From a virus: DNA of 50,564 nt. Below the pieces are notes generated by a model that worked only from the letters and a program-made list of their open reading frames with translations, did not search any database and was not told the DNA's origin. The position numbers were made by a program, and so were the translations under genes. Location: the IMG/VR virus record IMGVR_UViG_3300034691_000007, positions 1-50,564 of that record, one strand, 5' to 3'. Shown piece by piece: positions 1-50,564 of the stretch (positions are counted from its first letter, which is position 1; the number at the start of each line of letters is the position of its first letter).

Positions 1-127
1 GCTGGGCAAACTAGCTAGTCAGAACCCTGCGTTGGTTCTTGAACTCTTCAATACTTCGGCTCCGAAAGGGCCAACCCCTACCACTTCTAGTGTCAACACT
101 TCTGGCTTCAAGCCGCAAGAACAAGAC
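1..127. repeat. 127-bp terminal overlap (first copy)
   Basis: Bases 1-127 are identical to 50438-50564. The repeat lies wholly inside one coding sequence, which reads in the same frame through the join. The length of 127 equals a common maximum assembler k-mer, so this is most simply a circular-assembly overlap and not a biological direct terminal repeat. It means the phage map is circularly closed and about 50,437 bp. Confidence 0.93.
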
Positions 128-241
128 GCCCTTAAGCGTCCTGAGAAGTCTCTGCTCTCTGGTGCAACCAGTAAGCAACAGGCTGAGTTCATGCGTCAGA
201 TTAAAGAACGTGTCTACGCTCGAAATGGCATTACTCAATAA
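2..241 (+). CDS. Scaffolding protein, C-terminal part (continues from 49920)
   Basis: This is the carboxy-terminal end of the 252-aa protein that begins at 49920; the contig break splits it. The part unique to this end is 37 residues, basic and probably helical, ending in KERVYARNGITQ. A basic helical C-terminus is what scaffolding proteins use to contact coat protein. It stops 11 bases before the major capsid gene, the usual scaffold-then-capsid order. The assignment rests on position, acidic/coiled-coil composition and size, not on a recognised motif. Confidence 0.75.
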   Translation: MGKLASQNPALVLELFNTSAPKGPTPTTSSVNTSGFKPQEQDALKRPEKSLLSGATSKQQAEFMRQIKERVYARNGITQ

Positions 242-252
242 GGAAACTGTAA

Positions 253-1197
253 ATGCAAGTCACACAAAACACTCGTGCGTTTATTGAAAGTGAACAGTAC
301 AGCGACTTCATCCTGCTTAACCTGCATGATGGTCTGCTCCCTGAAACTTTCTATCGTAATGTCTCGGACTTCGGTTCTGGCACTACTCTCCACATCAAAA
401 CCATCGGCTCGGTAACTATTCAGGAAGCTGAAGAAGATACCCCACTGGTTTACAACCCAATTGAGACTGGTGAAATCACCATGACCATCACCGAGTACAA
501 AGGTGATGCATGGTATGTTACCGATGACCTGCGTGAAGATGGCACCGACATTGATCGCTTGCTGGCTGAACGTGCTTCGGAATCCACCCGCGCTCTGCAA
601 GAAACCTTTGAGACTTCGTTCCTCGCTGTTGTAGGTAACTACTACGTGACTAACACTGGCCCTAACCTGATCAACGGGTTTGCTCACCAGATCGTCTCCG
701 CTGCAACCAACAACGTCTTCCAGCTCCAAGGCCTGATCCGTATGCGTCTCGCATTCGACAAAGCCAACGTGCCAAGCGAAGGTCGTGTGTTCATCTGTGA
801 CCCAGTTGTAGAAGCCACCCTGAACGGTCTGGTAACTATCACTCACGACGTTACTGCATTCGGCCAAGCCATTCTGGAAGCCGGTCTGTCGCGTGGTCAG
901 AAGTATGTGATGAACCTGTTTGGTTGGAACATCATCGTCTCGAACCGCCTGCCTGTTGCAACTTACAACGATGGTACTACTACTCTCGTTGGTGGTGTTG
1001 CTAACATCTTCATGTGCATTCTGGATGACCAGACCAAGCCAGTGATGGCTGCATGGCGTCGTCTGCCTAAGTCCGAAGGCGAACGTAACAAAGATCGCGC
1101 TCGTGATGAGCACGTAGTTCGTAGCCGTTATGGCTTCGGTATTCAACGTGTTGATACCATGGGTATCTACGTCACTTCCGCAACTAACATTGCCTAA
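253..1197 (+). CDS. Major capsid protein
   Basis: A 314-aa soluble protein directly after the scaffold gene and before small head-decoration genes. It has no signal peptide or membrane segment. It fits podovirus coat proteins of about 310-350 aa (HK97 fold), with a mixed alpha/beta profile and the stretch GDAWYVTDDLREDGTDID typical of the phiEco32/T7-like coat group. The start ATG has AGGAA nine bases upstream. It should form the icosahedral shell around the scaffold. Function comes from position, size and overall sequence character; no catalytic motif is expected. Confidence 0.88.
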   Translation: MQVTQNTRAFIESEQYSDFILLNLHDGLLPETFYRNVSDFGSGTTLHIKTIGSVTIQEAEEDTPLVYNPIETGEITMTITEYKGDAWYVTDDLREDGTDIDRLLAERASESTRALQETFETSFLAVVGNYYVTNTGPNLINGFAHQIVSAATNNVFQLQGLIRMRLAFDKANVPSEGRVFICDPVVEATLNGLVTITHDVTAFGQAILEAGLSRGQKYVMNLFGWNIIVSNRLPVATYNDGTTTLVGGVANIFMCILDDQTKPVMAAWRRLPKSEGERNKDRARDEHVVRSRYGFGIQRVDTMGIYVTSATNIA

Positions 1198-1208
1198 GGA
1201 GAAACAAC

Positions 1209-1571
1209 ATGGCTGGTTTTGAAAACTCTGCGGGCCTCAACGTCCGCAACTGGTACGGTCCTCGTAAGACCGGTGGTGTTCGTGGCTTCATTAAAACTGA
1301 AGGCTACCTGAACACTTTTGAGGTTGACCTGACGATCACTGGTATTCCATTCATTCACCCTATCGCCAAAGGTGGTATTTGGGTGACTGGTGTTGATACC
1401 AACTTCGTCACTGGCACCGTTACTGCTCTGACTATCGGCGGTGTTGCAGTGTTTGCTGCAACTGAAGCCGCTCCAGTATTCTTGGCTGCGGCCAACACTG
1501 GCGTAATCGTAGTCACTGGCGGTACTGCTGGTCCGTTGATCATCAAATCTAAAAACGTTGCTGGCGCATAA
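1209..1571 (+). CDS. Probable capsid-associated structural protein
   Basis: A 120-aa protein immediately downstream of the coat gene with a good Shine-Dalgarno (AGGAGA). It is rich in Gly, Ala, Val and Thr, with alternating hydrophobic residues suggesting a beta-sandwich. No known motif was recognised. Its position between coat and head-fibre genes suggests a head decoration or minor capsid protein. It has no signal peptide and no convincing membrane helix, although the Ala/Val-rich second half could be mistaken for one. Confidence 0.6.
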   Translation: MAGFENSAGLNVRNWYGPRKTGGVRGFIKTEGYLNTFEVDLTITGIPFIHPIAKGGIWVTGVDTNFVTGTVTALTIGGVAVFAATEAAPVFLAAANTGVIVVTGGTAGPLIIKSKNVAGA

Positions 1572-1583
1572 CGGGAGGTTGAT

Positions 1584-1835
1584 ATGGCTAATGCTGTTGA
1601 TGCCCGTCGAGCTTACTTGAAACAAGTTACAGGCAGTTCGCTGACCGCTGTAGCTGATCTTGAAGCTGTGTATGCCCAACAACAAGCTGCTGGTACGGCT
1701 GGCCTCGCCAGCACCACCACAGCAGGCGTAGTTAAGAAAGCAGCTACAGTGGCTAACGCTACTGATGCTGCTACCGTGATTACGCAACTTAACCTCTTGC
1801 TTACTAACCTTCGCGCCGCTGGTGTGATTGTTTAA
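1584..1835 (+). CDS. Head fibre-type protein
   Basis: A small 83-aa protein with an N-terminal helical part (ARRAYLKQVTGSSLTAVADL) and a C-terminal segment GVVKKAATVANATDAATVIT followed by NLLLTNLRAAGVIV. The ending LxALRxAG and the AGVVKKAA segment resemble the short head-fibre family found beside coat genes in several podoviruses. It probably decorates the capsid surface. It is the last gene before a strong terminator, so it belongs to the scaffold-coat transcription unit. Confidence 0.6.
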   Translation: MANAVDARRAYLKQVTGSSLTAVADLEAVYAQQQAAGTAGLASTTTAGVVKKAATVANATDAATVITQLNLLLTNLRAAGVIV

Positions 1836-1848
1836 GTAGGATGGTAGA

Positions 1849-1877
1849 GGGCTGCCCTAAAAAAGCAGCCCTTTTTT
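1849..1877 (+). terminator. Rho-independent terminator after the capsid genes
   Basis: GGGCTGC (1849-1855) and GCAGCCC (1865-1871) form a perfect 7-bp GC-rich stem with a 9-base A-rich loop, followed by TTTTTT (1872-1877). It lies between the head-fibre gene and the next head gene. It probably lowers transcription into the tail genes and so gives high relative coat expression. Confidence 0.9.
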
Positions 1878-1890
1878 ATTGGAGAAATTC

Positions 1891-2511
1891 ATGGAACACG
1901 CAATCATCCCTGATGCACAAAGGCATGAAGCCAAGGGAGCCTCCACAGCGTCGGCTAATCAAGTTCTTAAGGCCGTAGGTGATGGCACTACCTCTTTTGG
2001 TAGTGTGGCCTACTCAGAGCTGACAGGTGCCCCTACGGTTGCAGGCTACAAGCAAATCTTTACAGCAGGCTCTACAGCAGCTAGCCAACTACCCACAACT
2101 CTCGGCACTGCCGTTAACGTGGAGTTTGGTGCAGCACAGTCCTATGCCAACGCAACTCTGTCTGTTGGTGGCACTATTACTTTTGTGAATGCTGGCGACT
2201 ACCTAGTCAATGCAGTGTTCAATGTTGGCAAGACCAACCTAGCAGGTGACTCGGTTCTGTTGATCCGTCCAGTCCTTGGTGGTACAGCAGGTTTGCCTAA
2301 GGTATTCAAACTCACAGCAACGAATGCAACTATCTCTCAAGATGTTACGTTCGCGTACACAGCAGCAGCAGGCGCTACCCTACGTTTTGAAATGGTACGG
2401 GACAGCCTTGGTGTAAACGATGGTGGCCTCTATGGTATTACTCCAGCCACTTCTGGTTGGGTACTCTCTCCATCAGCAGCCATTACCGTTAGCCGGTACG
2501 GGAGCGCATAA
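1891..2511 (+). CDS. Head decoration/fibre-like protein
   Basis: Start chosen at ATG 1891, with GGAG at 1881-1884; a longer TTG-initiated frame would begin inside the terminator T-run. The 206-aa product opens with IPDAQRHEAKGASTASANQ, an N-terminal signature seen in phage head-fibre and decoration proteins. It continues as a Gly/Ala/Thr-rich beta region compatible with a jelly-roll or TNF-like trimer. The likely role is an external capsid appendage. The host receptor or ligand, if any, cannot be told. Confidence 0.62.
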   Translation: MEHAIIPDAQRHEAKGASTASANQVLKAVGDGTTSFGSVAYSELTGAPTVAGYKQIFTAGSTAASQLPTTLGTAVNVEFGAAQSYANATLSVGGTITFVNAGDYLVNAVFNVGKTNLAGDSVLLIRPVLGGTAGLPKVFKLTATNATISQDVTFAYTAAAGATLRFEMVRDSLGVNDGGLYGITPATSGWVLSPSAAITVSRYGSA

Positions 2512-2513
2512 TA

Positions 2514-3305
2514 ATGAAGATGACTCTGCTCGAAATCGTGCAGGACATTCTGTCTGACATGGACAGTGACGAGGTAAACAGTATCTCTGATACTGCGGAG
2601 TCTGAACAAGTAGCACAGATTGTTAAGTCAACCTTCTACGCTCAGATGAACACCCGCAACTGGCCGCACACCCGAAAGCTCATTGCTCTCGAAGCGTCAG
2701 GCAACATTGCACTGCCAACACATACTAAGCTGGCTGATGCAGTTAAGGAACTGATTAGCGTCAGTTACAACTGTGCCAAGCTTGGTGACACTAAGCGGTC
2801 TTACAAGAACATCAAGTACCTCGATCCTGATGACTTCTTGCGTATGACCAACCGTCGCAATAGTGACGAAGCAAACATTGATATCATTGTAGACCCTACA
2901 GGTATTGAGCTGCTCATTCGTAATGACCAAGCTCCTACATACCTGACCAGCTTCGATGATGTCACCATTGTCTTTGACTCTTACGATGCGGCTGTAGATG
3001 ACACCATCCAGAACAGTAAAGTTCAGGCGATGGGTTATGTAATCCCTACTTGGGAAACCAGTGATGACTTCATCCCTGATATGCCTGATGAGGGGTTCAC
3101 GGTTCTGCTTGAAGAAGCTAAGAGTCGTGCATCATTCAAACTTAAACAAACAGCAGATCAGAAGGCTGAGCAGGAAGCTGGTAGACAAAACCGGTGGCTC
3201 TCTCGTAAAGCTTGGCGGGTAGCTGGTGGTGTTAAGTATCCTGACTATGGTCGGCGTGGCGCTAATCGCTATCGTGACCCAACCTTCCGAGATTATAACA
3301 GATGA
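2514..3305 (+). CDS. Tail tubular protein A-like head-tail adaptor
   Basis: A 263-aa protein beginning MTLLEIVQDILSDMDSDEVN, the N-terminal pattern of T7 gp11-type adaptors (an EI...L..id.deVnsI.dt.Es motif), followed by the characteristic MNTRNWPH segment. The C-terminus is basic and repetitive in Arg, Gly and Tyr. In the virion it would form the ring joining portal to nozzle. The order adaptor, then nozzle protein, then internal proteins is the podovirus norm. It overlaps the next gene by ATGA. Confidence 0.85.
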   Translation: MKMTLLEIVQDILSDMDSDEVNSISDTAESEQVAQIVKSTFYAQMNTRNWPHTRKLIALEASGNIALPTHTKLADAVKELISVSYNCAKLGDTKRSYKNIKYLDPDDFLRMTNRRNSDEANIDIIVDPTGIELLIRNDQAPTYLTSFDDVTIVFDSYDAAVDDTIQNSKVQAMGYVIPTWETSDDFIPDMPDEGFTVLLEEAKSRASFKLKQTADQKAEQEAGRQNRWLSRKAWRVAGGVKYPDYGRRGANRYRDPTFRDYNR

Positions 3306-3496
3306 AAACTTCAGTAGAATATCGCGGCTATGCCATTGAGAATGATGGTACATACGGCCAGAAACTAATCAAGCCGGTTGGTAAAGGTTCGGTACACTTA
3401 TCCCTTCGCGGCAGTTATACAACTGTAGCCTTCGCCCAGCGAGCTATTGATGTGTACCTTATCACGAAGGTAGAAGCTAATGGCAAGACAGACTAG
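3302..3496 (+). CDS. Small hypothetical protein between adaptor and nozzle
   Basis: A 64-aa basic protein starting inside the adaptor stop codon (ATGA at 3302) and overlapping the nozzle gene by 17 bases, so it is almost certainly translated by coupling. The sequence has a YRGYAIEN...Y core and a helix AFAQRAIDVYL. No family was recognised. It could be a chaperone or minor tail component; the position is the only clue. Confidence 0.65.
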   Translation: MKTSVEYRGYAIENDGTYGQKLIKPVGKGSVHLSLRGSYTTVAFAQRAIDVYLITKVEANGKTD

Positions 3497-5801
3497 TCTA
3501 GTTGAGGTCAACAAGTTTGTGGCTGGTCTCATCACTGAGGCCACTCCACTTAACTTTCCAGATAACGCCTCTATTGATGAAGACAACTTTGTCCTGAACA
3601 CCGATGGCTCTCGTGAGCGTCGGTTAGGGATGGACTACGAAGATGACTTCATTGAAGTGGCTACAACTGTTGCACCTCCAGACACTGGCGACGTTGGTGT
3701 CTCTAGCGCACGCTGGCGTAATGCTGGCGGTGACGCTGCCAAGAACCTCATCGCTGTACAGATTGGTAACGAGCTTCGCATCTTTGACATGGACGTTACT
3801 CCACTGTCAGCAGGTGTGCTGTACACCAAGACCTACACTGATGTAAGTTTGCAAGCTGTGTTCTCCTACGCTGTAGTAGATGGGCAGATGACGGTAGCTA
3901 CTGGCCTCCGTGAAATCTCCACCTTTACGTACACGAACGGAGTTGTGACTGAACTCACAGGCAGTCTGCTTATTCGTGACCTCTTTGGTGTTGAAGACAT
4001 CATTGCTGGTAAGGACATTCGTTCAGGCTCTGGTATCTCTATCAGACCAACCACCTTACCAGACACCCACTTGTACAATCTGCGTAACCAGACTTGGGGC
4101 CTGCCCCGTCTTAACTACTATGTAGGCACGCCAGTACAAGACCCAATCACAGTCTTCTTCAGCTACAAGACTCAGAACGTCTACCCGTCTAACTCGGATA
4201 GCGTTATTGATGCATTGTTCGCTAACACCACCTACACCGCTGACCCAGCTTCATTGATGTTCAACCCCAACAGCCTTATCTCCAACCCAGTTGGTAGTTT
4301 CTCGGCTCCACAGGGGTTCTTCATCATTGATGCAATGCGTCGTGGTTCTAGCCGCTTTGATGAGTACGCGCAAGTACGTGCCAATAATCCAGCCCTTAAC
4401 TACCCCTTAACCTCTTTGCCTGCTGATACTACTCCCGGTGGCCCTACGGTCTTGTGTGAGTACAGTGGTCGTGTGTGGTACAGTGGGTTTAGTGGCCAGA
4501 TCATTGATGGTGACGCTAACTCTCCACGGATGGCATCTTACGTTTTGTTCAGCCAACTCATCCAAGACCCTTCGGATGTTTATAGTTGCTACCAAGATGG
4601 GGACCCCACTTCTGAATCTGCACCAGACTTGCTCGACAACGATGGTGGCTTCATTCGTCTTGAGGGTGCTTATGGCATCTGTGGCATGGTTAACGTCGGT
4701 AAAGCAATCATGGTTATTGCAGCCAATGGCGTGTGGCAAATTACTGGTGGTAGTGACTATGGCTTCAAGGCTACGAACTACCTCGTCAATAAGCTGACCA
4801 ACCACGGCTCTACTTCTCCCGGCTCGATTGTTGTTGTTGACAACACCTTCATGTACTGGGGAGACGATGGCATCTACAACGTAGCACCGAATCAGTTTGG
4901 TGACTACAACGCAGAGAACATTGCTAAGAAGACAATCCAGACCTACTACGACGGTATCAACGCTTTGGACAAGGTTGCCTGTAAGGGCATCTACGATTCC
5001 TATGAGCGTAAGATTCGTTGGGTGTATAGCAACAGGCTGACGTCTGGTGCCAATGCCAAAGAGTTGGTTCTGGATATTGCATTGTCTGCATTCTACCCCT
5101 CCACACTCAGTTCGTTTGACACGTCATACTTGCCATTGCTAACTAGCGGAGTGCAAGTGCCAGCGTTTACTCTGACCTCGGTCAATGATAACGTGACAGC
5201 AAACCTTTCACCCGTCACAGTTGATGGCGTGAATGTGACAGTAGAGGTAGTTACACAGAAGCCAACAACTAAAGAAACCACCTACATCATCATCACTGAA
5301 GTAAGCCCATACATCAAGTTCACCTTTGGTAACTACCAGAACTCGAACTTCAGGGACTGGGTTAAGAAGGATAGTGTTGGGATTGATGCTGAAGCGTACA
5401 TCTTAACTGGCTGGATGGCTGGTGCAGATGCTCAACGCATTAAGCAAGTACCGTACATCACCTTCCACTTCTTGAAGACTGAGGATGGTTTTGAAGTTGA
5501 CACTAACGGAGATTTTATTCCAACCAACCAGTCGTCTTGTCTTGTACAAGCGCAGTGGGATTGGTCTAACTCTGCAACGTCTGGTCGGTGGGGTAAGCAG
5601 TTTCAAGCTTACAGATTCAAACGGCATTATATGGTTAGTGACATTACTGACCCATATAACAATGGTTACTATACGGTCGATACCAAGAACAAATTGCGTG
5701 GCAAGGGCAAGGTGCTTAGTCTATTGATGAACACTGAACCGGGCAAGAACTGCAAGCTCTTGGGTTGGTCTATGATCTTGGAAGTCAATCAGAATGTATG
5801 A
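3480..5801 (+). CDS. Tail tubular protein B-like nozzle protein
   Basis: A 773-aa protein beginning with LVEVNKFVAGLITEATPLNF, matching the conserved N-terminal region of gp12-type nozzle proteins (kFv.GlitEatpl.fp...d..N..l...GsR.rR.G). The size fits the family. It would form the tapered hexameric tube below the adaptor through which DNA leaves. There is no enzymatic motif. It overlaps both its neighbours, indicating tight coupling in the tail operon. Confidence 0.87.
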   Translation: MARQTSLVEVNKFVAGLITEATPLNFPDNASIDEDNFVLNTDGSRERRLGMDYEDDFIEVATTVAPPDTGDVGVSSARWRNAGGDAAKNLIAVQIGNELRIFDMDVTPLSAGVLYTKTYTDVSLQAVFSYAVVDGQMTVATGLREISTFTYTNGVVTELTGSLLIRDLFGVEDIIAGKDIRSGSGISIRPTTLPDTHLYNLRNQTWGLPRLNYYVGTPVQDPITVFFSYKTQNVYPSNSDSVIDALFANTTYTADPASLMFNPNSLISNPVGSFSAPQGFFIIDAMRRGSSRFDEYAQVRANNPALNYPLTSLPADTTPGGPTVLCEYSGRVWYSGFSGQIIDGDANSPRMASYVLFSQLIQDPSDVYSCYQDGDPTSESAPDLLDNDGGFIRLEGAYGICGMVNVGKAIMVIAANGVWQITGGSDYGFKATNYLVNKLTNHGSTSPGSIVVVDNTFMYWGDDGIYNVAPNQFGDYNAENIAKKTIQTYYDGINALDKVACKGIYDSYERKIRWVYSNRLTSGANAKELVLDIALSAFYPSTLSSFDTSYLPLLTSGVQVPAFTLTSVNDNVTANLSPVTVDGVNVTVEVVTQKPTTKETTYIIITEVSPYIKFTFGNYQNSNFRDWVKKDSVGIDAEAYILTGWMAGADAQRIKQVPYITFHFLKTEDGFEVDTNGDFIPTNQSSCLVQAQWDWSNSATSGRWGKQFQAYRFKRHYMVSDITDPYNNGYYTVDTKNKLRGKGKVLSLLMNTEPGKNCKLLGWSMILEVNQNV

Positions 5802-6237
5802 ATTCGCTGAAGAAACCTCTCTCGAAACACTTGAAGAATGCTACAAGTTATGTGCGGACCACTTCGATGAAGTTGGAATGGAAGGTACGTTCAATATTGA
5901 TTGGGGCGTTCTTCAGACGTTTCTACAAGCTGGCATACTTGCAATAACCATTGCCAGAGTTGAAGGTGAGATTGTTGCTTACTACATGAACATTCTCACC
6001 AACGACTTTATGACCAAGTTACTGACTTCAAAAGAAATGGCAATCTATGTCTCCCCTAAGTATCGGGGAGGCAGATTGTTCATGAAGCTGTGTGACTGGA
6101 ACGAAGAATTACTCGTATCGAAGGGCGTGGTTATTAACTACATGACCTTCATGCACGGACACAATGATAAGCTCCCCCTAAGATTGGGGTATGAGCCACT
6201 TGAGATTACCTATAAGAAGGTAATAGGAGAAAAGTAA
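5794..6237 (+). CDS. GNAT-like acetyltransferase fold protein, virion operon
   Basis: A 147-aa protein with a GNAT-like layout: an N-terminal helix pair, a strand AIYVSPKYRGGRLFMKLCDW resembling motif A, where the acetyl-CoA loop is normally Q/RxxGxG/A, and a C-terminal RLGYEPLEITYKKVI strand. The loop here is RGG and not a full canonical RxxGxG/A, so catalysis is uncertain. Such genes lie between nozzle and ejection proteins in T7-like and phiEco32-like phages. It could be an internal virion protein or an assembly factor using a GNAT scaffold. It overlaps the nozzle stop by 8 bases. Confidence 0.65.
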   Translation: MYEFAEETSLETLEECYKLCADHFDEVGMEGTFNIDWGVLQTFLQAGILAITIARVEGEIVAYYMNILTNDFMTKLLTSKEMAIYVSPKYRGGRLFMKLCDWNEELLVSKGVVINYMTFMHGHNDKLPLRLGYEPLEITYKKVIGEK

Positions 6238-6752
6238 TGGCAGCAGTATCGTCCGTCATTGCAGCAGCAGCCGTAGTAGTAGCAGCAGGCTCTGCCTATG
6301 CTTCGCACCAACAGGCTTCCGCTGCTGCCGATGATCAGAAGGATGCGCAACAGACAGCACAGAATGAGCAACGTGCTCAGGCTGAGTCACAGCGTCGTCA
6401 ACAAATTCGAGAAGAACGTGTTAAGCGTGCCTCTGTTATCCAAGCCTCTCAGAACTCTGGTGTTACAGGCTCCTCTGGTGAGCTTGGCAGCCTTTCCGTT
6501 CTTGGGGTTAACCAAGGCATTAGCTCTAGCAACATCGACCGCTCAGAGGCTTCTGGAGCTGCTATCACAGCAAGCAACCAGAGTGCAGCGGATCATCAGT
6601 TGTCAGCAAGTAATATCAGTGCTGTTGGTAGTGTGGCTGGTAGCATCTTCGGAGCTGCTGCTCCATACGCTGCTAAGAGCCTATTCGGGAACACAGTCCC
6701 AGCCGCAGATGTAGGCAAGACTAACCCGTCCAACAACCTATTCAAAGGATAG
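6237..6752 (+). CDS. Internal virion protein B-like (ejection channel component)
   Basis: A 171-aa protein starting in a TAATG overlap. It has a strongly hydrophobic Ala/Val N-terminus (SSVIAAAAVVVAAGSAYAS), a long Gln/Arg/Glu helix (about residues 35-75), and a second Gly/Ala-rich hydrophobic segment near residues 125-150. Size, order and composition match T7 gp14-type ejection proteins, which insert into the outer membrane. It lies before the two large ejection proteins. Identity is by analogy, not a signature motif. Confidence 0.7.
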   Translation: MAAVSSVIAAAAVVVAAGSAYASHQQASAAADDQKDAQQTAQNEQRAQAESQRRQQIREERVKRASVIQASQNSGVTGSSGELGSLSVLGVNQGISSSNIDRSEASGAAITASNQSAADHQLSASNISAVGSVAGSIFGAAAPYAAKSLFGNTVPAADVGKTNPSNNLFKG

Positions 6753-6755
6753 TAA

Positions 6756-9700
6756 ATGGCTAGCTTAGACCAATTCAACCCAGCGCCTGTCTCGTCCATT
6801 GACGACTTCAAGGTCGATGCAAACACGACTGCACCAGTTAGCAACCGGCCTTCTAACGTCAACTTAGCGGCTCACGCGGCTGCAATGACCAATGACCCAA
6901 AGAACGTAGTGGATGCTTTTACAGCGTCTAACGCGGAGCTGGACATGACTGGGAAGTCTCAGACTGCCCAAGACTTGGTTGGGGCTAGCCGTGATGCTGC
7001 TATGGGCGCTAATAAGGCAGCTCTGGTTTCTTATCTGGCTGACCCAAACGTCAGTGACGTAGATAAGCAACGGGCTGCTGCTGGTGTGTATGACCAGACT
7101 AACGCAATCTATAGCACCAGCAACGTACTGTCCAACATGGCACTCTCGGCCCCAGCAGGCACTAAAGAGCCTGTAGAGACTGAGACAGCTCGTATCAGTA
7201 TGGCTGATGCCATCAACGAAGTGAATGATGTTAAGCGTCAGAAGCAAGCCCTCCTGAACCAAGAAGTGGCTAAGGCTGACCCTGACATGGGCAAGGCTCT
7301 GGCTGGTTTCCTCGAAACCCTGACTCCGGGCCTGCCTGAGAAACATGTAGGCTCCATTGCCAACGGTCTGATGAACGGTGAAGGTCATGCTTATGCAGCC
7401 GCTGCTGTCCTCATGGGCCAAAGCCAAGCTGCTATCAACAACACTATCTTGCAAGCTCCTCCTGAGAAACGGATGGAAATGATCAAGAAGGTTGTTGACA
7501 TGGTTAACCAGCAAGCCTCTATTGCCCTTCCGGGTGATAATGACTACGCTCGTGTAGACCAACTGCGTAAGGTTCTGGAAGATGGCTACTACACTGACTT
7601 CTCTCAAGTAGCTGACAACATCACTTCTGTTCTGGACATGACTGTCCTTGGTGGTGTAGCTGCTCGTGCAGCCCGTGGCGCTGGTAATATTGCTGAAGGT
7701 GTGTTGACTGGTGGTCGTCTTGAACGTACTGCTGCTAGCAACTTTGAGCGTGATGCTGTCCGTACTCGTGTACAGCCAACCACTGTTAGCCAGAACTACA
7801 AAGACACAAACCCTCAATTGGCAACAGCAGCTCACGAAGCAGCCGCTGCCGATAACACTGAGCAGGCCGCACAGGCTCTCTATGGCACCTCTCGGACTGA
7901 TGCAGTCGGTAGTGACATTCTCCCACAGGTAGCTAAGAAAGATGGCTCTGTGGACAACAAGGTAGGCCGTCCAGAACGCATCAATGATGGTGCCAACACT
8001 CCCAATCCAGAAGTAATGGACTTCGTTAATCACGATGGTGCCATCTACTACTGGCAGGGCGAGAAACGTGACATGCGCTCCCGCGTAGTGAACAACTTCG
8101 AGCAAGCCAAAGGCATGAACGCTCGTAAAGAAATGTTCCAAGTGGATGCGCTTGCTGACGGTGTTGGTGTCAAGGCAGTATACGGTCCTCCTCAGGGCGG
8201 CTTCGGTTCTGCTCAGGAAGCCATGGACATTGCCAAGTGGTCTCTCCGTGACTCGGGTATTGATGAGTCTGCTATTACCATCCTAAAGCGTGAAGGCTCA
8301 GACTACGTACCAAGCACTGTTGAGGAAATGAACGCTCTGCGTAAGCCTCAGACTTTGCTTGATACTAAGGTGCCTCTGCGTGATGCAGGTGAACCAGTTC
8401 AAGCCAGCCGTCCTTTCATTAAGGATGTGACTGGTGACACTCGTTATCTGAAAGATGATGACAAGTTAATCTTTGTAAGTCCAGAAGCCGCTGCAACCCT
8501 TAAGAAATCTGTAGGTACTAGCCGTCGTGGCATTGTCTTCGACGACCGGACTGGGCAGGCTCTGGTTGAACGCGGCACTGGCAGCCCTGACCCAGCCTCG
8601 TTGGTACAGGCATCCAAGACTCCTAAAGAGGGTCTGGTGCCAGTAGACGTGTCTGGACCTAAGCCCAAGTTTGGCAATGCAATTGCTGAGATTGGCAACC
8701 ACCCAACTACTTCCATCACCTCTAGCGTAAAAGTTACTAAGGCCACTGTACCAGACTTCTTGGTACAAGTAGACCACACTTACAAGTTCTCTCCGGGGGA
8801 TGTTGCTCAGTGGGCCGAGGCTGATGTCAAGTATAACATCTTCGACCGTATCGACGCTTTCAACGGCTCGGGTAATGCAGGCTCTCTGCAACGCCATATC
8901 CTTGATGCACACTCCATGCTGCACCCCAACATTACTTTGGGTGCTAACGTGGCTGTGGACAAGGCTGCGGGTCTTGAGAAGGAGCTGTTGAAGGTTGGTG
9001 ACAACTTTGCTGCTGGTTTCAAAGCCTTGCCTAAAGATCGTCAGAACTTCTTGAACTCAATCATCAAGGACGCTAACGAACAAGGTATTGACTTCAACTA
9101 CAACAAGTTGGTAGCTGATGGTGTTACTGGTAAGGAAATGCAAGTCCTTAAAGACTGGCGTGAATACTGGGACACTGTGTACCACCTTGAGAACCGTGAC
9201 TTGGCTAAGAGCCTTCGTGCTCAGAACTACCACGAGTTCGTAGATGAAACCCAAGGTGGCACTCGTCTGTTTGCTAAGCCTGTCTCGCGTAACCAAGTTA
9301 GTGGCGACATTAAAATCTACGATCATAACACGGACAAGATTCGTACTATGAGAGCAGATGAAGTTGCTGACCTGTACGCCAAGGATGGGACCATTGCTCG
9401 TCTCCGCCAGCCTATCCGGGCTGAGGATGATGCAGCCGAGTACATTGCATCTGTACAGGCTCCGGGCAAGAACTACCTGCGTGCTCTCAACGATAATACT
9501 CAAGTGCTTAACTACCGGAAAGGCTACTACAGCGTCCACTACAAAGACCCACACTTCATTGTGAAGGTAGAGAAGAACTCTCGTGGCGAAACTTTGTTTG
9601 AACGTGCAGTAGCGACTGCTGGTAATGCCAAGGACGCAGACCTGATGGTCAAGCGAATGGAAGCCACTGATGGTGGCACTTACTATCGTCGTGGGGATCA

Positions 9701-11816
9701 GAAGAAGGTTGACATGTCCAGTAATAACTACTGGGACCTGCAACAGTCTGGTGGTCGTTCTGCTCAGAAGGTTCGTGGTAAGCGTTTGGAAGATGCAACC
9801 TCTACTATCACTGACCCAGCGATGACTAACATCCTTGGCCCAGTAGACAGTATGATTGCGTCGGCCCGCTCTGTCTCTCGTCGTGTGGCAATGCGTGACT
9901 TCACTGAAGCCACCAAGACACGCTTCATGAAACAGTTTGAAGACTTCTTGCCTACAGGTAAGTATGGTCAGAAGGTTTTCCCTAACAGCATTGATGAAGT
10001 AATGCACCGTCCGGGTAAGACTCCTGTTCAGAAAGACTTGGCAGATGCTCGTACCACCTTTGAATACATCCGCTACCTTGAGAACGGTTACATAAACCAC
10101 ATTGACGATGGCTACAAGGCCACTCTGAAGGCGTTGAGTGACGTAGCTGGTAGTGTGGGGTTGTCTAAGGTAGAACGTGGCTTAGGTTGGATGTCAGAGG
10201 GTCGTGGCCCTACTGCTATGGGTAAGAACATTGCCTTTAACATGTACTTGGCTACCAACCCTTTCCGTCAGTTCATTGTTCAGTCTCACCAAGCTGTGCA
10301 GCTCGCTGCTAACTTCCCACGTTGGGTGTTGAGTGGCAAGGCTGTTCCAGAAGTCACTATCCTCACCAGCTACCAGATGGGCTACAAGCCTGCCCAGTAT
10401 CTGTTGAAAGGTGCTGGCCTGACTGAGAAAGAAGCATACGAAATGTTCCGTCAGTTTGAACGTACTGGTCAAGCCGCTGCTGTAGATAAGCAGAACCTGA
10501 TCCGTGGTGCTCTGACAGATGTGGCTGACACCGTAGCCGGTGGTAAGCTCTTCAAGTTTGCTACTGCACCATTGAACTTCATGCGTAAGGTTGGCTTTGA
10601 CGCTGGTGAGAACGTGAACACCATGACTGCGTGGCTTGCCCACCGTGATCAGGCTCTTCGCGCTGGTGAGGACTTCAGTAAGGCTGATGTACAGGACAAG
10701 GTTGCAGGCATGGCCCGTAACTACACCTACAACATGAATGCTGCTGGCGACCTGCCATACAACCAGAACGCCCTAGCTGCTGTGTTCCAGTTCATGCAAG
10801 TGCCACACAAAGCTCTGACAAGCTTCACACTTAACCGTGTGATGACTCCTGTACAGAAGGCTCGGTTGGTAGGCTTCAACGCACTGATGTACACTCTGCC
10901 TCCGGCAGCTATGTACTCCCTGTTCGGTGATGTGCTCCCAGATGATCCTAAGGCTCGTGATGCAGTTGTCCAAGGTCTGGAAGGTTTGATGCTGAACAAG
11001 TTGGTTGAGCTGGGCACAGGTGAGCAATCTCGTATTGACTTCTCTGGTCTGTCTCCAATGGACCTGTATGGTAGCGCTGACTTCATCCACTCTCTGTTTA
11101 CCACAGACGTGGGTGGTATTATCTCTGCTACTCCATCTGGTCAATTGTTCTTCGGTAACAACCCACGGCTGACTAACTTCGCTAAGACTGCTGCTCGGTA
11201 CTTCAACTTGGTTGATGATTACACTGACCCTACTAGCTTTGGTGTGGTGGCTAACGACTTTGCTAAGCTGTCGTCTGGTTACAGTAACGCATTCAAAGCT
11301 GCCTATGCGCTCAAGTACGGCAACAAGATCAACACCACTGGTGGTATCACAGACAACAACGTTACACGTCCTGAGGCTATTGCACAGGTGTTTGGGTTTG
11401 CAACTTTGGATGAAGCCCAGTCCCGCTATGTGAATGACACTACTTACAAGAAGACCAAAGCTTACGAAGATGATGTTCGTCAGTGGTACAAGGACTTCAA
11501 GAAGCATGTCGTCGCTGAGGGTAACACTGGTGATCAACAAGCTCAGATTGTTAAGACGTACAGTGAAGCGTGGCGTGTCTGGGGTAACGATGATGTACGT
11601 GCTCGTCAGATCATTCAAGGCGAATTGCAGAAGGATGTAGCGAGTGGTGACACTCGTATGTACCAGTCTGTAATGCGTATGAACAACATGATGAGTCCAT
11701 CTGAAGTGAAGACTTTGGTTCAGGCAATGCCCGGTTACGATGAGACTAAACGTAAAGCAATGTTGGACACTCTCGACTTTATGAACAGCTACAAAGAAAA
11801 CAAGGAAAATAAATAA
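6756..11816 (+). CDS. Very large internal virion/DNA-ejection protein
   Basis: At 1686 aa this is the largest gene and occupies the slot of T7 gp16-like ejection proteins. Its N-terminal third is Ala/Asn/Asp-rich and helical. The middle contains long helical segments, and the last third has a hydrophobic stretch (VGFNALMYTLPPAAMYSLFG) and the sequence NMNAAGDLPYNQNALAAVFQ. I saw no clear lytic transglycosylase signature (ES...G..Q), so cell-wall cutting during ejection, if any, is not evident here. It should be packed in the capsid and expelled to form the trans-envelope conduit. Its stop overlaps the next start (TAATG). Confidence 0.8.
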   Translation: MASLDQFNPAPVSSIDDFKVDANTTAPVSNRPSNVNLAAHAAAMTNDPKNVVDAFTASNAELDMTGKSQTAQDLVGASRDAAMGANKAALVSYLADPNVSDVDKQRAAAGVYDQTNAIYSTSNVLSNMALSAPAGTKEPVETETARISMADAINEVNDVKRQKQALLNQEVAKADPDMGKALAGFLETLTPGLPEKHVGSIANGLMNGEGHAYAAAAVLMGQSQAAINNTILQAPPEKRMEMIKKVVDMVNQQASIALPGDNDYARVDQLRKVLEDGYYTDFSQVADNITSVLDMTVLGGVAARAARGAGNIAEGVLTGGRLERTAASNFERDAVRTRVQPTTVSQNYKDTNPQLATAAHEAAAADNTEQAAQALYGTSRTDAVGSDILPQVAKKDGSVDNKVGRPERINDGANTPNPEVMDFVNHDGAIYYWQGEKRDMRSRVVNNFEQAKGMNARKEMFQVDALADGVGVKAVYGPPQGGFGSAQEAMDIAKWSLRDSGIDESAITILKREGSDYVPSTVEEMNALRKPQTLLDTKVPLRDAGEPVQASRPFIKDVTGDTRYLKDDDKLIFVSPEAAATLKKSVGTSRRGIVFDDRTGQALVERGTGSPDPASLVQASKTPKEGLVPVDVSGPKPKFGNAIAEIGNHPTTSITSSVKVTKATVPDFLVQVDHTYKFSPGDVAQWAEADVKYNIFDRIDAFNGSGNAGSLQRHILDAHSMLHPNITLGANVAVDKAAGLEKELLKVGDNFAAGFKALPKDRQNFLNSIIKDANEQGIDFNYNKLVADGVTGKEMQVLKDWREYWDTVYHLENRDLAKSLRAQNYHEFVDETQGGTRLFAKPVSRNQVSGDIKIYDHNTDKIRTMRADEVADLYAKDGTIARLRQPIRAEDDAAEYIASVQAPGKNYLRALNDNTQVLNYRKGYYSVHYKDPHFIVKVEKNSRGETLFERAVATAGNAKDADLMVKRMEATDGGTYYRRGDQKKVDMSSNNYWDLQQSGGRSAQKVRGKRLEDATSTITDPAMTNILGPVDSMIASARSVSRRVAMRDFTEATKTRFMKQFEDFLPTGKYGQKVFPNSIDEVMHRPGKTPVQKDLADARTTFEYIRYLENGYINHIDDGYKATLKALSDVAGSVGLSKVERGLGWMSEGRGPTAMGKNIAFNMYLATNPFRQFIVQSHQAVQLAANFPRWVLSGKAVPEVTILTSYQMGYKPAQYLLKGAGLTEKEAYEMFRQFERTGQAAAVDKQNLIRGALTDVADTVAGGKLFKFATAPLNFMRKVGFDAGENVNTMTAWLAHRDQALRAGEDFSKADVQDKVAGMARNYTYNMNAAGDLPYNQNALAAVFQFMQVPHKALTSFTLNRVMTPVQKARLVGFNALMYTLPPAAMYSLFGDVLPDDPKARDAVVQGLEGLMLNKLVELGTGEQSRIDFSGLSPMDLYGSADFIHSLFTTDVGGIISATPSGQLFFGNNPRLTNFAKTAARYFNLVDDYTDPTSFGVVANDFAKLSSGYSNAFKAAYALKYGNKINTTGGITDNNVTRPEAIAQVFGFATLDEAQSRYVNDTTYKKTKAYEDDVRQWYKDFKKHVVAEGNTGDQQAQIVKTYSEAWRVWGNDDVRARQIIQGELQKDVASGDTRMYQSVMRMNNMMSPSEVKTLVQAMPGYDETKRKAMLDTLDFMNSYKENKENK

Positions 11817-13612
11817 TGGCAGACTTTACCGTTGGGACGGAGACTCAAGCTGGGGCGAACATTCGCCCTAGTGCTCCAGTTACAACCCCAAGTGTCGTTG
11901 GCCCAGTTGTTGATATTGCCTCTAAAGTAGTAGGGGCTGGTATCAACGGCTTCTTCTCTGGCCAGCAAAATCAACAAGAAGTACAACGGCAGACTGCCAT
12001 TAACTCCAACATTGAGTCTTTCACTCAGGCTCAGTTGAAGCTAGCATCTGCTGTAGATACAGGCTCCATGTCAAGTGCGGAGGCGCGTATGCGCCAACGT
12101 GCTAACTACACGGCAGCCATTGCCAACAACCCCGGCCTAGTTAACCAACTGGCAGATGTTCAGAAGAGTCTGACCACTACAGTTGGCTTGGCTAAGAACG
12201 TGGCTGATGGTACAGAGACCGAACAGAATAACCTTGCTAACGAGAAGGCTGCCAGCGCTGCTGGTTGGATTCCACCTAACGCAAGCCCATCTGATCGGGC
12301 CTCGGCTACACAGTCCTATCTCCAGTTCCAGCGTGGGCAAGAGGACATTAAGGCACAGGCTGCGAGCATTGGCTTACAGCGCGCGAAGATTGGCCTGCAA
12401 GCTGACGGCATTGGCCTTCAGTCTGCAAGCGTTCAGTTGCAAAGTGCTAAGATTGGATTGATGCAGAAGAATCGGGAGGAGCAGTCTCGAACTGCTTTGG
12501 GGAATATTGCAGATGGTTACAGCCAGAAGTTTGCTAACGACTTGTCGAGCATTCAGCAGCAAGTAGCTAACGGCACTATGACTCAACAACAAGGGATTGA
12601 ACAGGCTAACACATTGCATGCTAACCTGTTGGGTATTGTGAACAAGGTTGGTGGAGACGCTCCGTCGTCTAACTTGTCTAACACCATTGCTCCAATGACT
12701 GAGCGTTATAACAACGCTGTCAAGTTCTTGAGTGGTGATATTGACAAGCAAGTGCTGGAGAATCAGAACACCATTGCTGACGCTAAGCAGAAGCTCTTGA
12801 TCAAGGCTGACCCTGATACCTCTCGTGTCATTGCTGTAAGCCAGATGTTCCCATCTGCTGCATTGACCCTGATGCCTGCTGTCAACAACAAAGTGTTGGG
12901 TATCCTTGGTAAGAACATGGACCCTACCACTAAACCTAACGATCCACACCCAGATAGCGATAGTGACAAGGCAGACCACCAGACTTATCTGAATCTGCTG
13001 AAGGTCAACATGAATGCTGTGACTACTGGCGTTAAGACTGGTCCTAAGGATGCAGCGGCAGCCAATACTCCAGCAGAAGTTGACACTCACGTTAGCCAAG
13101 TGCTGAAGGGTATCAACGCGTATCAGATGGCAGTAAGCGATCCTAAAGACTACAACCAAGTTGTGGACTGGCTGGCTAGCCCTGAGTTTGGTAAGTATGC
13201 GTCTGGTCGTGGCATTCCGTCTGACACAGCCACTCAGGCTAAGCAAGTGTTGCAAGAGCAGTATGAGAATACTGTCCTGCCACTGATCAAGACTGAGTAT
13301 GACAACGCTGTTACTGTGAAGCGTACACCTGTTCAGAATCCTAAGAATGGCCAGATTGATGCACAGACTACCACCACTGAAGCAAGCGCTAATATCAAAC
13401 CTGTATTCACAGGCGCTGGTATTACCTTCCTCCCAGTTGATGGTGCTGATGCTGCAACTAAGGCTAAGGCTAAGGACTTGAACGCCAAGGTAGCCCCTGT
13501 TGTGAACCGTCTGATTCGTATGGGCGCTCACCTCAATGGCAACCAGAACTACAAGCAAGTATATGAGTCGCAATACTCTGCACTGTTCGGTGCTGAGCTA
13601 CCTAAGGAATAA
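11816..13612 (+). CDS. Internal virion protein with heptad-repeat helix
   Basis: A 598-aa, mostly helical, Ala/Gln-rich protein translated from the TAATG overlap with the 1686-aa protein. Residues about 182-216 contain five consecutive 7-residue repeats of the form (K/G)IGLQ(S/A)A, predicting a regular amphipathic or coiled-coil helix. Position and size correspond to the gp15-type partner of the large ejection protein. It is probably part of the internal core and the ejection tube. No enzymatic motif was found. Confidence 0.72.
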   Translation: MADFTVGTETQAGANIRPSAPVTTPSVVGPVVDIASKVVGAGINGFFSGQQNQQEVQRQTAINSNIESFTQAQLKLASAVDTGSMSSAEARMRQRANYTAAIANNPGLVNQLADVQKSLTTTVGLAKNVADGTETEQNNLANEKAASAAGWIPPNASPSDRASATQSYLQFQRGQEDIKAQAASIGLQRAKIGLQADGIGLQSASVQLQSAKIGLMQKNREEQSRTALGNIADGYSQKFANDLSSIQQQVANGTMTQQQGIEQANTLHANLLGIVNKVGGDAPSSNLSNTIAPMTERYNNAVKFLSGDIDKQVLENQNTIADAKQKLLIKADPDTSRVIAVSQMFPSAALTLMPAVNNKVLGILGKNMDPTTKPNDPHPDSDSDKADHQTYLNLLKVNMNAVTTGVKTGPKDAAAANTPAEVDTHVSQVLKGINAYQMAVSDPKDYNQVVDWLASPEFGKYASGRGIPSDTATQAKQVLQEQYENTVLPLIKTEYDNAVTVKRTPVQNPKNGQIDAQTTTTEASANIKPVFTGAGITFLPVDGADAATKAKAKDLNAKVAPVVNRLIRMGAHLNGNQNYKQVYESQYSALFGAELPKE

Positions 13613-13616
13613 GATT

Positions 13617-13718
13617 ATGGCTAAGGCAAAGAAAGCACTACCTAAAGGTTTCGTCCCATTCGGTAAGGGCGGTAAGAAAGCCCCAGCTAAGAAGGCTCCA
13701 GCAAAGAAAGGAAAGTAA
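13617..13718 (+). CDS. 33-aa Lys-rich basic peptide
   Basis: A small gene with AAGGA eight bases before ATG 13617. The product is 33 residues, 13 of them Lys, ending in two KKAPA repeats and KKGK, like a histone-tail or H1-like sequence. It sits between the last ejection protein and the lysozyme in the late operon, so it is expected late and could be a virion peptide. It could bind DNA or neutralise charge during packaging. It is also a chemically attractive acceptor for side-chain modification, but nothing in the sequence proves that. Confidence 0.7.
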   Translation: MAKAKKALPKGFVPFGKGGKKAPAKKAPAKKGK

Positions 13719-13721
13719 GCC

Positions 13722-14204
13722 ATGGCAGTTGATGTATCAAAATGGCTGAAGGCTGCGGGGTTGTCCACTGCTATGGTTCTTGCGGGAACTATGGCAGCTA
13801 AGTGGGAGGGTAAGGTGAACACCACTTACCTTGACCCCATAGGCGTCCCCACGAGCTGCTACGGCCACACTGGGCCTGAGGTTAAGCTAGGACAAAGGTT
13901 CACTGACGAGCAGTGCTTACAGCAGCTCTCAGAGGATTTGAAGAAGCATGATGTATGGTTGATGAATGCCGTCAAGGTGCCCATGAACGATTACATCCAT
14001 GCTGCTATGCTTGACTTTACTTTTAACAAAGGGGTTGGGAATTTACAGTCTAGCACCATGCTGATCTATCTCAATCAGGGGCACTACAAAGAGGCATGCA
14101 ACGAGTTGTCCAAGTGGGTGTACGCTAAGAAGAAGAAGCTTCCGGGCTTAGTAGCGAGAGCAGCCGATGAACAAGCTATGTGCATGAAAGGGGTAGGGGT
14201 ATGA
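13722..14204 (+). CDS. SAR-type endolysin (GH24 lysozyme)
   Basis: A 160-aa muramidase cutting the MurNAc-GlcNAc bond of peptidoglycan. The catalytic triad is intact with classic spacing: E29, eight residues, D38, five residues, T44, followed by the conserved YGHTG. Residues about 11-26 (AAGLSTAMVLAGTMAA) form a weakly hydrophobic Ala/Gly-rich N-terminal helix directly before the catalytic Glu. This is the design of signal-anchor-release lysozymes such as P21 R. Several Cys are present (C46 in TSCYGHT), fitting disulphide control. Export would be by the host Sec system, with release when the membrane is depolarised. Spanin and holin-like genes follow. Confidence 0.92.
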   Translation: MAVDVSKWLKAAGLSTAMVLAGTMAAKWEGKVNTTYLDPIGVPTSCYGHTGPEVKLGQRFTDEQCLQQLSEDLKKHDVWLMNAVKVPMNDYIHAAMLDFTFNKGVGNLQSSTMLIYLNQGHYKEACNELSKWVYAKKKKLPGLVARAADEQAMCMKGVGV

Positions 14205-14653
14205 ATGAAGCATGGAAGGTAGGTTCCTTCGCCATCCTGCTGGTGTTGTGCGTGGCCTTAGCTGGCCTGTTAGCGTACCAGCACCAGAAGACTGGTGTAT
14301 TACAGGACAAGGTAACGGACTTGACGGAGCAAGTAGGTAAGGCCAATGAGGAGCTAGGCAAGAATGCTACAAGCTGTGCTACAACTGATGCGGTAGTTGC
14401 TGACAACAAAGCCACAGAGGACGAGTACGATGTAGCTCAGAAAACCATTAATGCCAACCTAGAGAAAGGTCTGGTGCTGAGCATTAAGGAAGCACAGGTC
14501 AAACAAAATGACAAGAGTGAAACCGTTAAGAGTGTTAATGCTAGTACCGATGCTGTACTTGCTGACAGCATGTGGCAGTCATACTGTACAGTCCAACCAG
14601 ACGATACTGATTGCACCGCCAGACGCGCTGCTCTCAAAGTGCCTGTACACTAA
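14201..14653 (+). CDS. Rz: i-spanin (Rz-like)
   Basis: Start set at ATG 14201, overlapping the lysozyme stop (ATGA), which gives 150 aa. An N-terminal transmembrane helix (SFAILLVLCVALAGLLAY) is followed by a long Gln/Glu/Lys helix with coiled-coil character, the form of inner-membrane spanins. With the embedded lipoprotein gene at 14508 it would bridge inner and outer membranes and fuse them in the last step of lysis. Confidence 0.88.
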   Translation: MNEAWKVGSFAILLVLCVALAGLLAYQHQKTGVLQDKVTDLTEQVGKANEELGKNATSCATTDAVVADNKATEDEYDVAQKTINANLEKGLVLSIKEAQVKQNDKSETVKSVNASTDAVLADSMWQSYCTVQPDDTDCTARRAALKVPVH

Positions 14654-14783
14654 GCCCCCTGAGGTGGAGCTTGTTGCTATGACTAAGGCGTACAACGAGC
14701 AGACCATTAACATGGGTAAGTGTGACGCTAAGCTCAGGGACTTGAGGACATGGAAGGCCAAGCAGAAGGAGATTTACAAATGA
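14508..14783 (+). CDS. Rz1: o-spanin lipoprotein (Rz1-like), embedded in Rz
   Basis: A 91-aa protein encoded in another frame, starting inside Rz and ending 130 bases beyond it. It has a typical lipoprotein signal: basic MTRVKPLR, hydrophobic VLMLVPMLYLL, then the lipobox LTAC, with lipidation expected at the Cys. The mature part is about 70 residues with Pro-containing IAPPDA near its start. Together with Rz it completes a partly nested two-component spanin. Its stop overlaps the next start (AAATGA at 14780). Confidence 0.9.
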   Translation: MTRVKPLRVLMLVPMLYLLTACGSHTVQSNQTILIAPPDALLSKCLYTKPPEVELVAMTKAYNEQTINMGKCDAKLRDLRTWKAKQKEIYK

Positions 14784-15109
14784 CCCTTAGCGAGTCTTTG
14801 AAACTCATCCCTAGTTGGGTTCAGGTACTGTTTACAGTTGGGGGTTTGGTGTTCGGAGGGGGCGTATTATACGCTGATGTGCAGGATATCAAGAAGGGGC
14901 AGGAGCGTACTGAAGTTGTACTGTCTCAGTATAGTCAGACAGTAGGGCAAGTCAGTGGCTTGGAAATCAAGCTAGCCTTGGCAGACAAGACTAACGAAAG
15001 GATCATGACAGCTCTAGAGAAGCTGTCAGGTGCTGTAGATGTTCTTAGTGTCAGTGTAGCTCGTATTGATGAACGTACAAGACCCAAAGATAAAGTAACT
15101 AGTAGATAA
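14780..15109 (+). CDS. One-TM membrane protein, holin/pinholin candidate
   Basis: Start ATG 14780 is supported by a strong AGAAGGAGA nine bases upstream, giving 109 aa. One transmembrane segment lies at about residues 12-30 (VQVLFTVGGLVFGGGVLYA) after a short N-terminus. It is followed by a long soluble helical tail with coiled-coil periodicity and a basic end. It is the last gene of the lysis cluster, and no other holin is apparent, so a holin or holin-regulating role is plausible. One-TM proteins with coiled-coil tails are also used for other membrane functions. Confidence 0.6.
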   Translation: MTLSESLKLIPSWVQVLFTVGGLVFGGGVLYADVQDIKKGQERTEVVLSQYSQTVGQVSGLEIKLALADKTNERIMTALEKLSGAVDVLSVSVARIDERTRPKDKVTSR

Positions 15110-15116
15110 ACAATCG

Positions 15117-15142
15117 GGGGAGCCTAAGAAGCTCCCCTTTTT
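15117..15142 (+). terminator. Terminator at the convergent junction
   Basis: GGGGAGC (15117-15123), loop CTAAGAA, GCTCCCC (15131-15137), then TTTTT (15138-15142). A perfect 7-bp GC-rich stem with a U-tract ends the plus-strand structural/lysis operon. On the opposite strand the stem is followed only by GATTGTTT, so termination of leftward transcripts would be weaker. Confidence 0.9.
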
Positions 15143-15190
15143 GTTGCCCAAAATATTTTCTAGGAAAAATTAAGGGCGTTGGCTATTGCA

Positions 15191-15391
15191 TTACTCCCCC
15201 TCGAAGAAGCCCTCACAGGCTAGGTCGTGGAAGATAATAACAATGGCCTTGATGATTTGGGGGTCAAGATCGACCCCCTCCTCAATGAAGCGTTCAAGGT
15301 CGCTAATCTTGAACTCCAGAATGTCTTTCCCCATACCAATTACAACATCAGCATCAGGTGCTGGGGGAAACATACTAATCACGTTTGACAT
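15191..15391 (-). CDS. Small acidic hypothetical protein, last gene of the leftward block
   Basis: A 66-aa acidic protein (sequence features DILEFKISDLERFIEEGVDL) with GGAG eight bases before the ATG. It is the promoter-distal end of the nucleotide-metabolism operon, after the ribonucleotide reductase gene. No family was recognised. It has no membrane segment. Confidence 0.6.
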   Translation of the reverse strand: MSNVISMFPPAPDADVVIGMGKDILEFKISDLERFIEEGVDLDPQIIKAIVIIFHDLACEGFFEGE

Positions 15392-15438
15392 ATGGTGCGC
15401 TCCAGAGATTGATTGGTGGGAACGTTATGTCAGGCCAC

Positions 15439-17298
15439 TCATACGATTTCGCAGAAGCCACCGGCACACGCAAGTTCTGCTTTGAGGTCGATGGCTTTAC
15501 CATCAGACTCAAATACTTCGTCGATGTTAATGGCATTAAGAAAAGGAAGCAGGCGCTCATACTCCTCCTTCGAGCAGTCCTCAAAAGGAAGCTGGGGATA
15601 TGCCTCAGCACCAAAGTAAGGGAGAACACTAATGCCGTTGTAGAAGCGTTGATTCTTCCACATCCAGATTGTCAGCTCTTCCCACTCACCGTCCTTCACA
15701 CTGATAGTGCAGGACACGTTGTGTTTGTTGCTACCAATCAAGTGACCATTAGCCACCCACTCACCACTGACTTGCTTGACTCGTTCCAGCAGATCAAGCA
15801 TGGTCTCAGTCCGCACACAAGCCCCGTCAGGCGCTTTCTGTGGGAAGGACAATACTACCTGATGGGGAACCATCACATCCTGCTCTACAAGCTCAGGAGC
15901 GACCCTCATCATGTACTGTGCTAGTTCTTCATCTTTGCCAGCTCGCATTCGACGAATGTAGAAATCGTTATGCCAAGCATGAATCCCACTACTACAGCCA
16001 AGCACAAGACTAGTGGTCCCGGCAGGTTTAACAGTGGTGATGCGATCAGCAGGATTGATGCCAATGGCGTTAGCCACATTAATGTTGACTTCCTTAGCAA
16101 CATCAGCCGCTTCTCCCATGTCAAGTTCAGTGACAGTCTTACTGGCAATGCCAGTCATACTTACACCTAGAAGTGAACCACGCTCACATGTTTCACGCCA
16201 CTTCGGGTTAAGGTAATGGAAATCAGTGTAACCTGCTTGGAGAGTACCAATGAAAGTAGCAGCCGCTGTAACATCGTTAAAGTCCTGTTGGTCTTTGATG
16301 AGACTGGCATTAATCTCTGTCAGGTTACACATCTGGTATGGTTCAAGTGCAATCTCGCAACATGGGTTAGTGCCCCAGTCACGATTGTTGTTCCAGTACA
16401 CTCCCGGCTCACCACAGCCAGACTCTTCTACACGCTTCATCAAAGCGAAGAACTCTTCTTCCGTTACCTCACCCCTGATGAGGACAGCAGAGTTATTCGA
16501 GCGTGCTCGGTATGGGTGTGTTTCCCACCAGTTGCCAGACTTGCATGTAATCATTTCCTCATCTGTTCTGTCGAACAGTGAGATCATGGCAGCGCGACGA
16601 ATACCACCAGCAAGCACAGCATCTGCAATAATGCATGCAGCATCATGAACCTCGATAGGTTTCAGCTTGCGGCCAACAGCTCCGCCGAAGAGCGTGACAA
16701 GGGCTTCAACACAGGCCTTGAGTGGGGCTGGGCCGGGGGCTTGGCCTCCGGTGGTAACAAGTTCACTTCCTTTTTCTCTGATGTCACGATAATCAAAGAC
16801 AGGAAGAGCGCCACCAGTAAGAAAAGCTTTAGCAACCACTTTAATAGCATCAGCCCAGCCGACGATAGAATCTTGAATCTGGAACTTGTGAACATAAGCG
16901 TTCTTAGGTGCAGTTACAGAGGGCAGCTTGTTCACATGAACAGACTGAACACTGTAACCCATACCTGTGCCTCCCAGTAGGAGAAACATAAGTTCGGGGA
17001 AGAAGTGATAATCTTCCGCTGGCATGTATGCACAATTGAAGATGCGGTTATGCGCAAGCTCAATAGGACGGCCACCAAACTGTAATGAGCGCATCGAAGG
17101 AAGAACCCGCTTAGTATTAACAAACTGGTCATAAACGACAGCGATGTCGTCAGCCAGTTCGGGGTACTTCCGTTGATGCATTTCTTTATTGCGTTGTACA
17201 ATCTCACCATAGTTCTCCCGGCGTCCCTTATCAGCACGGAACTTGGCATACTTGTTGAACACTGTAATATCAGACAGTGCTTTCTTATCAGCTTCCAT
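15439..17298 (-). CDS. nrdJ: Adenosylcobalamin-dependent (class II) ribonucleotide reductase
   Basis: A 619-aa enzyme that reduces ribonucleotides to deoxyribonucleotides using a B12-generated thiyl radical. The 10-stranded barrel hallmarks are present: FNCAY early (redox Cys), then NPCCEIALE containing the N-x-C-x-E radical site. The C-terminal tail ends in CAGGFCEIV, the CxxxxC shuttle pair. Size and tail fit monomeric class II enzymes. Start placed at ATG 17298, overlapping the TGA of the preceding small gene, where a TTG at 17301 is the alternative. With ThyX, the HAD protein and the diphosphohydrolase-like protein upstream it would raise dNTP supply. It needs host cobalamin. Confidence 0.93.
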   Translation of the reverse strand: MEADKKALSDITVFNKYAKFRADKGRRENYGEIVQRNKEMHQRKYPELADDIAVVYDQFVNTKRVLPSMRSLQFGGRPIELAHNRIFNCAYMPAEDYHFFPELMFLLLGGTGMGYSVQSVHVNKLPSVTAPKNAYVHKFQIQDSIVGWADAIKVVAKAFLTGGALPVFDYRDIREKGSELVTTGGQAPGPAPLKACVEALVTLFGGAVGRKLKPIEVHDAACIIADAVLAGGIRRAAMISLFDRTDEEMITCKSGNWWETHPYRARSNNSAVLIRGEVTEEEFFALMKRVEESGCGEPGVYWNNNRDWGTNPCCEIALEPYQMCNLTEINASLIKDQQDFNDVTAAATFIGTLQAGYTDFHYLNPKWRETCERGSLLGVSMTGIASKTVTELDMGEAADVAKEVNINVANAIGINPADRITTVKPAGTTSLVLGCSSGIHAWHNDFYIRRMRAGKDEELAQYMMRVAPELVEQDVMVPHQVVLSFPQKAPDGACVRTETMLDLLERVKQVSGEWVANGHLIGSNKHNVSCTISVKDGEWEELTIWMWKNQRFYNGISVLPYFGAEAYPQLPFEDCSKEEYERLLPFLNAINIDEVFESDGKAIDLKAELACAGGFCEIV

Positions 17299-17459
17299 CA
17301 ATTGAACTTCTCCAGAAATAGGCTTAGTGCTTCATACTCTTTTGACAGCTTGATGTATTGAGGCTCACGCTGCCAACTGTCATAATGGTCTAGCTTGTAG
17401 CGACGCAGTTCATTCGCCACAGCTACGATTCTAACGATCGCTTGATCCCGGCTAATCAT
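17298..17459 (-). CDS. Small helical hypothetical protein (53 aa)
   Basis: A 53-aa frame between the small membrane gene and nrdJ, with TAATG overlap at its start and TGATG at its end, so it is translationally coupled on both sides. The protein is charged and helical (IVRIVAVANELRRYKLDHYD), with no Cys and no membrane helix. No family was recognised. Its reality rests on the gap-filling coupled overlaps. Confidence 0.65.
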   Translation of the reverse strand: MISRDQAIVRIVAVANELRRYKLDHYDSWQREPQYIKLSKEYEALSLFLEKFN

Positions 17460-17599
17460 TACTCTTTCTCTTCTTTCGGTGGCTCAGTCTCTGTAAATAG
17501 TACCAAAGGGAATAAGCCGTAACGTGCAAACAGCACGAGGAACAGGGCTGTTACCAGCCCGGTTGCCAGACAACATGCCAGTAGAGTGAACGTACTCAC
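17459..17599 (-). CDS. Small one-TM membrane protein (46 aa)
   Basis: Start is GTG at 17599, inside the PhoH stop (GTGA) with GGAGG eight bases upstream; this is better than an upstream ATG without a ribosome site. Residues 4-35 are almost all hydrophobic (LLACCLATGLVTALFLVLFA), followed by a short acidic/basic tail TEPPKEEKE. It is likely an inner-membrane peptide with its C-terminus outside the bilayer. Function unknown. Confidence 0.65.
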   Translation of the reverse strand: MSTFTLLACCLATGLVTALFLVLFARYGLFPLVLFTETEPPKEEKE

Positions 17600-18240
17600 T
17601 GACGTTCCTCCCATTTCTCGAATGCGCCAATGAACATCTTGCAAGTCTCACTACGCAGTACGTCATCAACTGTGAAGTGGATGGTGTGTACTGGGAGGTC
17701 CAGAGCCGTAACCATGTTGATGAACTGTGCCAGACCAGAGTTCTTGAACAGGGGGCTGGTCTGTGCAATGTCTCCACACAGAACCAACTTACTGTTCTGA
17801 CCCATACGAGTCACCAGTACCTTGATTTGTTCAAAGGTCATATTCTGGCATTCATCAATGATTACCAGAGCGTTGTCCCAAGTCAGACCTTGGATGTGTT
17901 CCAGCATGTAATACTGGAGACGGCGGTTCTTCTCGTAGTCGAGCTGATGGTTAATACCTACACCATGAGCAATGAAGTTCTGTTGCAGTGGACGAATCCA
18001 AGGCTCCAGCTTCTCACGTTCACCGCCCGGCAGGAAGCCGTTAGTGTCAGCGAAGGATACGTTAGGACGAGCCAAGATCACTTGGTTCTTACGGCCCTCT
18101 TGGAGCCACTCTACAGCTCGACCAATGGCACCATACGTCTTACCTGTCCCAGCACTGCCATACGCCACTGTAGGCATTCTGGCACGGTCATGCAGGGCAT
18201 GTTCGTACAGTTCGTGAGTCTTAGTTGGTTGCAATGTCAT
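17596..18240 (-). CDS. phoH: PhoH-like P-loop ATPase
   Basis: A 214-aa single-domain PhoH. Walker A is GSAGTGKT (residues 28-35) and Walker B is LVIIDECQN near residue 115, with the family signature VILARPNVSFADTNGFLPGG between them. Start ATG 18240 was chosen because AAAGGTGA precedes it and the overlap with thyX is then 20 bases. PhoH proteins are common in phages. The biochemical role (RNA helicase or ATPase, phosphate or stress response) is unsettled. Confidence 0.92.
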   Translation of the reverse strand: MTLQPTKTHELYEHALHDRARMPTVAYGSAGTGKTYGAIGRAVEWLQEGRKNQVILARPNVSFADTNGFLPGGEREKLEPWIRPLQQNFIAHGVGINHQLDYEKNRRLQYYMLEHIQGLTWDNALVIIDECQNMTFEQIKVLVTRMGQNSKLVLCGDIAQTSPLFKNSGLAQFINMVTALDLPVHTIHFTVDDVLRSETCKMFIGAFEKWEERQ

Positions 18241-18907
18241 TTGAGTCACCTTTGAGTGCTTTCCAGCATACAGGGAACAACGGTTCAACAACTTGTTCAA
18301 TCAGATCAGCAAAGTCTTGTGCCTCTTTTTGAGCGTGTCCGTCCTTACGCAGACGCCAAAGGTAAAAGAAACTTGTCAGGCTGCCAGTCCAAACCCATGA
18401 GACTGTCATGGATTGTGGCAGCACCATTCGTGCCATTTCAGGAGCTACACCAGCTACGAGAAGATCATCATAGAACTGGAGGGCTAACTGTAGGAAGTTG
18501 TTGTACTCCTCCTTAATAGGTACAGGCTCATCCCAAGGCGCATTGTCAAAGATGTATACAATCTCTTCGTCACCACTACCCTGTTTTACAGAGCCAACAG
18601 GACGACCACGCCAAACATCAGGAACATAGAATTCAACACCAACATCGACGTAGCGACGAGACACCTCATTCCAACTAAGTCCAACTTGGTGCTTACCGAG
18701 CTGTCGAGCCAAGAACACAGGAGCCTGACAACGGATGGAAACTTGAACATGCCTGAAAGGACTAGTATGTTCGTGAGTAGCAAGGTAATCAATAAGTTTA
18801 GCATCTTTCTGGTCGAACTCTTCCTTCCACTTATCGAAGGAGACACGAGCGATGTTGGCTACCCGAAGGTCATCGCCCATGTGATCAATGTATTCAACTT
18901 CCAGCAA
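18221..18907 (-). CDS. thyX: Flavin-dependent thymidylate synthase
   Basis: Makes dTMP from dUMP using methylene-THF, FAD and NADPH. The ThyX motif is at residues 68-86: RQ at 68-69, KHQ at 72-74, then SxNExSxRY, a phage-type variant of RHRxxSxNExSxR with one extra residue after the basic triad. Start placed at TTG 18907, with GGAGG six bases upstream. This gives the family-typical N-terminus MLEVEYIDHMGDDLRVANIARVS (first residues only partly conserved) and 228 aa. It overlaps the HAD gene by 14 bases. It works with the reductase to feed phage DNA synthesis. Confidence 0.93.
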   Translation of the reverse strand: MLEVEYIDHMGDDLRVANIARVSFDKWKEEFDQKDAKLIDYLATHEHTSPFRHVQVSIRCQAPVFLARQLGKHQVGLSWNEVSRRYVDVGVEFYVPDVWRGRPVGSVKQGSGDEEIVYIFDNAPWDEPVPIKEEYNNFLQLALQFYDDLLVAGVAPEMARMVLPQSMTVSWVWTGSLTSFFYLWRLRKDGHAQKEAQDFADLIEQVVEPLFPVCWKALKGDSNDIATN

Positions 18908-19268
18908 CTGGAACCTCCGGCATATTACGGAATGTGTATGGAGCGATGGCACCCTTAGGGTAGCTGTTAACTACAGCTCCCGGACTGTCATCAACCCATA
19001 CGTCAACTTCTACCCCTAACCCTCTGAGGTACTGTCGCTTCGCTGTGAGGTTACTAAAGTACACCTTGTACCCTAGGTCCCGTATGAAGTCTAAGTCCTC
19101 TGGAAAAAGGTCTGGAGGCCTTGCAGTGCAGACAATGACCAAGTGACCACGCTTCTCCAAGAACTTCATCAACTCAAGGAACCCAACAGGGTCCCGAGTG
19201 ATGGTGTTGTCAAAGTCGAAGCTGAAAACAGTGGGCTGTGTAGGCCCACAGCCGTAGTTATCGTTCAT
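18894..19268 (-). CDS. HAD-superfamily phosphatase
   Basis: A 124-aa HAD-like hydrolase. Motif I is SFDFDNTIT (nucleophile Asp and acid Asp), motif II is VCTAR, a Lys follows in TAKRQ, and motif IV is WVDDSPG. No cap domain fits in this length, so a small nucleotide or polynucleotide 3'-phosphatase substrate is plausible. It starts at the TAATG overlap at 19268 and overlaps the ribosome site and start of thyX, in a nucleotide-metabolism operon. Substrate not determinable from sequence. Confidence 0.82.
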   Translation of the reverse strand: MNDNYGCGPTQPTVFSFDFDNTITRDPVGFLELMKFLEKRGHLVIVCTARPPDLFPEDLDFIRDLGYKVYFSNLTAKRQYLRGLGVEVDVWVDDSPGAVVNSYPKGAIAPYTFRNMPEVPVAGS

Positions 19269-19420
19269 TAACAACCTCCACAAAGGATGTGTTCTTCCCA
19301 ACTGGTGTGGATGAGAAGGCCATCGAACTCATCACTGAAGTACCATCCGTTGTTGGCCTCTTCTTCAGTCAAGTTAAGGGTGACGTCATTGAACAACTGC
19401 CCGTATCGTTCCTTAGTCAT
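19268..19420 (-). CDS. Small acidic hypothetical protein (50 aa)
   Basis: Start set at ATG 19420, just after the metallophosphoesterase stop. A longer frame would overlap that gene by 53 bases. The product has an acidic centre (NLTEEEANNGWYFSDEFDGL) and ends in CGGC. The two Cys at the end might bind metal or form a disulphide. No family recognised. The stop is coupled to the HAD gene start. Confidence 0.55.
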   Translation of the reverse strand: MTKERYGQLFNDVTLNLTEEEANNGWYFSDEFDGLLIHTSWEEHILCGGC

Positions 19421-19436
19421 GCCACCGACTTCATAC

Positions 19437-20204
19437 TTATCGTCCAAGCAAACGCTCCACACTGATTTGTTCAAGATCATAAGCACCATCCTTCACATCA
19501 TGCAGCATAGCTACACCACGGAAGTGATTGTTACCTTGATAGCCCTTGTAATCCTCATCGTGAAGGTAGCAAGCGCCACAGATAAGCGCACTAATCTTAC
19601 GACCATCATTGAGGTATTCCTGAGCAAACTTGAAAACCTGTTCGTGACCTTGTACAAAGGAAAGTTTGAGTTTATTAAGACGATACTCAGCAGTTCCACC
19701 GAGGGGACGACCAGATAGAGGATTATATGCGTAATGCACAAAGCTAACACCCCCAATCTTGATAGGCTTCAGGAAGTCATGGACAGTAAAGCCAGTGTGC
19801 TCTAAGAGCTTCTCGTATGTAACCAACTCACGCAACTCTGGGAAGCGTTTAATACGCTGTTCATGGTTGCCAATGAGGAAGTCCAGTTGAGGGCGGTAGA
19901 TTTTCTTCTTGTTAGCAGCCTGATTGAACTGCAATTCGCGGAGAGGTTTGATAATCTCCCACATTGCAACCCGACCTGCTGCCACATCAGCCGCTACTTC
20001 AGCACCATCGAAGACTAACCGATTGTTCTTCGGGAAGTCATATGTGCTGAGACTCTTCATGTCCCAGTGATCACCAATGTGGACGATGTGAGTAGGACGT
20101 TCTTTCACAATCAGTTGGCCAATAGCCTTCATCAGTGGAAGATTCAACTCCAAGTTGTCTGGGCGAATCTGTGTGTCAAAGATTACCAATACATTATTTG
20201 CCAC
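19437..20204 (-). CDS. Calcineurin-like metallophosphoesterase
   Basis: A 255-aa phosphoesterase with the metal-binding blocks in order: an N-terminal VIFDTQ (D-x-Q where D-x-H is usual), HIGDHWD (GDxxD), FLIGNHEQR (GNHE), and GHEQ late (GHxH variant). The Gln replacements are also seen in phage enzymes of this fold. Possible substrates are nucleic acid ends or cyclic/linear phosphodiesters. It overlaps the diphosphohydrolase-like gene by 11 bases. Confidence 0.85.
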
Positions 20205-20526
20205 GGTTTAGTTCCTCACTACGATCATCAAGCTCAGGATGTGTTCGGAACCCTTCGGCTAAGAACATTGCGTTACAGAAGATATGGTCAACGTGGGGTA
20301 GGCCAGACTCTGGATCAATGTCCTCACCAGCTAGGTAGGCTGACAGATGCCGTAGCATACTGTCACACACCTCTGTGTGCTTGAGTCCCTTGTGCCAATT
20401 ACCACGAGCATACTTCTTGGCCCCGAAGGCCAGCACCTCTGACATACCCTGAAGCCCATGACGGGCCTCAAGGATCATCGAGAGAGGTGCTTTACCGGCA
20501 TTAAACCGGGCACCTAATTCAGCCAT
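20194..20526 (-). CDS. dATP/dGTP diphosphohydrolase-like protein
   Basis: A 110-aa all-helical protein with the signature [12 protein letters not shown], then [19 protein letters not shown] and [20 protein letters not shown]. This pattern is that of the phage dATP/dGTP diphosphohydrolase N-terminal family (MazG-like helices). In phages that substitute 2-aminoadenine the longer enzyme removes dATP and dGTP, but no PurZ or DpoZ is present here. A general nucleotide house-cleaning role is more likely. Confidence is good for the family and low for the substrate. Confidence 0.78.
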
Positions 20527-20695
20527 TCTTCAGGGCCTCTATAAAGTAAAAACCACTGTCCATGTGAATGCCATTCAACTTTTCGCAATATGCATCGGCG
20601 TCTTCAAACCTGTCAAACTTTTCCTTATAGAACCATTGGTCATATTCAAAATCAGTCTGATCGCAAAAGACTACATGGAACTCGTAACCTTGCAT
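20519..20695 (-). CDS. Small hypothetical protein (58 aa)
   Basis: A 58-aa frame filling the gap between two genes, starting in a TAATG overlap (20695) and overlapping the next gene by 8 bases. It is aromatic- and acid-rich ([20 protein letters not shown]). Probably a compact alpha/beta domain. No family recognised. Confidence 0.65.
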
Positions 20696-20949
20696 TATGC
20701 CTCCAGTACCGCTTCAGCTTGGCCAAGAACAGCATTACGTGTTGTACTGTACCCTTGCTCTTTGACACGAGCAAACATGGCCAGTAGGGCTGTTTTATCC
20801 TCGTCAGTAAACTGAGCTGCATATAACTGCGCCTCTAGCTTACCTTGATCACCAAACAGGTTGAAGAACACAGCGCAGCGATTCCATGCTTGCAGCTCCT
20901 TGTTCTTTACATCATTGAACAGGGACTGGCCTTTAAATTTATTCGTCAT
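20695..20949 (-). CDS. Hypothetical helical protein (84 aa)
   Basis: Start set at ATG 20949, eight bases after AGAAGG; a longer frame would run deep into the HNH gene. The protein is helical with FNDVKNKELQAWNRCAVFFN and a C-terminal Ala/Glu/Val helix. No signature found. It lies downstream of the HNH endonuclease and is translationally overlapped with it. Confidence 0.65.
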   Translation of the reverse strand: MTNKFKGQSLFNDVKNKELQAWNRCAVFFNLFGDQGKLEAQLYAAQFTDEDKTALLAMFARVKEQGYSTTRNAVLGQAEAVLEA

Positions 20950-21388
20950 CTTCATCGCCTTCTTCAAAATTGATTTCTTCTTTGCTACGTCTCCGACGTT
21001 GCTTAGCAACCTCTGTCTCCTCAAGTGACTTGACGGAGTGGCATGCTTTACATACCAGTTGGAGATTACTACTGTCACAGAACATACGCTCGATGCATTC
21101 ATCCCAAGTTGTGAACCCAACTGCTGGGTCAATGATGGGGACGATGTGGTCAACGAAAATGTTCTTGACACGCTTACGCTTTTCAGTGTCCATCACGGTA
21201 GGTGGAACTTCCAAACCACAGCATTCACACTTGTACAAACCCCGGCTTACGTTAGCTCGTTTACGGCAACGTTGGATAGGTCCCCACTTTCGTGTGGCAG
21301 CCCTGAGGTTGTTCTTAATGAAGCTATTGAACTTGGCTTGAGTCCACTGCCCGTCACACTTTACTGCCTCACCTGATGGTCTAGCCAA
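20939..21388 (-). CDS. HNH endonuclease
   Basis: A 149-aa nuclease with a zinc-supported beta-beta-alpha-metal fold. C54/C57 and C113/C116 form two zinc CxxC pairs. The active site is DH at 80-81 (VDHIVPI), N108 and H117. The basic N-terminus could bind DNA and the tail is very acidic. Start TTG 21388 has GGAGG six bases upstream and an 8-base overlap with the preceding gene. Single free-standing HNH genes in phages may be homing enzymes, or help packaging or host DNA breakdown. No intron or intein was noticed. Confidence 0.87.
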   Translation of the reverse strand: MARPSGEAVKCDGQWTQAKFNSFIKNNLRAATRKWGPIQRCRKRANVSRGLYKCECCGLEVPPTVMDTEKRKRVKNIFVDHIVPIIDPAVGFTTWDECIERMFCDSSNLQLVCKACHSVKSLEETEVAKQRRRRSKEEINFEEGDEDDE

Positions 21389-21569
21389 CCTCAGCCTCCG
21401 CAACTGGGACGACGCTGATGAGGCGTGCTGCTTGGACCATCAGGGTAAGGTTCTCATCGTCGTCAAGAAAGGCAACTAAGCCTTCCTTCACTTGGATATC
21501 AAACACCTCTACTGTAGACGTAATGGGTTCGCCATAATGGTCACAGTAGGTGACAACTGCCTTAGTCAT
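21381..21569 (-). CDS. Small acidic hypothetical protein (62 aa)
   Basis: A 62-aa predicted beta-rich protein (VVTYCDHYGEPITSTVEVFD) overlapping the oxygenase stop by 8 bases. It has no membrane segment. No family recognised. Confidence 0.62.
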   Translation of the reverse strand: MTKAVVTYCDHYGEPITSTVEVFDIQVKEGLVAFLDDDENLTLMVQAARLISVVPVAEAEVG

Positions 21570-22122
21570 TTGTCTTCTCCTTCAAGAAGCAAACTACAAC
21601 GAATCGTGAGTCAGCAGATTCTGCTGGCCAACGGGAGTGGTACTGTCTTGCATCGTAGATGAACAGGTCATTTGCTCGTTGGTCAGCATACTGAGTGACA
21701 ATCCAGTTGTGGTCATTTTCAGTATGAATGCGCTCTTCCCACTCAGCAGGGTATGTTCCATAGACTGAGTGAGCAAACAGTGCAGTTCCTGTGTGGCCTC
21801 CGTTAACGTAGTAGACAGCAGCGACTGTTGGTTGCTCACCCTCAACCTCCCCATCTGAGTGGATACGGAATGTTGTGTCTGTGTCCTTGTCGTTGAACCG
21901 ACAGAAACACTGGAGCATTTCAAGTTCCTTTCCAGTGGAAGCTTGAATGGCTGCATGGAGTGCCTCTCTCGTCTCCTTAGGGGCTAATGCAGCACACATC
22001 TGCACTTCCCCACCCAAAGGTATTGCCTCGAAGTCAGCTCGGCACAGGTAGCTCTTCAGGGCTGCTATCGTGTCCGGCTTCAGTGCTTCCTGCACTGTCC
22101 GGGCGCTCATCAAACATGACAT
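21562..22122 (-). CDS. 2-oxoglutarate/Fe(II)-dependent dioxygenase-like protein
   Basis: A 186-aa double-stranded beta-helix enzyme. The iron triad is visible as H88-x-D90 (RIHSDGE) and H162 (YHSRWP), and R173 lies 11 residues later as the 2-oxoglutarate anchor. The segment AAVYYVNGGHTGTALFAH forms the central strands. Such phage enzymes hydroxylate nucleobases, nucleotides or proteins; the substrate cannot be assigned. The N-terminus is uncertain: ATG 22122, ATG 22110 or a later start, because this frame overlaps the exonuclease gene by 76-89 bases. Confidence 0.75.
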   Translation of the reverse strand: MSCLMSARTVQEALKPDTIAALKSYLCRADFEAIPLGGEVQMCAALAPKETREALHAAIQASTGKELEMLQCFCRFNDKDTDTTFRIHSDGEVEGEQPTVAAVYYVNGGHTGTALFAHSVYGTYPAEWEERIHTENDHNWIVTQYADQRANDLFIYDARQYHSRWPAESADSRFVVVCFLKEKTND

Positions 22123-23002
22123 ACTTAACTAGCTCTCCATCTTCGTCAATCTCACGAACCATCCACAGCAGTTGGCACTGCTCATTCATTTCTTTACGCC
22201 AGTCATCCCCGTACTTAGCAAGGTAGAGTGCAGCAGTTCTTTCAAACAAATCGCCTTCTGTCTTGGCGTCGTAAAGGGATTCGTAAGCAGTGACAGGACC
22301 GCACCTTGGTAGGCCGGGGATGTTGTCAACAGAATCTCCTGTAAGGACTTGACTGTAGAAGAACGCAAGACCGGTGCCGATGATTTTCTTACCACCTTTA
22401 AGCTCGATGGCTCCGATCTCTGTAACTCTAACAGGGCCAAACTGAGCCTGTCTGCCACATTCCCAGCCATAGTGCATCCCCGGTGTAATACGCAAATCTT
22501 TATCACGAGAGCAGATGATCGTGTCCAGCTCAGCAATACGTGCATACTGGTCGATTGACATGAGGTCGTCTGCTTCCATGCCGAACGCAATCTTCACGTC
22601 GTAGGTAGCAATCATGTACGCTGTGAGATTGTCATAGTGAAAAGGTTTCTCACTCTTGCGAGTGCCCTTATACACTTTCTTCTCAGCCACTGCGTCTCGG
22701 AAGTTAGGTTGGTAGTCCTGTTCAGGCAGACCGGCCTTCTTCAGTTTCTTGTTGGCTTGCTTGTGCATGCGTCGGTCATTGGTAAGGTACAGCACAGGAG
22801 GTTCGGTTGCCCAAACCTCCGCACAGATTTCCTTAATCTTCTGATCGAGCAGGTCCGCTACGAAGTCGAAGTTACGAACGATCAGCTCACCTGTACAAGC
22901 TTCAGCTTCTTCCTTCGTCATCCCCGGCTTGGGCAGGTCAAGATACTGACCTGAATGCCCAATCTCGTAGCGGAGCACATCTGCGTCGATTAGTGGAGTC
23001 AT
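22034..23002 (-). CDS. 5'-3' exonuclease (FEN/PIN-like)
   Basis: A 322-aa flap endonuclease/exonuclease related to T7 gp6. Metal-binding Asp blocks are present: PLIDADVLRYE, GMEADDLMS, ICSRDKDLR, and the helix-hairpin-helix region TGDSVDNIPGLPRCGP. It would remove RNA primers, process recombination ends and degrade host DNA. It starts in a TAATG overlap and lies in the replication operon downstream of polymerase and SSB-like genes. Confidence 0.92.
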   Translation of the reverse strand: MTPLIDADVLRYEIGHSGQYLDLPKPGMTKEEAEACTGELIVRNFDFVADLLDQKIKEICAEVWATEPPVLYLTNDRRMHKQANKKLKKAGLPEQDYQPNFRDAVAEKKVYKGTRKSEKPFHYDNLTAYMIATYDVKIAFGMEADDLMSIDQYARIAELDTIICSRDKDLRITPGMHYGWECGRQAQFGPVRVTEIGAIELKGGKKIIGTGLAFFYSQVLTGDSVDNIPGLPRCGPVTAYESLYDAKTEGDLFERTAALYLAKYGDDWRKEMNEQCQLLWMVREIDEDGELVKYVMFDERPDSAGSTEAGHDSSPEELPVPS

Positions 23003-23328
23003 TAGAACCCGCCAGTTGCAATCTGGATTTCAGTCTCTTGCTTGGCAAAGTCTGCCAGACGAACTTCATCTAGTCGGGTTTGCTTGGCTGTCGAGACAGG
23101 CTTAAGACGCTTACCATCAATGGTGAACGGCTTGACGTCCAGATCAATGTGCTTACCTTTCAGGAAAGCAGCGAGAAAGATTTTACGGAAGTGGTAAGGG
23201 TCTTCATCGACACGCACAAGACTGTCACCAGCCAGATACACAATGTCGCCCTTCTTCACACCATAAGTCCCCAAAGTACCGTCCAGAACTTCAGCAAACT
23301 GACCCACTTGAACTTCTTTATTACTCAC
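23002..23328 (-). CDS. Hypothetical protein (108 aa)
   Basis: Start is GTG 23328, which overlaps the previous stop and has GAGG upstream. The N-terminus (GQFAEVLDGTLGTYGVKKGD) resembles a small beta-barrel such as SH3/KOW but is not diagnostic. The rest is basic. No family recognised. It lies directly before the exonuclease gene, so a replication accessory role is possible. Confidence 0.65.
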   Translation of the reverse strand: MSNKEVQVGQFAEVLDGTLGTYGVKKGDIVYLAGDSLVRVDEDPYHFRKIFLAAFLKGKHIDLDVKPFTIDGKRLKPVSTAKQTRLDEVRLADFAKQETEIQIATGGF

Positions 23329-23491
23329 CTAGTGCTTCCTCTATTGCTTTCTTTTGAACATCTGTGAGAGCTGGGTAATCGTCCAGACGGTCAAGGTCTA
23401 TGCGAGAGTAAGCCATAGACCGACCACTGATACGATACTGGAACTCACGCTCCCACAACCAGTGGCCATCACTCCAGACGAAGATGACCAT
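23321..23491 (-). CDS. Small hypothetical protein (56 aa)
   Basis: A 56-aa frame with a TAATG-coupled start (23491) and an 8-base overlap with the next GTG start. The N-terminal part is Trp-rich (FVWSDGHWLWEREFQY) and the C-terminus helical and acidic. It fills an otherwise empty gap. No family recognised. Confidence 0.66.
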   Translation of the reverse strand: MVIFVWSDGHWLWEREFQYRISGRSMAYSRIDLDRLDDYPALTDVQKKAIEEALGE

Positions 23492-23673
23492 TATTGCAGT
23501 ACGATGATGGCGTCAGTGAGTACAGCTTGCACACTAGCCAGTGTTGACTGAATGCGTGCTTGCAATACTTCATGACCTACCAGTTGGTCCACTCGGGCCT
23601 GTACCAGACCAAGTTTCTCCAGATAGAAATACAGCTCGGCTGTTAGTTGCTCGTTGGTTTGAATCTCACTCAT
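23491..23673 (-). CDS. Small helical hypothetical protein (60 aa)
   Basis: Start at ATG 23673, just after the SSB-like gene stop, with AGGAG nine bases upstream inside that gene. The product is a single long helix pair (TAELYFYLEKLGLVQARVDQ) rich in Leu, Val and Gln, possibly a coiled coil that oligomerises. Function unknown; a partner of the SSB-like protein is conceivable from position only. Confidence 0.62.
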   Translation of the reverse strand: MSEIQTNEQLTAELYFYLEKLGLVQARVDQLVGHEVLQARIQSTLASVQAVLTDAIIVLQ

Positions 23674-23675
23674 AC

Positions 23676-24410
23676 TTACCACTCCTGACCGTCTTCTGGT
23701 TCACCGTCAATATCATCGTCGTCTTCAGGCTCCTCAGCTTCCTCTACAGGAGGCTTGGCAGGCTTGCCCTTACCCTTGGCAGGCTTAGCCTTAGCACCGC
23801 CCTCCAGAGCTTCCTGAAGCGGGCTACCGTCGAAGTCAAGGTTGCCCTTGATCTTATCTTGCAACCACTCTGGCAGAGACTTAAATACTTCCAAGTCTGG
23901 CTCGTCCAGTACGAATACTTTCGGAGGGTTAACCAGCTCAGGTGCCTTGGCAGCATCACGAGGACGCATTGCAGAGACAGCCTGAATGTTGTTGTAGATT
24001 TTACCAGCGTTCTTGCCAGTACCTACGTTGTTGACAATCACCAGAGTGCATGGTGTTTCAACCAGCTCTGTGAAGTCACCACCGTATGCCTCGGTTGGGT
24101 CCAACGCTTTGTAACGCTTAGTGCTGGTTGCCAAGTCAGCGTCAAGGTTACGCAGTGGGAAGGTCTCAGACAACCAACGAGGTTTGTCCTCGATGTCATC
24201 ACCGTTCTCATCCTTCATGAACTCATCAGCGAACTCGTAAGTCAGCATGATTTCATGTGCTGGTGGCTTGGCTTCACCCTTGTAAGGACGTTGCTCTTGG
24301 ACACCCAAGTCCAGAATCTGTACCACACGAGCTGGGTAGCTACCAGCGTCGATAGGTTCTTGAGCAGGACCACCACCAACTTTAGGGACGTTACGTGCAT
24401 TCAATGCCAT
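23676..24410 (-). CDS. Single-stranded DNA-binding protein-like
   Basis: A 244-aa protein of a type common in podovirus replication modules. It has an OB-like core with PARVVQILDLGVQEQRPYKG and PPAHEIMLTYEFADEF, a Lys/Pro/Gly-rich linker (about residues 200-218), and a very acidic tail ending in an aromatic residue (DGQEW). An acidic tail with a terminal aromatic is the protein-interaction design of T7 gp2.5 and bacterial SSB. It would coat ssDNA and recruit polymerase and helicase. The assignment is by architecture and neighbourhood; the core is not a classical SSB match. Confidence 0.68.
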   Translation of the reverse strand: MALNARNVPKVGGGPAQEPIDAGSYPARVVQILDLGVQEQRPYKGEAKPPAHEIMLTYEFADEFMKDENGDDIEDKPRWLSETFPLRNLDADLATSTKRYKALDPTEAYGGDFTELVETPCTLVIVNNVGTGKNAGKIYNNIQAVSAMRPRDAAKAPELVNPPKVFVLDEPDLEVFKSLPEWLQDKIKGNLDFDGSPLQEALEGGAKAKPAKGKGKPAKPPVEEAEEPEDDDDIDGEPEDGQEW

Positions 24411-24535
24411 TAGTTTGTTGCCTCTTTGATATTAAGAATTGTTGCTATCTCTGTCCACATCTTGTCACTTGCTTCTTCCGACTGGAATAGGCAATGCCAG
24501 ATTGACCAGATAAACACTGACCAGACTATCAACAT
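24410..24535 (-). CDS. Small hypothetical protein (41 aa)
   Basis: A 41-aa frame between the 92-aa membrane gene and the SSB-like gene; its stop overlaps the SSB-like start (TAATG). The N-terminal half is hydrophobic and Trp-rich (MLIVWSVFIWSIWHCLF), so it may sit in the membrane; the C-terminal half is soluble. The ribosome site is weak (GAGCTG). It may serve mainly to couple translation. Confidence 0.5.
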   Translation of the reverse strand: MLIVWSVFIWSIWHCLFQSEEASDKMWTEIATILNIKEATN

Positions 24536-24536
24536 A

Positions 24537-24815
24537 TCACAGCTCTGGTTTAAGTATGAGCTTCATGCCCACTTGACTTGCAAGGAATTCAGTCTTCTCC
24601 AACCACTTACCTTGGTCTGTCTTCACGTAGCATTGAAACCAAACATACTTCGTGTCAATTTGCTTGGCCTCGCCGTACTTAGTACAGCTCAGGTAGCCGA
24701 TTGGGTAGGTCACTGCATAGGCAATGAGTCCACCAATGATAGGCACTGATAGGCCTTTGAGCAGGGTGAACGCCACCCCAATGATTTTACTTGTTATGCT
24801 TTTCTCGTCTGCCAC
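24537..24815 (-). CDS. Membrane protein (92 aa)
   Basis: Start is GTG 24815 in a TAGTG overlap with the ParB-like gene. A hydrophobic stretch (about residues 11-42, including LSVPIIGGLIAYAVTYPIGYL) could span the membrane once or as a hairpin. Two Cys (in YLSCTKYG and FQCYV) may pair. Function unknown; a membrane protein inside the replication operon might anchor the replisome, which is speculation. Confidence 0.6.
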   Translation of the reverse strand: MADEKSITSKIIGVAFTLLKGLSVPIIGGLIAYAVTYPIGYLSCTKYGEAKQIDTKYVWFQCYVKTDQGKWLEKTEFLASQVGMKLILKPEL

Positions 24816-25141
24816 TATGTCCTCACGTTAATGTGTTTGCTGCCAATGTACAGTGCAGCAGCCAGCCTGTGGTTTCCATCAGTAACCCATAGGTATGGGT
24901 CTCCTTCTCCTGTGAAGTGAACGTCTACGTCAATAGGCTCGTAGTCGTTGTTCTCTACGAAGTAAGCCACACGAGCAGCGTGAAGCCATGTACTTCTGTG
25001 GTCCATTTCTGGACCCAGTGGGGCAGACTCAACCCAGCCATCACGAAGGCACTGTTGTACATGCTCTCGTGTAAGTTGGTTGTTAGTGCCCCAAATGTTT
25101 ACAGCGTATGGATCAACCAATAGATCAATGAATTTCTGCAT
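24815..25141 (-). CDS. ParB-like (ParB/sulfiredoxin fold) protein
   Basis: A 108-aa single domain with the ParB-fold signature WVTDGNHRLAAALYIGSKHI, where DGxHRLAA is the nucleotide-binding loop in ParB, sulfiredoxin and related phage proteins. It lacks a DNA-binding helix-turn-helix, so it is not a partition protein. It could be an ATPase, CTPase or nuclease-like accessory. It overlaps the DNA polymerase stop by 17 bases, so the two are made together. Confidence 0.75.
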   Translation of the reverse strand: MQKFIDLLVDPYAVNIWGTNNQLTREHVQQCLRDGWVESAPLGPEMDHRSTWLHAARVAYFVENNDYEPIDVDVHFTGEGDPYLWVTDGNHRLAAALYIGSKHINVRT

Positions 25142-27002
25142 AGCTCAGACCGAAGTCAACAGAGCAATCAAGCTCCCGATTAAGATTCAACTCTGCGTTA
25201 GTCTCACGCATAGCTTCCTTGAGCAAGGCAGTACACTTCTCTCTGTAACCAATCTTGATGCAGAGGATAACCTCATCGTGCATCTGACCAGTTAACTGAG
25301 GGCGTTTCTTACGGAAGTTCTTGATCCACGTATCGAAGCACCAAACACCAGTACCTTGATTGAGCGTAGAGAACCTGTCCTTTTCATGACGCAGCGAGTA
25401 CCACAGTTGGCTGACTGGATTGAACAACCACTTCATACCTAAGCATGACTTGACTATCTGATCCTCAGCTACCTTAAGTACAGACCAATTCCGTTTCCAA
25501 TATGCTTCCTTAAGTTCGGCTCCTGCCTTCAAATCAACTTCAGCAGCACGAGCAACAGCAGCATCACCAGCACCATACACACATGTGTAGTTTGCCTTCT
25601 TGCCAATCTGCCGCACTAGCTTCAGCTTCTTAAACAACTCCGTGTGCTTGAAGTGATCGTCAGCAGCCTTAAACCGGTTGCCGTCCTCAAGACTCATCAG
25701 CTTACCTTGAACACACAAGTCAATGTGTGGATCAAAGTCGTCTGTCATCATTTCTTCTACGTATTCAGGATCATACGGGAACATGAAGTGTTGCTTGGTC
25801 CGATCTTCCAAGCTGCTCATGTCGCTACCACATAGCTCATAACCTTCAGGAGCAACCAAACAGCCCCGGATATCAGCACCATAAGGCTTATCAATACCCG
25901 GAAGGTTGACAACCACCCTGTGCTTGAAGCGTAACGTGTTGGTAAGTCCTTGCACTTGTGCTTGGACATAACCTTCATCATCCACGTTATTTAGGAACCC
26001 ATTCAGGATCGCTATACGGTGAGTAAGAACAGACAACCCATCAAGGACTTCAAACTTCGGTTCCTTGACATACAGACGCTTGATACTCTTACAAATACCA
26101 CCGCCTTGTTTCAGATTGACTTGAGGAATCTGACGTGTCTCGCCAGTCTCCTTGTTCCGTTTGAACTCAAAGGTTTCTGGAATCCAACCAGCTCCATACA
26201 ACCATGACTTCACTTGATCAGACGATCCGGGGTTAGGTTCCTTGTAACCCACAATCTCCTGAACAACTCCTTCGTAATCCTCTGGTAAACCTTGTTCCTT
26301 CAACAACGCAAACCAGTTCTCCCCAGCTACAGTAAGGACGTTAACCTTACCTTTGAGGAACAACTTAGCAGGTTTTGTCCTTGGCTTGATGATTGGGAGA
26401 CGAGGCATAGCTTCAATAAGCTCAACCGTCTTCTTCTCCTTCTCAGCTAACAGCCTGTCACGCACTTCTACGGTGTGAGGTACATCTATCTTCCACCGTG
26501 AAGCCTCCTGCTCCCTCGCACAATCCATTTTAAAGCTGAGGTAATCTATCAGCCGCCATGCAGCCTCCTCGCTGCCATACAGCCTTAGCAGTTGCCTCCA
26601 CTGCCTGTCCCATAACTTCGTGTTGATCTTAACGTCTTCTTCACAACGGTTGATGTACTCTTCAATCGGGAGATTTTCCCAATCGTCAATGGGTGGTTTG
26701 GGTACACCAAACTCTTCACCCCACCAAGCCAAGCCGTGACGTACACGCTTAGGTTCCAGATACCATGACAGCGCAAGTGTGTCTACGATCTTGCATCGAA
26801 TCTTGATACCAAGGATACGCTCCAACACTGGCACGTCGAATCGTGCAATGTTGTGTCCGATCAACACAGTTGCCTTACCGAAGAAGCTACGCATGTTGTC
26901 GTAGTCTACGGTGGACTTAACCTTCTTATCAACATTCACTGACAAGCAATGGATGCGATCAGGGTTAAGGCCATTAGCCTCAATGTCGAAGATGGCTTGC
27001 AT
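25125..27002 (-). CDS. DNA polymerase, family A (T7-like)
   Basis: A 625-aa replicative polymerase with 3'-5' proofreading and no 5' nuclease domain, as in T7. Exo motifs are FDIEANGL (DxE), GHNIARFDVPVL and CEEDVKIN. Polymerase motif A is GSDMSSLEDR, motif B is RQIGKKANYTCVYG, and motif C is MHDEV. It starts in a TAATG overlap with the sigma-like gene. T7 polymerase uses thioredoxin; no obvious long thioredoxin-binding insertion was recognised here, so processivity may come from another factor. Confidence 0.95.
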   Translation of the reverse strand: MQAIFDIEANGLNPDRIHCLSVNVDKKVKSTVDYDNMRSFFGKATVLIGHNIARFDVPVLERILGIKIRCKIVDTLALSWYLEPKRVRHGLAWWGEEFGVPKPPIDDWENLPIEEYINRCEEDVKINTKLWDRQWRQLLRLYGSEEAAWRLIDYLSFKMDCAREQEASRWKIDVPHTVEVRDRLLAEKEKKTVELIEAMPRLPIIKPRTKPAKLFLKGKVNVLTVAGENWFALLKEQGLPEDYEGVVQEIVGYKEPNPGSSDQVKSWLYGAGWIPETFEFKRNKETGETRQIPQVNLKQGGGICKSIKRLYVKEPKFEVLDGLSVLTHRIAILNGFLNNVDDEGYVQAQVQGLTNTLRFKHRVVVNLPGIDKPYGADIRGCLVAPEGYELCGSDMSSLEDRTKQHFMFPYDPEYVEEMMTDDFDPHIDLCVQGKLMSLEDGNRFKAADDHFKHTELFKKLKLVRQIGKKANYTCVYGAGDAAVARAAEVDLKAGAELKEAYWKRNWSVLKVAEDQIVKSCLGMKWLFNPVSQLWYSLRHEKDRFSTLNQGTGVWCFDTWIKNFRKKRPQLTGQMHDEVILCIKIGYREKCTALLKEAMRETNAELNLNRELDCSVDFGLSYAEIH

Positions 27003-27511
27003 TAGAGAGCAGCACCATACTTCTCACGCACTTCTGCCTTGAAGCGTATGACACATTGTCTGACAGTGATGTTTGGGACATCCATGATTTCTACAATGTC
27101 GGCAGGCAATAACTGCTTGACAAAATAAAGGTCCAGAATCTCCTGATTCTGTTTGTTCTTACCTTTGATGTCACGGATAACTTTGTCGATCAAGTCTTGA
27201 TCAGCATGCCCCATCTTAACACCTTCGTGCATTTCCTCGTCAAACTCATCGGTAGTCCCATACCGACGATCATCAGACATGAAACGCTTCAGGCAACTGC
27301 TCAAGATACGGCCGAACCAAGCGTCCATATCCTTTACTTCAGGTGTCCAATATTGCAAGGCGTTTACAAAAGCATTCTGTACAATGTCCTCAGCATTCTC
27401 TGGAGTGCCAGCACGACCACTTACTTTCTGCACAAGCTTGCGCTTGTTAGCACGATAGTAAGCCTCGATCACTTGGTTACGTTCTTTAAACTTGTTTGAA
27501 GAGGCCGTCAT
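27002..27511 (-). CDS. ECF-like sigma factor
   Basis: A 169-aa protein with two sigma domains. Sigma2 (about residues 15-85) has AEDIVQNAFVNALQYW, the ECF region 2 signature, and a basic recognition part SSCLKRFMSDDRR. Sigma4 (about 115-165) has a helix-turn-helix in LLPADIVEIMDVPNITVRQC. Start ATG 27511 (GGA six bases before) is preferred; ATG 27517 is possible. phiEco32 encodes a comparable ECF-like factor (gp36) that redirects host RNA polymerase to later genes. As this phage has no RNA polymerase gene, this protein is the best candidate for the middle/late switch. Confidence 0.82.
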   Translation of the reverse strand: MTASSNKFKERNQVIEAYYRANKRKLVQKVSGRAGTPENAEDIVQNAFVNALQYWTPEVKDMDAWFGRILSSCLKRFMSDDRRYGTTDEFDEEMHEGVKMGHADQDLIDKVIRDIKGKNKQNQEILDLYFVKQLLPADIVEIMDVPNITVRQCVIRFKAEVREKYGAAL

Positions 27512-29201
27512 TTTCATTCCAATAGAGTGGGAAGTTACCACTGGCACCGAACTCTCGGTCTTCCAGTAACTTGAGATTACGCATATTACGGATAGGTCCC
27601 GGCAGTTCAGGGTCTTTGTTACCTTCAAGCGCAAGCATGAGGTTACAACTACGCATCATTGCACGGCTACCAGCGAACTGGCTGGACGTTACATCACCAC
27701 CAAGTTCATGAGGGCAGTTACCAAGGCCGATGTACTTGTTGTCCTTGTACTTCTTGAGTCGTTGTTCCTGACTGATGTTGCCTTCAGGAGCTTTCAAGTG
27801 GACAAAGATGAACACTACAATGTTGAGGTCAAGAGCCATAGCCGCAAGTTCTTGGGCGATTTCTTGGAGCTTGGTGTTGGCGTCAGCCGCATTAACACCG
27901 TTGGTGAGGTTTGTGATCGGGTCAATGAATACCGCTTTTGCACCCCATGCCGCAGCAGCGTAAATGTCTGCTTTGAGAGTTTCCCATCCAAGGTGCTGAT
28001 AGAGATTGACCATAGACAATTTGCCTTTAAGTATCTCACCAGCTTTGTCATATGCTTCGTAGTCAAACTCTTTATCTGGGTCATGGAAGATTTTCCCTAC
28101 AATCTTACCGGCCATGAGCTTATACGTCTTGGCGTTTGCCTCTTCAGGCTTAGCCATGAACACTTTAATCTCGTGGTTCTTAACAAAGTGAGCAGCCAAG
28201 GCGTTCAGCAGCTCGCTCTTGCCCATCTTAACACCAGCCCCGATGTAGATAGTCTCACCGTAGCGGATGCCCCTTGTGATGTCGTTCAAGTCCTGCCAAG
28301 GCCATGTAAGCTCACCGTACTTGGCTGGCTCACGGGCTGACTCATGCATATCCTCACCGAACACAAGACGAGTGTTCTTCTTCTTCTCAGCTTTCCACTT
28401 AGCAGCTTGATAGGCTGCCTTGCCTTTACCCTGCATCAGACACTCATTAGCATCTTTGAGTGGCAGGTTAATGACATGGACATCTGGAAGAATCTTACAC
28501 ACTGCGTCAACTGCTGCATGTCCTGCATCATCGTCATCAAAGCAAAGACTAATCTCTTTGAAGTGCTTACGAATCTCAGGGAGCAGACGTGCTATGTCAC
28601 GCTCAGCAGAAGCAGAACCATGAGGCAAAGAAACAACTGCTGGGATGGTGTCACGGTACTGTTCCTTCTCATAGATTTGGAAGATTTTGGCAAGCGCAAT
28701 AGCGTCGTTCTCACCTTCCGTAATGATAAGACGTCGTGCTCCTGACTCTTTAGCCAACTGCCAACCGAACAGATCAACATCCTTTTGATCACCAATAGAC
28801 CAGAACTTCTTACCATCAAGAAGTTTGACTTTGTAGGCTTTGAACTCGTTCCCGCTGTAATACGGGAAGAACTGAAAGGTTGGTGTCTTACCGTCCTGTT
28901 CGCTTACACCAATCTTGACACCGTACTCACTAAGGATGTCAGCTCGCAGCTTACGGTCTGGTAGGTCAATGGTTTGGTAGCCATGGATTTCCTCCAACTC
29001 TGCTGCAATTTCTTCCTTAGTCTTACGCAAGCGCTGTGCTTGAGGGATGTCCTCAGCCCGCTTGCCGTCACCCAAAGGGTGAGCTACACGTTTCTTACAG
29101 GAAAAGCAATACCCGTCAAGGCTACCGTCTTCTTGCTCGAAGACCTGTAGACCATCACGGCTCCCGCAAGAGTGTGGTAGTTTAATCAGGCATTGCCCCA
29201 T
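27486..29201 (-). CDS. Primase-helicase (T7 gp4-like)
   Basis: A 571-aa bifunctional protein. Its N-terminal zinc-binding site uses H10, C12, C32 and C35 and would read the primer template. TOPRIM motifs are TEGENDAIA (161-169) and FDDDDAGHAA (221-230). The RecA-like hexameric helicase has Walker A GAGVKMGKSE (321-330) and Walker B FIDPITNL. It is preceded by the repeated promoter-like element at 29242-29273, suggesting its own middle promoter. It overlaps the sigma-like gene at its end. Confidence 0.95.
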   Translation of the reverse strand: MGQCLIKLPHSCGSRDGLQVFEQEDGSLDGYCFSCKKRVAHPLGDGKRAEDIPQAQRLRKTKEEIAAELEEIHGYQTIDLPDRKLRADILSEYGVKIGVSEQDGKTPTFQFFPYYSGNEFKAYKVKLLDGKKFWSIGDQKDVDLFGWQLAKESGARRLIITEGENDAIALAKIFQIYEKEQYRDTIPAVVSLPHGSASAERDIARLLPEIRKHFKEISLCFDDDDAGHAAVDAVCKILPDVHVINLPLKDANECLMQGKGKAAYQAAKWKAEKKKNTRLVFGEDMHESAREPAKYGELTWPWQDLNDITRGIRYGETIYIGAGVKMGKSELLNALAAHFVKNHEIKVFMAKPEEANAKTYKLMAGKIVGKIFHDPDKEFDYEAYDKAGEILKGKLSMVNLYQHLGWETLKADIYAAAAWGAKAVFIDPITNLTNGVNAADANTKLQEIAQELAAMALDLNIVVFIFVHLKAPEGNISQEQRLKKYKDNKYIGLGNCPHELGGDVTSSQFAGSRAMMRSCNLMLALEGNKDPELPGPIRNMRNLKLLEDREFGASGNFPLYWNENDGLFKQV

Positions 29202-29241
29202 CTATTTCTCCAATGGTTGTTATTAATACTCTAGGACTTAT

Positions 29242-29273
29242 CTAGAGTCTTTTAGCGAGGAAAAAGATACAAA
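29242..29273 (-). promoter_or_regulatory. Phage promoter-like element, copy before primase-helicase
   Basis: Read on the minus strand: TTTGTATC (29273-29266), T-tract, A-tract, then AAAAGACTCTAG ending at 29242. The spacing from TTGTATC to CTAG is identical to the copies at 49794 and 39505. It sits 41 bases before the primase-helicase start and points at it. It is best explained as a promoter for the phage sigma-like factor or a host-RNAP promoter under phage control. Confidence 0.6.
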
Positions 29274-29480
29274 TTATTTTCTAAAGAAAACTCCTTGCTC
29301 CAGCATCCCATTATCGCCCATGAGCGCTTCGATATACTCCCGACAACCGTACATGTATCGGAAGTCTGCATCTTTGTAGACCTTCTTAGCACGATCGACG
29401 ACTTTAGGTTCAGACTTCAAGTAGCCGTTACGTGCTTCGTTCAGGTCAATACGCAAACGATTTAATTGATCGAGGGTCAT
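29274..29480 (-). CDS. Hypothetical basic protein (68 aa)
   Basis: A 68-aa helical, charged protein (LNEARNGYLKSEPKVVDRAK). Its stop abuts the promoter-like element at 29242-29273, so it is the last gene of the amide-ligase transcription unit. Its start overlaps the stop of a 17-codon frame. No family recognised. Confidence 0.62.
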   Translation of the reverse strand: MTLDQLNRLRIDLNEARNGYLKSEPKVVDRAKKVYKDADFRYMYGCREYIEALMGDNGMLEQGVFFRK

Positions 29481-29530
29481 GGTCTTGTCCCTCGCTTAAG
29501 CATGAACATGAGAGCCACTAAAGCAATCAT
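29477..29530 (-). CDS. 17-aa hydrophobic micropeptide or coupling leader
   Basis: A very short frame (MIALVALMFMLKRGTRP) with GGAG before its ATG and a stop overlapping the next start (ATGA). It is either a tiny membrane peptide or a device that brings ribosomes to the next gene. The sequence is short enough to be chance, but the ribosome site and overlap favour translation. Confidence 0.38.
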   Translation of the reverse strand: MIALVALMFMLKRGTRP

Positions 29531-29569
29531 GACAGTTACTCCTTACAGGAACAGGGCAGACGCCCTTGG

Positions 29570-30328
29570 TTACAGTTGCAGAAGTTCCTTGAAACGGGCG
29601 ACATAGCCTTCAAGCGTCGTGCCTGTAAGGCCCGGAGCAGTGTTGACTTCAAGGACATAAGCCATTTGATGCTTGTCATTCCAGATAACATCGACAGCTC
29701 CAAAGTCTAGGCCGGTCACTTCGATAGCCTTGACGGCTTGCTCAGTTACCATGGCCGGTGGGTTAACGTCGTTACGGACGAAGACAAAGCCGTTATGGTG
29801 ATTGCGCACCTTCCAGTTAATCTTGCCGTCCTCGACTTCCTTGTTACGTGCCTTGCGCTGGATGTCAACAACCTTACCGCCCAGCACATGGATACGGTAC
29901 TCATCTTTCTTGGGTACGTACTTGACGTACAAAGGGGCGTCAACGATACGATCACCAGCTTCGATGATGACGATGCCCTCACCACTATGGCCGGTCAACT
30001 TCTGACGAGCCACAACAGTAGCCCCATCAGCCAGCCAACCGGCCACAACATTCTTGTCAGTGGTGAAGGATGGGATGACTACATCACCCTCCACCGTATT
30101 GAAGAAGGTCAGCTTATTGGTGGCGTTAGCTACCTTTTCGCCGGGGTTATAGACTTTCAGCCCATTGTATGCAGCCGGAGTAGCAGAGCTACCCCAGTTG
30201 ATGATCACGTCAGCGGCCTTGGGACGCCACTTGCTGCCCTCAACTTTGAGGACTTTGATGTCGAGGCCAGCGGCCAATGCCTTAGCACTGGCGCTGCCTT
30301 GCTTGTATGCATACAACTTAGTAGTCAT
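29570..30328 (-). CDS. ATP-grasp amide ligase (RimK-like)
   Basis: A 252-aa ATP-grasp enzyme that activates a carboxylate as acyl-phosphate and joins it to an amine. The glycine-rich loop is TGHSGEGI (112-119), the adenine-site region is [14 protein letters not shown] (132-145), and the metal site is D213 with E227-V-N229 in [11 protein letters not shown]. Start ATG 30328 has GAGGAAG upstream and overlaps the amidoligase gene. In phiEco32-type phages an ATP-grasp gene accompanies COOH-NH2 ligases and amidotransferases. It would make a peptide-like bond in the same product. Confidence 0.88.
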
Positions 30329-31832
30329 GGTTATCTTCCTCTTGTTCCATTGCTTCACGAGCAAGGCGGGCCATTACTTGGGTCAGGAACACTTTGTATG
30401 AACCCGGTTTGTCTTCACGTTTCAGGCGCACCAACCAGTCATACTCTTCACGAGTAAGTTCATCACGGGTCAGGCCTACCTGTTGAAGCGTAGGGAATGG
30501 CACAGGCGGGATGCCGTGGCCATCAACCTTGTTAGCCACTTGGGCTGCCTTAGGTGGGACCTTAATCCATTCAGGCGCCTTAGCAGCGGCCTTGATTTGG
30601 CCAGCCATGAATGCATCACCCAATGCAAGCTGAGCCATTCCGGCCATCACCCGACGGTCATGGACATATGGGATGTCACGAGCGGTAGCCTTGAAGTATT
30701 CGTTAGGCACCCATGCAGCAGCCATACCCTGTGGGCCATTGTTAAAGGCAGCGCCATAACCTACCAACATAGAGTTACCGTTGTCCTCATCCTTGGCCAT
30801 CCACACAATCTGACCACGTTTGAAGCCACAGGTGTCCTTCAGAATCTCTACAGAGACCCACTCTTCAGGATCAACCCCTTCAGGGATTGGCTCTACTGGC
30901 TCCTTGTATGGGTTGGCGATGAAGCCTACCGGGGCCTTAGGAACACGAGGCTTAGGTGCTGGGCGGTTGCCTTCCTCACCAAATGGCATAGGAATCTCGA
31001 AAGGATTAACAACCTCCTGTTCGTAGAACTTCTGCCAGTTAGTGCAGAACGCTACGTCCTGAGCACGACGAACACCAGCCAGTACCGACGACTTCCAGTT
31101 TGGATACTCCAAGAACAGGCCTGCGTTGTCCTTCAGGCAACGATTCATGAACAGTTGTACGTCACCACCACTGAAGGAGTTAACGACGTCTGTAGGGTCT
31201 GTGAAGGTCTTGGCTACTTCACGCAGGCCATGCAGAATCTCAGCCCACTTGTAGATCAGGTCGAGGTCACGAGTACCACGCATGGCACGGAACTCAAGCG
31301 AACCGTATGTGCCCAGTGCCTTGACGTTCATCGAAGCGTAACGCAGGTCATCGCTGACAAGGTTACGGAAGCGACGGGTCTTGGCTGCTTCTTGCAGCGC
31401 ATACAGCAGGAACTCTGCATCACCAGTGCGCAGACAGAAGAGGTTGCCTTCACGGTGCGGCCCACAGAACTTGGTCAGTACATCTTCCAAGATAATGTAG
31501 ATGGTGATGAAGTTGTACAGCTCGACGATGTTCAGGTGCTGTACGTTAACGTGAACGTGTACACCAGCCCGAACGGTGTCGTCAACTACCGAGCCGAACT
31601 TCTTGTACATCACGTTCAGATACTTCAGCGCGATGTCAGCTTCTTTCATGGACGAAGGCTTGGCAAGAACATACTCCATGTTCTCCTCGCCACGCAGGCT
31701 ACCATCCTTCTCCATCTTCCAATACTTATCGACTTGAGGGAGGTTCTTACCTTCCACCTCAATCTCGATACCAACGTCACCCTTGGTCATGAAACCTTTA
31801 GGGATGAGGAACCAATCAGCGACAGTCTTCAC
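30318..31832 (-). CDS. Amidoligase-2 family COOH-NH2 ligase with C-terminal extension
   Basis: A 504-aa protein whose first 220 residues are glutamine synthetase-fold amidoligase. VGIEIEVEG has E23 and E25 for Mg-[12 protein letters not shown] carries the paired His of the ligand strand, and [12 protein letters not shown] closes the fold. About 280 further residues contain a beta-rich segment ([20 protein letters not shown]) and a basic helical end; this extension was not recognised. It probably forms an amide between a carboxylate and an amine or ammonia. It overlaps genes on both sides. Confidence 0.87.
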
Positions 31833-32377
31833 AATACTTCCTCCAGAGCTTCACGTAGAAAGTGGCTCTCAGCATTCAGAACAGGCTTACCATCTTCGAT
31901 GGTGCCAACCACATTACGTTTGTGCCAAAGACGCAGGCCGCTGTCAATTGCCCACTCACGGCACCATGCCATAGAGTGAACACGTTTCTTTGTAATCTCT
32001 TCCAACACCTTGGCGAAGGTAGGATATTTGCCAAGGATTACTTGGCCAACATCCTTGTAACTCAGCGCCTCAGCAGGGAAGTCACCGATGGCAGTGAAGT
32101 TCCCGAAGCGTAGGCCTTGACGCCAGTCACGACGCATAGGCTTACGCATCAGGTAAGCTACCGCACCACCACGGTTGCAGTAACCGAGACGGACAGGGTG
32201 CAGGTCAAGTTCATCAACCTTTACCTTGAAGAACGTCTCGATGCTGTCGAGGTAAGACACGGTAGCTGTCATGCCACGTTGCACACATGTTACGAACACG
32301 GGCTTGCCGTCATACACCACGACAGTTTGTTCTAGACGAGAGTTTGCATACTCGTGATCGTTACCATACATACTCAT
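31829..32377 (-). CDS. Conserved-context protein between the two amidoligases
   Basis: A 182-aa protein overlapping the 504-aa amidoligase by 4 bases (ATGA). The N-terminal part ([20 protein letters not shown]) looks like a beta-barrel. The middle has [20 protein letters not shown] and [13 protein letters not shown] recall similar proteins between amidoligases in phiEco32-like phages, but no enzymatic motif is visible. It could be a substrate-presenting or regulatory partner. Function unknown. Confidence 0.7.
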
Positions 32378-32389
32378 GACACGTTACCT

Positions 32390-33238
32390 TTAGGCGAGGT
32401 TGAAAGTTTTAGTGCGGCTGTTGTAGCCCGGTGGCAATGGGCAGCCACTACGTTTGAAGTAGTCTTCAATGGTGCGGGTATCGAACACACCAGTGATGAT
32501 GGTCCGTGCCTCGCCACCATGTTGGCCGTAGGCAATACCTTCAGACAGATCGGACATGGACTTCTGAGTTACCTCGAAGACCCATTCCATCAGGGCCTTG
32601 GACTGCAACCATGCATTGCTCAGGGTGCGGTACTCAACACCGTAAGACTTCGGACGGAAGCAACCGGGGGCACCGTACAGTTGACGACGCTTGCGGCCTT
32701 CAGGACCACCGTCAAACAACAACGAACCCAGGCCAAGCGACCAGTCCAATTGCTTAGAGGCCATGACGCAGGCCTCAAGGTGGACAGGGTCATCAGTAGG
32801 GATGCTTGCACCCCAGCCGATGTGAACGTGACCAGCAGCAGTACGGAAAGGAACCTGACCGTTAGGCCGTGGGTTAACCCCACCGTTGGTGTAAGCGTCG
32901 AAGTCAGGCTCACAGCCCAGCTCCAATGCTTCCATTGGTTGTGCCTTGATGTACTCAGCACCGAACTCTGCCACTGGGCAGGACTTCAGGGTATAGCCCG
33001 GCACCATGCTGGTGAGGGTTGCCAGTACAGCTTGGATGTTACGGGAGAACTCTTCCTTGCTGGACGCAGGGTCGATGTTGAACTCCAGTGCCATGCCATC
33101 CACTTGGACAGCGCCATGCTCTACCTTGAACGGGTTCTTCTTGTCGCCTTGGATAGCGCCATGTGCAGAGACAGGCTTACCGGCTTGGTCGAACATGAAG
33201 ATTTCTGGATCAGCGCCAACGAGAACTTGAAGTGCCAT
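32390..33238 (-). CDS. phiEco32-like COOH-NH2 ligase, type 2
   Basis: A 282-aa glutamine synthetase-fold ligase. The signatures are VGADPEIFMFD (D10 and E12 metal ligands), VQVDGMALEFNIDPA, and RTAAGHVHIGWG. These are the marks of the phage COOH-NH2 ligase type 2 family named after phiEco32. Start ATG 33238 has GAGGG eight bases upstream; the longer frame overlaps the amidotransferase gene by 143 bases and is unlikely. It is a second, distinct ligase for the cassette, lying next to the class II amidotransferase that could supply ammonia. Confidence 0.9.
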   Translation of the reverse strand: MALQVLVGADPEIFMFDQAGKPVSAHGAIQGDKKNPFKVEHGAVQVDGMALEFNIDPASSKEEFSRNIQAVLATLTSMVPGYTLKSCPVAEFGAEYIKAQPMEALELGCEPDFDAYTNGGVNPRPNGQVPFRTAAGHVHIGWGASIPTDDPVHLEACVMASKQLDWSLGLGSLLFDGGPEGRKRRQLYGAPGCFRPKSYGVEYRTLSNAWLQSKALMEWVFEVTQKSMSDLSEGIAYGQHGGEARTIITGVFDTRTIEDYFKRSGCPLPPGYNSRTKTFNLA

Positions 33239-33239
33239 G

Positions 33240-34652
33240 TTATTTACCCTCGGTTTGTTTGATGTAGTCCGCAACATCTGTGAAGTCCTTGCAGTCCGGG
33301 CAGATGAATTCCGACGGACCAACAAAGACGATATCATCTGCCTCTTCGAGACAGGTGTCTTGCTTGCACCATGCACAGCCATTCTCTGTGGCTTTCTTGA
33401 ACTCCGCTGGAGTCAGGAGTTCTCCTTTGTACCCTTCAAGAAGGACAGGAAAGTCGGCATCATCCAACTCCTCGTCCCCACTCATCAGGGCTGTAGCTTT
33501 TGGATCTTCCATGATCGAACGCAGATCAATGGTCAAGTGCATGCCACCATTGCTGGTGAACGACTTAACCATGCCCTTGAACGCCATTGTACTGCCGAGG
33601 AGTTTCTTCCACAGCGCAGTGCCTTCACCCGGATAGCAACGAATGCTGATGCGCTCGTCGTCGATGGCGTAGCACTGTATGTACTTCTGGTTAGCAGCAG
33701 TCGCAGCACATTGCACAGTGAAGGCAACGTTCTTGTTCATGCGTTTCTGATACTCCATAAAAGACGCGTTGCCAGATACGATCCGAGGCCGTTCCTTGCC
33801 TTCAAGACGACTAACAATATCTGTGACAGTACCCACAGCTTTCGACTCAGGTCGGGGAGTCACCAAGGCAGGCTTTCTTGGAAAGGGTTCGTTTACCTTG
33901 TTGCCCCCATAGTAAGTGCCGGTGTTGTACACTGGTGGGGTGTAGAGTTCACACTTGACAGCCACTGGCTTGTCGAACTCTTTCGCAGTAGCGAGAGGGC
34001 CGAGGGGTACGTCGAAGCGGTAGTGAACACCGATTGGAAGCTCTTCGATCTTGCCCAGCTTGACCACTGCATGATGAGCAGCAACAGTCAACATCCATAC
34101 CTCTGATGCCCAGAACAAAGACTTCTTGTCATCGCTGAACACGTAGAACAATGGACGCTGATCGTTGCGGATGAAGTTCAGCGAGCGATCTTTCTTGTCC
34201 CACCATGTCAGGGCAAACGCACCGTTGAGCTTAGGTGTCGTCTCCTGAATGCCATGGTTTTCCATGTGGTGGAAGATGTTCTCGCTGTCAACGTCGAACT
34301 TGGCGTGGTCGTCAAGCTGGTAGCGAGTGGTCAGTGTGCCGTTGTGAGCACCGATGATGGTGTCAATCTCGAACGGGTGAGCATTCGTGTTGTTGATCTT
34401 GCCTTGAGTGGCCCAACGATTGTGGCCCATCAGCACAGAGTGAAACAGACGGAACTTCTCATCGACAGCTTTGAACTGGTAGAAGTCCCACGGTGTACCA
34501 ACACGCTTGATAACTTCAGTTGCACCAGCAGAGCTGACGAACAATACGCCAGTCGAATGTGGACCACGCACTGTATCGAATTCCAGCAGACGTTTGAACA
34601 TACGTTCTTCGTTGCTTCCCAGTTTACCAGCAGCGCCTACAAGTCCACACAT
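33240..34652 (-). CDS. Class II glutamine amidotransferase (Ntn hydrolase) with zinc tail
   Basis: A 470-aa protein whose N-terminal half releases ammonia from glutamine. C2 is the nucleophile after Met removal (MCGLVG). Glutamine-binding motifs are RGPHSTG, GHNRWATQG, NAHPFE and GAHNGTL. The synthetase half of GlmS or asparagine synthetase is absent. Instead a middle region precedes a C-terminal zinc ribbon: CAWCKQDTC, then FICPDC. The ribbon may dock substrate or partner. Ammonia could go to the neighbouring ligases; alternatively it transfers gamma-glutamyl groups or hydrolyses amides. Confidence 0.88.
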   Translation of the reverse strand: MCGLVGAAGKLGSNEERMFKRLLEFDTVRGPHSTGVLFVSSAGATEVIKRVGTPWDFYQFKAVDEKFRLFHSVLMGHNRWATQGKINNTNAHPFEIDTIIGAHNGTLTTRYQLDDHAKFDVDSENIFHHMENHGIQETTPKLNGAFALTWWDKKDRSLNFIRNDQRPLFYVFSDDKKSLFWASEVWMLTVAAHHAVVKLGKIEELPIGVHYRFDVPLGPLATAKEFDKPVAVKCELYTPPVYNTGTYYGGNKVNEPFPRKPALVTPRPESKAVGTVTDIVSRLEGKERPRIVSGNASFMEYQKRMNKNVAFTVQCAATAANQKYIQCYAIDDERISIRCYPGEGTALWKKLLGSTMAFKGMVKSFTSNGGMHLTIDLRSIMEDPKATALMSGDEELDDADFPVLLEGYKGELLTPAEFKKATENGCAWCKQDTCLEEADDIVFVGPSEFICPDCKDFTDVADYIKQTEGK

Positions 34653-34679
34653 AATAAATTCCTTCCAAAAATTGGGTAG

Positions 34680-35387
34680 TTAAACAGCTTCTACTTCAAA
34701 GGGATGATGCCCATGAGCAGCACGATGACGTTGGATTACTTCAACCTCTTCGGTCTCATATTCCTGAGCTTCTTCTACAGCGATGGTCCGTTCAACCATC
34801 ACGCCAGTCCGGTTACTGACCCGAGTAGCGTAATAGCGAATGTTGCGAGGGGCTGCACCACGGATGAACAGACGATAAGGACCAACTTCTTCGTCCTCCT
34901 CTTCCTCTTCATCATTAAAGAGGTCCCAGTCAGGAAGCTCCTCTTCGGCTGCTACAGCTTGAACTTGGAACGGGTTGACCGCTGGTGCAGGTTCAGCAAT
35001 GAAACGTCCCTGAGCGTCTCGTGGGCGCTCCTGAGCCTGCTTCTCTGCTATCACAGCGTGTTCTTCAGGTTTAGCTGGCTCTTTCCAGCCTTGAACATGA
35101 AGGTAGAACAATTCGATGGTCACTTCAGGGTGACGATCCTTGCTTGCTGGACCAGTACCAATGAAGCCAAGGTCTTTTAGAACCTTAGCCGCAGTGGTTT
35201 GTTCACTGGTCAGGATGGCAGTGACAATGCCATGACGAGTGCAGTTGTTTACCTTACCAACTACCTCACGCCACAGCTTGTCATACTGCACAGCATTGTA
35301 GCCATACTCACTTGTGTGGCTTTCACCAAAACTTGTGAGGATGTCGGCTGTACAGCAACCCTCAAAATCATGTTTCTGAACGGCCAT
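34680..35387 (-). CDS. Cassette protein with acidic/Pro linker, function unknown
   Basis: A 235-aa protein with AGGAGG before its ATG. The N-terminal 100 residues form an alpha/beta domain (CCTADILTSFGESHTSEYGY). A linker rich in Pro, Gln and Ala and then in Glu/Asp (residues about 110-170) follows. A C-terminal beta segment, RLFIRGAAPRNIRYYATRVS, ends in a His-rich tail. It is encoded between the two amidotransferases. It may be a substrate or scaffold of the cassette. No family recognised. Confidence 0.65.
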   Translation of the reverse strand: MAVQKHDFEGCCTADILTSFGESHTSEYGYNAVQYDKLWREVVGKVNNCTRHGIVTAILTSEQTTAAKVLKDLGFIGTGPASKDRHPEVTIELFYLHVQGWKEPAKPEEHAVIAEKQAQERPRDAQGRFIAEPAPAVNPFQVQAVAAEEELPDWDLFNDEEEEEDEEVGPYRLFIRGAAPRNIRYYATRVSNRTGVMVERTIAVEEAQEYETEEVEVIQRHRAAHGHHPFEVEAV

Positions 35388-35434
35388 ACAGCCTCCTAAA
35401 TTTTCTCAGGTTAATTAAGCGCTTGGCTATCCCG

Positions 35435-35605
35435 TTACAGGGACTCGAAGCGTCGGTCGTATTCGATCAAGGCATCATCTGCCTCAATAGCGGCGAGGGT
35501 TGCACTCTTACCACTGGCATGTGCCGTCTGGAAAGCCTTAACCCAAAAGTCTTTACGACCTAGGGACTTAGCCAAACCTTGACGGCGGATGAGTTCACTG
35601 TCCAT
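35435..35605 (-). CDS. Small basic hypothetical protein (56 aa)
   Basis: A 56-aa helical protein (RRQGLAKSLGRKDFWVKAFQ) starting in a TAATG overlap with the class I amidotransferase stop. It is basic at the N-terminus and acidic at the C-terminus. Being translationally tied to an amidotransferase, it could be a cassette component or acceptor peptide, but that is inference. Confidence 0.65.
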   Translation of the reverse strand: MDSELIRRQGLAKSLGRKDFWVKAFQTAHASGKSATLAAIEADDALIEYDRRFESL

Positions 35606-36234
35606 TACTTAAGCCCGATAGTACGTTCGATGAGTTGGAAGTACAGGTCAGTACAAGACTGGACACCATACTCAGGGTGTGGCTGGAAGCACAGACTGTT
35701 AGTGTCTGGATACCAAACGCATTCAACATCAGGATAGCCGGGGTCGGCCTTTGTCTTGATGGTGTCGTTCTCCAACCATGTAGCTTCGTTGGCACGTACC
35801 AACACAGCACCACGTTCACCTTCACGCATCATTTGGTGATGAGTGGAAGTTACTTGAACTTCGTCGATCACGTCACCATCTACGCCGATAACATAGGCAA
35901 CGTGAGTACCATGGATAGCGTGACCATTGACGTGTTGCCACATCTTGCCGCCGTTCATGACGTTGAGGAACTGACCACCACGACAGATGCCGATGCAAGG
36001 CTTGCCCAACATGTGGGCCAACTGGTAGTAACCCATTTCAATCAGGTCACGGCGAGGGTCATTGCCAGTGGTACGGTGATTCTTCTCACCGTACAGGAAG
36101 GGTGATACATCGGAGCCACCAGTGAACTGGAACACGTCAGCTTGAAGGGCATCAGCTACCACTTCCCAGCCAGCACGCTCAAACATTCGCTGAATAGCGC
36201 CATCACCACCTACGATATAAACCTTATTGGGCAT
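35605..36234 (-). CDS. Class I glutamine amidotransferase/gamma-glutamyl hydrolase-like (peptidase C26)
   Basis: A 209-aa hydrolase with a complete Cys-His-Glu triad: C84 in GICRGGQF, H186 and E188 in FQPHPEYG. The early segment FTGGSDVSPFLYGE and DPRRDLIEMGYY match the PuuD/gamma-glutamyl-hydrolase branch, which cleaves gamma-glutamyl isopeptide or amide bonds. Start ATG 36234 overlaps the previous stop. In the cassette it may trim or remove glutamyl groups added by the ligases, or supply ammonia. Confidence 0.88.
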   Translation of the reverse strand: MPNKVYIVGGDGAIQRMFERAGWEVVADALQADVFQFTGGSDVSPFLYGEKNHRTTGNDPRRDLIEMGYYQLAHMLGKPCIGICRGGQFLNVMNGGKMWQHVNGHAIHGTHVAYVIGVDGDVIDEVQVTSTHHQMMREGERGAVLVRANEATWLENDTIKTKADPGYPDVECVWYPDTNSLCFQPHPEYGVQSCTDLYFQLIERTIGLK

Positions 36235-37204
36235 AGCCAATTTCCTTGAACAGTACGTGTTGGAACTCAGCCCACTTGGCCCAAGCTGTTTTAACATCGG
36301 CGTAATCTGTTTCACGCCGAACTGGACGAGCAGCAGCGAATGGATTAGCCACGGCGTCAGCGTCTACCTTCTGAGCTACCTCGTCCTTCCAAGGGAAGTT
36401 GTTGGCAATCCAGACGTGAGCAGTGCCCACCTTGTAGCGGTCCTTTTCCTTGACGAACATGTTGCTGTAGCCCTGATAGCTCTGGTCTTCAGAGTAAGAC
36501 TTGTTCAGGTGCCACGGCTTATGCTCAAGGAAAGCCTTGAGGTCAGCCAAGTCCATGCTCTGGACGGCGAGGTTCATGTGACCACACTCAGCCTCGCCCC
36601 ACTTGATTGACTTGTTGTTGTTGGTGTACTGGCTGGACGCAGCGAGGAAGTAAGCGAGGTCTTCGTTAACCCCTGCCTCGACAGCATCAAGCCATGCCTT
36701 CTTGATGCGCAGTGTTTCCCACAGACGCCTGATTGCTACACCACCACCAACCATGAGGTTAGAGGGTGCCTTGGCATCCATGATGACAGAGCGCTTCAGT
36801 GTGGCGTACTTGGCAGACTTACTTACGAATGCCTTGGACCATGGCGAGCGATTGATAACCCAGTCCAGATACTTCAGGTCTTCAGCAGCACCACGTTTCT
36901 TGCCGGGGCCTTTGTCTTCGTCGCCGTAGTAGTCCTTGTAGTCCTTCTGGATGCCTACAATGAACGCCACGGAACCACGACCGTTGCCCGGCTTACCTTG
37001 GATCAGGTCAGGCTGATTGGCCGTGTTCTTGTTGTAATACTCTGCCATGGAAGCAAAGCAGTTGGTTTGTGGGCACATGAACGTGTGGTCAGGATGCACC
37101 ACAGCGAACGATGTACACTGAGTCCACTGCTTAGGATTCTTGTCCATCCAAGTCAGGAACTTGTGTTGACCACGCAACGCTTGCCAGAAGTCTTCCCGTT
37201 TCAT
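36224..37204 (-). CDS. Uncharacterised 326-aa protein heading the amide-ligase cassette
   Basis: Start ATG 37204 has AAAGG seven bases upstream; a longer frame would read through the 82-aa gene. The protein is mixed alpha/beta, rich in Lys and aromatics, with a Cys/His pattern near the N-terminus (TQCTSFAVVHPDHTFMCP, then QTNC) that could bind a metal. A Gly-rich segment APSNLMVGGGVAIRR lies mid-protein. There is no recognised family. Its tight overlap (11 bases) with the C26-type gene suggests it acts in the same system. Confidence 0.68.
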   Translation of the reverse strand: MKREDFWQALRGQHKFLTWMDKNPKQWTQCTSFAVVHPDHTFMCPQTNCFASMAEYYNKNTANQPDLIQGKPGNGRGSVAFIVGIQKDYKDYYGDEDKGPGKKRGAAEDLKYLDWVINRSPWSKAFVSKSAKYATLKRSVIMDAKAPSNLMVGGGVAIRRLWETLRIKKAWLDAVEAGVNEDLAYFLAASSQYTNNNKSIKWGEAECGHMNLAVQSMDLADLKAFLEHKPWHLNKSYSEDQSYQGYSNMFVKEKDRYKVGTAHVWIANNFPWKDEVAQKVDADAVANPFAAARPVRRETDYADVKTAWAKWAEFQHVLFKEIGYAQ

Positions 37205-37214
37205 GACGTAACCT

Positions 37215-37463
37215 TTACAGTTGAGTGAAGGACTGGCCAGCATAGTGGCGTTTGACATACTGGCTGATGTTGCGCTGGCAACCTTCAGACAGCTTGACTT
37301 GAATTGGCGTGATGGTCTGCATGATTTGCTTACCATCCTGCCCCAGTGCAGCAGTTGGGACCAGATAGCCTTTGTGCTGAATTTCAACATAAGAGCGCTC
37401 CGGTTGGCCGATGAAGTCACGTTGTACCAGTTTACGAATACGTTTAGCTACTGTGCCACGCAT
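37215..37463 (-). CDS. Basic hypothetical protein (82 aa)
   Basis: Start ATG 37463 has AAAGGAAA seven bases before. Arg/Lys-rich N-terminus (RGTVAKRIRKLVQRDF), a short beta segment and a basic helix near the end. It may bind nucleic acid. An inverted repeat with CTAGTGTG arms lies 35-86 bases upstream, so this gene may begin a new transcription unit that leads into the amide-ligase cassette. Confidence 0.62.
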   Translation of the reverse strand: MRGTVAKRIRKLVQRDFIGQPERSYVEIQHKGYLVPTAALGQDGKQIMQTITPIQVKLSEGCQRNISQYVKRHYAGQSFTQL

Positions 37464-37497
37464 GATACTTTCCTTTCGTTGGGTTAGTGAAGCTGCA

Positions 37498-37549
37498 AAG
37501 CACACTAGACCATTTAGAGTGGCTGGCCATTACGCCGCTAGTGTGCTTT
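37498..37549. repeat. Inverted repeat AAAGCACACTAG / CTAGTGTGCTTT
   Basis: Perfect 12-bp arms at 37498-37509 and 37538-37549, separated by 28 bases. It lies in the gap between the 50-aa zinc-ribbon gene and the 82-aa gene, and can form a strong hairpin in RNA from either strand. The octamer CTAGTGTG recurs in the 40.5-kb palindrome. It could be an operator, RNA processing site or weak terminator; there is no U-tract. Confidence 0.7.
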
Positions 37550-37558
37550 ACAAATCAC

Positions 37559-37711
37559 TTACAGGTGAAAGGCACCACAGACAGTGCATTTGTGGGCTTG
37601 CTTAGGCCCTTGTGCGCCCTTCTTCAGACAGAAGTTAGCAACACGTTGTTGCTTGCCGTAGGTAGCGTCCTGATAGCTGTTAGCACACTTACAGGTTACA
37701 ATCTTGGTCAT
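37559..37711 (-). CDS. Small zinc-ribbon-like protein (50 aa)
   Basis: A 50-aa frame with GGAGA eight bases before the ATG. Cys are arranged as CKC near the N-terminus, a single Cys in the middle (NFCLKK) and CTVC before the C-terminus, with His at KAHK-like positions, so a small zinc ribbon is plausible. It is basic. It may bind RNA or DNA, or alter a host protein as an early factor. Confidence 0.66.
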   Translation of the reverse strand: MTKIVTCKCANSYQDATYGKQQRVANFCLKKGAQGPKQAHKCTVCGAFHL

Positions 37712-37768
37712 GGTGTATCTCCGATTTTAGTTTCTGAAGTTTATTACAGGCACCAACATCGCTTAACG

Positions 37769-37882
37769 CTAGTGCATTTGGGCAATGATGCTCACTGCCA
37801 ATAGTGCGAACATCGCAAAGAACGTACCAATCAGGAGAATGGCAGCCTCATCAATGTTCTTCCCTTTGCTCGAAGTCTTCAT
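37769..37882 (-). CDS. Small one-TM membrane protein (37 aa)
   Basis: ATG 37882 lies inside the end of the preceding gene. The product has a basic N-terminus (MKTSSKGKNID) and one long hydrophobic helix (AAILLIGTFFAMFALLAVSI). The positive-inside rule predicts N-in. Function unknown; one of several tiny membrane proteins in this block. Confidence 0.6.
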   Translation of the reverse strand: MKTSSKGKNIDEAAILLIGTFFAMFALLAVSIIAQMH

Positions 37883-38060
37883 TCCACACCTTATAGCGTT
37901 GGGGGTGAATGACCGGATAGAAACCCACGGATACAAAGCCCGCTGGCTTAGTACGTTTTCGTGCGTTACTTCCATGCACAACCTTACGCCAGATGCCTTC
38001 GTCTTCGTTTTCACAAACCCAGACGCAACCGGACGAAAGTTTCTCACACATTAGTGTCAC
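37851..38060 (-). CDS. Hypothetical protein (69 aa)
   Basis: GTG 38060 is the preferred start, with AGGTGA seven bases upstream; ATG 38051 is possible. The protein is basic and aromatic (GFVSVGFYPVIHPQRYKVWN), likely a small beta domain. It overlaps the next membrane gene by 32 bases. No family recognised. Confidence 0.58.
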   Translation of the reverse strand: MTLMCEKLSSGCVWVCENEDEGIWRKVVHGSNARKRTKPAGFVSVGFYPVIHPQRYKVWNEDFEQREEH

Positions 38061-38072
38061 GATGTGTTCACC

Positions 38073-38240
38073 TTACACCTTCCAGAGCCAGACTAAGTTA
38101 GCCCCCGCACCTACAACGATGTTGTAAGGAGGAGGCACCATGTATACGGCTAAGAATGTGGCACTAAGGCCGATCTTCATCAACACCAAATGTTCCATTC
38201 TTAGCCACGGATGAGCTTCAATGATGGCCTTAGTCTTCAT
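38073..38240 (-). CDS. Small membrane protein (55 aa)
   Basis: A 55-aa frame overlapping the preceding gene stop by 11 bases. Hydrophobic stretches (LVLMKIGLSATFLAVYMV and YNIVVGAGANLVWLW) could form two short helices joined by PPP. Function unknown. Confidence 0.6.
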   Translation of the reverse strand: MKTKAIIEAHPWLRMEHLVLMKIGLSATFLAVYMVPPPYNIVVGAGANLVWLWKV

Positions 38241-38418
38241 TTGCTAATCCGCCTGTAAACAGACGACTCGCAAACATGAAGAACACAACACCTCCCGCAA
38301 AGATGGTGTGTAAACCATGGCCTTCAACGACAGTCATGACAAGATAAGCGACATGGCAAGTGTGCTCACCTTTATGTGCCAGAACTTCGTGCCCCCAGTA
38401 GTAAAGCCTTGCTTTCAT
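38230..38418 (-). CDS. Small membrane protein (62 aa)
   Basis: ATG 38418 has AGGTGA upstream. The product has a soluble N-terminus with several His and one hydrophobic segment HTIFAGGVVFFMFASRLF. It is coupled to the next small membrane gene by overlap. Function unknown. Confidence 0.6.
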   Translation of the reverse strand: MKARLYYWGHEVLAHKGEHTCHVAYLVMTVVEGHGLHTIFAGGVVFFMFASRLFTGGLANED

Positions 38419-38465
38419 ATTTCACCTATGACAACTAGGCCAATGTACTACTGGCCTGTAAACAT

Positions 38466-38624
38466 CTAGCGGTTGCTAGAATTCCCTTCGCATTGCGGCC
38501 CAATCAGCAACACGGGAGACGCTAGTGTAGCCTCACTAGCGGCAATTGATTCGAGAGAGTTGTTAATCCCGACTAGGGCAAACAAGCCCCAGAACATTAT
38601 CAGGAATAGCAACGCCTTATACAT
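38466..38624 (-). CDS. Small one-TM membrane protein (52 aa)
   Basis: ATG 38624 is inside the end of the 109-aa gene. An N-terminal helix (ALLFLIMFWGLFALVGI) is followed by a soluble tail with one Cys. An internal 8-bp inverted repeat CGCTAGTG/CACTAGCG (38520-38541) lies within the gene, unusual for coding DNA and shared in theme with other sites nearby. Function unknown. Confidence 0.6.
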   Translation of the reverse strand: MYKALLFLIMFWGLFALVGINNSLESIAASEATLASPVLLIGPQCEGNSSNR

Positions 38625-38946
38625 GATTGAAACCCGCCAATTCCAGATACTTGGCACGCAAACCCACTGTACGAGGCAGCAAGTTAGGTTCCCAACGTAG
38701 CCCGTCGGACGGAATGAGGCGAGCCAGCAACTTGCTGGAGTACACATAGCCACGGCTACCGACGATGTTAATATCATCTTCAGCCAGACGGCTCACTGCG
38801 TCTCGCAAGTCGAACAAGTCCTTTGCTACTTTGACTTGCTGAGTGAACAGACGAATACGCTCCAATGACACTGGAACCAGTTCCACAGCGTCTTCAAGAG
38901 CACGGTTTCCGTTAGATACATGAAAGGAACCACCGATAACGAGCAT
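38617..38946 (-). CDS. Hypothetical protein (109 aa)
   Basis: A soluble 109-aa alpha/beta protein with LERIRLFTQQVKVAKDLFDL (helix) and RLAEDDINIVGSRGYVYSSK. It has GGGG before the ATG. No signature found. It is the largest soluble member of this block of small early genes. Confidence 0.62.
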   Translation of the reverse strand: MLVIGGSFHVSNGNRALEDAVELVPVSLERIRLFTQQVKVAKDLFDLRDAVSRLAEDDINIVGSRGYVYSSKLLARLIPSDGLRWEPNLLPRTVGLRAKYLELAGFNHV

Positions 38947-39000
38947 AGATAACCCCGTGAGGCTCTGTAAGCCCCTGTAGGACGTTTTAAGGACACTGCC

Positions 39001-39213
39001 CTATGAAGGGTAGCGGGTATTGTTAATGTCTGCCTTCTGAGCACTCTCAGGCAGGCTGCTCAAACTGTCGTCATGATTGGTATGAAACCAATCGTCGTTT
39101 TCAATTGCTGCCCAAAATGGCAAGCGCTGGCATTGCATAACCGCACAGAAAAGACTTATGGCCATGATGCCAAACGCAACGCACAAGCCAATGAACGCAT
39201 AGATTAAGAGCAT
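39001..39213 (-). CDS. Small one-TM membrane protein (70 aa)
   Basis: ATG 39213 has AAGGATA upstream. The N-terminal 30 residues are very hydrophobic (LIYAFIGLCVAFGIMAISLF), followed by a soluble acidic and His-containing tail that would lie in the cytoplasm or periplasm. Not a cleavable signal: no clear cleavage site. Function unknown. Confidence 0.64.
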   Translation of the reverse strand: MLLIYAFIGLCVAFGIMAISLFCAVMQCQRLPFWAAIENDDWFHTNHDDSLSSLPESAQKADINNTRYPS

Positions 39214-39225
39214 GGCGATATATCC

Positions 39226-39363
39226 TTAACCAACCTTACGTTGATATACAGACGCCAATGCAACGGCCTGATACTTCCTATCAGCCGTATCTACAATGAC
39301 GCCATTGAACATAACCCACCATGCAATACGGGCGGGTGAACGCACTACCGTTACAGCAGACAT
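39226..39363 (-). CDS. Small hypothetical protein (45 aa)
   Basis: ATG 39363 overlaps the previous stop by 13 bases and follows a GAAGAAGAAGAAACGGA purine run that can act as ribosome site. A 45-aa product with a short hydrophobic centre (RIAWWVMFNGVIVD) and basic end. Possibly a beta hairpin domain. No family recognised. Confidence 0.55.
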   Translation of the reverse strand: MSAVTVVRSPARIAWWVMFNGVIVDTADRKYQAVALASVYQRKVG

Positions 39364-39488
39364 TCCGTTTCTTCTTCTTCATCGCCAACGCTTACAGACT
39401 GGCTGTCACCATCGCAGACAAAGGCTTGACCACCTTCGACATAGCCCATATACGCATCGGCTAAAGATACATTTGCATAAGTATTCAT
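39351..39488 (-). CDS. Small acidic protein (45 aa)
   Basis: ATG 39488 has GAGGG upstream in GAGGGTAAAAATAA. The product carries a very acidic C-terminus (GDEEEETECLL) and could mimic DNA or bind a basic partner. It is the first gene after a bidirectional terminator, so a promoter must lie between 39490 and 39590. Confidence 0.6.
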   Translation of the reverse strand: MNTYANVSLADAYMGYVEGGQAFVCDGDSQSVSVGDEEEETECLL

Positions 39489-39504
39489 TTATTTTTACCC
39501 TCGG

Positions 39505-39542
39505 TTGTATCGTTTTGTCTAGAAAACGACTCTAGTATAGTA
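39505..39542 (+). promoter_or_regulatory. Phage promoter-like element, copy facing right
   Basis: TTGTATC (39505-39511), 11 bases, then AAAACGACTCTAGTATAGTA (39523-39542). It is identical in the last 20 bases to the copy before the scaffold gene at 49794, with the same spacing. Here it points to the plus strand although flanking genes are on the minus strand, so it would give a short antisense transcript ending at the 39594 terminator, or it works as a site read in both directions. Confidence 0.6.
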
Positions 39543-39593
39543 TACTAACTATTACTTACTTCTATTACTTCTTACTACTTCTAACTAAACCTC

Positions 39594-39625
39594 AAAAGCC
39601 TACTAGTAATTACTAATAGGCTTTT
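39594..39625. terminator. Bidirectional terminator
   Basis: AAAAGCCTA (39594-39602) and TAGGCTTTT (39617-39625) with TAGTAATTACTA between them make a 32-bp near-perfect palindrome with one mismatch. T-runs are present on both strands. It lies 8 bases after the 186-aa gene, ending that leftward transcript, and can stop a rightward transcript from 39505. Confidence 0.83.
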
Positions 39626-39633
39626 ATTGTTTG

Positions 39634-40194
39634 TTAAGCAGCCTTGTCTGCTGCCTCTTGTTCTTCTTGGCTAACGATAGCCTCGAAGTTACAGATAGCG
39701 AACAACTGTTGCATGGTAGCCTCGTTAACATGCATGTTCACTTTCGCTTGATCTTCTGGCGTCATGCCTTTGACCTTTTCTTGCGTCTCCTTGTGCTTTT
39801 TCAGCACGTTCTGAAGCGCCGCTTCAAGATCAAAGCCCTTGAATGGTTGTTGCAACTTCAAGTCCCACCACATTGTGGCTTTAGCGTCATTGAACGCTTT
39901 TTCAATGTAGTCCTTACCTTTCCAATCAACGAAAGCGCCCTTTTCTTCGTCAATCGACAGACCGCCGAACTTAACAAAGAATTCCACCAGTGCTTTGCCG
40001 TTGATAGTGTTACCCAACGAGGTTACAAGGCTGGTAGCGGCGCTGTAGTCGCCATGCTTGAAGGCATGGTACAAGACACCTACAGCGGCCTGCTGTACGT
40101 TAACACGGGCGGTCTGTACAGACTTGACAGCCTTGTCGCACAGTTTAGCCAGTTCGGCGGCGTCTTTAGGCATTACATATTTGATAGCGGTCAT
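39634..40194 (-). CDS. Phage early protein, conserved type (186 aa)
   Basis: A 186-aa helical protein with GGAG nine bases before the ATG. The sequence pattern AKLCDKAVKSVQTARVNVQQ, then HGDYSAATSLVTSLGNTING and KALVEFFVKFGGLSI, is one I recognise from many podovirus early regions, where it is annotated as hypothetical. It ends in an acidic Ala/Glu/Gln tail. It may be a DNA-binding or host take-over protein. Followed by a bidirectional terminator, it appears to be abundantly expressed as an independent unit. Confidence 0.72.
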   Translation of the reverse strand: MTAIKYVMPKDAAELAKLCDKAVKSVQTARVNVQQAAVGVLYHAFKHGDYSAATSLVTSLGNTINGKALVEFFVKFGGLSIDEEKGAFVDWKGKDYIEKAFNDAKATMWWDLKLQQPFKGFDLEAALQNVLKKHKETQEKVKGMTPEDQAKVNMHVNEATMQQLFAICNFEAIVSQEEQEAADKAA

Positions 40195-40246
40195 GGTTGT
40201 AACTCCAAATTAGTTTCTAGGGTTTATTGCAGCGGTCGGCATTGCA

Positions 40247-40510
40247 TTACTGCTTGTCTTTCCACACCTTGTTAATGGTTGCGCACTTAACGCCACTGCC
40301 TCGGGCTTGACGCTTACCATCTGGATTCCAGAAGCCAGCAACCTTGCCCATTGAGACAACTTGCTTAACCTTCTTTTTGTGGCTGGCCTTCAAGTTACGG
40401 TATTGACGTTTCGCATCAAGGCTACCGTCAAGTAACAGAGCGTCAACCAGTTGAAACGTGCGGCTCGCTAGAGGTTTGCTAACGAGTGTATGATGTTTGC
40501 GTTTACTCAT
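40247..40510 (-). CDS. Basic early protein (87 aa)
   Basis: An 87-aa Lys/Arg-rich protein (MSKRKHHTLVSKPLASR, NLKASHKKKVKQVV) with a strong AAGGAG before its ATG. The charge suggests nucleic acid binding. It is preceded by a 41-bp near-palindrome (40529-40569) and the structured RNA region, so its expression may be controlled by leader structure. No family recognised. Confidence 0.68.
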   Translation of the reverse strand: MSKRKHHTLVSKPLASRTFQLVDALLLDGSLDAKRQYRNLKASHKKKVKQVVSMGKVAGFWNPDGKRQARGSGVKCATINKVWKDKQ

Positions 40511-40528
40511 TTCTATATTCTCCTTAGC

Positions 40529-40569
40529 GTTTACCTAAACACACTAGACTATAGTGTCCTTAGGTAAAC
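40529..40569. repeat. 41-bp near-perfect palindrome
   Basis: GTTTACCTAA (40529-40538) and TTAGGTAAAC (40560-40569) are perfect 10-bp outer arms. The middle (CACACTAGACTATAGTGTC) is itself mostly palindromic; 17 of 20 base pairs match about the centre at 40549. It is 19 bases upstream of the 87-aa gene start. It is a candidate operator or a strong RNA hairpin; on the minus strand it contains TATAGT, which could be a -10 box. Confidence 0.75.
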
Positions 40570-40604
40570 CCTTACGGGTTTTGCTCTTTACGAGACTTCA
40601 AAGG

Positions 40605-40890
40605 GTGACGTGTTACGTTATCGTCACGACTAAGGCTAGTAGCTCACTGCTCACGGGCCTTTGCTATCAGGCGAATGTCAGTCGGCACTTTGGGCACTAG
40701 CTGGCCCCCAAGATACGCTTGGTCGTTTGGGCGGTTTCTGAGCACCGTAGCTCCAGCCGCTTATAGTCTCGACGTGACAATCAGACCTTATTCAGTGAAC
40801 TACGCCATTCAAGGCTGCGCCCAAAGTGTCCAGACTAACCCGCCCTACCTGCTAGGACATACAGTTTGGTTAGAAGCCCCGAGGCCCGTT
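40605..40890 (-). ncRNA. Candidate structured RNA/long leader
   Basis: No frame fits here, but the minus-strand RNA folds strongly. A long-range helix pairs 40838-40819 with 40695-40678 (18 bp with two single-base bulges, core CACTTTGGGC/GCCCAAAGTG). Inside are CCAAG/CTTGG (40722-40708), GAGC/GCTC (40753-40740) flanked by GCGG/CCGC, and GTCT/AGAC. Downstream is AAGGC/GCCTT and GTGACG/CGTCAC (40627-40605). It starts just after a consensus sigma70 promoter (40908-40935). It may be an antitermination leader, riboswitch-like element or a free small RNA. No Rfam family was recognised. Confidence 0.5.
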
Positions 40891-40907
40891 TGCCTCTTGT
40901 TGGGTTA

Positions 40908-40935
40908 AGTATACAGCATTCTGTCATTGTGTCAA
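40908..40935 (-). promoter_or_regulatory. Sigma70-type promoter for the structured RNA and early genes
   Basis: On the minus strand TTGACA (40935-40930), 16-base spacer, TATACT (40913-40908): six of six at -35 and five of six at -10. Transcription would start near 40901 and enter the structured RNA and the 87-aa gene. Confidence 0.75.
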
Positions 40936-41013
40936 GCCTCATTTTTCTATCTAGGCTTAATCCAACCGGCCAGCATTGGTTAACCCTAACCGTTGCCTGT
41001 GCTGTGAGTCCGT

Positions 41014-41043
41014 AGTGTATGTCGCTAGGCACTGCATTGTCAA
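41014..41043 (-). promoter_or_regulatory. Probable sigma70-type promoter
   Basis: TTGACA (41043-41038) on the minus strand, 18-base spacer, TACACT (41019-41014, four of six). It overlaps the stop of the 46-aa gene and would add transcription to the region below 41007. Confidence 0.5.
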
Positions 41044-41180
41044 CTGAATATTAGTAGCCATTCACAACCGTCATGCGTTGGTTCAATGTGAGTTAACTCA
41101 CAATCAAACCCATCTGCTATATAGCTTTGCATGTAGTTCGTTGCTACGTCAAGACACTTATAGTAACGATAGTATTTCAT
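41040..41180 (-). CDS. Small early protein (46 aa)
   Basis: A 46-aa frame starting in the ATGA overlap with the 47-aa gene stop. Tyr-rich N-terminus (MKYYRYYKCLDVATNYMQSY), three Cys in all. Being second in the first leftward transcript, it is a host take-over candidate. A perfect 16-bp palindrome (41087-41102) lies inside the gene. Confidence 0.6.
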   Translation of the reverse strand: MKYYRYYKCLDVATNYMQSYIADGFDCELTHIEPTHDGCEWLLIFS

Positions 41181-41320
41181 GACTGGCTATACCAGCGAAC
41201 ATACCACACTTGTTCGCCATCCTCTAGCACAGCTTCAAGCATTACCTTATAGCCTTTGCTCTTATAATAGTTGCGCTTAGCTTTAGCCTTAGCCCAATTA
41301 GTATATCGTTCTTTGATCAT
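41177..41320 (-). CDS. Small basic early protein (47 aa), first gene of the leftward block
   Basis: A 47-aa frame with GAGGG eight bases before ATG 41320. The N-terminal half is a basic amphipathic helix (KERYTNWAKAKAKRNYYKSK); the second half is a beta hairpin with WYVRWY. The boxA-like site and early promoter are immediately upstream, so this is probably the first phage protein made. The likely role is binding host RNA polymerase, ribosome or nucleic acid, by analogy only. Confidence 0.62.
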   Translation of the reverse strand: MIKERYTNWAKAKAKRNYYKSKGYKVMLEAVLEDGEQVWYVRWYSQS

Positions 41321-41367
41321 GGTCAAGCCCTCATTATTAGAGTGCCTACCGATCATACACTACAGAT

Positions 41368-41379
41368 TGTTAAAGAGCG
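41368..41379 (-). promoter_or_regulatory. boxA-like antitermination element
   Basis: On the minus strand CGCTCTTTAACA (41379-41368), followed by ATCTG. Eleven of twelve bases equal the bacterial rrn boxA (TGCTCTTTAACA), the RNA site bound by NusB-S10. It starts about 10 bases after the predicted start of transcription from 41395-41423 and precedes the first early gene, where lambda-type and rrn-type antitermination sites act. Confidence 0.68.
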
Positions 41380-41394
41380 GTGGAACATGTAGCC

Positions 41395-41423
41395 ATTGTG
41401 CCGTTTGTTCGTGTTGCTGTCAA
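41395..41423 (-). promoter_or_regulatory. Early sigma70-type promoter
   Basis: TTGACA (41423-41418) on the minus strand, 17-base spacer, CACAAT (41400-41395, four of six). It directs leftward transcription starting near 41388 through the boxA-like site into the two small early genes. Confidence 0.65.
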
Positions 41424-42316
41424 GCGGTTATTGCTGTCTTGCGTATCGCATCATTAGTAGGAAGTCCCTAGCATGGCGAACCATGACTAAGCCCTTACTA
41501 ACTAGGCTAGCTTGCTGCCTCTCGGTCTTATGCTTGCTGGCTTGGAACGAACTATAAGCATGTGCCGCCAACCTGTCTACCTGTTAATCCATACAGTGTA
41601 TTGATAGGAAAGCTGACCACTTGATCAAGTAGGCATAGCTAAGCCCTTGTATCCATTGGAGTTTATCAAGCCTGCCACGATAGACACATACCCTATACGT
41701 TGGCCTAGCCTAAGCCCTATCGTTGCTCATACGCGCTTGTAGGAGCTTAGAGCCATAGCTACCGTTCGTCTGCCTGATAGTAGCCTTCATGTATAAAGGA
41801 ACGCGCACATGTGGGCTATATACCTACGCGTAGCAATTACCATGCCATACCTAGCATGACTCGTGCTACAGCACGTTAGACAATACTAAGCGCGGGCAAA
41901 GCCCGCAAAGCACGCATAAGGCAAGATCAAAGGCAGACACTGCAAAGTGAATACTAATAGAAGCCTTGATATACATGGGCTGTAGCTAGATGAACTAAGT
42001 ATATGTGTGCATGTATCAATGTGGTCATGTGTGGATATAGTCAATGCAACTAACTACTTGCCCGCTTACATATAGATTATGCTCGTCATACTAGCAATGT
42101 TTGATAATTATGGCGAGTTAGCCCAAGGGGTATGCCGGGGGTGTTGGGTAACGGGTTTCTGTTGCAATGCCCCTCCTAAATTTCTCCACAAAATTACAAG
42201 CAGCCGGTAGCTTCCCTTCAAGTAGTAAGGAGTGTTGGACACATTCTATGTTAGGGATAACATGTGCTAAGTGAATACGAGCTGCCGTTCATGAAACGCC
42301 TATAGGAAACACAGAT
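41424..42316. other. Gene-free divergent region (possible genome end/origin)
   Basis: No convincing gene over about 890 bases; the longest frames with any ribosome site are under 30 codons. It holds three near-copies of CTAAGCCCT(T/A) (41487, 41639, 41710), the palindromes ACTTGATCAAGT (41619-41630) and CTACGCGTAG (41824-41833), and hairpins CGTGCT/AGCACG (41862-41875) and GCGGGC-AAA-GCCCGC (41892-41906). An inverted repeat ATGTTA/TAACAT lies at 42248-42263. Rightward structural and leftward early genes diverge from it, so physical ends, packaging start or origin are most likely here. Confidence 0.6.
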
Positions 42317-42964
42317 ATGACTGATGTCGTATTAGATCCAATCACATCTGGCTACAATCTAACGAAGGTCAATGCGAACTTTGATAAGATTGAAGCCTCC
42401 ATCAATGGGGACTTGCTAAACCTCGCTGGTGGTAACAACGTAATGCTTCAAGACTTGGATATGAACAGTCACGGGATTCTTAACCTTGGGGTTAATACTG
42501 GTGAGCCTGACAGTATCCTCACCATAGGGGTAGCAGACCTACGGTATTACAATGTGGCAGGTGATACACTTACCGGCCCCATGAACGTTAACAGTCAAGT
42601 TATTACAGGACTTGTTGTTCCGGTAGATGACACTAGCCCTGTTCGTAAGGCAGAGTTGGATGATGTCATTACGGCATATCAAGTTGGTGATGCTTCGCTA
42701 CAGGATCAAATCCTTGGCATCAACCCTCCAATGGGTAGTGCCTTTAGCGTCATCAGTTGGCATGATCAAGTTATTACTAACTCAATCAACATTCCAGCGA
42801 ATAAGAATGCTTGGTCCTTTGGGCCTGTTCTTTCCATCGTTGCAGGACAGTCCGTCACTGTAGGAGCTAATAGCTTCTGGACCATTGCTGATGGTAAGAC
42901 TGCTGGTGCTGGAGCGCTTACAGCGGTTCCTGCTGATCCTATGGACTATGGAGTATTGACATGA
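42317..42964 (+). CDS. Tail fibre base/adaptor protein
   Basis: A 215-aa protein opening with VLDPITSGYNLTKVNANFDK and LAGGNNVMLQDLDMNSHGIL, the pattern of phage tail-fibre N-terminal domains that attach to the tail. The C-terminal part is beta-rich (AWSFGPVLSIVAGQSVTVGA). It is probably a short fibre or connector for the next two receptor-binding proteins. The next start overlaps its stop (ATGA). Confidence 0.75.
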   Translation: MTDVVLDPITSGYNLTKVNANFDKIEASINGDLLNLAGGNNVMLQDLDMNSHGILNLGVNTGEPDSILTIGVADLRYYNVAGDTLTGPMNVNSQVITGLVVPVDDTSPVRKAELDDVITAYQVGDASLQDQILGINPPMGSAFSVISWHDQVITNSINIPANKNAWSFGPVLSIVAGQSVTVGANSFWTIADGKTAGAGALTAVPADPMDYGVLT

Positions 42965-43938
42965 GTGTACAACAACTCAAACGTGGCACTACGGCTGCTG
43001 TAGCGGCATACACCCCAGCAGTAGGTGAGCCGGTATGGGACACTCAACTGAACAAGCTCACAGTAGGTGGGTTCGGTCTTAGTGGTGTAGCGTCGGCAGT
43101 TAAACTAGCGTCGGCACGTAACCTCAACTTCACTGGTGATGCTACCGGTACGCTGTCCTTTGATGGTAGCGTAGATGTAGCAACAGCTTTGACCTTGAGC
43201 GCTACAGGTGTATCAGCCGGTACGTTCACACGAGTAACCGTCGATACTAAAGGACGTGTTACAGCAGGACAGACTTCTGCATTGGCCATCGCCAATGGTG
43301 GTACAGGCTCTACTAGCGCCGCCGCAGCTCTTACAGCGTTGGGTGCTGCTCCACTAGCGTCGCCTGCCCTTACAGGGACACCTACAGCGCCAACAGCTAC
43401 AGCCGGTACAAACTCTACGCAAGTAGCTACTACTGCGTATGTAGACACTGGCCTTGCCCTTAAAGCGCCTATTGCGTCTCCGACGTTCACAGGAACTCCA
43501 GCAGCGCCTACGGCGGCTGTGGGCACCAACACTACACAGGTTGCAACAACAGCGCTTGTACAGGCTGAGATTGCCAACAAGCGTGCTTGGTCAACATGGG
43601 TCCCAACCATCACCTCTCAGTCAGGGACATACACGTCCATTGCTGCAACACTGGCTCGATACGTAGTCATCTATGGCATCTGCTACTTCCAGTTGAAGAT
43701 TAAGGTAACGACTAAAGGTACTGGTGTAATGCCAACCTTCACCCTGCCCTTTACAGCTTTGACTGGTACAGACTTGATGAGCTTTCCTGCACAGGAAGGT
43801 TTCAACAATGCCATCGGTGGTACAGCACAAGTAGCAACAGACCTAGCCCACGCTATCATTCGTAACTACGCAGCAGGTGATCTTGTCACTGCTGACGGAG
43901 CTATCGTGACAGTGCAAGGCTTCTACCCAATCGCTTAA
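42961..43938 (+). CDS. Tail fibre protein with collar repeats
   Basis: A 325-aa fibre protein. It starts with MSVQQLKRGTTAAVAAYTPA and has FTGDATGTLSFDGSVDV, a tail-fibre repeat. Two near-identical units near residues 140 and 180 (LTGTPTAPTATAGTNSTQVA and FTGTPAAPTAAVGTNTTQVA) are found in many tail fibres. The C-terminal 115 residues form a separate domain (STWVPTITSQSGTYTSIAAT) typical of receptor-binding tips. Expected to form trimers. Confidence 0.85.
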   Translation: MSVQQLKRGTTAAVAAYTPAVGEPVWDTQLNKLTVGGFGLSGVASAVKLASARNLNFTGDATGTLSFDGSVDVATALTLSATGVSAGTFTRVTVDTKGRVTAGQTSALAIANGGTGSTSAAAALTALGAAPLASPALTGTPTAPTATAGTNSTQVATTAYVDTGLALKAPIASPTFTGTPAAPTAAVGTNTTQVATTALVQAEIANKRAWSTWVPTITSQSGTYTSIAATLARYVVIYGICYFQLKIKVTTKGTGVMPTFTLPFTALTGTDLMSFPAQEGFNNAIGGTAQVATDLAHAIIRNYAAGDLVTADGAIVTVQGFYPIA

Positions 43939-43947
43939 GGAAAATTA

Positions 43948-45639
43948 ATGAGCACGCTCAACGTAGACACAATCGCCAACACTGCTGGTACTGTCTCCAT
44001 CCCATTGCCATCAGTAGAGATTAAACGAGAGTCTTACGTCTCGCTTGGCAACTGGACTGCTGGACTGACCATCACTGACTTTGATCAGACCTTCACCTAC
44101 AATGGCATCATCTATCGCCCTAAGGCAACCACGGTACTGCCATACACTACTGCTGTAGTGAACACCGACCTGAACTACTTCACCCAGCTTGCTAGTGCAG
44201 GCCCGTATGTTTTCCCAGAAGACTTCGGTGCTGTAGGGGATGGTGTGACTGATGACCGCACTGCCCTGTTGGCAGCCTTCACCGCTGCTGGCACCAAAGG
44301 TGCAACTGTAGTGCTGCGTAAGCGCTATCTGGTTGACAGTGGTGACTTGACCCTGCCTGAGAACCTGCGCCTTGAAGGCACATTCTCCCCTTACGGTATC
44401 CTGCCTTGGCAGACTACCACTGAGGTGCATGCACTCAACTCCACCATCATCCTCAACCCTAGCTACCGCATTGTGTTTGTAGCTGGTGGTCAACTGCATA
44501 ACCTATCTGTAATCCGTAAGGGCCTGACAGTTGCAGAAGCAACCACTGCTAACTTCACTGGCACTGCCTTGTATGGTCAGGGCCTGTATGGTGGTGTATA
44601 TCCAAACGAACATGACGGCATCGTGCTGTCGCACCTTCAGGTAATCGGGTTTAATACCCTCGGCTACTTCGACATGTGCCCTCGGATGGAGATTGAGTAT
44701 GTCTCTGGTGACAACATCAACGGCTTTAACTTCGGTACTGTGTACGATGTACAACGCCTGAAGAACTGCCATATGTGGCCATACAGCACTATCGGTGCTG
44801 GTGCTTCTGGCACCAACCTGAACCGTGGTGGTATCGCTTACTACTTCCGCCTGCGTAACGATATCATGCAGATGGAAGGTTGCTTCTCGTATGGCTACTA
44901 TCGTGGTGTTGTGTTCGATGATGGTATCGGTACTGGTACTATGGTCAACTGCGCTTTCGACAACACTGGGGCCAACACTCAGTCTGGCTCGATCGGTGTA
45001 CTGATCGAAGGGACTTCTACCTACTCGAACTTCATTGGCGTAATCGCTTACGGTAATGACCACGGGTTTTGGATCACTGCTGCTGCAACTGACAACCTCG
45101 TGTTCGATAACTGCCGCGCAGTGGGCAACCTCACTAACGCAGTACACATTGAACGTGGTGGCATTCGTTGGGTTAACGGTACGCTTGCAGGCTCGGTGAA
45201 TGGTGTTACCATCACTGGTGCAAGTTCCCGTCTGGACATCAGTCAGACCAGCTTCACTGACATGTCTAGCACCAACATCCTTGCCTCCAACTCTGCTCAG
45301 GTATACCCAAGCAATAACAAGTACAACAACACAGCAGGTATTGGTGGGTTTGTAATCCCAACCGTTGCCTCTGCTGACCCATTGGTACTCCCAATGAGCA
45401 GCGACGTAGTTGCTGTAAGTGGTTCTACTGGCTTCGGTAACTTGAACTATGGCTGGGCTGGCCGTGTTGTAACCTTGTTCTTCACAGGTTCCGTTACTGT
45501 TTTCAACGGAACTACCGGTGTTGTTAGTGTTATGCACTTGAATGGTGCCACTAGCTTCAACGCTGTAGCGAACAACACTCTTACACTGATGCACAACGGC
45601 AGCTACTGGGTAGAGATTGCCCGTTCACTTAACTCCTAA
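43948..45639 (+). CDS. Tailspike with right-handed beta-helix (putative depolymerase)
   Basis: A 563-aa protein. Residues about 1-80 form a tail-attachment domain with a FTYNGIIYRPK motif. The segment VFPEDFGAVGDGVTDDRTAL is the entry signature of pectate-lyase-like beta-helices, followed by about 300 residues of short strands with Asn/Gly turns (NGFNFG, NNTAGIGGF) and a C-terminal domain. This is the architecture of podovirus tailspikes that cut capsule or O-antigen. The enzymatic residues cannot be identified by eye. Confidence 0.88.
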   Translation: MSTLNVDTIANTAGTVSIPLPSVEIKRESYVSLGNWTAGLTITDFDQTFTYNGIIYRPKATTVLPYTTAVVNTDLNYFTQLASAGPYVFPEDFGAVGDGVTDDRTALLAAFTAAGTKGATVVLRKRYLVDSGDLTLPENLRLEGTFSPYGILPWQTTTEVHALNSTIILNPSYRIVFVAGGQLHNLSVIRKGLTVAEATTANFTGTALYGQGLYGGVYPNEHDGIVLSHLQVIGFNTLGYFDMCPRMEIEYVSGDNINGFNFGTVYDVQRLKNCHMWPYSTIGAGASGTNLNRGGIAYYFRLRNDIMQMEGCFSYGYYRGVVFDDGIGTGTMVNCAFDNTGANTQSGSIGVLIEGTSTYSNFIGVIAYGNDHGFWITAAATDNLVFDNCRAVGNLTNAVHIERGGIRWVNGTLAGSVNGVTITGASSRLDISQTSFTDMSSTNILASNSAQVYPSNNKYNNTAGIGGFVIPTVASADPLVLPMSSDVVAVSGSTGFGNLNYGWAGRVVTLFFTGSVTVFNGTTGVVSVMHLNGATSFNAVANNTLTLMHNGSYWVEIARSLNS

Positions 45640-45645
45640 GGAGAA

Positions 45646-45661
45646 GGGCCAAGGATGGCCC
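45646..45661 (+). promoter_or_regulatory. Hairpin and 7-codon leader before the small terminase
   Basis: GGGCC (45646-45650), AAGGAT, GGCCC (45657-45661) is a perfect 5-bp stem covering part of the ATG at 45655. That ATG begins a 7-codon frame (MAHPNYD, stop 45676-45678) behind a strong AAGGAG; its stop overlaps the small terminase start (45671). The arrangement suggests translational coupling of terminase to the upstream tailspike gene. Confidence 0.45.
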
Positions 45662-45670
45662 ACCCCAACT

Positions 45671-46183
45671 ATGATTGATAAGAACAGATTTCTAGACACT
45701 ACAGGCAGACCTCTTACTCAAAGCATCTTCTTGGAGATTGGCTATACAGAGTACGCAGTCTATACCCTTAAAGAATTCGACTACATGTACAAGGGCCAGT
45801 ACTACCCGTCCTTGAAGAAGCTCTTCCTAGAGTGTGAAGACCCAACCGAATATGAATTTGCAACTAAGCACCTTCTCGGCTGGCAGCACTGGAAGCGTCT
45901 ATGTGAGAACAAACAGATTGCACGTCACGTTGCTGAGTGGCGAGAAGAACTGGAACTCAAGATTCGTTCTAACGCTGTACGGGAAATGCAAGCCCTGTGC
46001 GGTAGCGAGAATGGCAACTACAGTGCTGCAAAGTTCTTGGCCGACCGTGGCTGGGATAAACGTGCTGCTGGCCGTCCAAGCAAGAATGAGCTGGAGAAGG
46101 AAACTCGTATTGCAGAACATATTGCCAACGAGTTCAGTGATGATATTGCTCGACTCTCGTTGGTGGTAGATAATGGAAAGTGA
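45671..46183 (+). CDS. terS: Small terminase subunit
   Basis: A 170-aa protein just before the large subunit, overlapping it by 11 bases. Start ATG 45671 follows a 7-codon leader. The central region is helical (LGWQHWKRLCENKQIARHVA), followed by KFLADRGWDKRAAGRPSKNE, a basic stretch common to phage small terminases, and an acidic helical C-terminus. It would recognise viral DNA and form an oligomeric ring that regulates the motor. Confidence 0.8.
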   Translation: MIDKNRFLDTTGRPLTQSIFLEIGYTEYAVYTLKEFDYMYKGQYYPSLKKLFLECEDPTEYEFATKHLLGWQHWKRLCENKQIARHVAEWREELELKIRSNAVREMQALCGSENGNYSAAKFLADRGWDKRAAGRPSKNELEKETRIAEHIANEFSDDIARLSLVVDNGK

Positions 46184-47780
46184 TGACGAATGGCTGGTAA
46201 AGGCCAAGCAGAAGCTAGCTAGAATGCCACCACAGGCAAAGGAAGTAAGAGAGCGGGCACTCACCGACCTTTACTTCTTCGCCCGTCTGGTGAACCCCGG
46301 CTACGTCTATGGTGATGTACACCGTGAAGTCTTTGCTTGGATGCAAGAGTACACTCTGTTTGGTCAGGGTGAAGATGGTGCCAACAAACTTGTTATGCTG
46401 CCTCGTGCTCACCTTAAGAGCCACATGGTAGCGACTTGGGCAGCATGGGTGATCGCACGTAGCCCTGAGGTAACGATGCTGTATGTATCGGCCACAGCGG
46501 GCCTTGCAGACACTCAGCTATACGCTATCAAGAACATCCTTAGTTCTGACATCTTCATGCGTTACTTCCCAGAATACATCAATCCACAAGAAGGTAAACG
46601 TGAGAAGTGGTCTAGCACCATGATCAGCGTTGACCATGAGCAGCGACGTAAGGAGGGTATCCGTGATGCTACCATCAGTACCGCAGGACTCACAACCAAC
46701 ACCACTGGATGGCACGCAGACATTATCATCGCGGATGACTTGGTGGTGCCAGAGAACGCTTACACTGAAGATGGCCGTGAATCTGTTAGCAAAAAAGCCA
46801 GCCAGTTCACCTCCATCCGAAACGCTGGTGGACTTACCATGGCGTGTGGTACACGATACCACCCGGTTGACATTTACGATGTATGGAGGAACCAGCTCTA
46901 CGACGTCTACGACGACGATGGAGTGATGATTGACCGTAAGCCTGTGTGGGACATCAAAGAGTTCGCTGTAGAGAAGGAGGGTATCTTTACGTGGCCCAGA
47001 ACTGTACGTACTGACGGCAAGGCCTTTGGCTTTGACATGAGAGTGCTTGCACGCATCAGGGCAGAGTATTCTGACACAGTTCAATACTATGCTCAGTATT
47101 ACAATGACCCCAACGATCCGGGCAGTGACCGTATCAGCCGAGACAAGTTTCAGTATTACAACCCACGGGCCTTGAAGAAGGATGGTGGCAAGTGGTTCTA
47201 CAATGGTCGTCGGTTGAATGTCTATGCAGCAGTTGACTTTGCATTCTCCCTCTCTAAGAACGCTGACTACACAGCTATCGTAGTGATTGGGATTGACAAT
47301 GAGAGCAATATCTACATCCTTGACATTGATCGGTTCAAGTCTGACAAGACGATTGAATACTTCCAACACATCAAAGACCTGCATGTCAAATGGAACTTTG
47401 CTAAGCTCCGGGCAGAGGTCACTGTAGCGCAGAAGGTAATCGTTAACGGTATCAAAGACTACCTGAAGAAAGATGGTCTTCGTCTTGCAGTAGATGAGTA
47501 TCGTCCAAGTCGTGCAGAAGGTTCCAAGGAAGAGCGTATCGCTGCCAGCCTTGAGCACAAGTATGATAACTTGGAGGTATGGCACCTAGAAGGCGGATGG
47601 ACACAAGTTCTCGAAGAGGAGCTGGTGTTGGCACGCCCTGCACACGATGACATCAAGGATGCCCTTGCAAGCGCTGTAGGCATTGCTGTACCCCCTGCCC
47701 GTAGTGGTGGGTCCAAGATAAAAGATTTTCTACCTACCTCAAATACTCGTACCCGCTTCGGCGGAGTAGCATTCAGATAA
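46173..47780 (+). CDS. terL: Large terminase subunit
   Basis: A 535-aa packaging motor. The ATPase has a variant P-loop MLPRAHLKSH and a Walker B IIIADDL. The nuclease domain has AVDFAFSLSKNADYTA (first metal-binding Asp) and ARPAHDDIKDALASAV (last Asp pair), as in RNaseH-like terminase nucleases. It cuts concatemers and pumps DNA into the prohead through the portal encoded next. The packaging style (defined ends or headful) cannot be told from the sequence. Confidence 0.95.
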   Translation: MESDDEWLVKAKQKLARMPPQAKEVRERALTDLYFFARLVNPGYVYGDVHREVFAWMQEYTLFGQGEDGANKLVMLPRAHLKSHMVATWAAWVIARSPEVTMLYVSATAGLADTQLYAIKNILSSDIFMRYFPEYINPQEGKREKWSSTMISVDHEQRRKEGIRDATISTAGLTTNTTGWHADIIIADDLVVPENAYTEDGRESVSKKASQFTSIRNAGGLTMACGTRYHPVDIYDVWRNQLYDVYDDDGVMIDRKPVWDIKEFAVEKEGIFTWPRTVRTDGKAFGFDMRVLARIRAEYSDTVQYYAQYYNDPNDPGSDRISRDKFQYYNPRALKKDGGKWFYNGRRLNVYAAVDFAFSLSKNADYTAIVVIGIDNESNIYILDIDRFKSDKTIEYFQHIKDLHVKWNFAKLRAEVTVAQKVIVNGIKDYLKKDGLRLAVDEYRPSRAEGSKEERIAASLEHKYDNLEVWHLEGGWTQVLEEELVLARPAHDDIKDALASAVGIAVPPARSGGSKIKDFLPTSNTRTRFGGVAFR

Positions 47781-47790
47781 GGAACAACGC

Positions 47791-49545
47791 ATGTCTACGA
47801 AAGTAGCAGAACTGGAACACATGTTTGCACAAGACGACTGCTCGCAATGGGTCGGCTACATGTGGAAGAAGTTTAACGACCAACGTCGTGAATGGATTGA
47901 GGAGAAGAAAGAACTCCGCAACTACATCTTCGCAACCGATACAAGCTCTACCAGCAACGGGACTCTCCCGTGGAAGAACTCCACTACCATCCCCAAACTG
48001 TGCCAAATCAGGGACAACCTGCACTCCAACTACCTCTCGTCTCTGTTTCCAAATGACGACTGGCTGAAGTGGCAGGGCTATGGCAAGGACGATAGTGTCA
48101 AGCTGAAGGCCAAAGCCATTCAGTCTTACATGGACAACAAATGCCGTGAAGGTCACTTCCGTACAGAAATGTCTAAGCTGTTGCTGGACTACATTGACTA
48201 TGGCAATGCGTTCGCTACATGCTCGTTTGAATCCAAGTACAAGACCATGCCAGATGGCTCCGTGGTTCCAGATTACATTGGCCCTCGCCTTGTACGTATC
48301 AGCCCTATGGATATTGTCTTCAACCCACTTGCTACAGACTTCCTAAGTACCTTCAAGATCATCCGGTCTGTGAAGACCATAGGAGAGCTTAAGCGCCTCG
48401 CTCAAGACGAACCTGAGCAGGCCTTCTGGCAAGTAGCTGTAGACCGCCGTGCGGAGCTTCAGGGCCGTTTGGGGGCATATAGTATTGAGGACTTCGACAA
48501 GGCTATTGGGTTTCAGGTAGATGGCTTTGGTAACATGTACGAATACTACATGTCTGACTTCGTTGAGGTGCTGGAATTCTATGGCGACTACCATGACCAG
48601 AAGACTGGCGAGCTTTACATCAACAAGGTTATTACAGTCGTTGACAGGTCCTGTGTGGTCCGTGAGGACAACATTCCTAGCTGGCTTGGTCATGCCCCTA
48701 TCTATCACGTAGGATGGCGTGTACGGCCTGACAACCTCTGGGCGATGGGTCCATTGGACAACTTGGTAGGTATGCAATACCGTATCGACCACTTGGAGAA
48801 TCTTCGAGCTGATGCTGCTGACCTTATCATCCACCCACCACTGAAGATCATTGGTGACGTAGAAGAGTTTGAGTGGGGCCCTAATGCTGAAATCCATATT
48901 GCCGAAGGTGGTGATGTGGGTGAAGTAAGCAAGAGCTTCCAAGGTGTTATGCTGGCTGCCAACGATATCCAGATGTATGAGGACCGTATGGAACTCTATG
49001 CTGGTGCTCCTCGTGAAGCTATGGGTATCCGTACTCCCGGCGAGAAGACCGCCCTTGAAGTTCAGACGCTCTCTAACGCTGCTGGTCGAATCTTCCAAGA
49101 GAAGATTACCACCTTTGAGATTGAGCTGCTTGAACGCGTCCTGAACGCCATGCTGGAGACCTCACGCCGTAACATGGATGGGTCTGACATCATTCGTGTA
49201 ATGGATGATGACATTGGCGTTGCTGACTTCATGCAAATCACCAAGGAAGACATTACAGCCAATGGTAAAATCCGTCCTGTAGGTGCTCGTCACTTCGCTA
49301 AGCAGTCTCAAGACTTGCAGAACGTTGTGGGTGTATTCAACTCCCCTATTGGTCAGATGATCTTGCCTCACACCAGCTCTGTAGCTATGGCTAACTTCGT
49401 CTCTGACGTCATTGGTCTCTCTGGCTATGAACTGTTCCGTCCGAACGTTGCTGTTGCTGAACAAGCCCAGACTCAATCTCTGGCTAACCAAGCACAGGAA
49501 GACAACCAAGTACAGGCTTCGGTTCCACCTGAGGGCGTTCAATGA
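47791..49545 (+). CDS. Portal protein
   Basis: A 584-aa protein in the portal slot between large terminase and scaffold. It matches the podovirus portal pattern: DYGNAFATCSFE, GHAPIYHVGWRVRPDNLWAM, and helical region APREAMGIRTPGEKTALEVQ (the conserved helix of the channel). It would form the 12-mer DNA entry ring and the docking site for the adaptor. It overlaps the next small gene by ATGA. Confidence 0.93.
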   Translation: MSTKVAELEHMFAQDDCSQWVGYMWKKFNDQRREWIEEKKELRNYIFATDTSSTSNGTLPWKNSTTIPKLCQIRDNLHSNYLSSLFPNDDWLKWQGYGKDDSVKLKAKAIQSYMDNKCREGHFRTEMSKLLLDYIDYGNAFATCSFESKYKTMPDGSVVPDYIGPRLVRISPMDIVFNPLATDFLSTFKIIRSVKTIGELKRLAQDEPEQAFWQVAVDRRAELQGRLGAYSIEDFDKAIGFQVDGFGNMYEYYMSDFVEVLEFYGDYHDQKTGELYINKVITVVDRSCVVREDNIPSWLGHAPIYHVGWRVRPDNLWAMGPLDNLVGMQYRIDHLENLRADAADLIIHPPLKIIGDVEEFEWGPNAEIHIAEGGDVGEVSKSFQGVMLAANDIQMYEDRMELYAGAPREAMGIRTPGEKTALEVQTLSNAAGRIFQEKITTFEIELLERVLNAMLETSRRNMDGSDIIRVMDDDIGVADFMQITKEDITANGKIRPVGARHFAKQSQDLQNVVGVFNSPIGQMILPHTSSVAMANFVSDVIGLSGYELFRPNVAVAEQAQTQSLANQAQEDNQVQASVPPEGVQ

Positions 49546-49787
49546 AAATCTCATGGACTAAGGGGCTAGACAAAGAACAGCAACTAGATGTCCGTGGCAA
49601 CTACAAGGAGGCCCTCGTAATGAGGCGTCGCCTTGTGGTGATGCTTAAGGACAAGATTGAGCTGTCTGCCAAGGCTGGGCGCTCCAAGGAACTCTATGAG
49701 TCTCCTAACTGGGCTTACCTCCAAGCTGATGCAAGAGGGTATGAACGGGCTATTTCTGACGTTATTGACTTAATTTCAGAAGATTAA
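49542..49787 (+). CDS. Small hypothetical protein between portal and scaffold
   Basis: An 81-aa basic helical protein (MKISWTKGLDKEQQLDVRGN) starting in the portal stop (ATGA). It is conserved in position in many podoviruses, but no domain was recognised. Its helical character suggests a packaging or assembly factor. The late promoter-like element begins 7 bases after its stop. Confidence 0.65.
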   Translation: MKISWTKGLDKEQQLDVRGNYKEALVMRRRLVVMLKDKIELSAKAGRSKELYESPNWAYLQADARGYERAISDVIDLISED

Positions 49788-49793
49788 AAATAG

Positions 49794-49832
49794 TTTGTAT
49801 CTTTTTCACTCAAAAACGACTCTAGTATAGTA
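49794..49832 (+). promoter_or_regulatory. Phage promoter-like element, copy before scaffold-capsid operon
   Basis: TTTGTATC (49794-49801), 11 bases, then AAAACGACTCTAGTATAGTA (49813-49832). It is positioned 88 bases before the scaffold start and points to it. The CTAGTATAGTA end could hold a -10-like box (TATAGT). It is the rightward late copy of a three-copy element. Confidence 0.65.
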
Positions 49833-49855
49833 CTAGTATACTTATTAGTTAAAAA

Positions 49856-49895
49856 GAACATTAGAAGCACTAAGCATTAAATACTTCTAATGTTC
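49856..49895 (+). other. Perfect 12-bp hairpin in the capsid-operon leader
   Basis: GAACATTAGAAG (49856-49867) and CTTCTAATGTTC (49884-49895) with a 16-base loop. No U-run follows, so it is not a typical terminator. It lies between the promoter-like element and the scaffold ribosome site, so it should be in the leader of the most abundant late mRNA and may stabilise it or be an RNase III site. Confidence 0.75.
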
Positions 49896-49919
49896 TCTAA
49901 TTACTTAAAGGAAATAACA

Positions 49920-50564
49920 ATGGCCGACCAGCCTAATGTTTTTGATACACCTGTTGCTCCAGTAGTGGAGCCACAAAGCGCTCCTGCTCCATCTGATGCG
50001 CCTTATGCAGACCTGCTTAAGCTCATCAAGAATGAAGAAGGACAACAGAAGTATGACAGTCTTCCGAAAGCGTTGGAAGGCCTTGTGAATGCGCAACAAT
50101 ACATTCCGCAGTTGAAAACTGAACTCCAACAAAAGGAGACGGAATTGAATGAGTTGCGTGCTAAACTGGCCCAACAAGCTTCCATAGAAGAAGTCGTATC
50201 TCGACTTGCTGCCAAACCTAATCAGCCAGAAGTGAAGGAGCCACCCCTCCAAGCTAGCGGACTTGATGAGAAAGCAGTTATGGATTTGCTTGAACAGCGT
50301 CTGCAACAGCGTGAACAAACCGCTGTATATGCGACTAACACTCAAGTGGTCCAAGATGCCCTCGTTGCTAAATATGGTGACAAGGCCGGTGAAGTAATCG
50401 CCACACGAGCAAAGGCTCTCGGCACTACTCCACAGGAGCTGGGCAAACTAGCTAGTCAGAACCCTGCGTTGGTTCTTGAACTCTTCAATACTTCGGCTCC
50501 GAAAGGGCCAACCCCTACCACTTCTAGTGTCAACACTTCTGGCTTCAAGCCGCAAGAACAAGAC
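49920..50564 (+). CDS. Scaffolding protein, N-terminal part (continues at 2-241)
   Basis: ATG 49920 has AAAGGAAA eight bases before. The first 215 residues are here and the last 37 at the other end of the contig (252 aa in all). The N-terminus is Pro/Ala/acid-rich and disordered; residues about 60-90 form a coiled coil (QLKTELQQKETELNELRAKL); residues about 115-180 are helical. Size, acidity, helical nature and position between portal and coat fit scaffolding proteins that guide prohead assembly and then leave. Confidence 0.8.
   Translation, partial: MADQPNVFDTPVAPVVEPQSAPAPSDAPYADLLKLIKNEEGQQKYDSLPKALEGLVNAQQYIPQLKTELQQKETELNELRAKLAQQASIEEVVSRLAAKPNQPEVKEPPLQASGLDEKAVMDLLEQRLQQREQTAVYATNTQVVQDALVAKYGDKAGEVIATRAKALGTTPQELGKLASQNPALVLELFNTSAPKGPTPTTSSVNTSGFKPQEQD
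50438..50564. repeat. 127-bp terminal overlap (second copy)
   Basis: Identical to bases 1-127; see that entry. The scaffold gene is open and in frame through the overlap, showing the contig closes into a circle. Confidence 0.93.

Follow-up and report, generated by a model that had tools for sequence, protein, structure and literature searches.

A cassette of genes for amide-bond enzymes has been annotated in phages for more than 10 years and is carried by hundreds of them, among them some that infect Pseudomonas aeruginosa and Escherichia coli. It has been named a peptidoglycan modification cassette in RIO-1-like (PMC5498523) and LUZ24-like phages (PMC11945000), with the peptidoglycan role being a prediction only, and later papers credit Iyer 2009 and Hardies 2013 for it; it had also been noted in PA11, TC6, phiEco32 and CW02. 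Here we analyzed a copy in a 50,564-nucleotide stretch of viral DNA (IMG/VR record IMGVR_UViG_3300034691_000007), hereafter the window. The original prediction placed an amide-bond enzyme cassette at positions 29570-37204, and all five enzyme types that it named were confirmed, while the number of unassigned proteins, estimated at "three to four", is exactly four. Its further proposal of an "undescribed system" has to be withdrawn, as the window cassette is a member of the cassette named in these two papers, and the closest relatives in culture, PA11 and TC6, both carry it. No near-identical DNA to the window was found among phages. The copy is intact, of the Zobellviridae type, and comprises a tight run of nine genes on the minus strand, from 37204 to 29570, with start codons picked by homology:

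36224..37204, minus strand: U1, core protein, 326 aa, candidate Cys-dependent enzyme (residue conservation, AlphaFold2)
35605..36234, minus strand: C26 gamma-glutamyl hydrolase-like protein, 209 aa (PF07722, E=5e-19)
35435..35605, minus strand: small protein, 56 aa (phrog_13068, E=2.8e-5; weak homologue in TC6)
34680..35387, minus strand: accessory protein of phrog_8299, 235 aa (E=3e-14)
33240..34652, minus strand: class II glutamine amidotransferase (GATase II), 470 aa (PF13522, E=8.9e-19)
32390..33238, minus strand: COOH-NH2 ligase type 2, 282 aa (PF14395; phrog_3815, E=5.9e-79)
31829..32377, minus strand: U2, core protein, 182 aa (phrog_11055, E=1.8e-45)
30318..31832, minus strand: Amidoligase_2 protein, 504 aa (PF12224, E=1.3e-8; phrog_7469, E=1.2e-97)
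29570..30328, minus strand: RimK-like ATP-grasp ligase, 252 aa (phrog_2599, E=1.2e-90)

From U1 to the ATP-grasp ligase, the junctions measure -11, -1, +47, +27, +1, +12, -4 and -11 nt, with four overlaps and a largest gap of 47 nt. The run lies just upstream of the primase gene, and its gene order beside the primase/helicase is the conserved cassette order. Anti-phage defence models found no match, and a scan for promoters and terminators gave no signals above chance.

Comparison with about 90-115 relatives per enzyme, scored as the fraction sharing each residue, revealed that all active-site residues are retained across the cassette enzymes, including the ATP-grasp D213, E227 and N229 (1.00 each, 112 rows) and the C26 C84, H186 and E188 (1.00 each), which had been numbered correctly at the outset; the loss of an active site on alignment, named beforehand as grounds for abandoning the prediction, was thus not seen. 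The COOH-NH2 ligase type 2 (30.5 bits vs. a Pfam cut-off of 25), a family described as having a glutamine-synthetase-like fold, keeps 28 of 28 invariant columns, with D10, E12, H137, H139 and R184 at 1.00. The amidoligase (35.5 bits vs. a Pfam cut-off of 22) has E23, E25, E27, H92 and H94 at 1.00 each; part of the 280-residue extension ascribed to it is common to its relatives, and only the final ~190 residues (310-504) are peculiar to the window phage. A profile link between this extension ('FKRGQIVWM') and small SH3-like proteins was not significant, and sequence searches of the PDB detected no solved relatives of either the COOH-NH2 ligase or the amidoligase. The GATase II (68.2 bits vs. 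a cut-off of 27) carries the GHNRWATxG...NAHPF and HNG motifs, its C2 nucleophile (1.00, 97 rows) and a C-terminal CxxC...CxxC, a probable zinc ribbon, in which all four cysteines are conserved (1.00, 97 rows). Its match to GlmS/asparagine synthase is confined to the N-terminal glutaminase part, and it falls below the full-length NCBIfam equivalogs (46.2 vs. 418 and 32.7 vs. 267). The ATP-grasp ligase scores slightly under every Pfam cut-off, including that for RimK (19.6 vs. 21), and is also below those of NCBIfam for RimK (26.6 vs. 143.4; 19.5 vs. 331), but nonetheless matches phrog_2599 strongly, and its closest solved structures are alpha-L-glutamate ligases/RimK. Since none of the cassette proteins reaches the NCBIfam equivalog cut-offs for RimK, Ddl, GlmS, AsnB or the PuuD-type hydrolase, the exact reactions cannot be read from the families. 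In the literature, we found no assayed activity for any enzyme of this cassette.

The hydrolase belongs to the C26 superfamily on the basis of both its PF07722 score (69.4 bits vs. a cut-off of 20.5) and its Cys-His-Glu triad; its nearest solved structures are Lin1909, 7d4r and PuuD, and it scores below the PuuD-type equivalog NF008471 of NCBIfam (27.8 vs. 266). The window has this C26 enzyme and no gamma-glutamylamine cyclotransferase (GGACT). Among 83 loci with enough flank, GGACT is present in 10 of the 11 cassettes lacking C26 vs. 12 of the 72 with it (Fisher p=2.5e-6, uncorrected for shared ancestry), the two enzymes thus occurring together in 12 loci, and in Slicky01 and HP1 GGACT occupies the exact C26 slot. 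This exchange of trimming enzymes is a new observation and, because C26 and GGACT stand in for one another, in two cases at an identical slot, it points to gamma-glutamyl-amide bonds as the chemistry of the cassette. That the locus both makes and trims an amide linkage, as originally proposed, is supported by its three predicted amide-forming ligases alongside a trimming enzyme that GGACT replaces elsewhere.

Two of the unassigned proteins, U1 and U2, belong to the cassette core, which is newly defined here. U1 has invariant C49, R159 and H209 and a near-invariant E163 among 68 members, and we surmise that it is probably another Cys-dependent enzyme. Its confident AlphaFold2 model (pLDDT 84, pTM 0.87) has no match in the PDB by fold, nor does its sequence; its fold matches among viral proteins come mostly from other cassette phages, and its link to the proteins encoded upstream in phiEco32/LUZ24-like cassettes is weak by sequence profile and better by fold. 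U2, whose gene separates those of the two ligases in almost every locus, has an AlphaFold2 model (pLDDT 96) with weak SH3/KOW-like fold matches only and no PDB match by sequence. Viral-contig searches with single proteins or a diverse U2 set gave no usable matches. An assignment of U2 to SspH of Pfam was rejected (20.9 bits, below the cut-off of 25). The phrog_8299 protein is present in a minority of cassettes.

Relatives of the COOH-NH2 ligase were found in 316 phage records, 497 viral contigs and 12 contigs of bacterial collections, all 12 coming from MAGs. The order U1-C26-GATII-ligase-U2-amidoligase-ATP-grasp-primase holds in most of about 110 loci, and recurrence of the same order in dozens of loci excludes chance. 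The whole cassette is missing in ICP2, VPMCC5, 1.264.O and 521E56-1; absent as a unit from these related Zobellviridae, it is therefore accessory, and the comparison identifies naturally occurring pairs of related phages of which only one carries it. The shared order and the gain and loss as one unit bear out the earlier view of one enzyme system.

In about 17 cassette phages, we noticed that many small proteins share a genome-specific, mostly acidic C-terminal peptide, such as LENE in CVT22. No such tag was found in the window or most cassette phages, nor in five cassette-less phages. An origin of the tags from Shine-Dalgarno or junction repeats was rejected, with synonymous positions being saturated and some uncoupled genes keeping the peptide without GGAG.

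On balance, we favor the reading that the cassette carries out glutamine-fed synthesis and editing of gamma-glutamyl or peptide amide bonds on an acceptor in the cytosol. The reactions and partner pairs that we infer are as follows: the class II glutaminase would free ammonia from glutamine for the neighboring COOH-NH2 ligase, which would amidate a carboxylate, or couple it to an amine, via an acyl phosphate; the second glutamine-synthetase-like amidoligase and the RimK-like ATP-grasp ligase would append amino acids or amines via gamma- and alpha-peptide bonds; C26, or GGACT in other phages, would hydrolyse gamma-glutamyl-amide bonds, so that the product is edited or recycled; and U1 would probably act as a Cys-dependent enzyme and U2 as a binding or scaffold protein.

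As for the acceptor, our leading guess, held tentatively, is the peptidoglycan stem peptide of the host or its cytosolic precursor, which the phage might amidate or lengthen through unusual linkages to exclude co-infecting phages or time lysis. Bacterial peptidoglycan amidation likewise uses glutamine-dependent amidotransferases, and the hosts named among the matches listed are all Gram-negative species, both of which we count in favor of this acceptor. It is also the published view for RIO-1-like and LUZ24-like phages (PMC5498523, PMC11945000), although this is a prediction, none of the cassette domains is specific to peptidoglycan, and the cassette adjoins replication genes rather than lysis genes.

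It is somewhat unlikely that the product is instead a small molecule, with gamma-glutamyl amines or peptides storing or recycling nitrogen or polyamines for the phage as a metabolic helper module. The closeness of C26 to amidotransferase-like gamma-glutamyl hydrolases such as PuuD is consistent with such a role, and the available text on phage ZRK32 proposes one in nitrogen metabolism for a homologous set, but the growth effect given there has no mutational tie to these genes (PMC10945688), and simple gamma-glutamyl-amine cycling needs less than three ligases and two core proteins.

We regard as unlikely a protein acceptor, whereby the ligases attach glutamyl or peptide groups to proteins of the phage or the host, e.g. 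ribosomal proteins or RNA polymerase, at the C-terminus or on side chains, to redirect the cell. The solved ATP-grasp relatives include the ribosomal protein S6 ligase RimK, and the C-terminal peptides of the 17 or so cassette phages, absent from the five cassette-less ones, argue in the same direction; however, this control set is small, the FKGN and KGNK tags are non-acidic, and most cassette phages, including that of the window, have no tag, which is therefore not needed for the cassette. A protein-tagging version, in which the ligases, perhaps with U1 and U2, couple these C-terminal peptides to host or phage targets and C26/GGACT removes them, seems to us very unlikely; if true, the substrates in about 17 phages would be the many small proteins with a shared, genome-specific C-terminal tetrapeptide, and those of the window would be fewer or different proteins. 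It is hardly credible that the cassette hypermodifies the DNA of the phage, adding amide-linked groups that guard it from restriction: primase, sigma factor and polymerase genes are neighbors of the cassette, and both the invariant CxxC...CxxC of GATase II and the weak KOW/Tudor-like matches of U2 recall modules that are often nucleic-acid-binding, but none of the scanned replication-region genes matched known base-modifying enzymes, and in U17, a LUZ24-like phage with the cassette, 11 of 16 restriction enzymes digested the DNA, which was the most sensitive among those of four phages tested (PMC11945000).

Among described systems, the cassettes of the Zobellviridae PA11, TC6, CW02, CVT22 and RIO-1-like phages have the same families, order and primase-adjacent place as that of the window, with the COOH-NH2 ligases of PA11 and TC6 being 59% identical to its own; the window differs from them in the ~190 extra C-terminal residues of its amidoligase and in lacking both a GGACT gene and the small genes interspersed in the CVT22 type. 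The LUZ24-like, phiEco32-like and 7-11-like phages have in common with it the COOH-NH2 ligase, amidoligase, class II GATase and RimK-like ATP-grasp ligase but, unlike the window, arrange them as ligase-(U2 position)-amidoligase-GATII-ATP-grasp, mostly with GGACT instead of C26 and with two upstream proteins at the place of U1. At the level of single enzymes, the ATP-grasp ligase shares the fold and catalytic D, E and N of the RimK alpha-L-glutamate ligase (best solved matches 7qys and 4iwx) and differs in scoring under the RimK cut-offs, whereas the C26 enzyme shares with PuuD and related hydrolases the GICRG nucleophile elbow, HxE, the SxHHQ motif and PF07722, and differs from PuuD in its score under the PuuD-type equivalog cut-off and its shorter length of 209 aa. 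To these described systems, our comparison adds U1 and U2 as core members and, from the C26/GGACT exchange, a testable chemical hint of gamma-glutamyl-amide bonds.

The cassette lies in a virus record of 50,564 bases whose terminase is 79% identical to those of the Pseudomonas phages PA11 and TC6 (Zobellviridae). The nine cassette genes overlap at four junctions, and their largest gap is 47 nt. Both limits put forward in the original prediction are exact, one falling at the U1 start and the other where the ATP-grasp gene ends. Downstream are the primase gene and then the sigma factor and DNA polymerase genes; since the cassette genes adjoin replication genes, this position suggests that the cassette acts before lysis.

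37204-29570, minus strand: U1, C26 (gamma-glutamyl hydrolase-like), a 56-aa protein, a phrog_8299 protein, class II glutamine amidotransferase (GATII), COOH-NH2 ligase type 2, U2, Amidoligase_2 and ATP-grasp, in this order
36224-37204, minus strand: U1, 326 aa, unassigned
31829-32377, minus strand: U2, 182 aa, unassigned
30318-30900: C-terminal ~190 residues of the amidoligase

With iterated profiles built from annotated relatives, the members of 115 loci were all aligned, showing conservation of 1.00, and presence in the window, for D213, E227 and N229 of the ATP-grasp protein, C84, H186 and E188 of C26, C2 of GATII, D10, E12, H137 and H139 of the COOH-NH2 ligase, and E23, E25, E27, H92 and H94 of the amidoligase. 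As none of these residues is lost, the objection that the active sites might not survive careful alignment does not succeed. Four C-terminal cysteines of GATII (CxxC...CxxC) are likewise invariant and probably form a zinc ribbon. The C-terminal ~190 residues of the amidoligase had no relative in any of the loci examined and contain a motif, FKRGQIVWM, that is SH3-like in look; in a profile test, the link between this extension and small SH3-like proteins was not significant.

Across the compared loci, the usual order is U1-C26-GATII-ligase-U2-amidoligase-ATP-grasp-primase, with ATP-grasp being the part relocated in some loci. LUZ24-like and phiEco32-like phages have the order ligase-(U2 position)-amidoligase-GATII-ATP-grasp-GGACT (gamma-glutamylamine cyclotransferase), and here too a U2-sized protein sits between both ligases, although its sequence similarity to U2 is weak. 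The U1 model was confident (pLDDT 84.4, pTM 0.87) and had no match among PDB chains, even at E=1, while matching in fold, all at E<=0.02, proteins of RIO-1, CW02, CVT22, GAP52, LAh_8 (two proteins), 4_4572 and Proteus 3H10_20. U2 (pLDDT 96) yielded weak SH3/KOW/Tudor-like matches only. Given the recurring order, the U2-sized protein between the ligases and the U1 fold matches, U1 and U2 look like core cassette parts rather than bystanders. Members of the U1 family share only about 13-32% identity with the window copy; C49, R159 and H209 are kept in 68/68 and E163 in 67/68, and we infer that U1 is a Cys-His(-Glu) enzyme. The family (window 36224-37204 and homologues, alignment A5) may represent a new enzyme fold.

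Four other Zobellviridae (ICP2, VPMCC5, 1.264.O and 521E56-1), with terminases 58-72% identical to that of the window, gave no match to any cassette profile, and a separate COOH-NH2 ligase search was also negative in them. The orthologous primase is kept in three of the four (E<=1e-234), and the slot upstream holds other modules:

L118 (ICP2), 33357-36230: CobT/CobS-like genes
L119, 15119-18656; L120, 39564-44754; L121, 28297-32660: coiled-coil and membrane-helix genes (Vibrio phages)

Because all cassette genes are missing from these relatives and other genes occupy the slot, the cassette is an exchangeable accessory module, gained and lost as a single unit.

Iyer and co-workers reportedly assigned the COOH-NH2 ligase to a glutamine-synthetase-like fold. 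As GATII adjoins this ligase in most loci, the simplest reading is that the pair would amidate a carboxylate with glutamine as feed. ATP-grasp, whose nearest relatives are alpha-L-glutamate ligases, and the second amidoligase would make for several amide bonds in total, with C26 or GGACT editing the bonds made by the ligases. C26 enzymes, e.g. PuuD, hydrolyze gamma-glutamyl amides, and GGACT opens gamma-glutamyl-amines. Among 83 loci with >=3.9 kb on each side of the ligase, 60 carried C26 only, 10 GGACT only, 12 both and one neither (Fisher p=2.5e-6, without correction for shared ancestry). The GGACT genes of Slicky01 and HP1 are confirmed by Pfam (PF06094, E=4.7e-22 and 1.6e-20) and lie between U1 and GATII, the exact C26 position of other loci. 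This interchange suggests a gamma-glutamyl-amide bond in the cassette substrate or a by-product. A peptidoglycan precursor, the acceptor proposed in print, is one possibility, and a small molecule or a protein are others. DNA is an unlikely acceptor, since U17 DNA was cut by 11/16 enzymes (PMC11945000) and the genes scanned included no base-modification gene.

In ~17 cassette loci, many small, otherwise dissimilar proteins of a genome end in one genome-specific peptide: LENE (CVT22, where two or more unrelated types of small protein carry it), LENK (Asterion), LEND (Pecta), EEN[VIL] (CW02), GD[TR][ED][ED]DI (Rhizobium phage RHph_I3_11; GDTEDDI among forms), EDIWL, F[KR]GN (FKGN among forms) and others. 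No such shared peptide was found in the window, nor in T5 or the four cassette-less relatives. Tag-bearing loci include:

L115 (CVT22), 28002-43249
L006, 2493-15595
L008, 3518-15432
L010, 1017-16266
L018, 182-2940
L022, 5054-11156
L042, 7503-13318
L062, L076, L081, L092, L099, L103 and L116

In the final four codons, synonymous divergence has reached saturation (pS 0.6-1.3) with the peptide nearly constant, and codons upstream showed no comparable constraint; as members were picked by their tails, low pN is partly built in and saturated pS is the informative measure. Because synonymous sites are saturated, the shared element, as judged from codons, is the peptide rather than DNA. A ribosome-binding-site origin was rejected, as genes without a close downstream start retain the peptide with GGAG-free codons.

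By tblastn, relatives of the COOH-NH2 ligase occur in 316 of 50,697 phage records and in 497 viral-contig stretches, compared with only 12 loci from 84,980 genomes of bacteria and archaea, every one in a metagenome-assembled genome. The family thus appears essentially phage-borne. These 12 (L103-L114) are contigs assigned to Crocinitomix, Colwellia, Patescibacteria, Dojkabacteria and others, and several that span 46-50 kb and hold the full cassette seem to be phage contigs that were misbinned. Phage ZRK32 (OP650935), assigned a planctomycete host, has the families and gene order of LUZ24-like Pseudomonas phages, and its host assignment may be worth checking.

The proposal of an undescribed system is not borne out, as the cassette is already in print in the TC6, PSA-HP1 and U17 papers. 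The TC6 paper lists the same gene set, and a "peptidoglycan modification cassette" was described for RIO-1-like phages, phiEco32, 7-11, PA11, tf, MR299-2, LUZ24, PaP3 and CW02 (PMC5498523), with credit to Hardies 2013 and Iyer; it was stated again for U17 in 2025 (PMC11945000). Another group interpreted the homologous ZRK32 genes as nitrogen-metabolism helpers (PMC10945688). We found no experiment on the cassette product in the literature. The cassette of the window is real, intact and well conserved, and of a kind already known.
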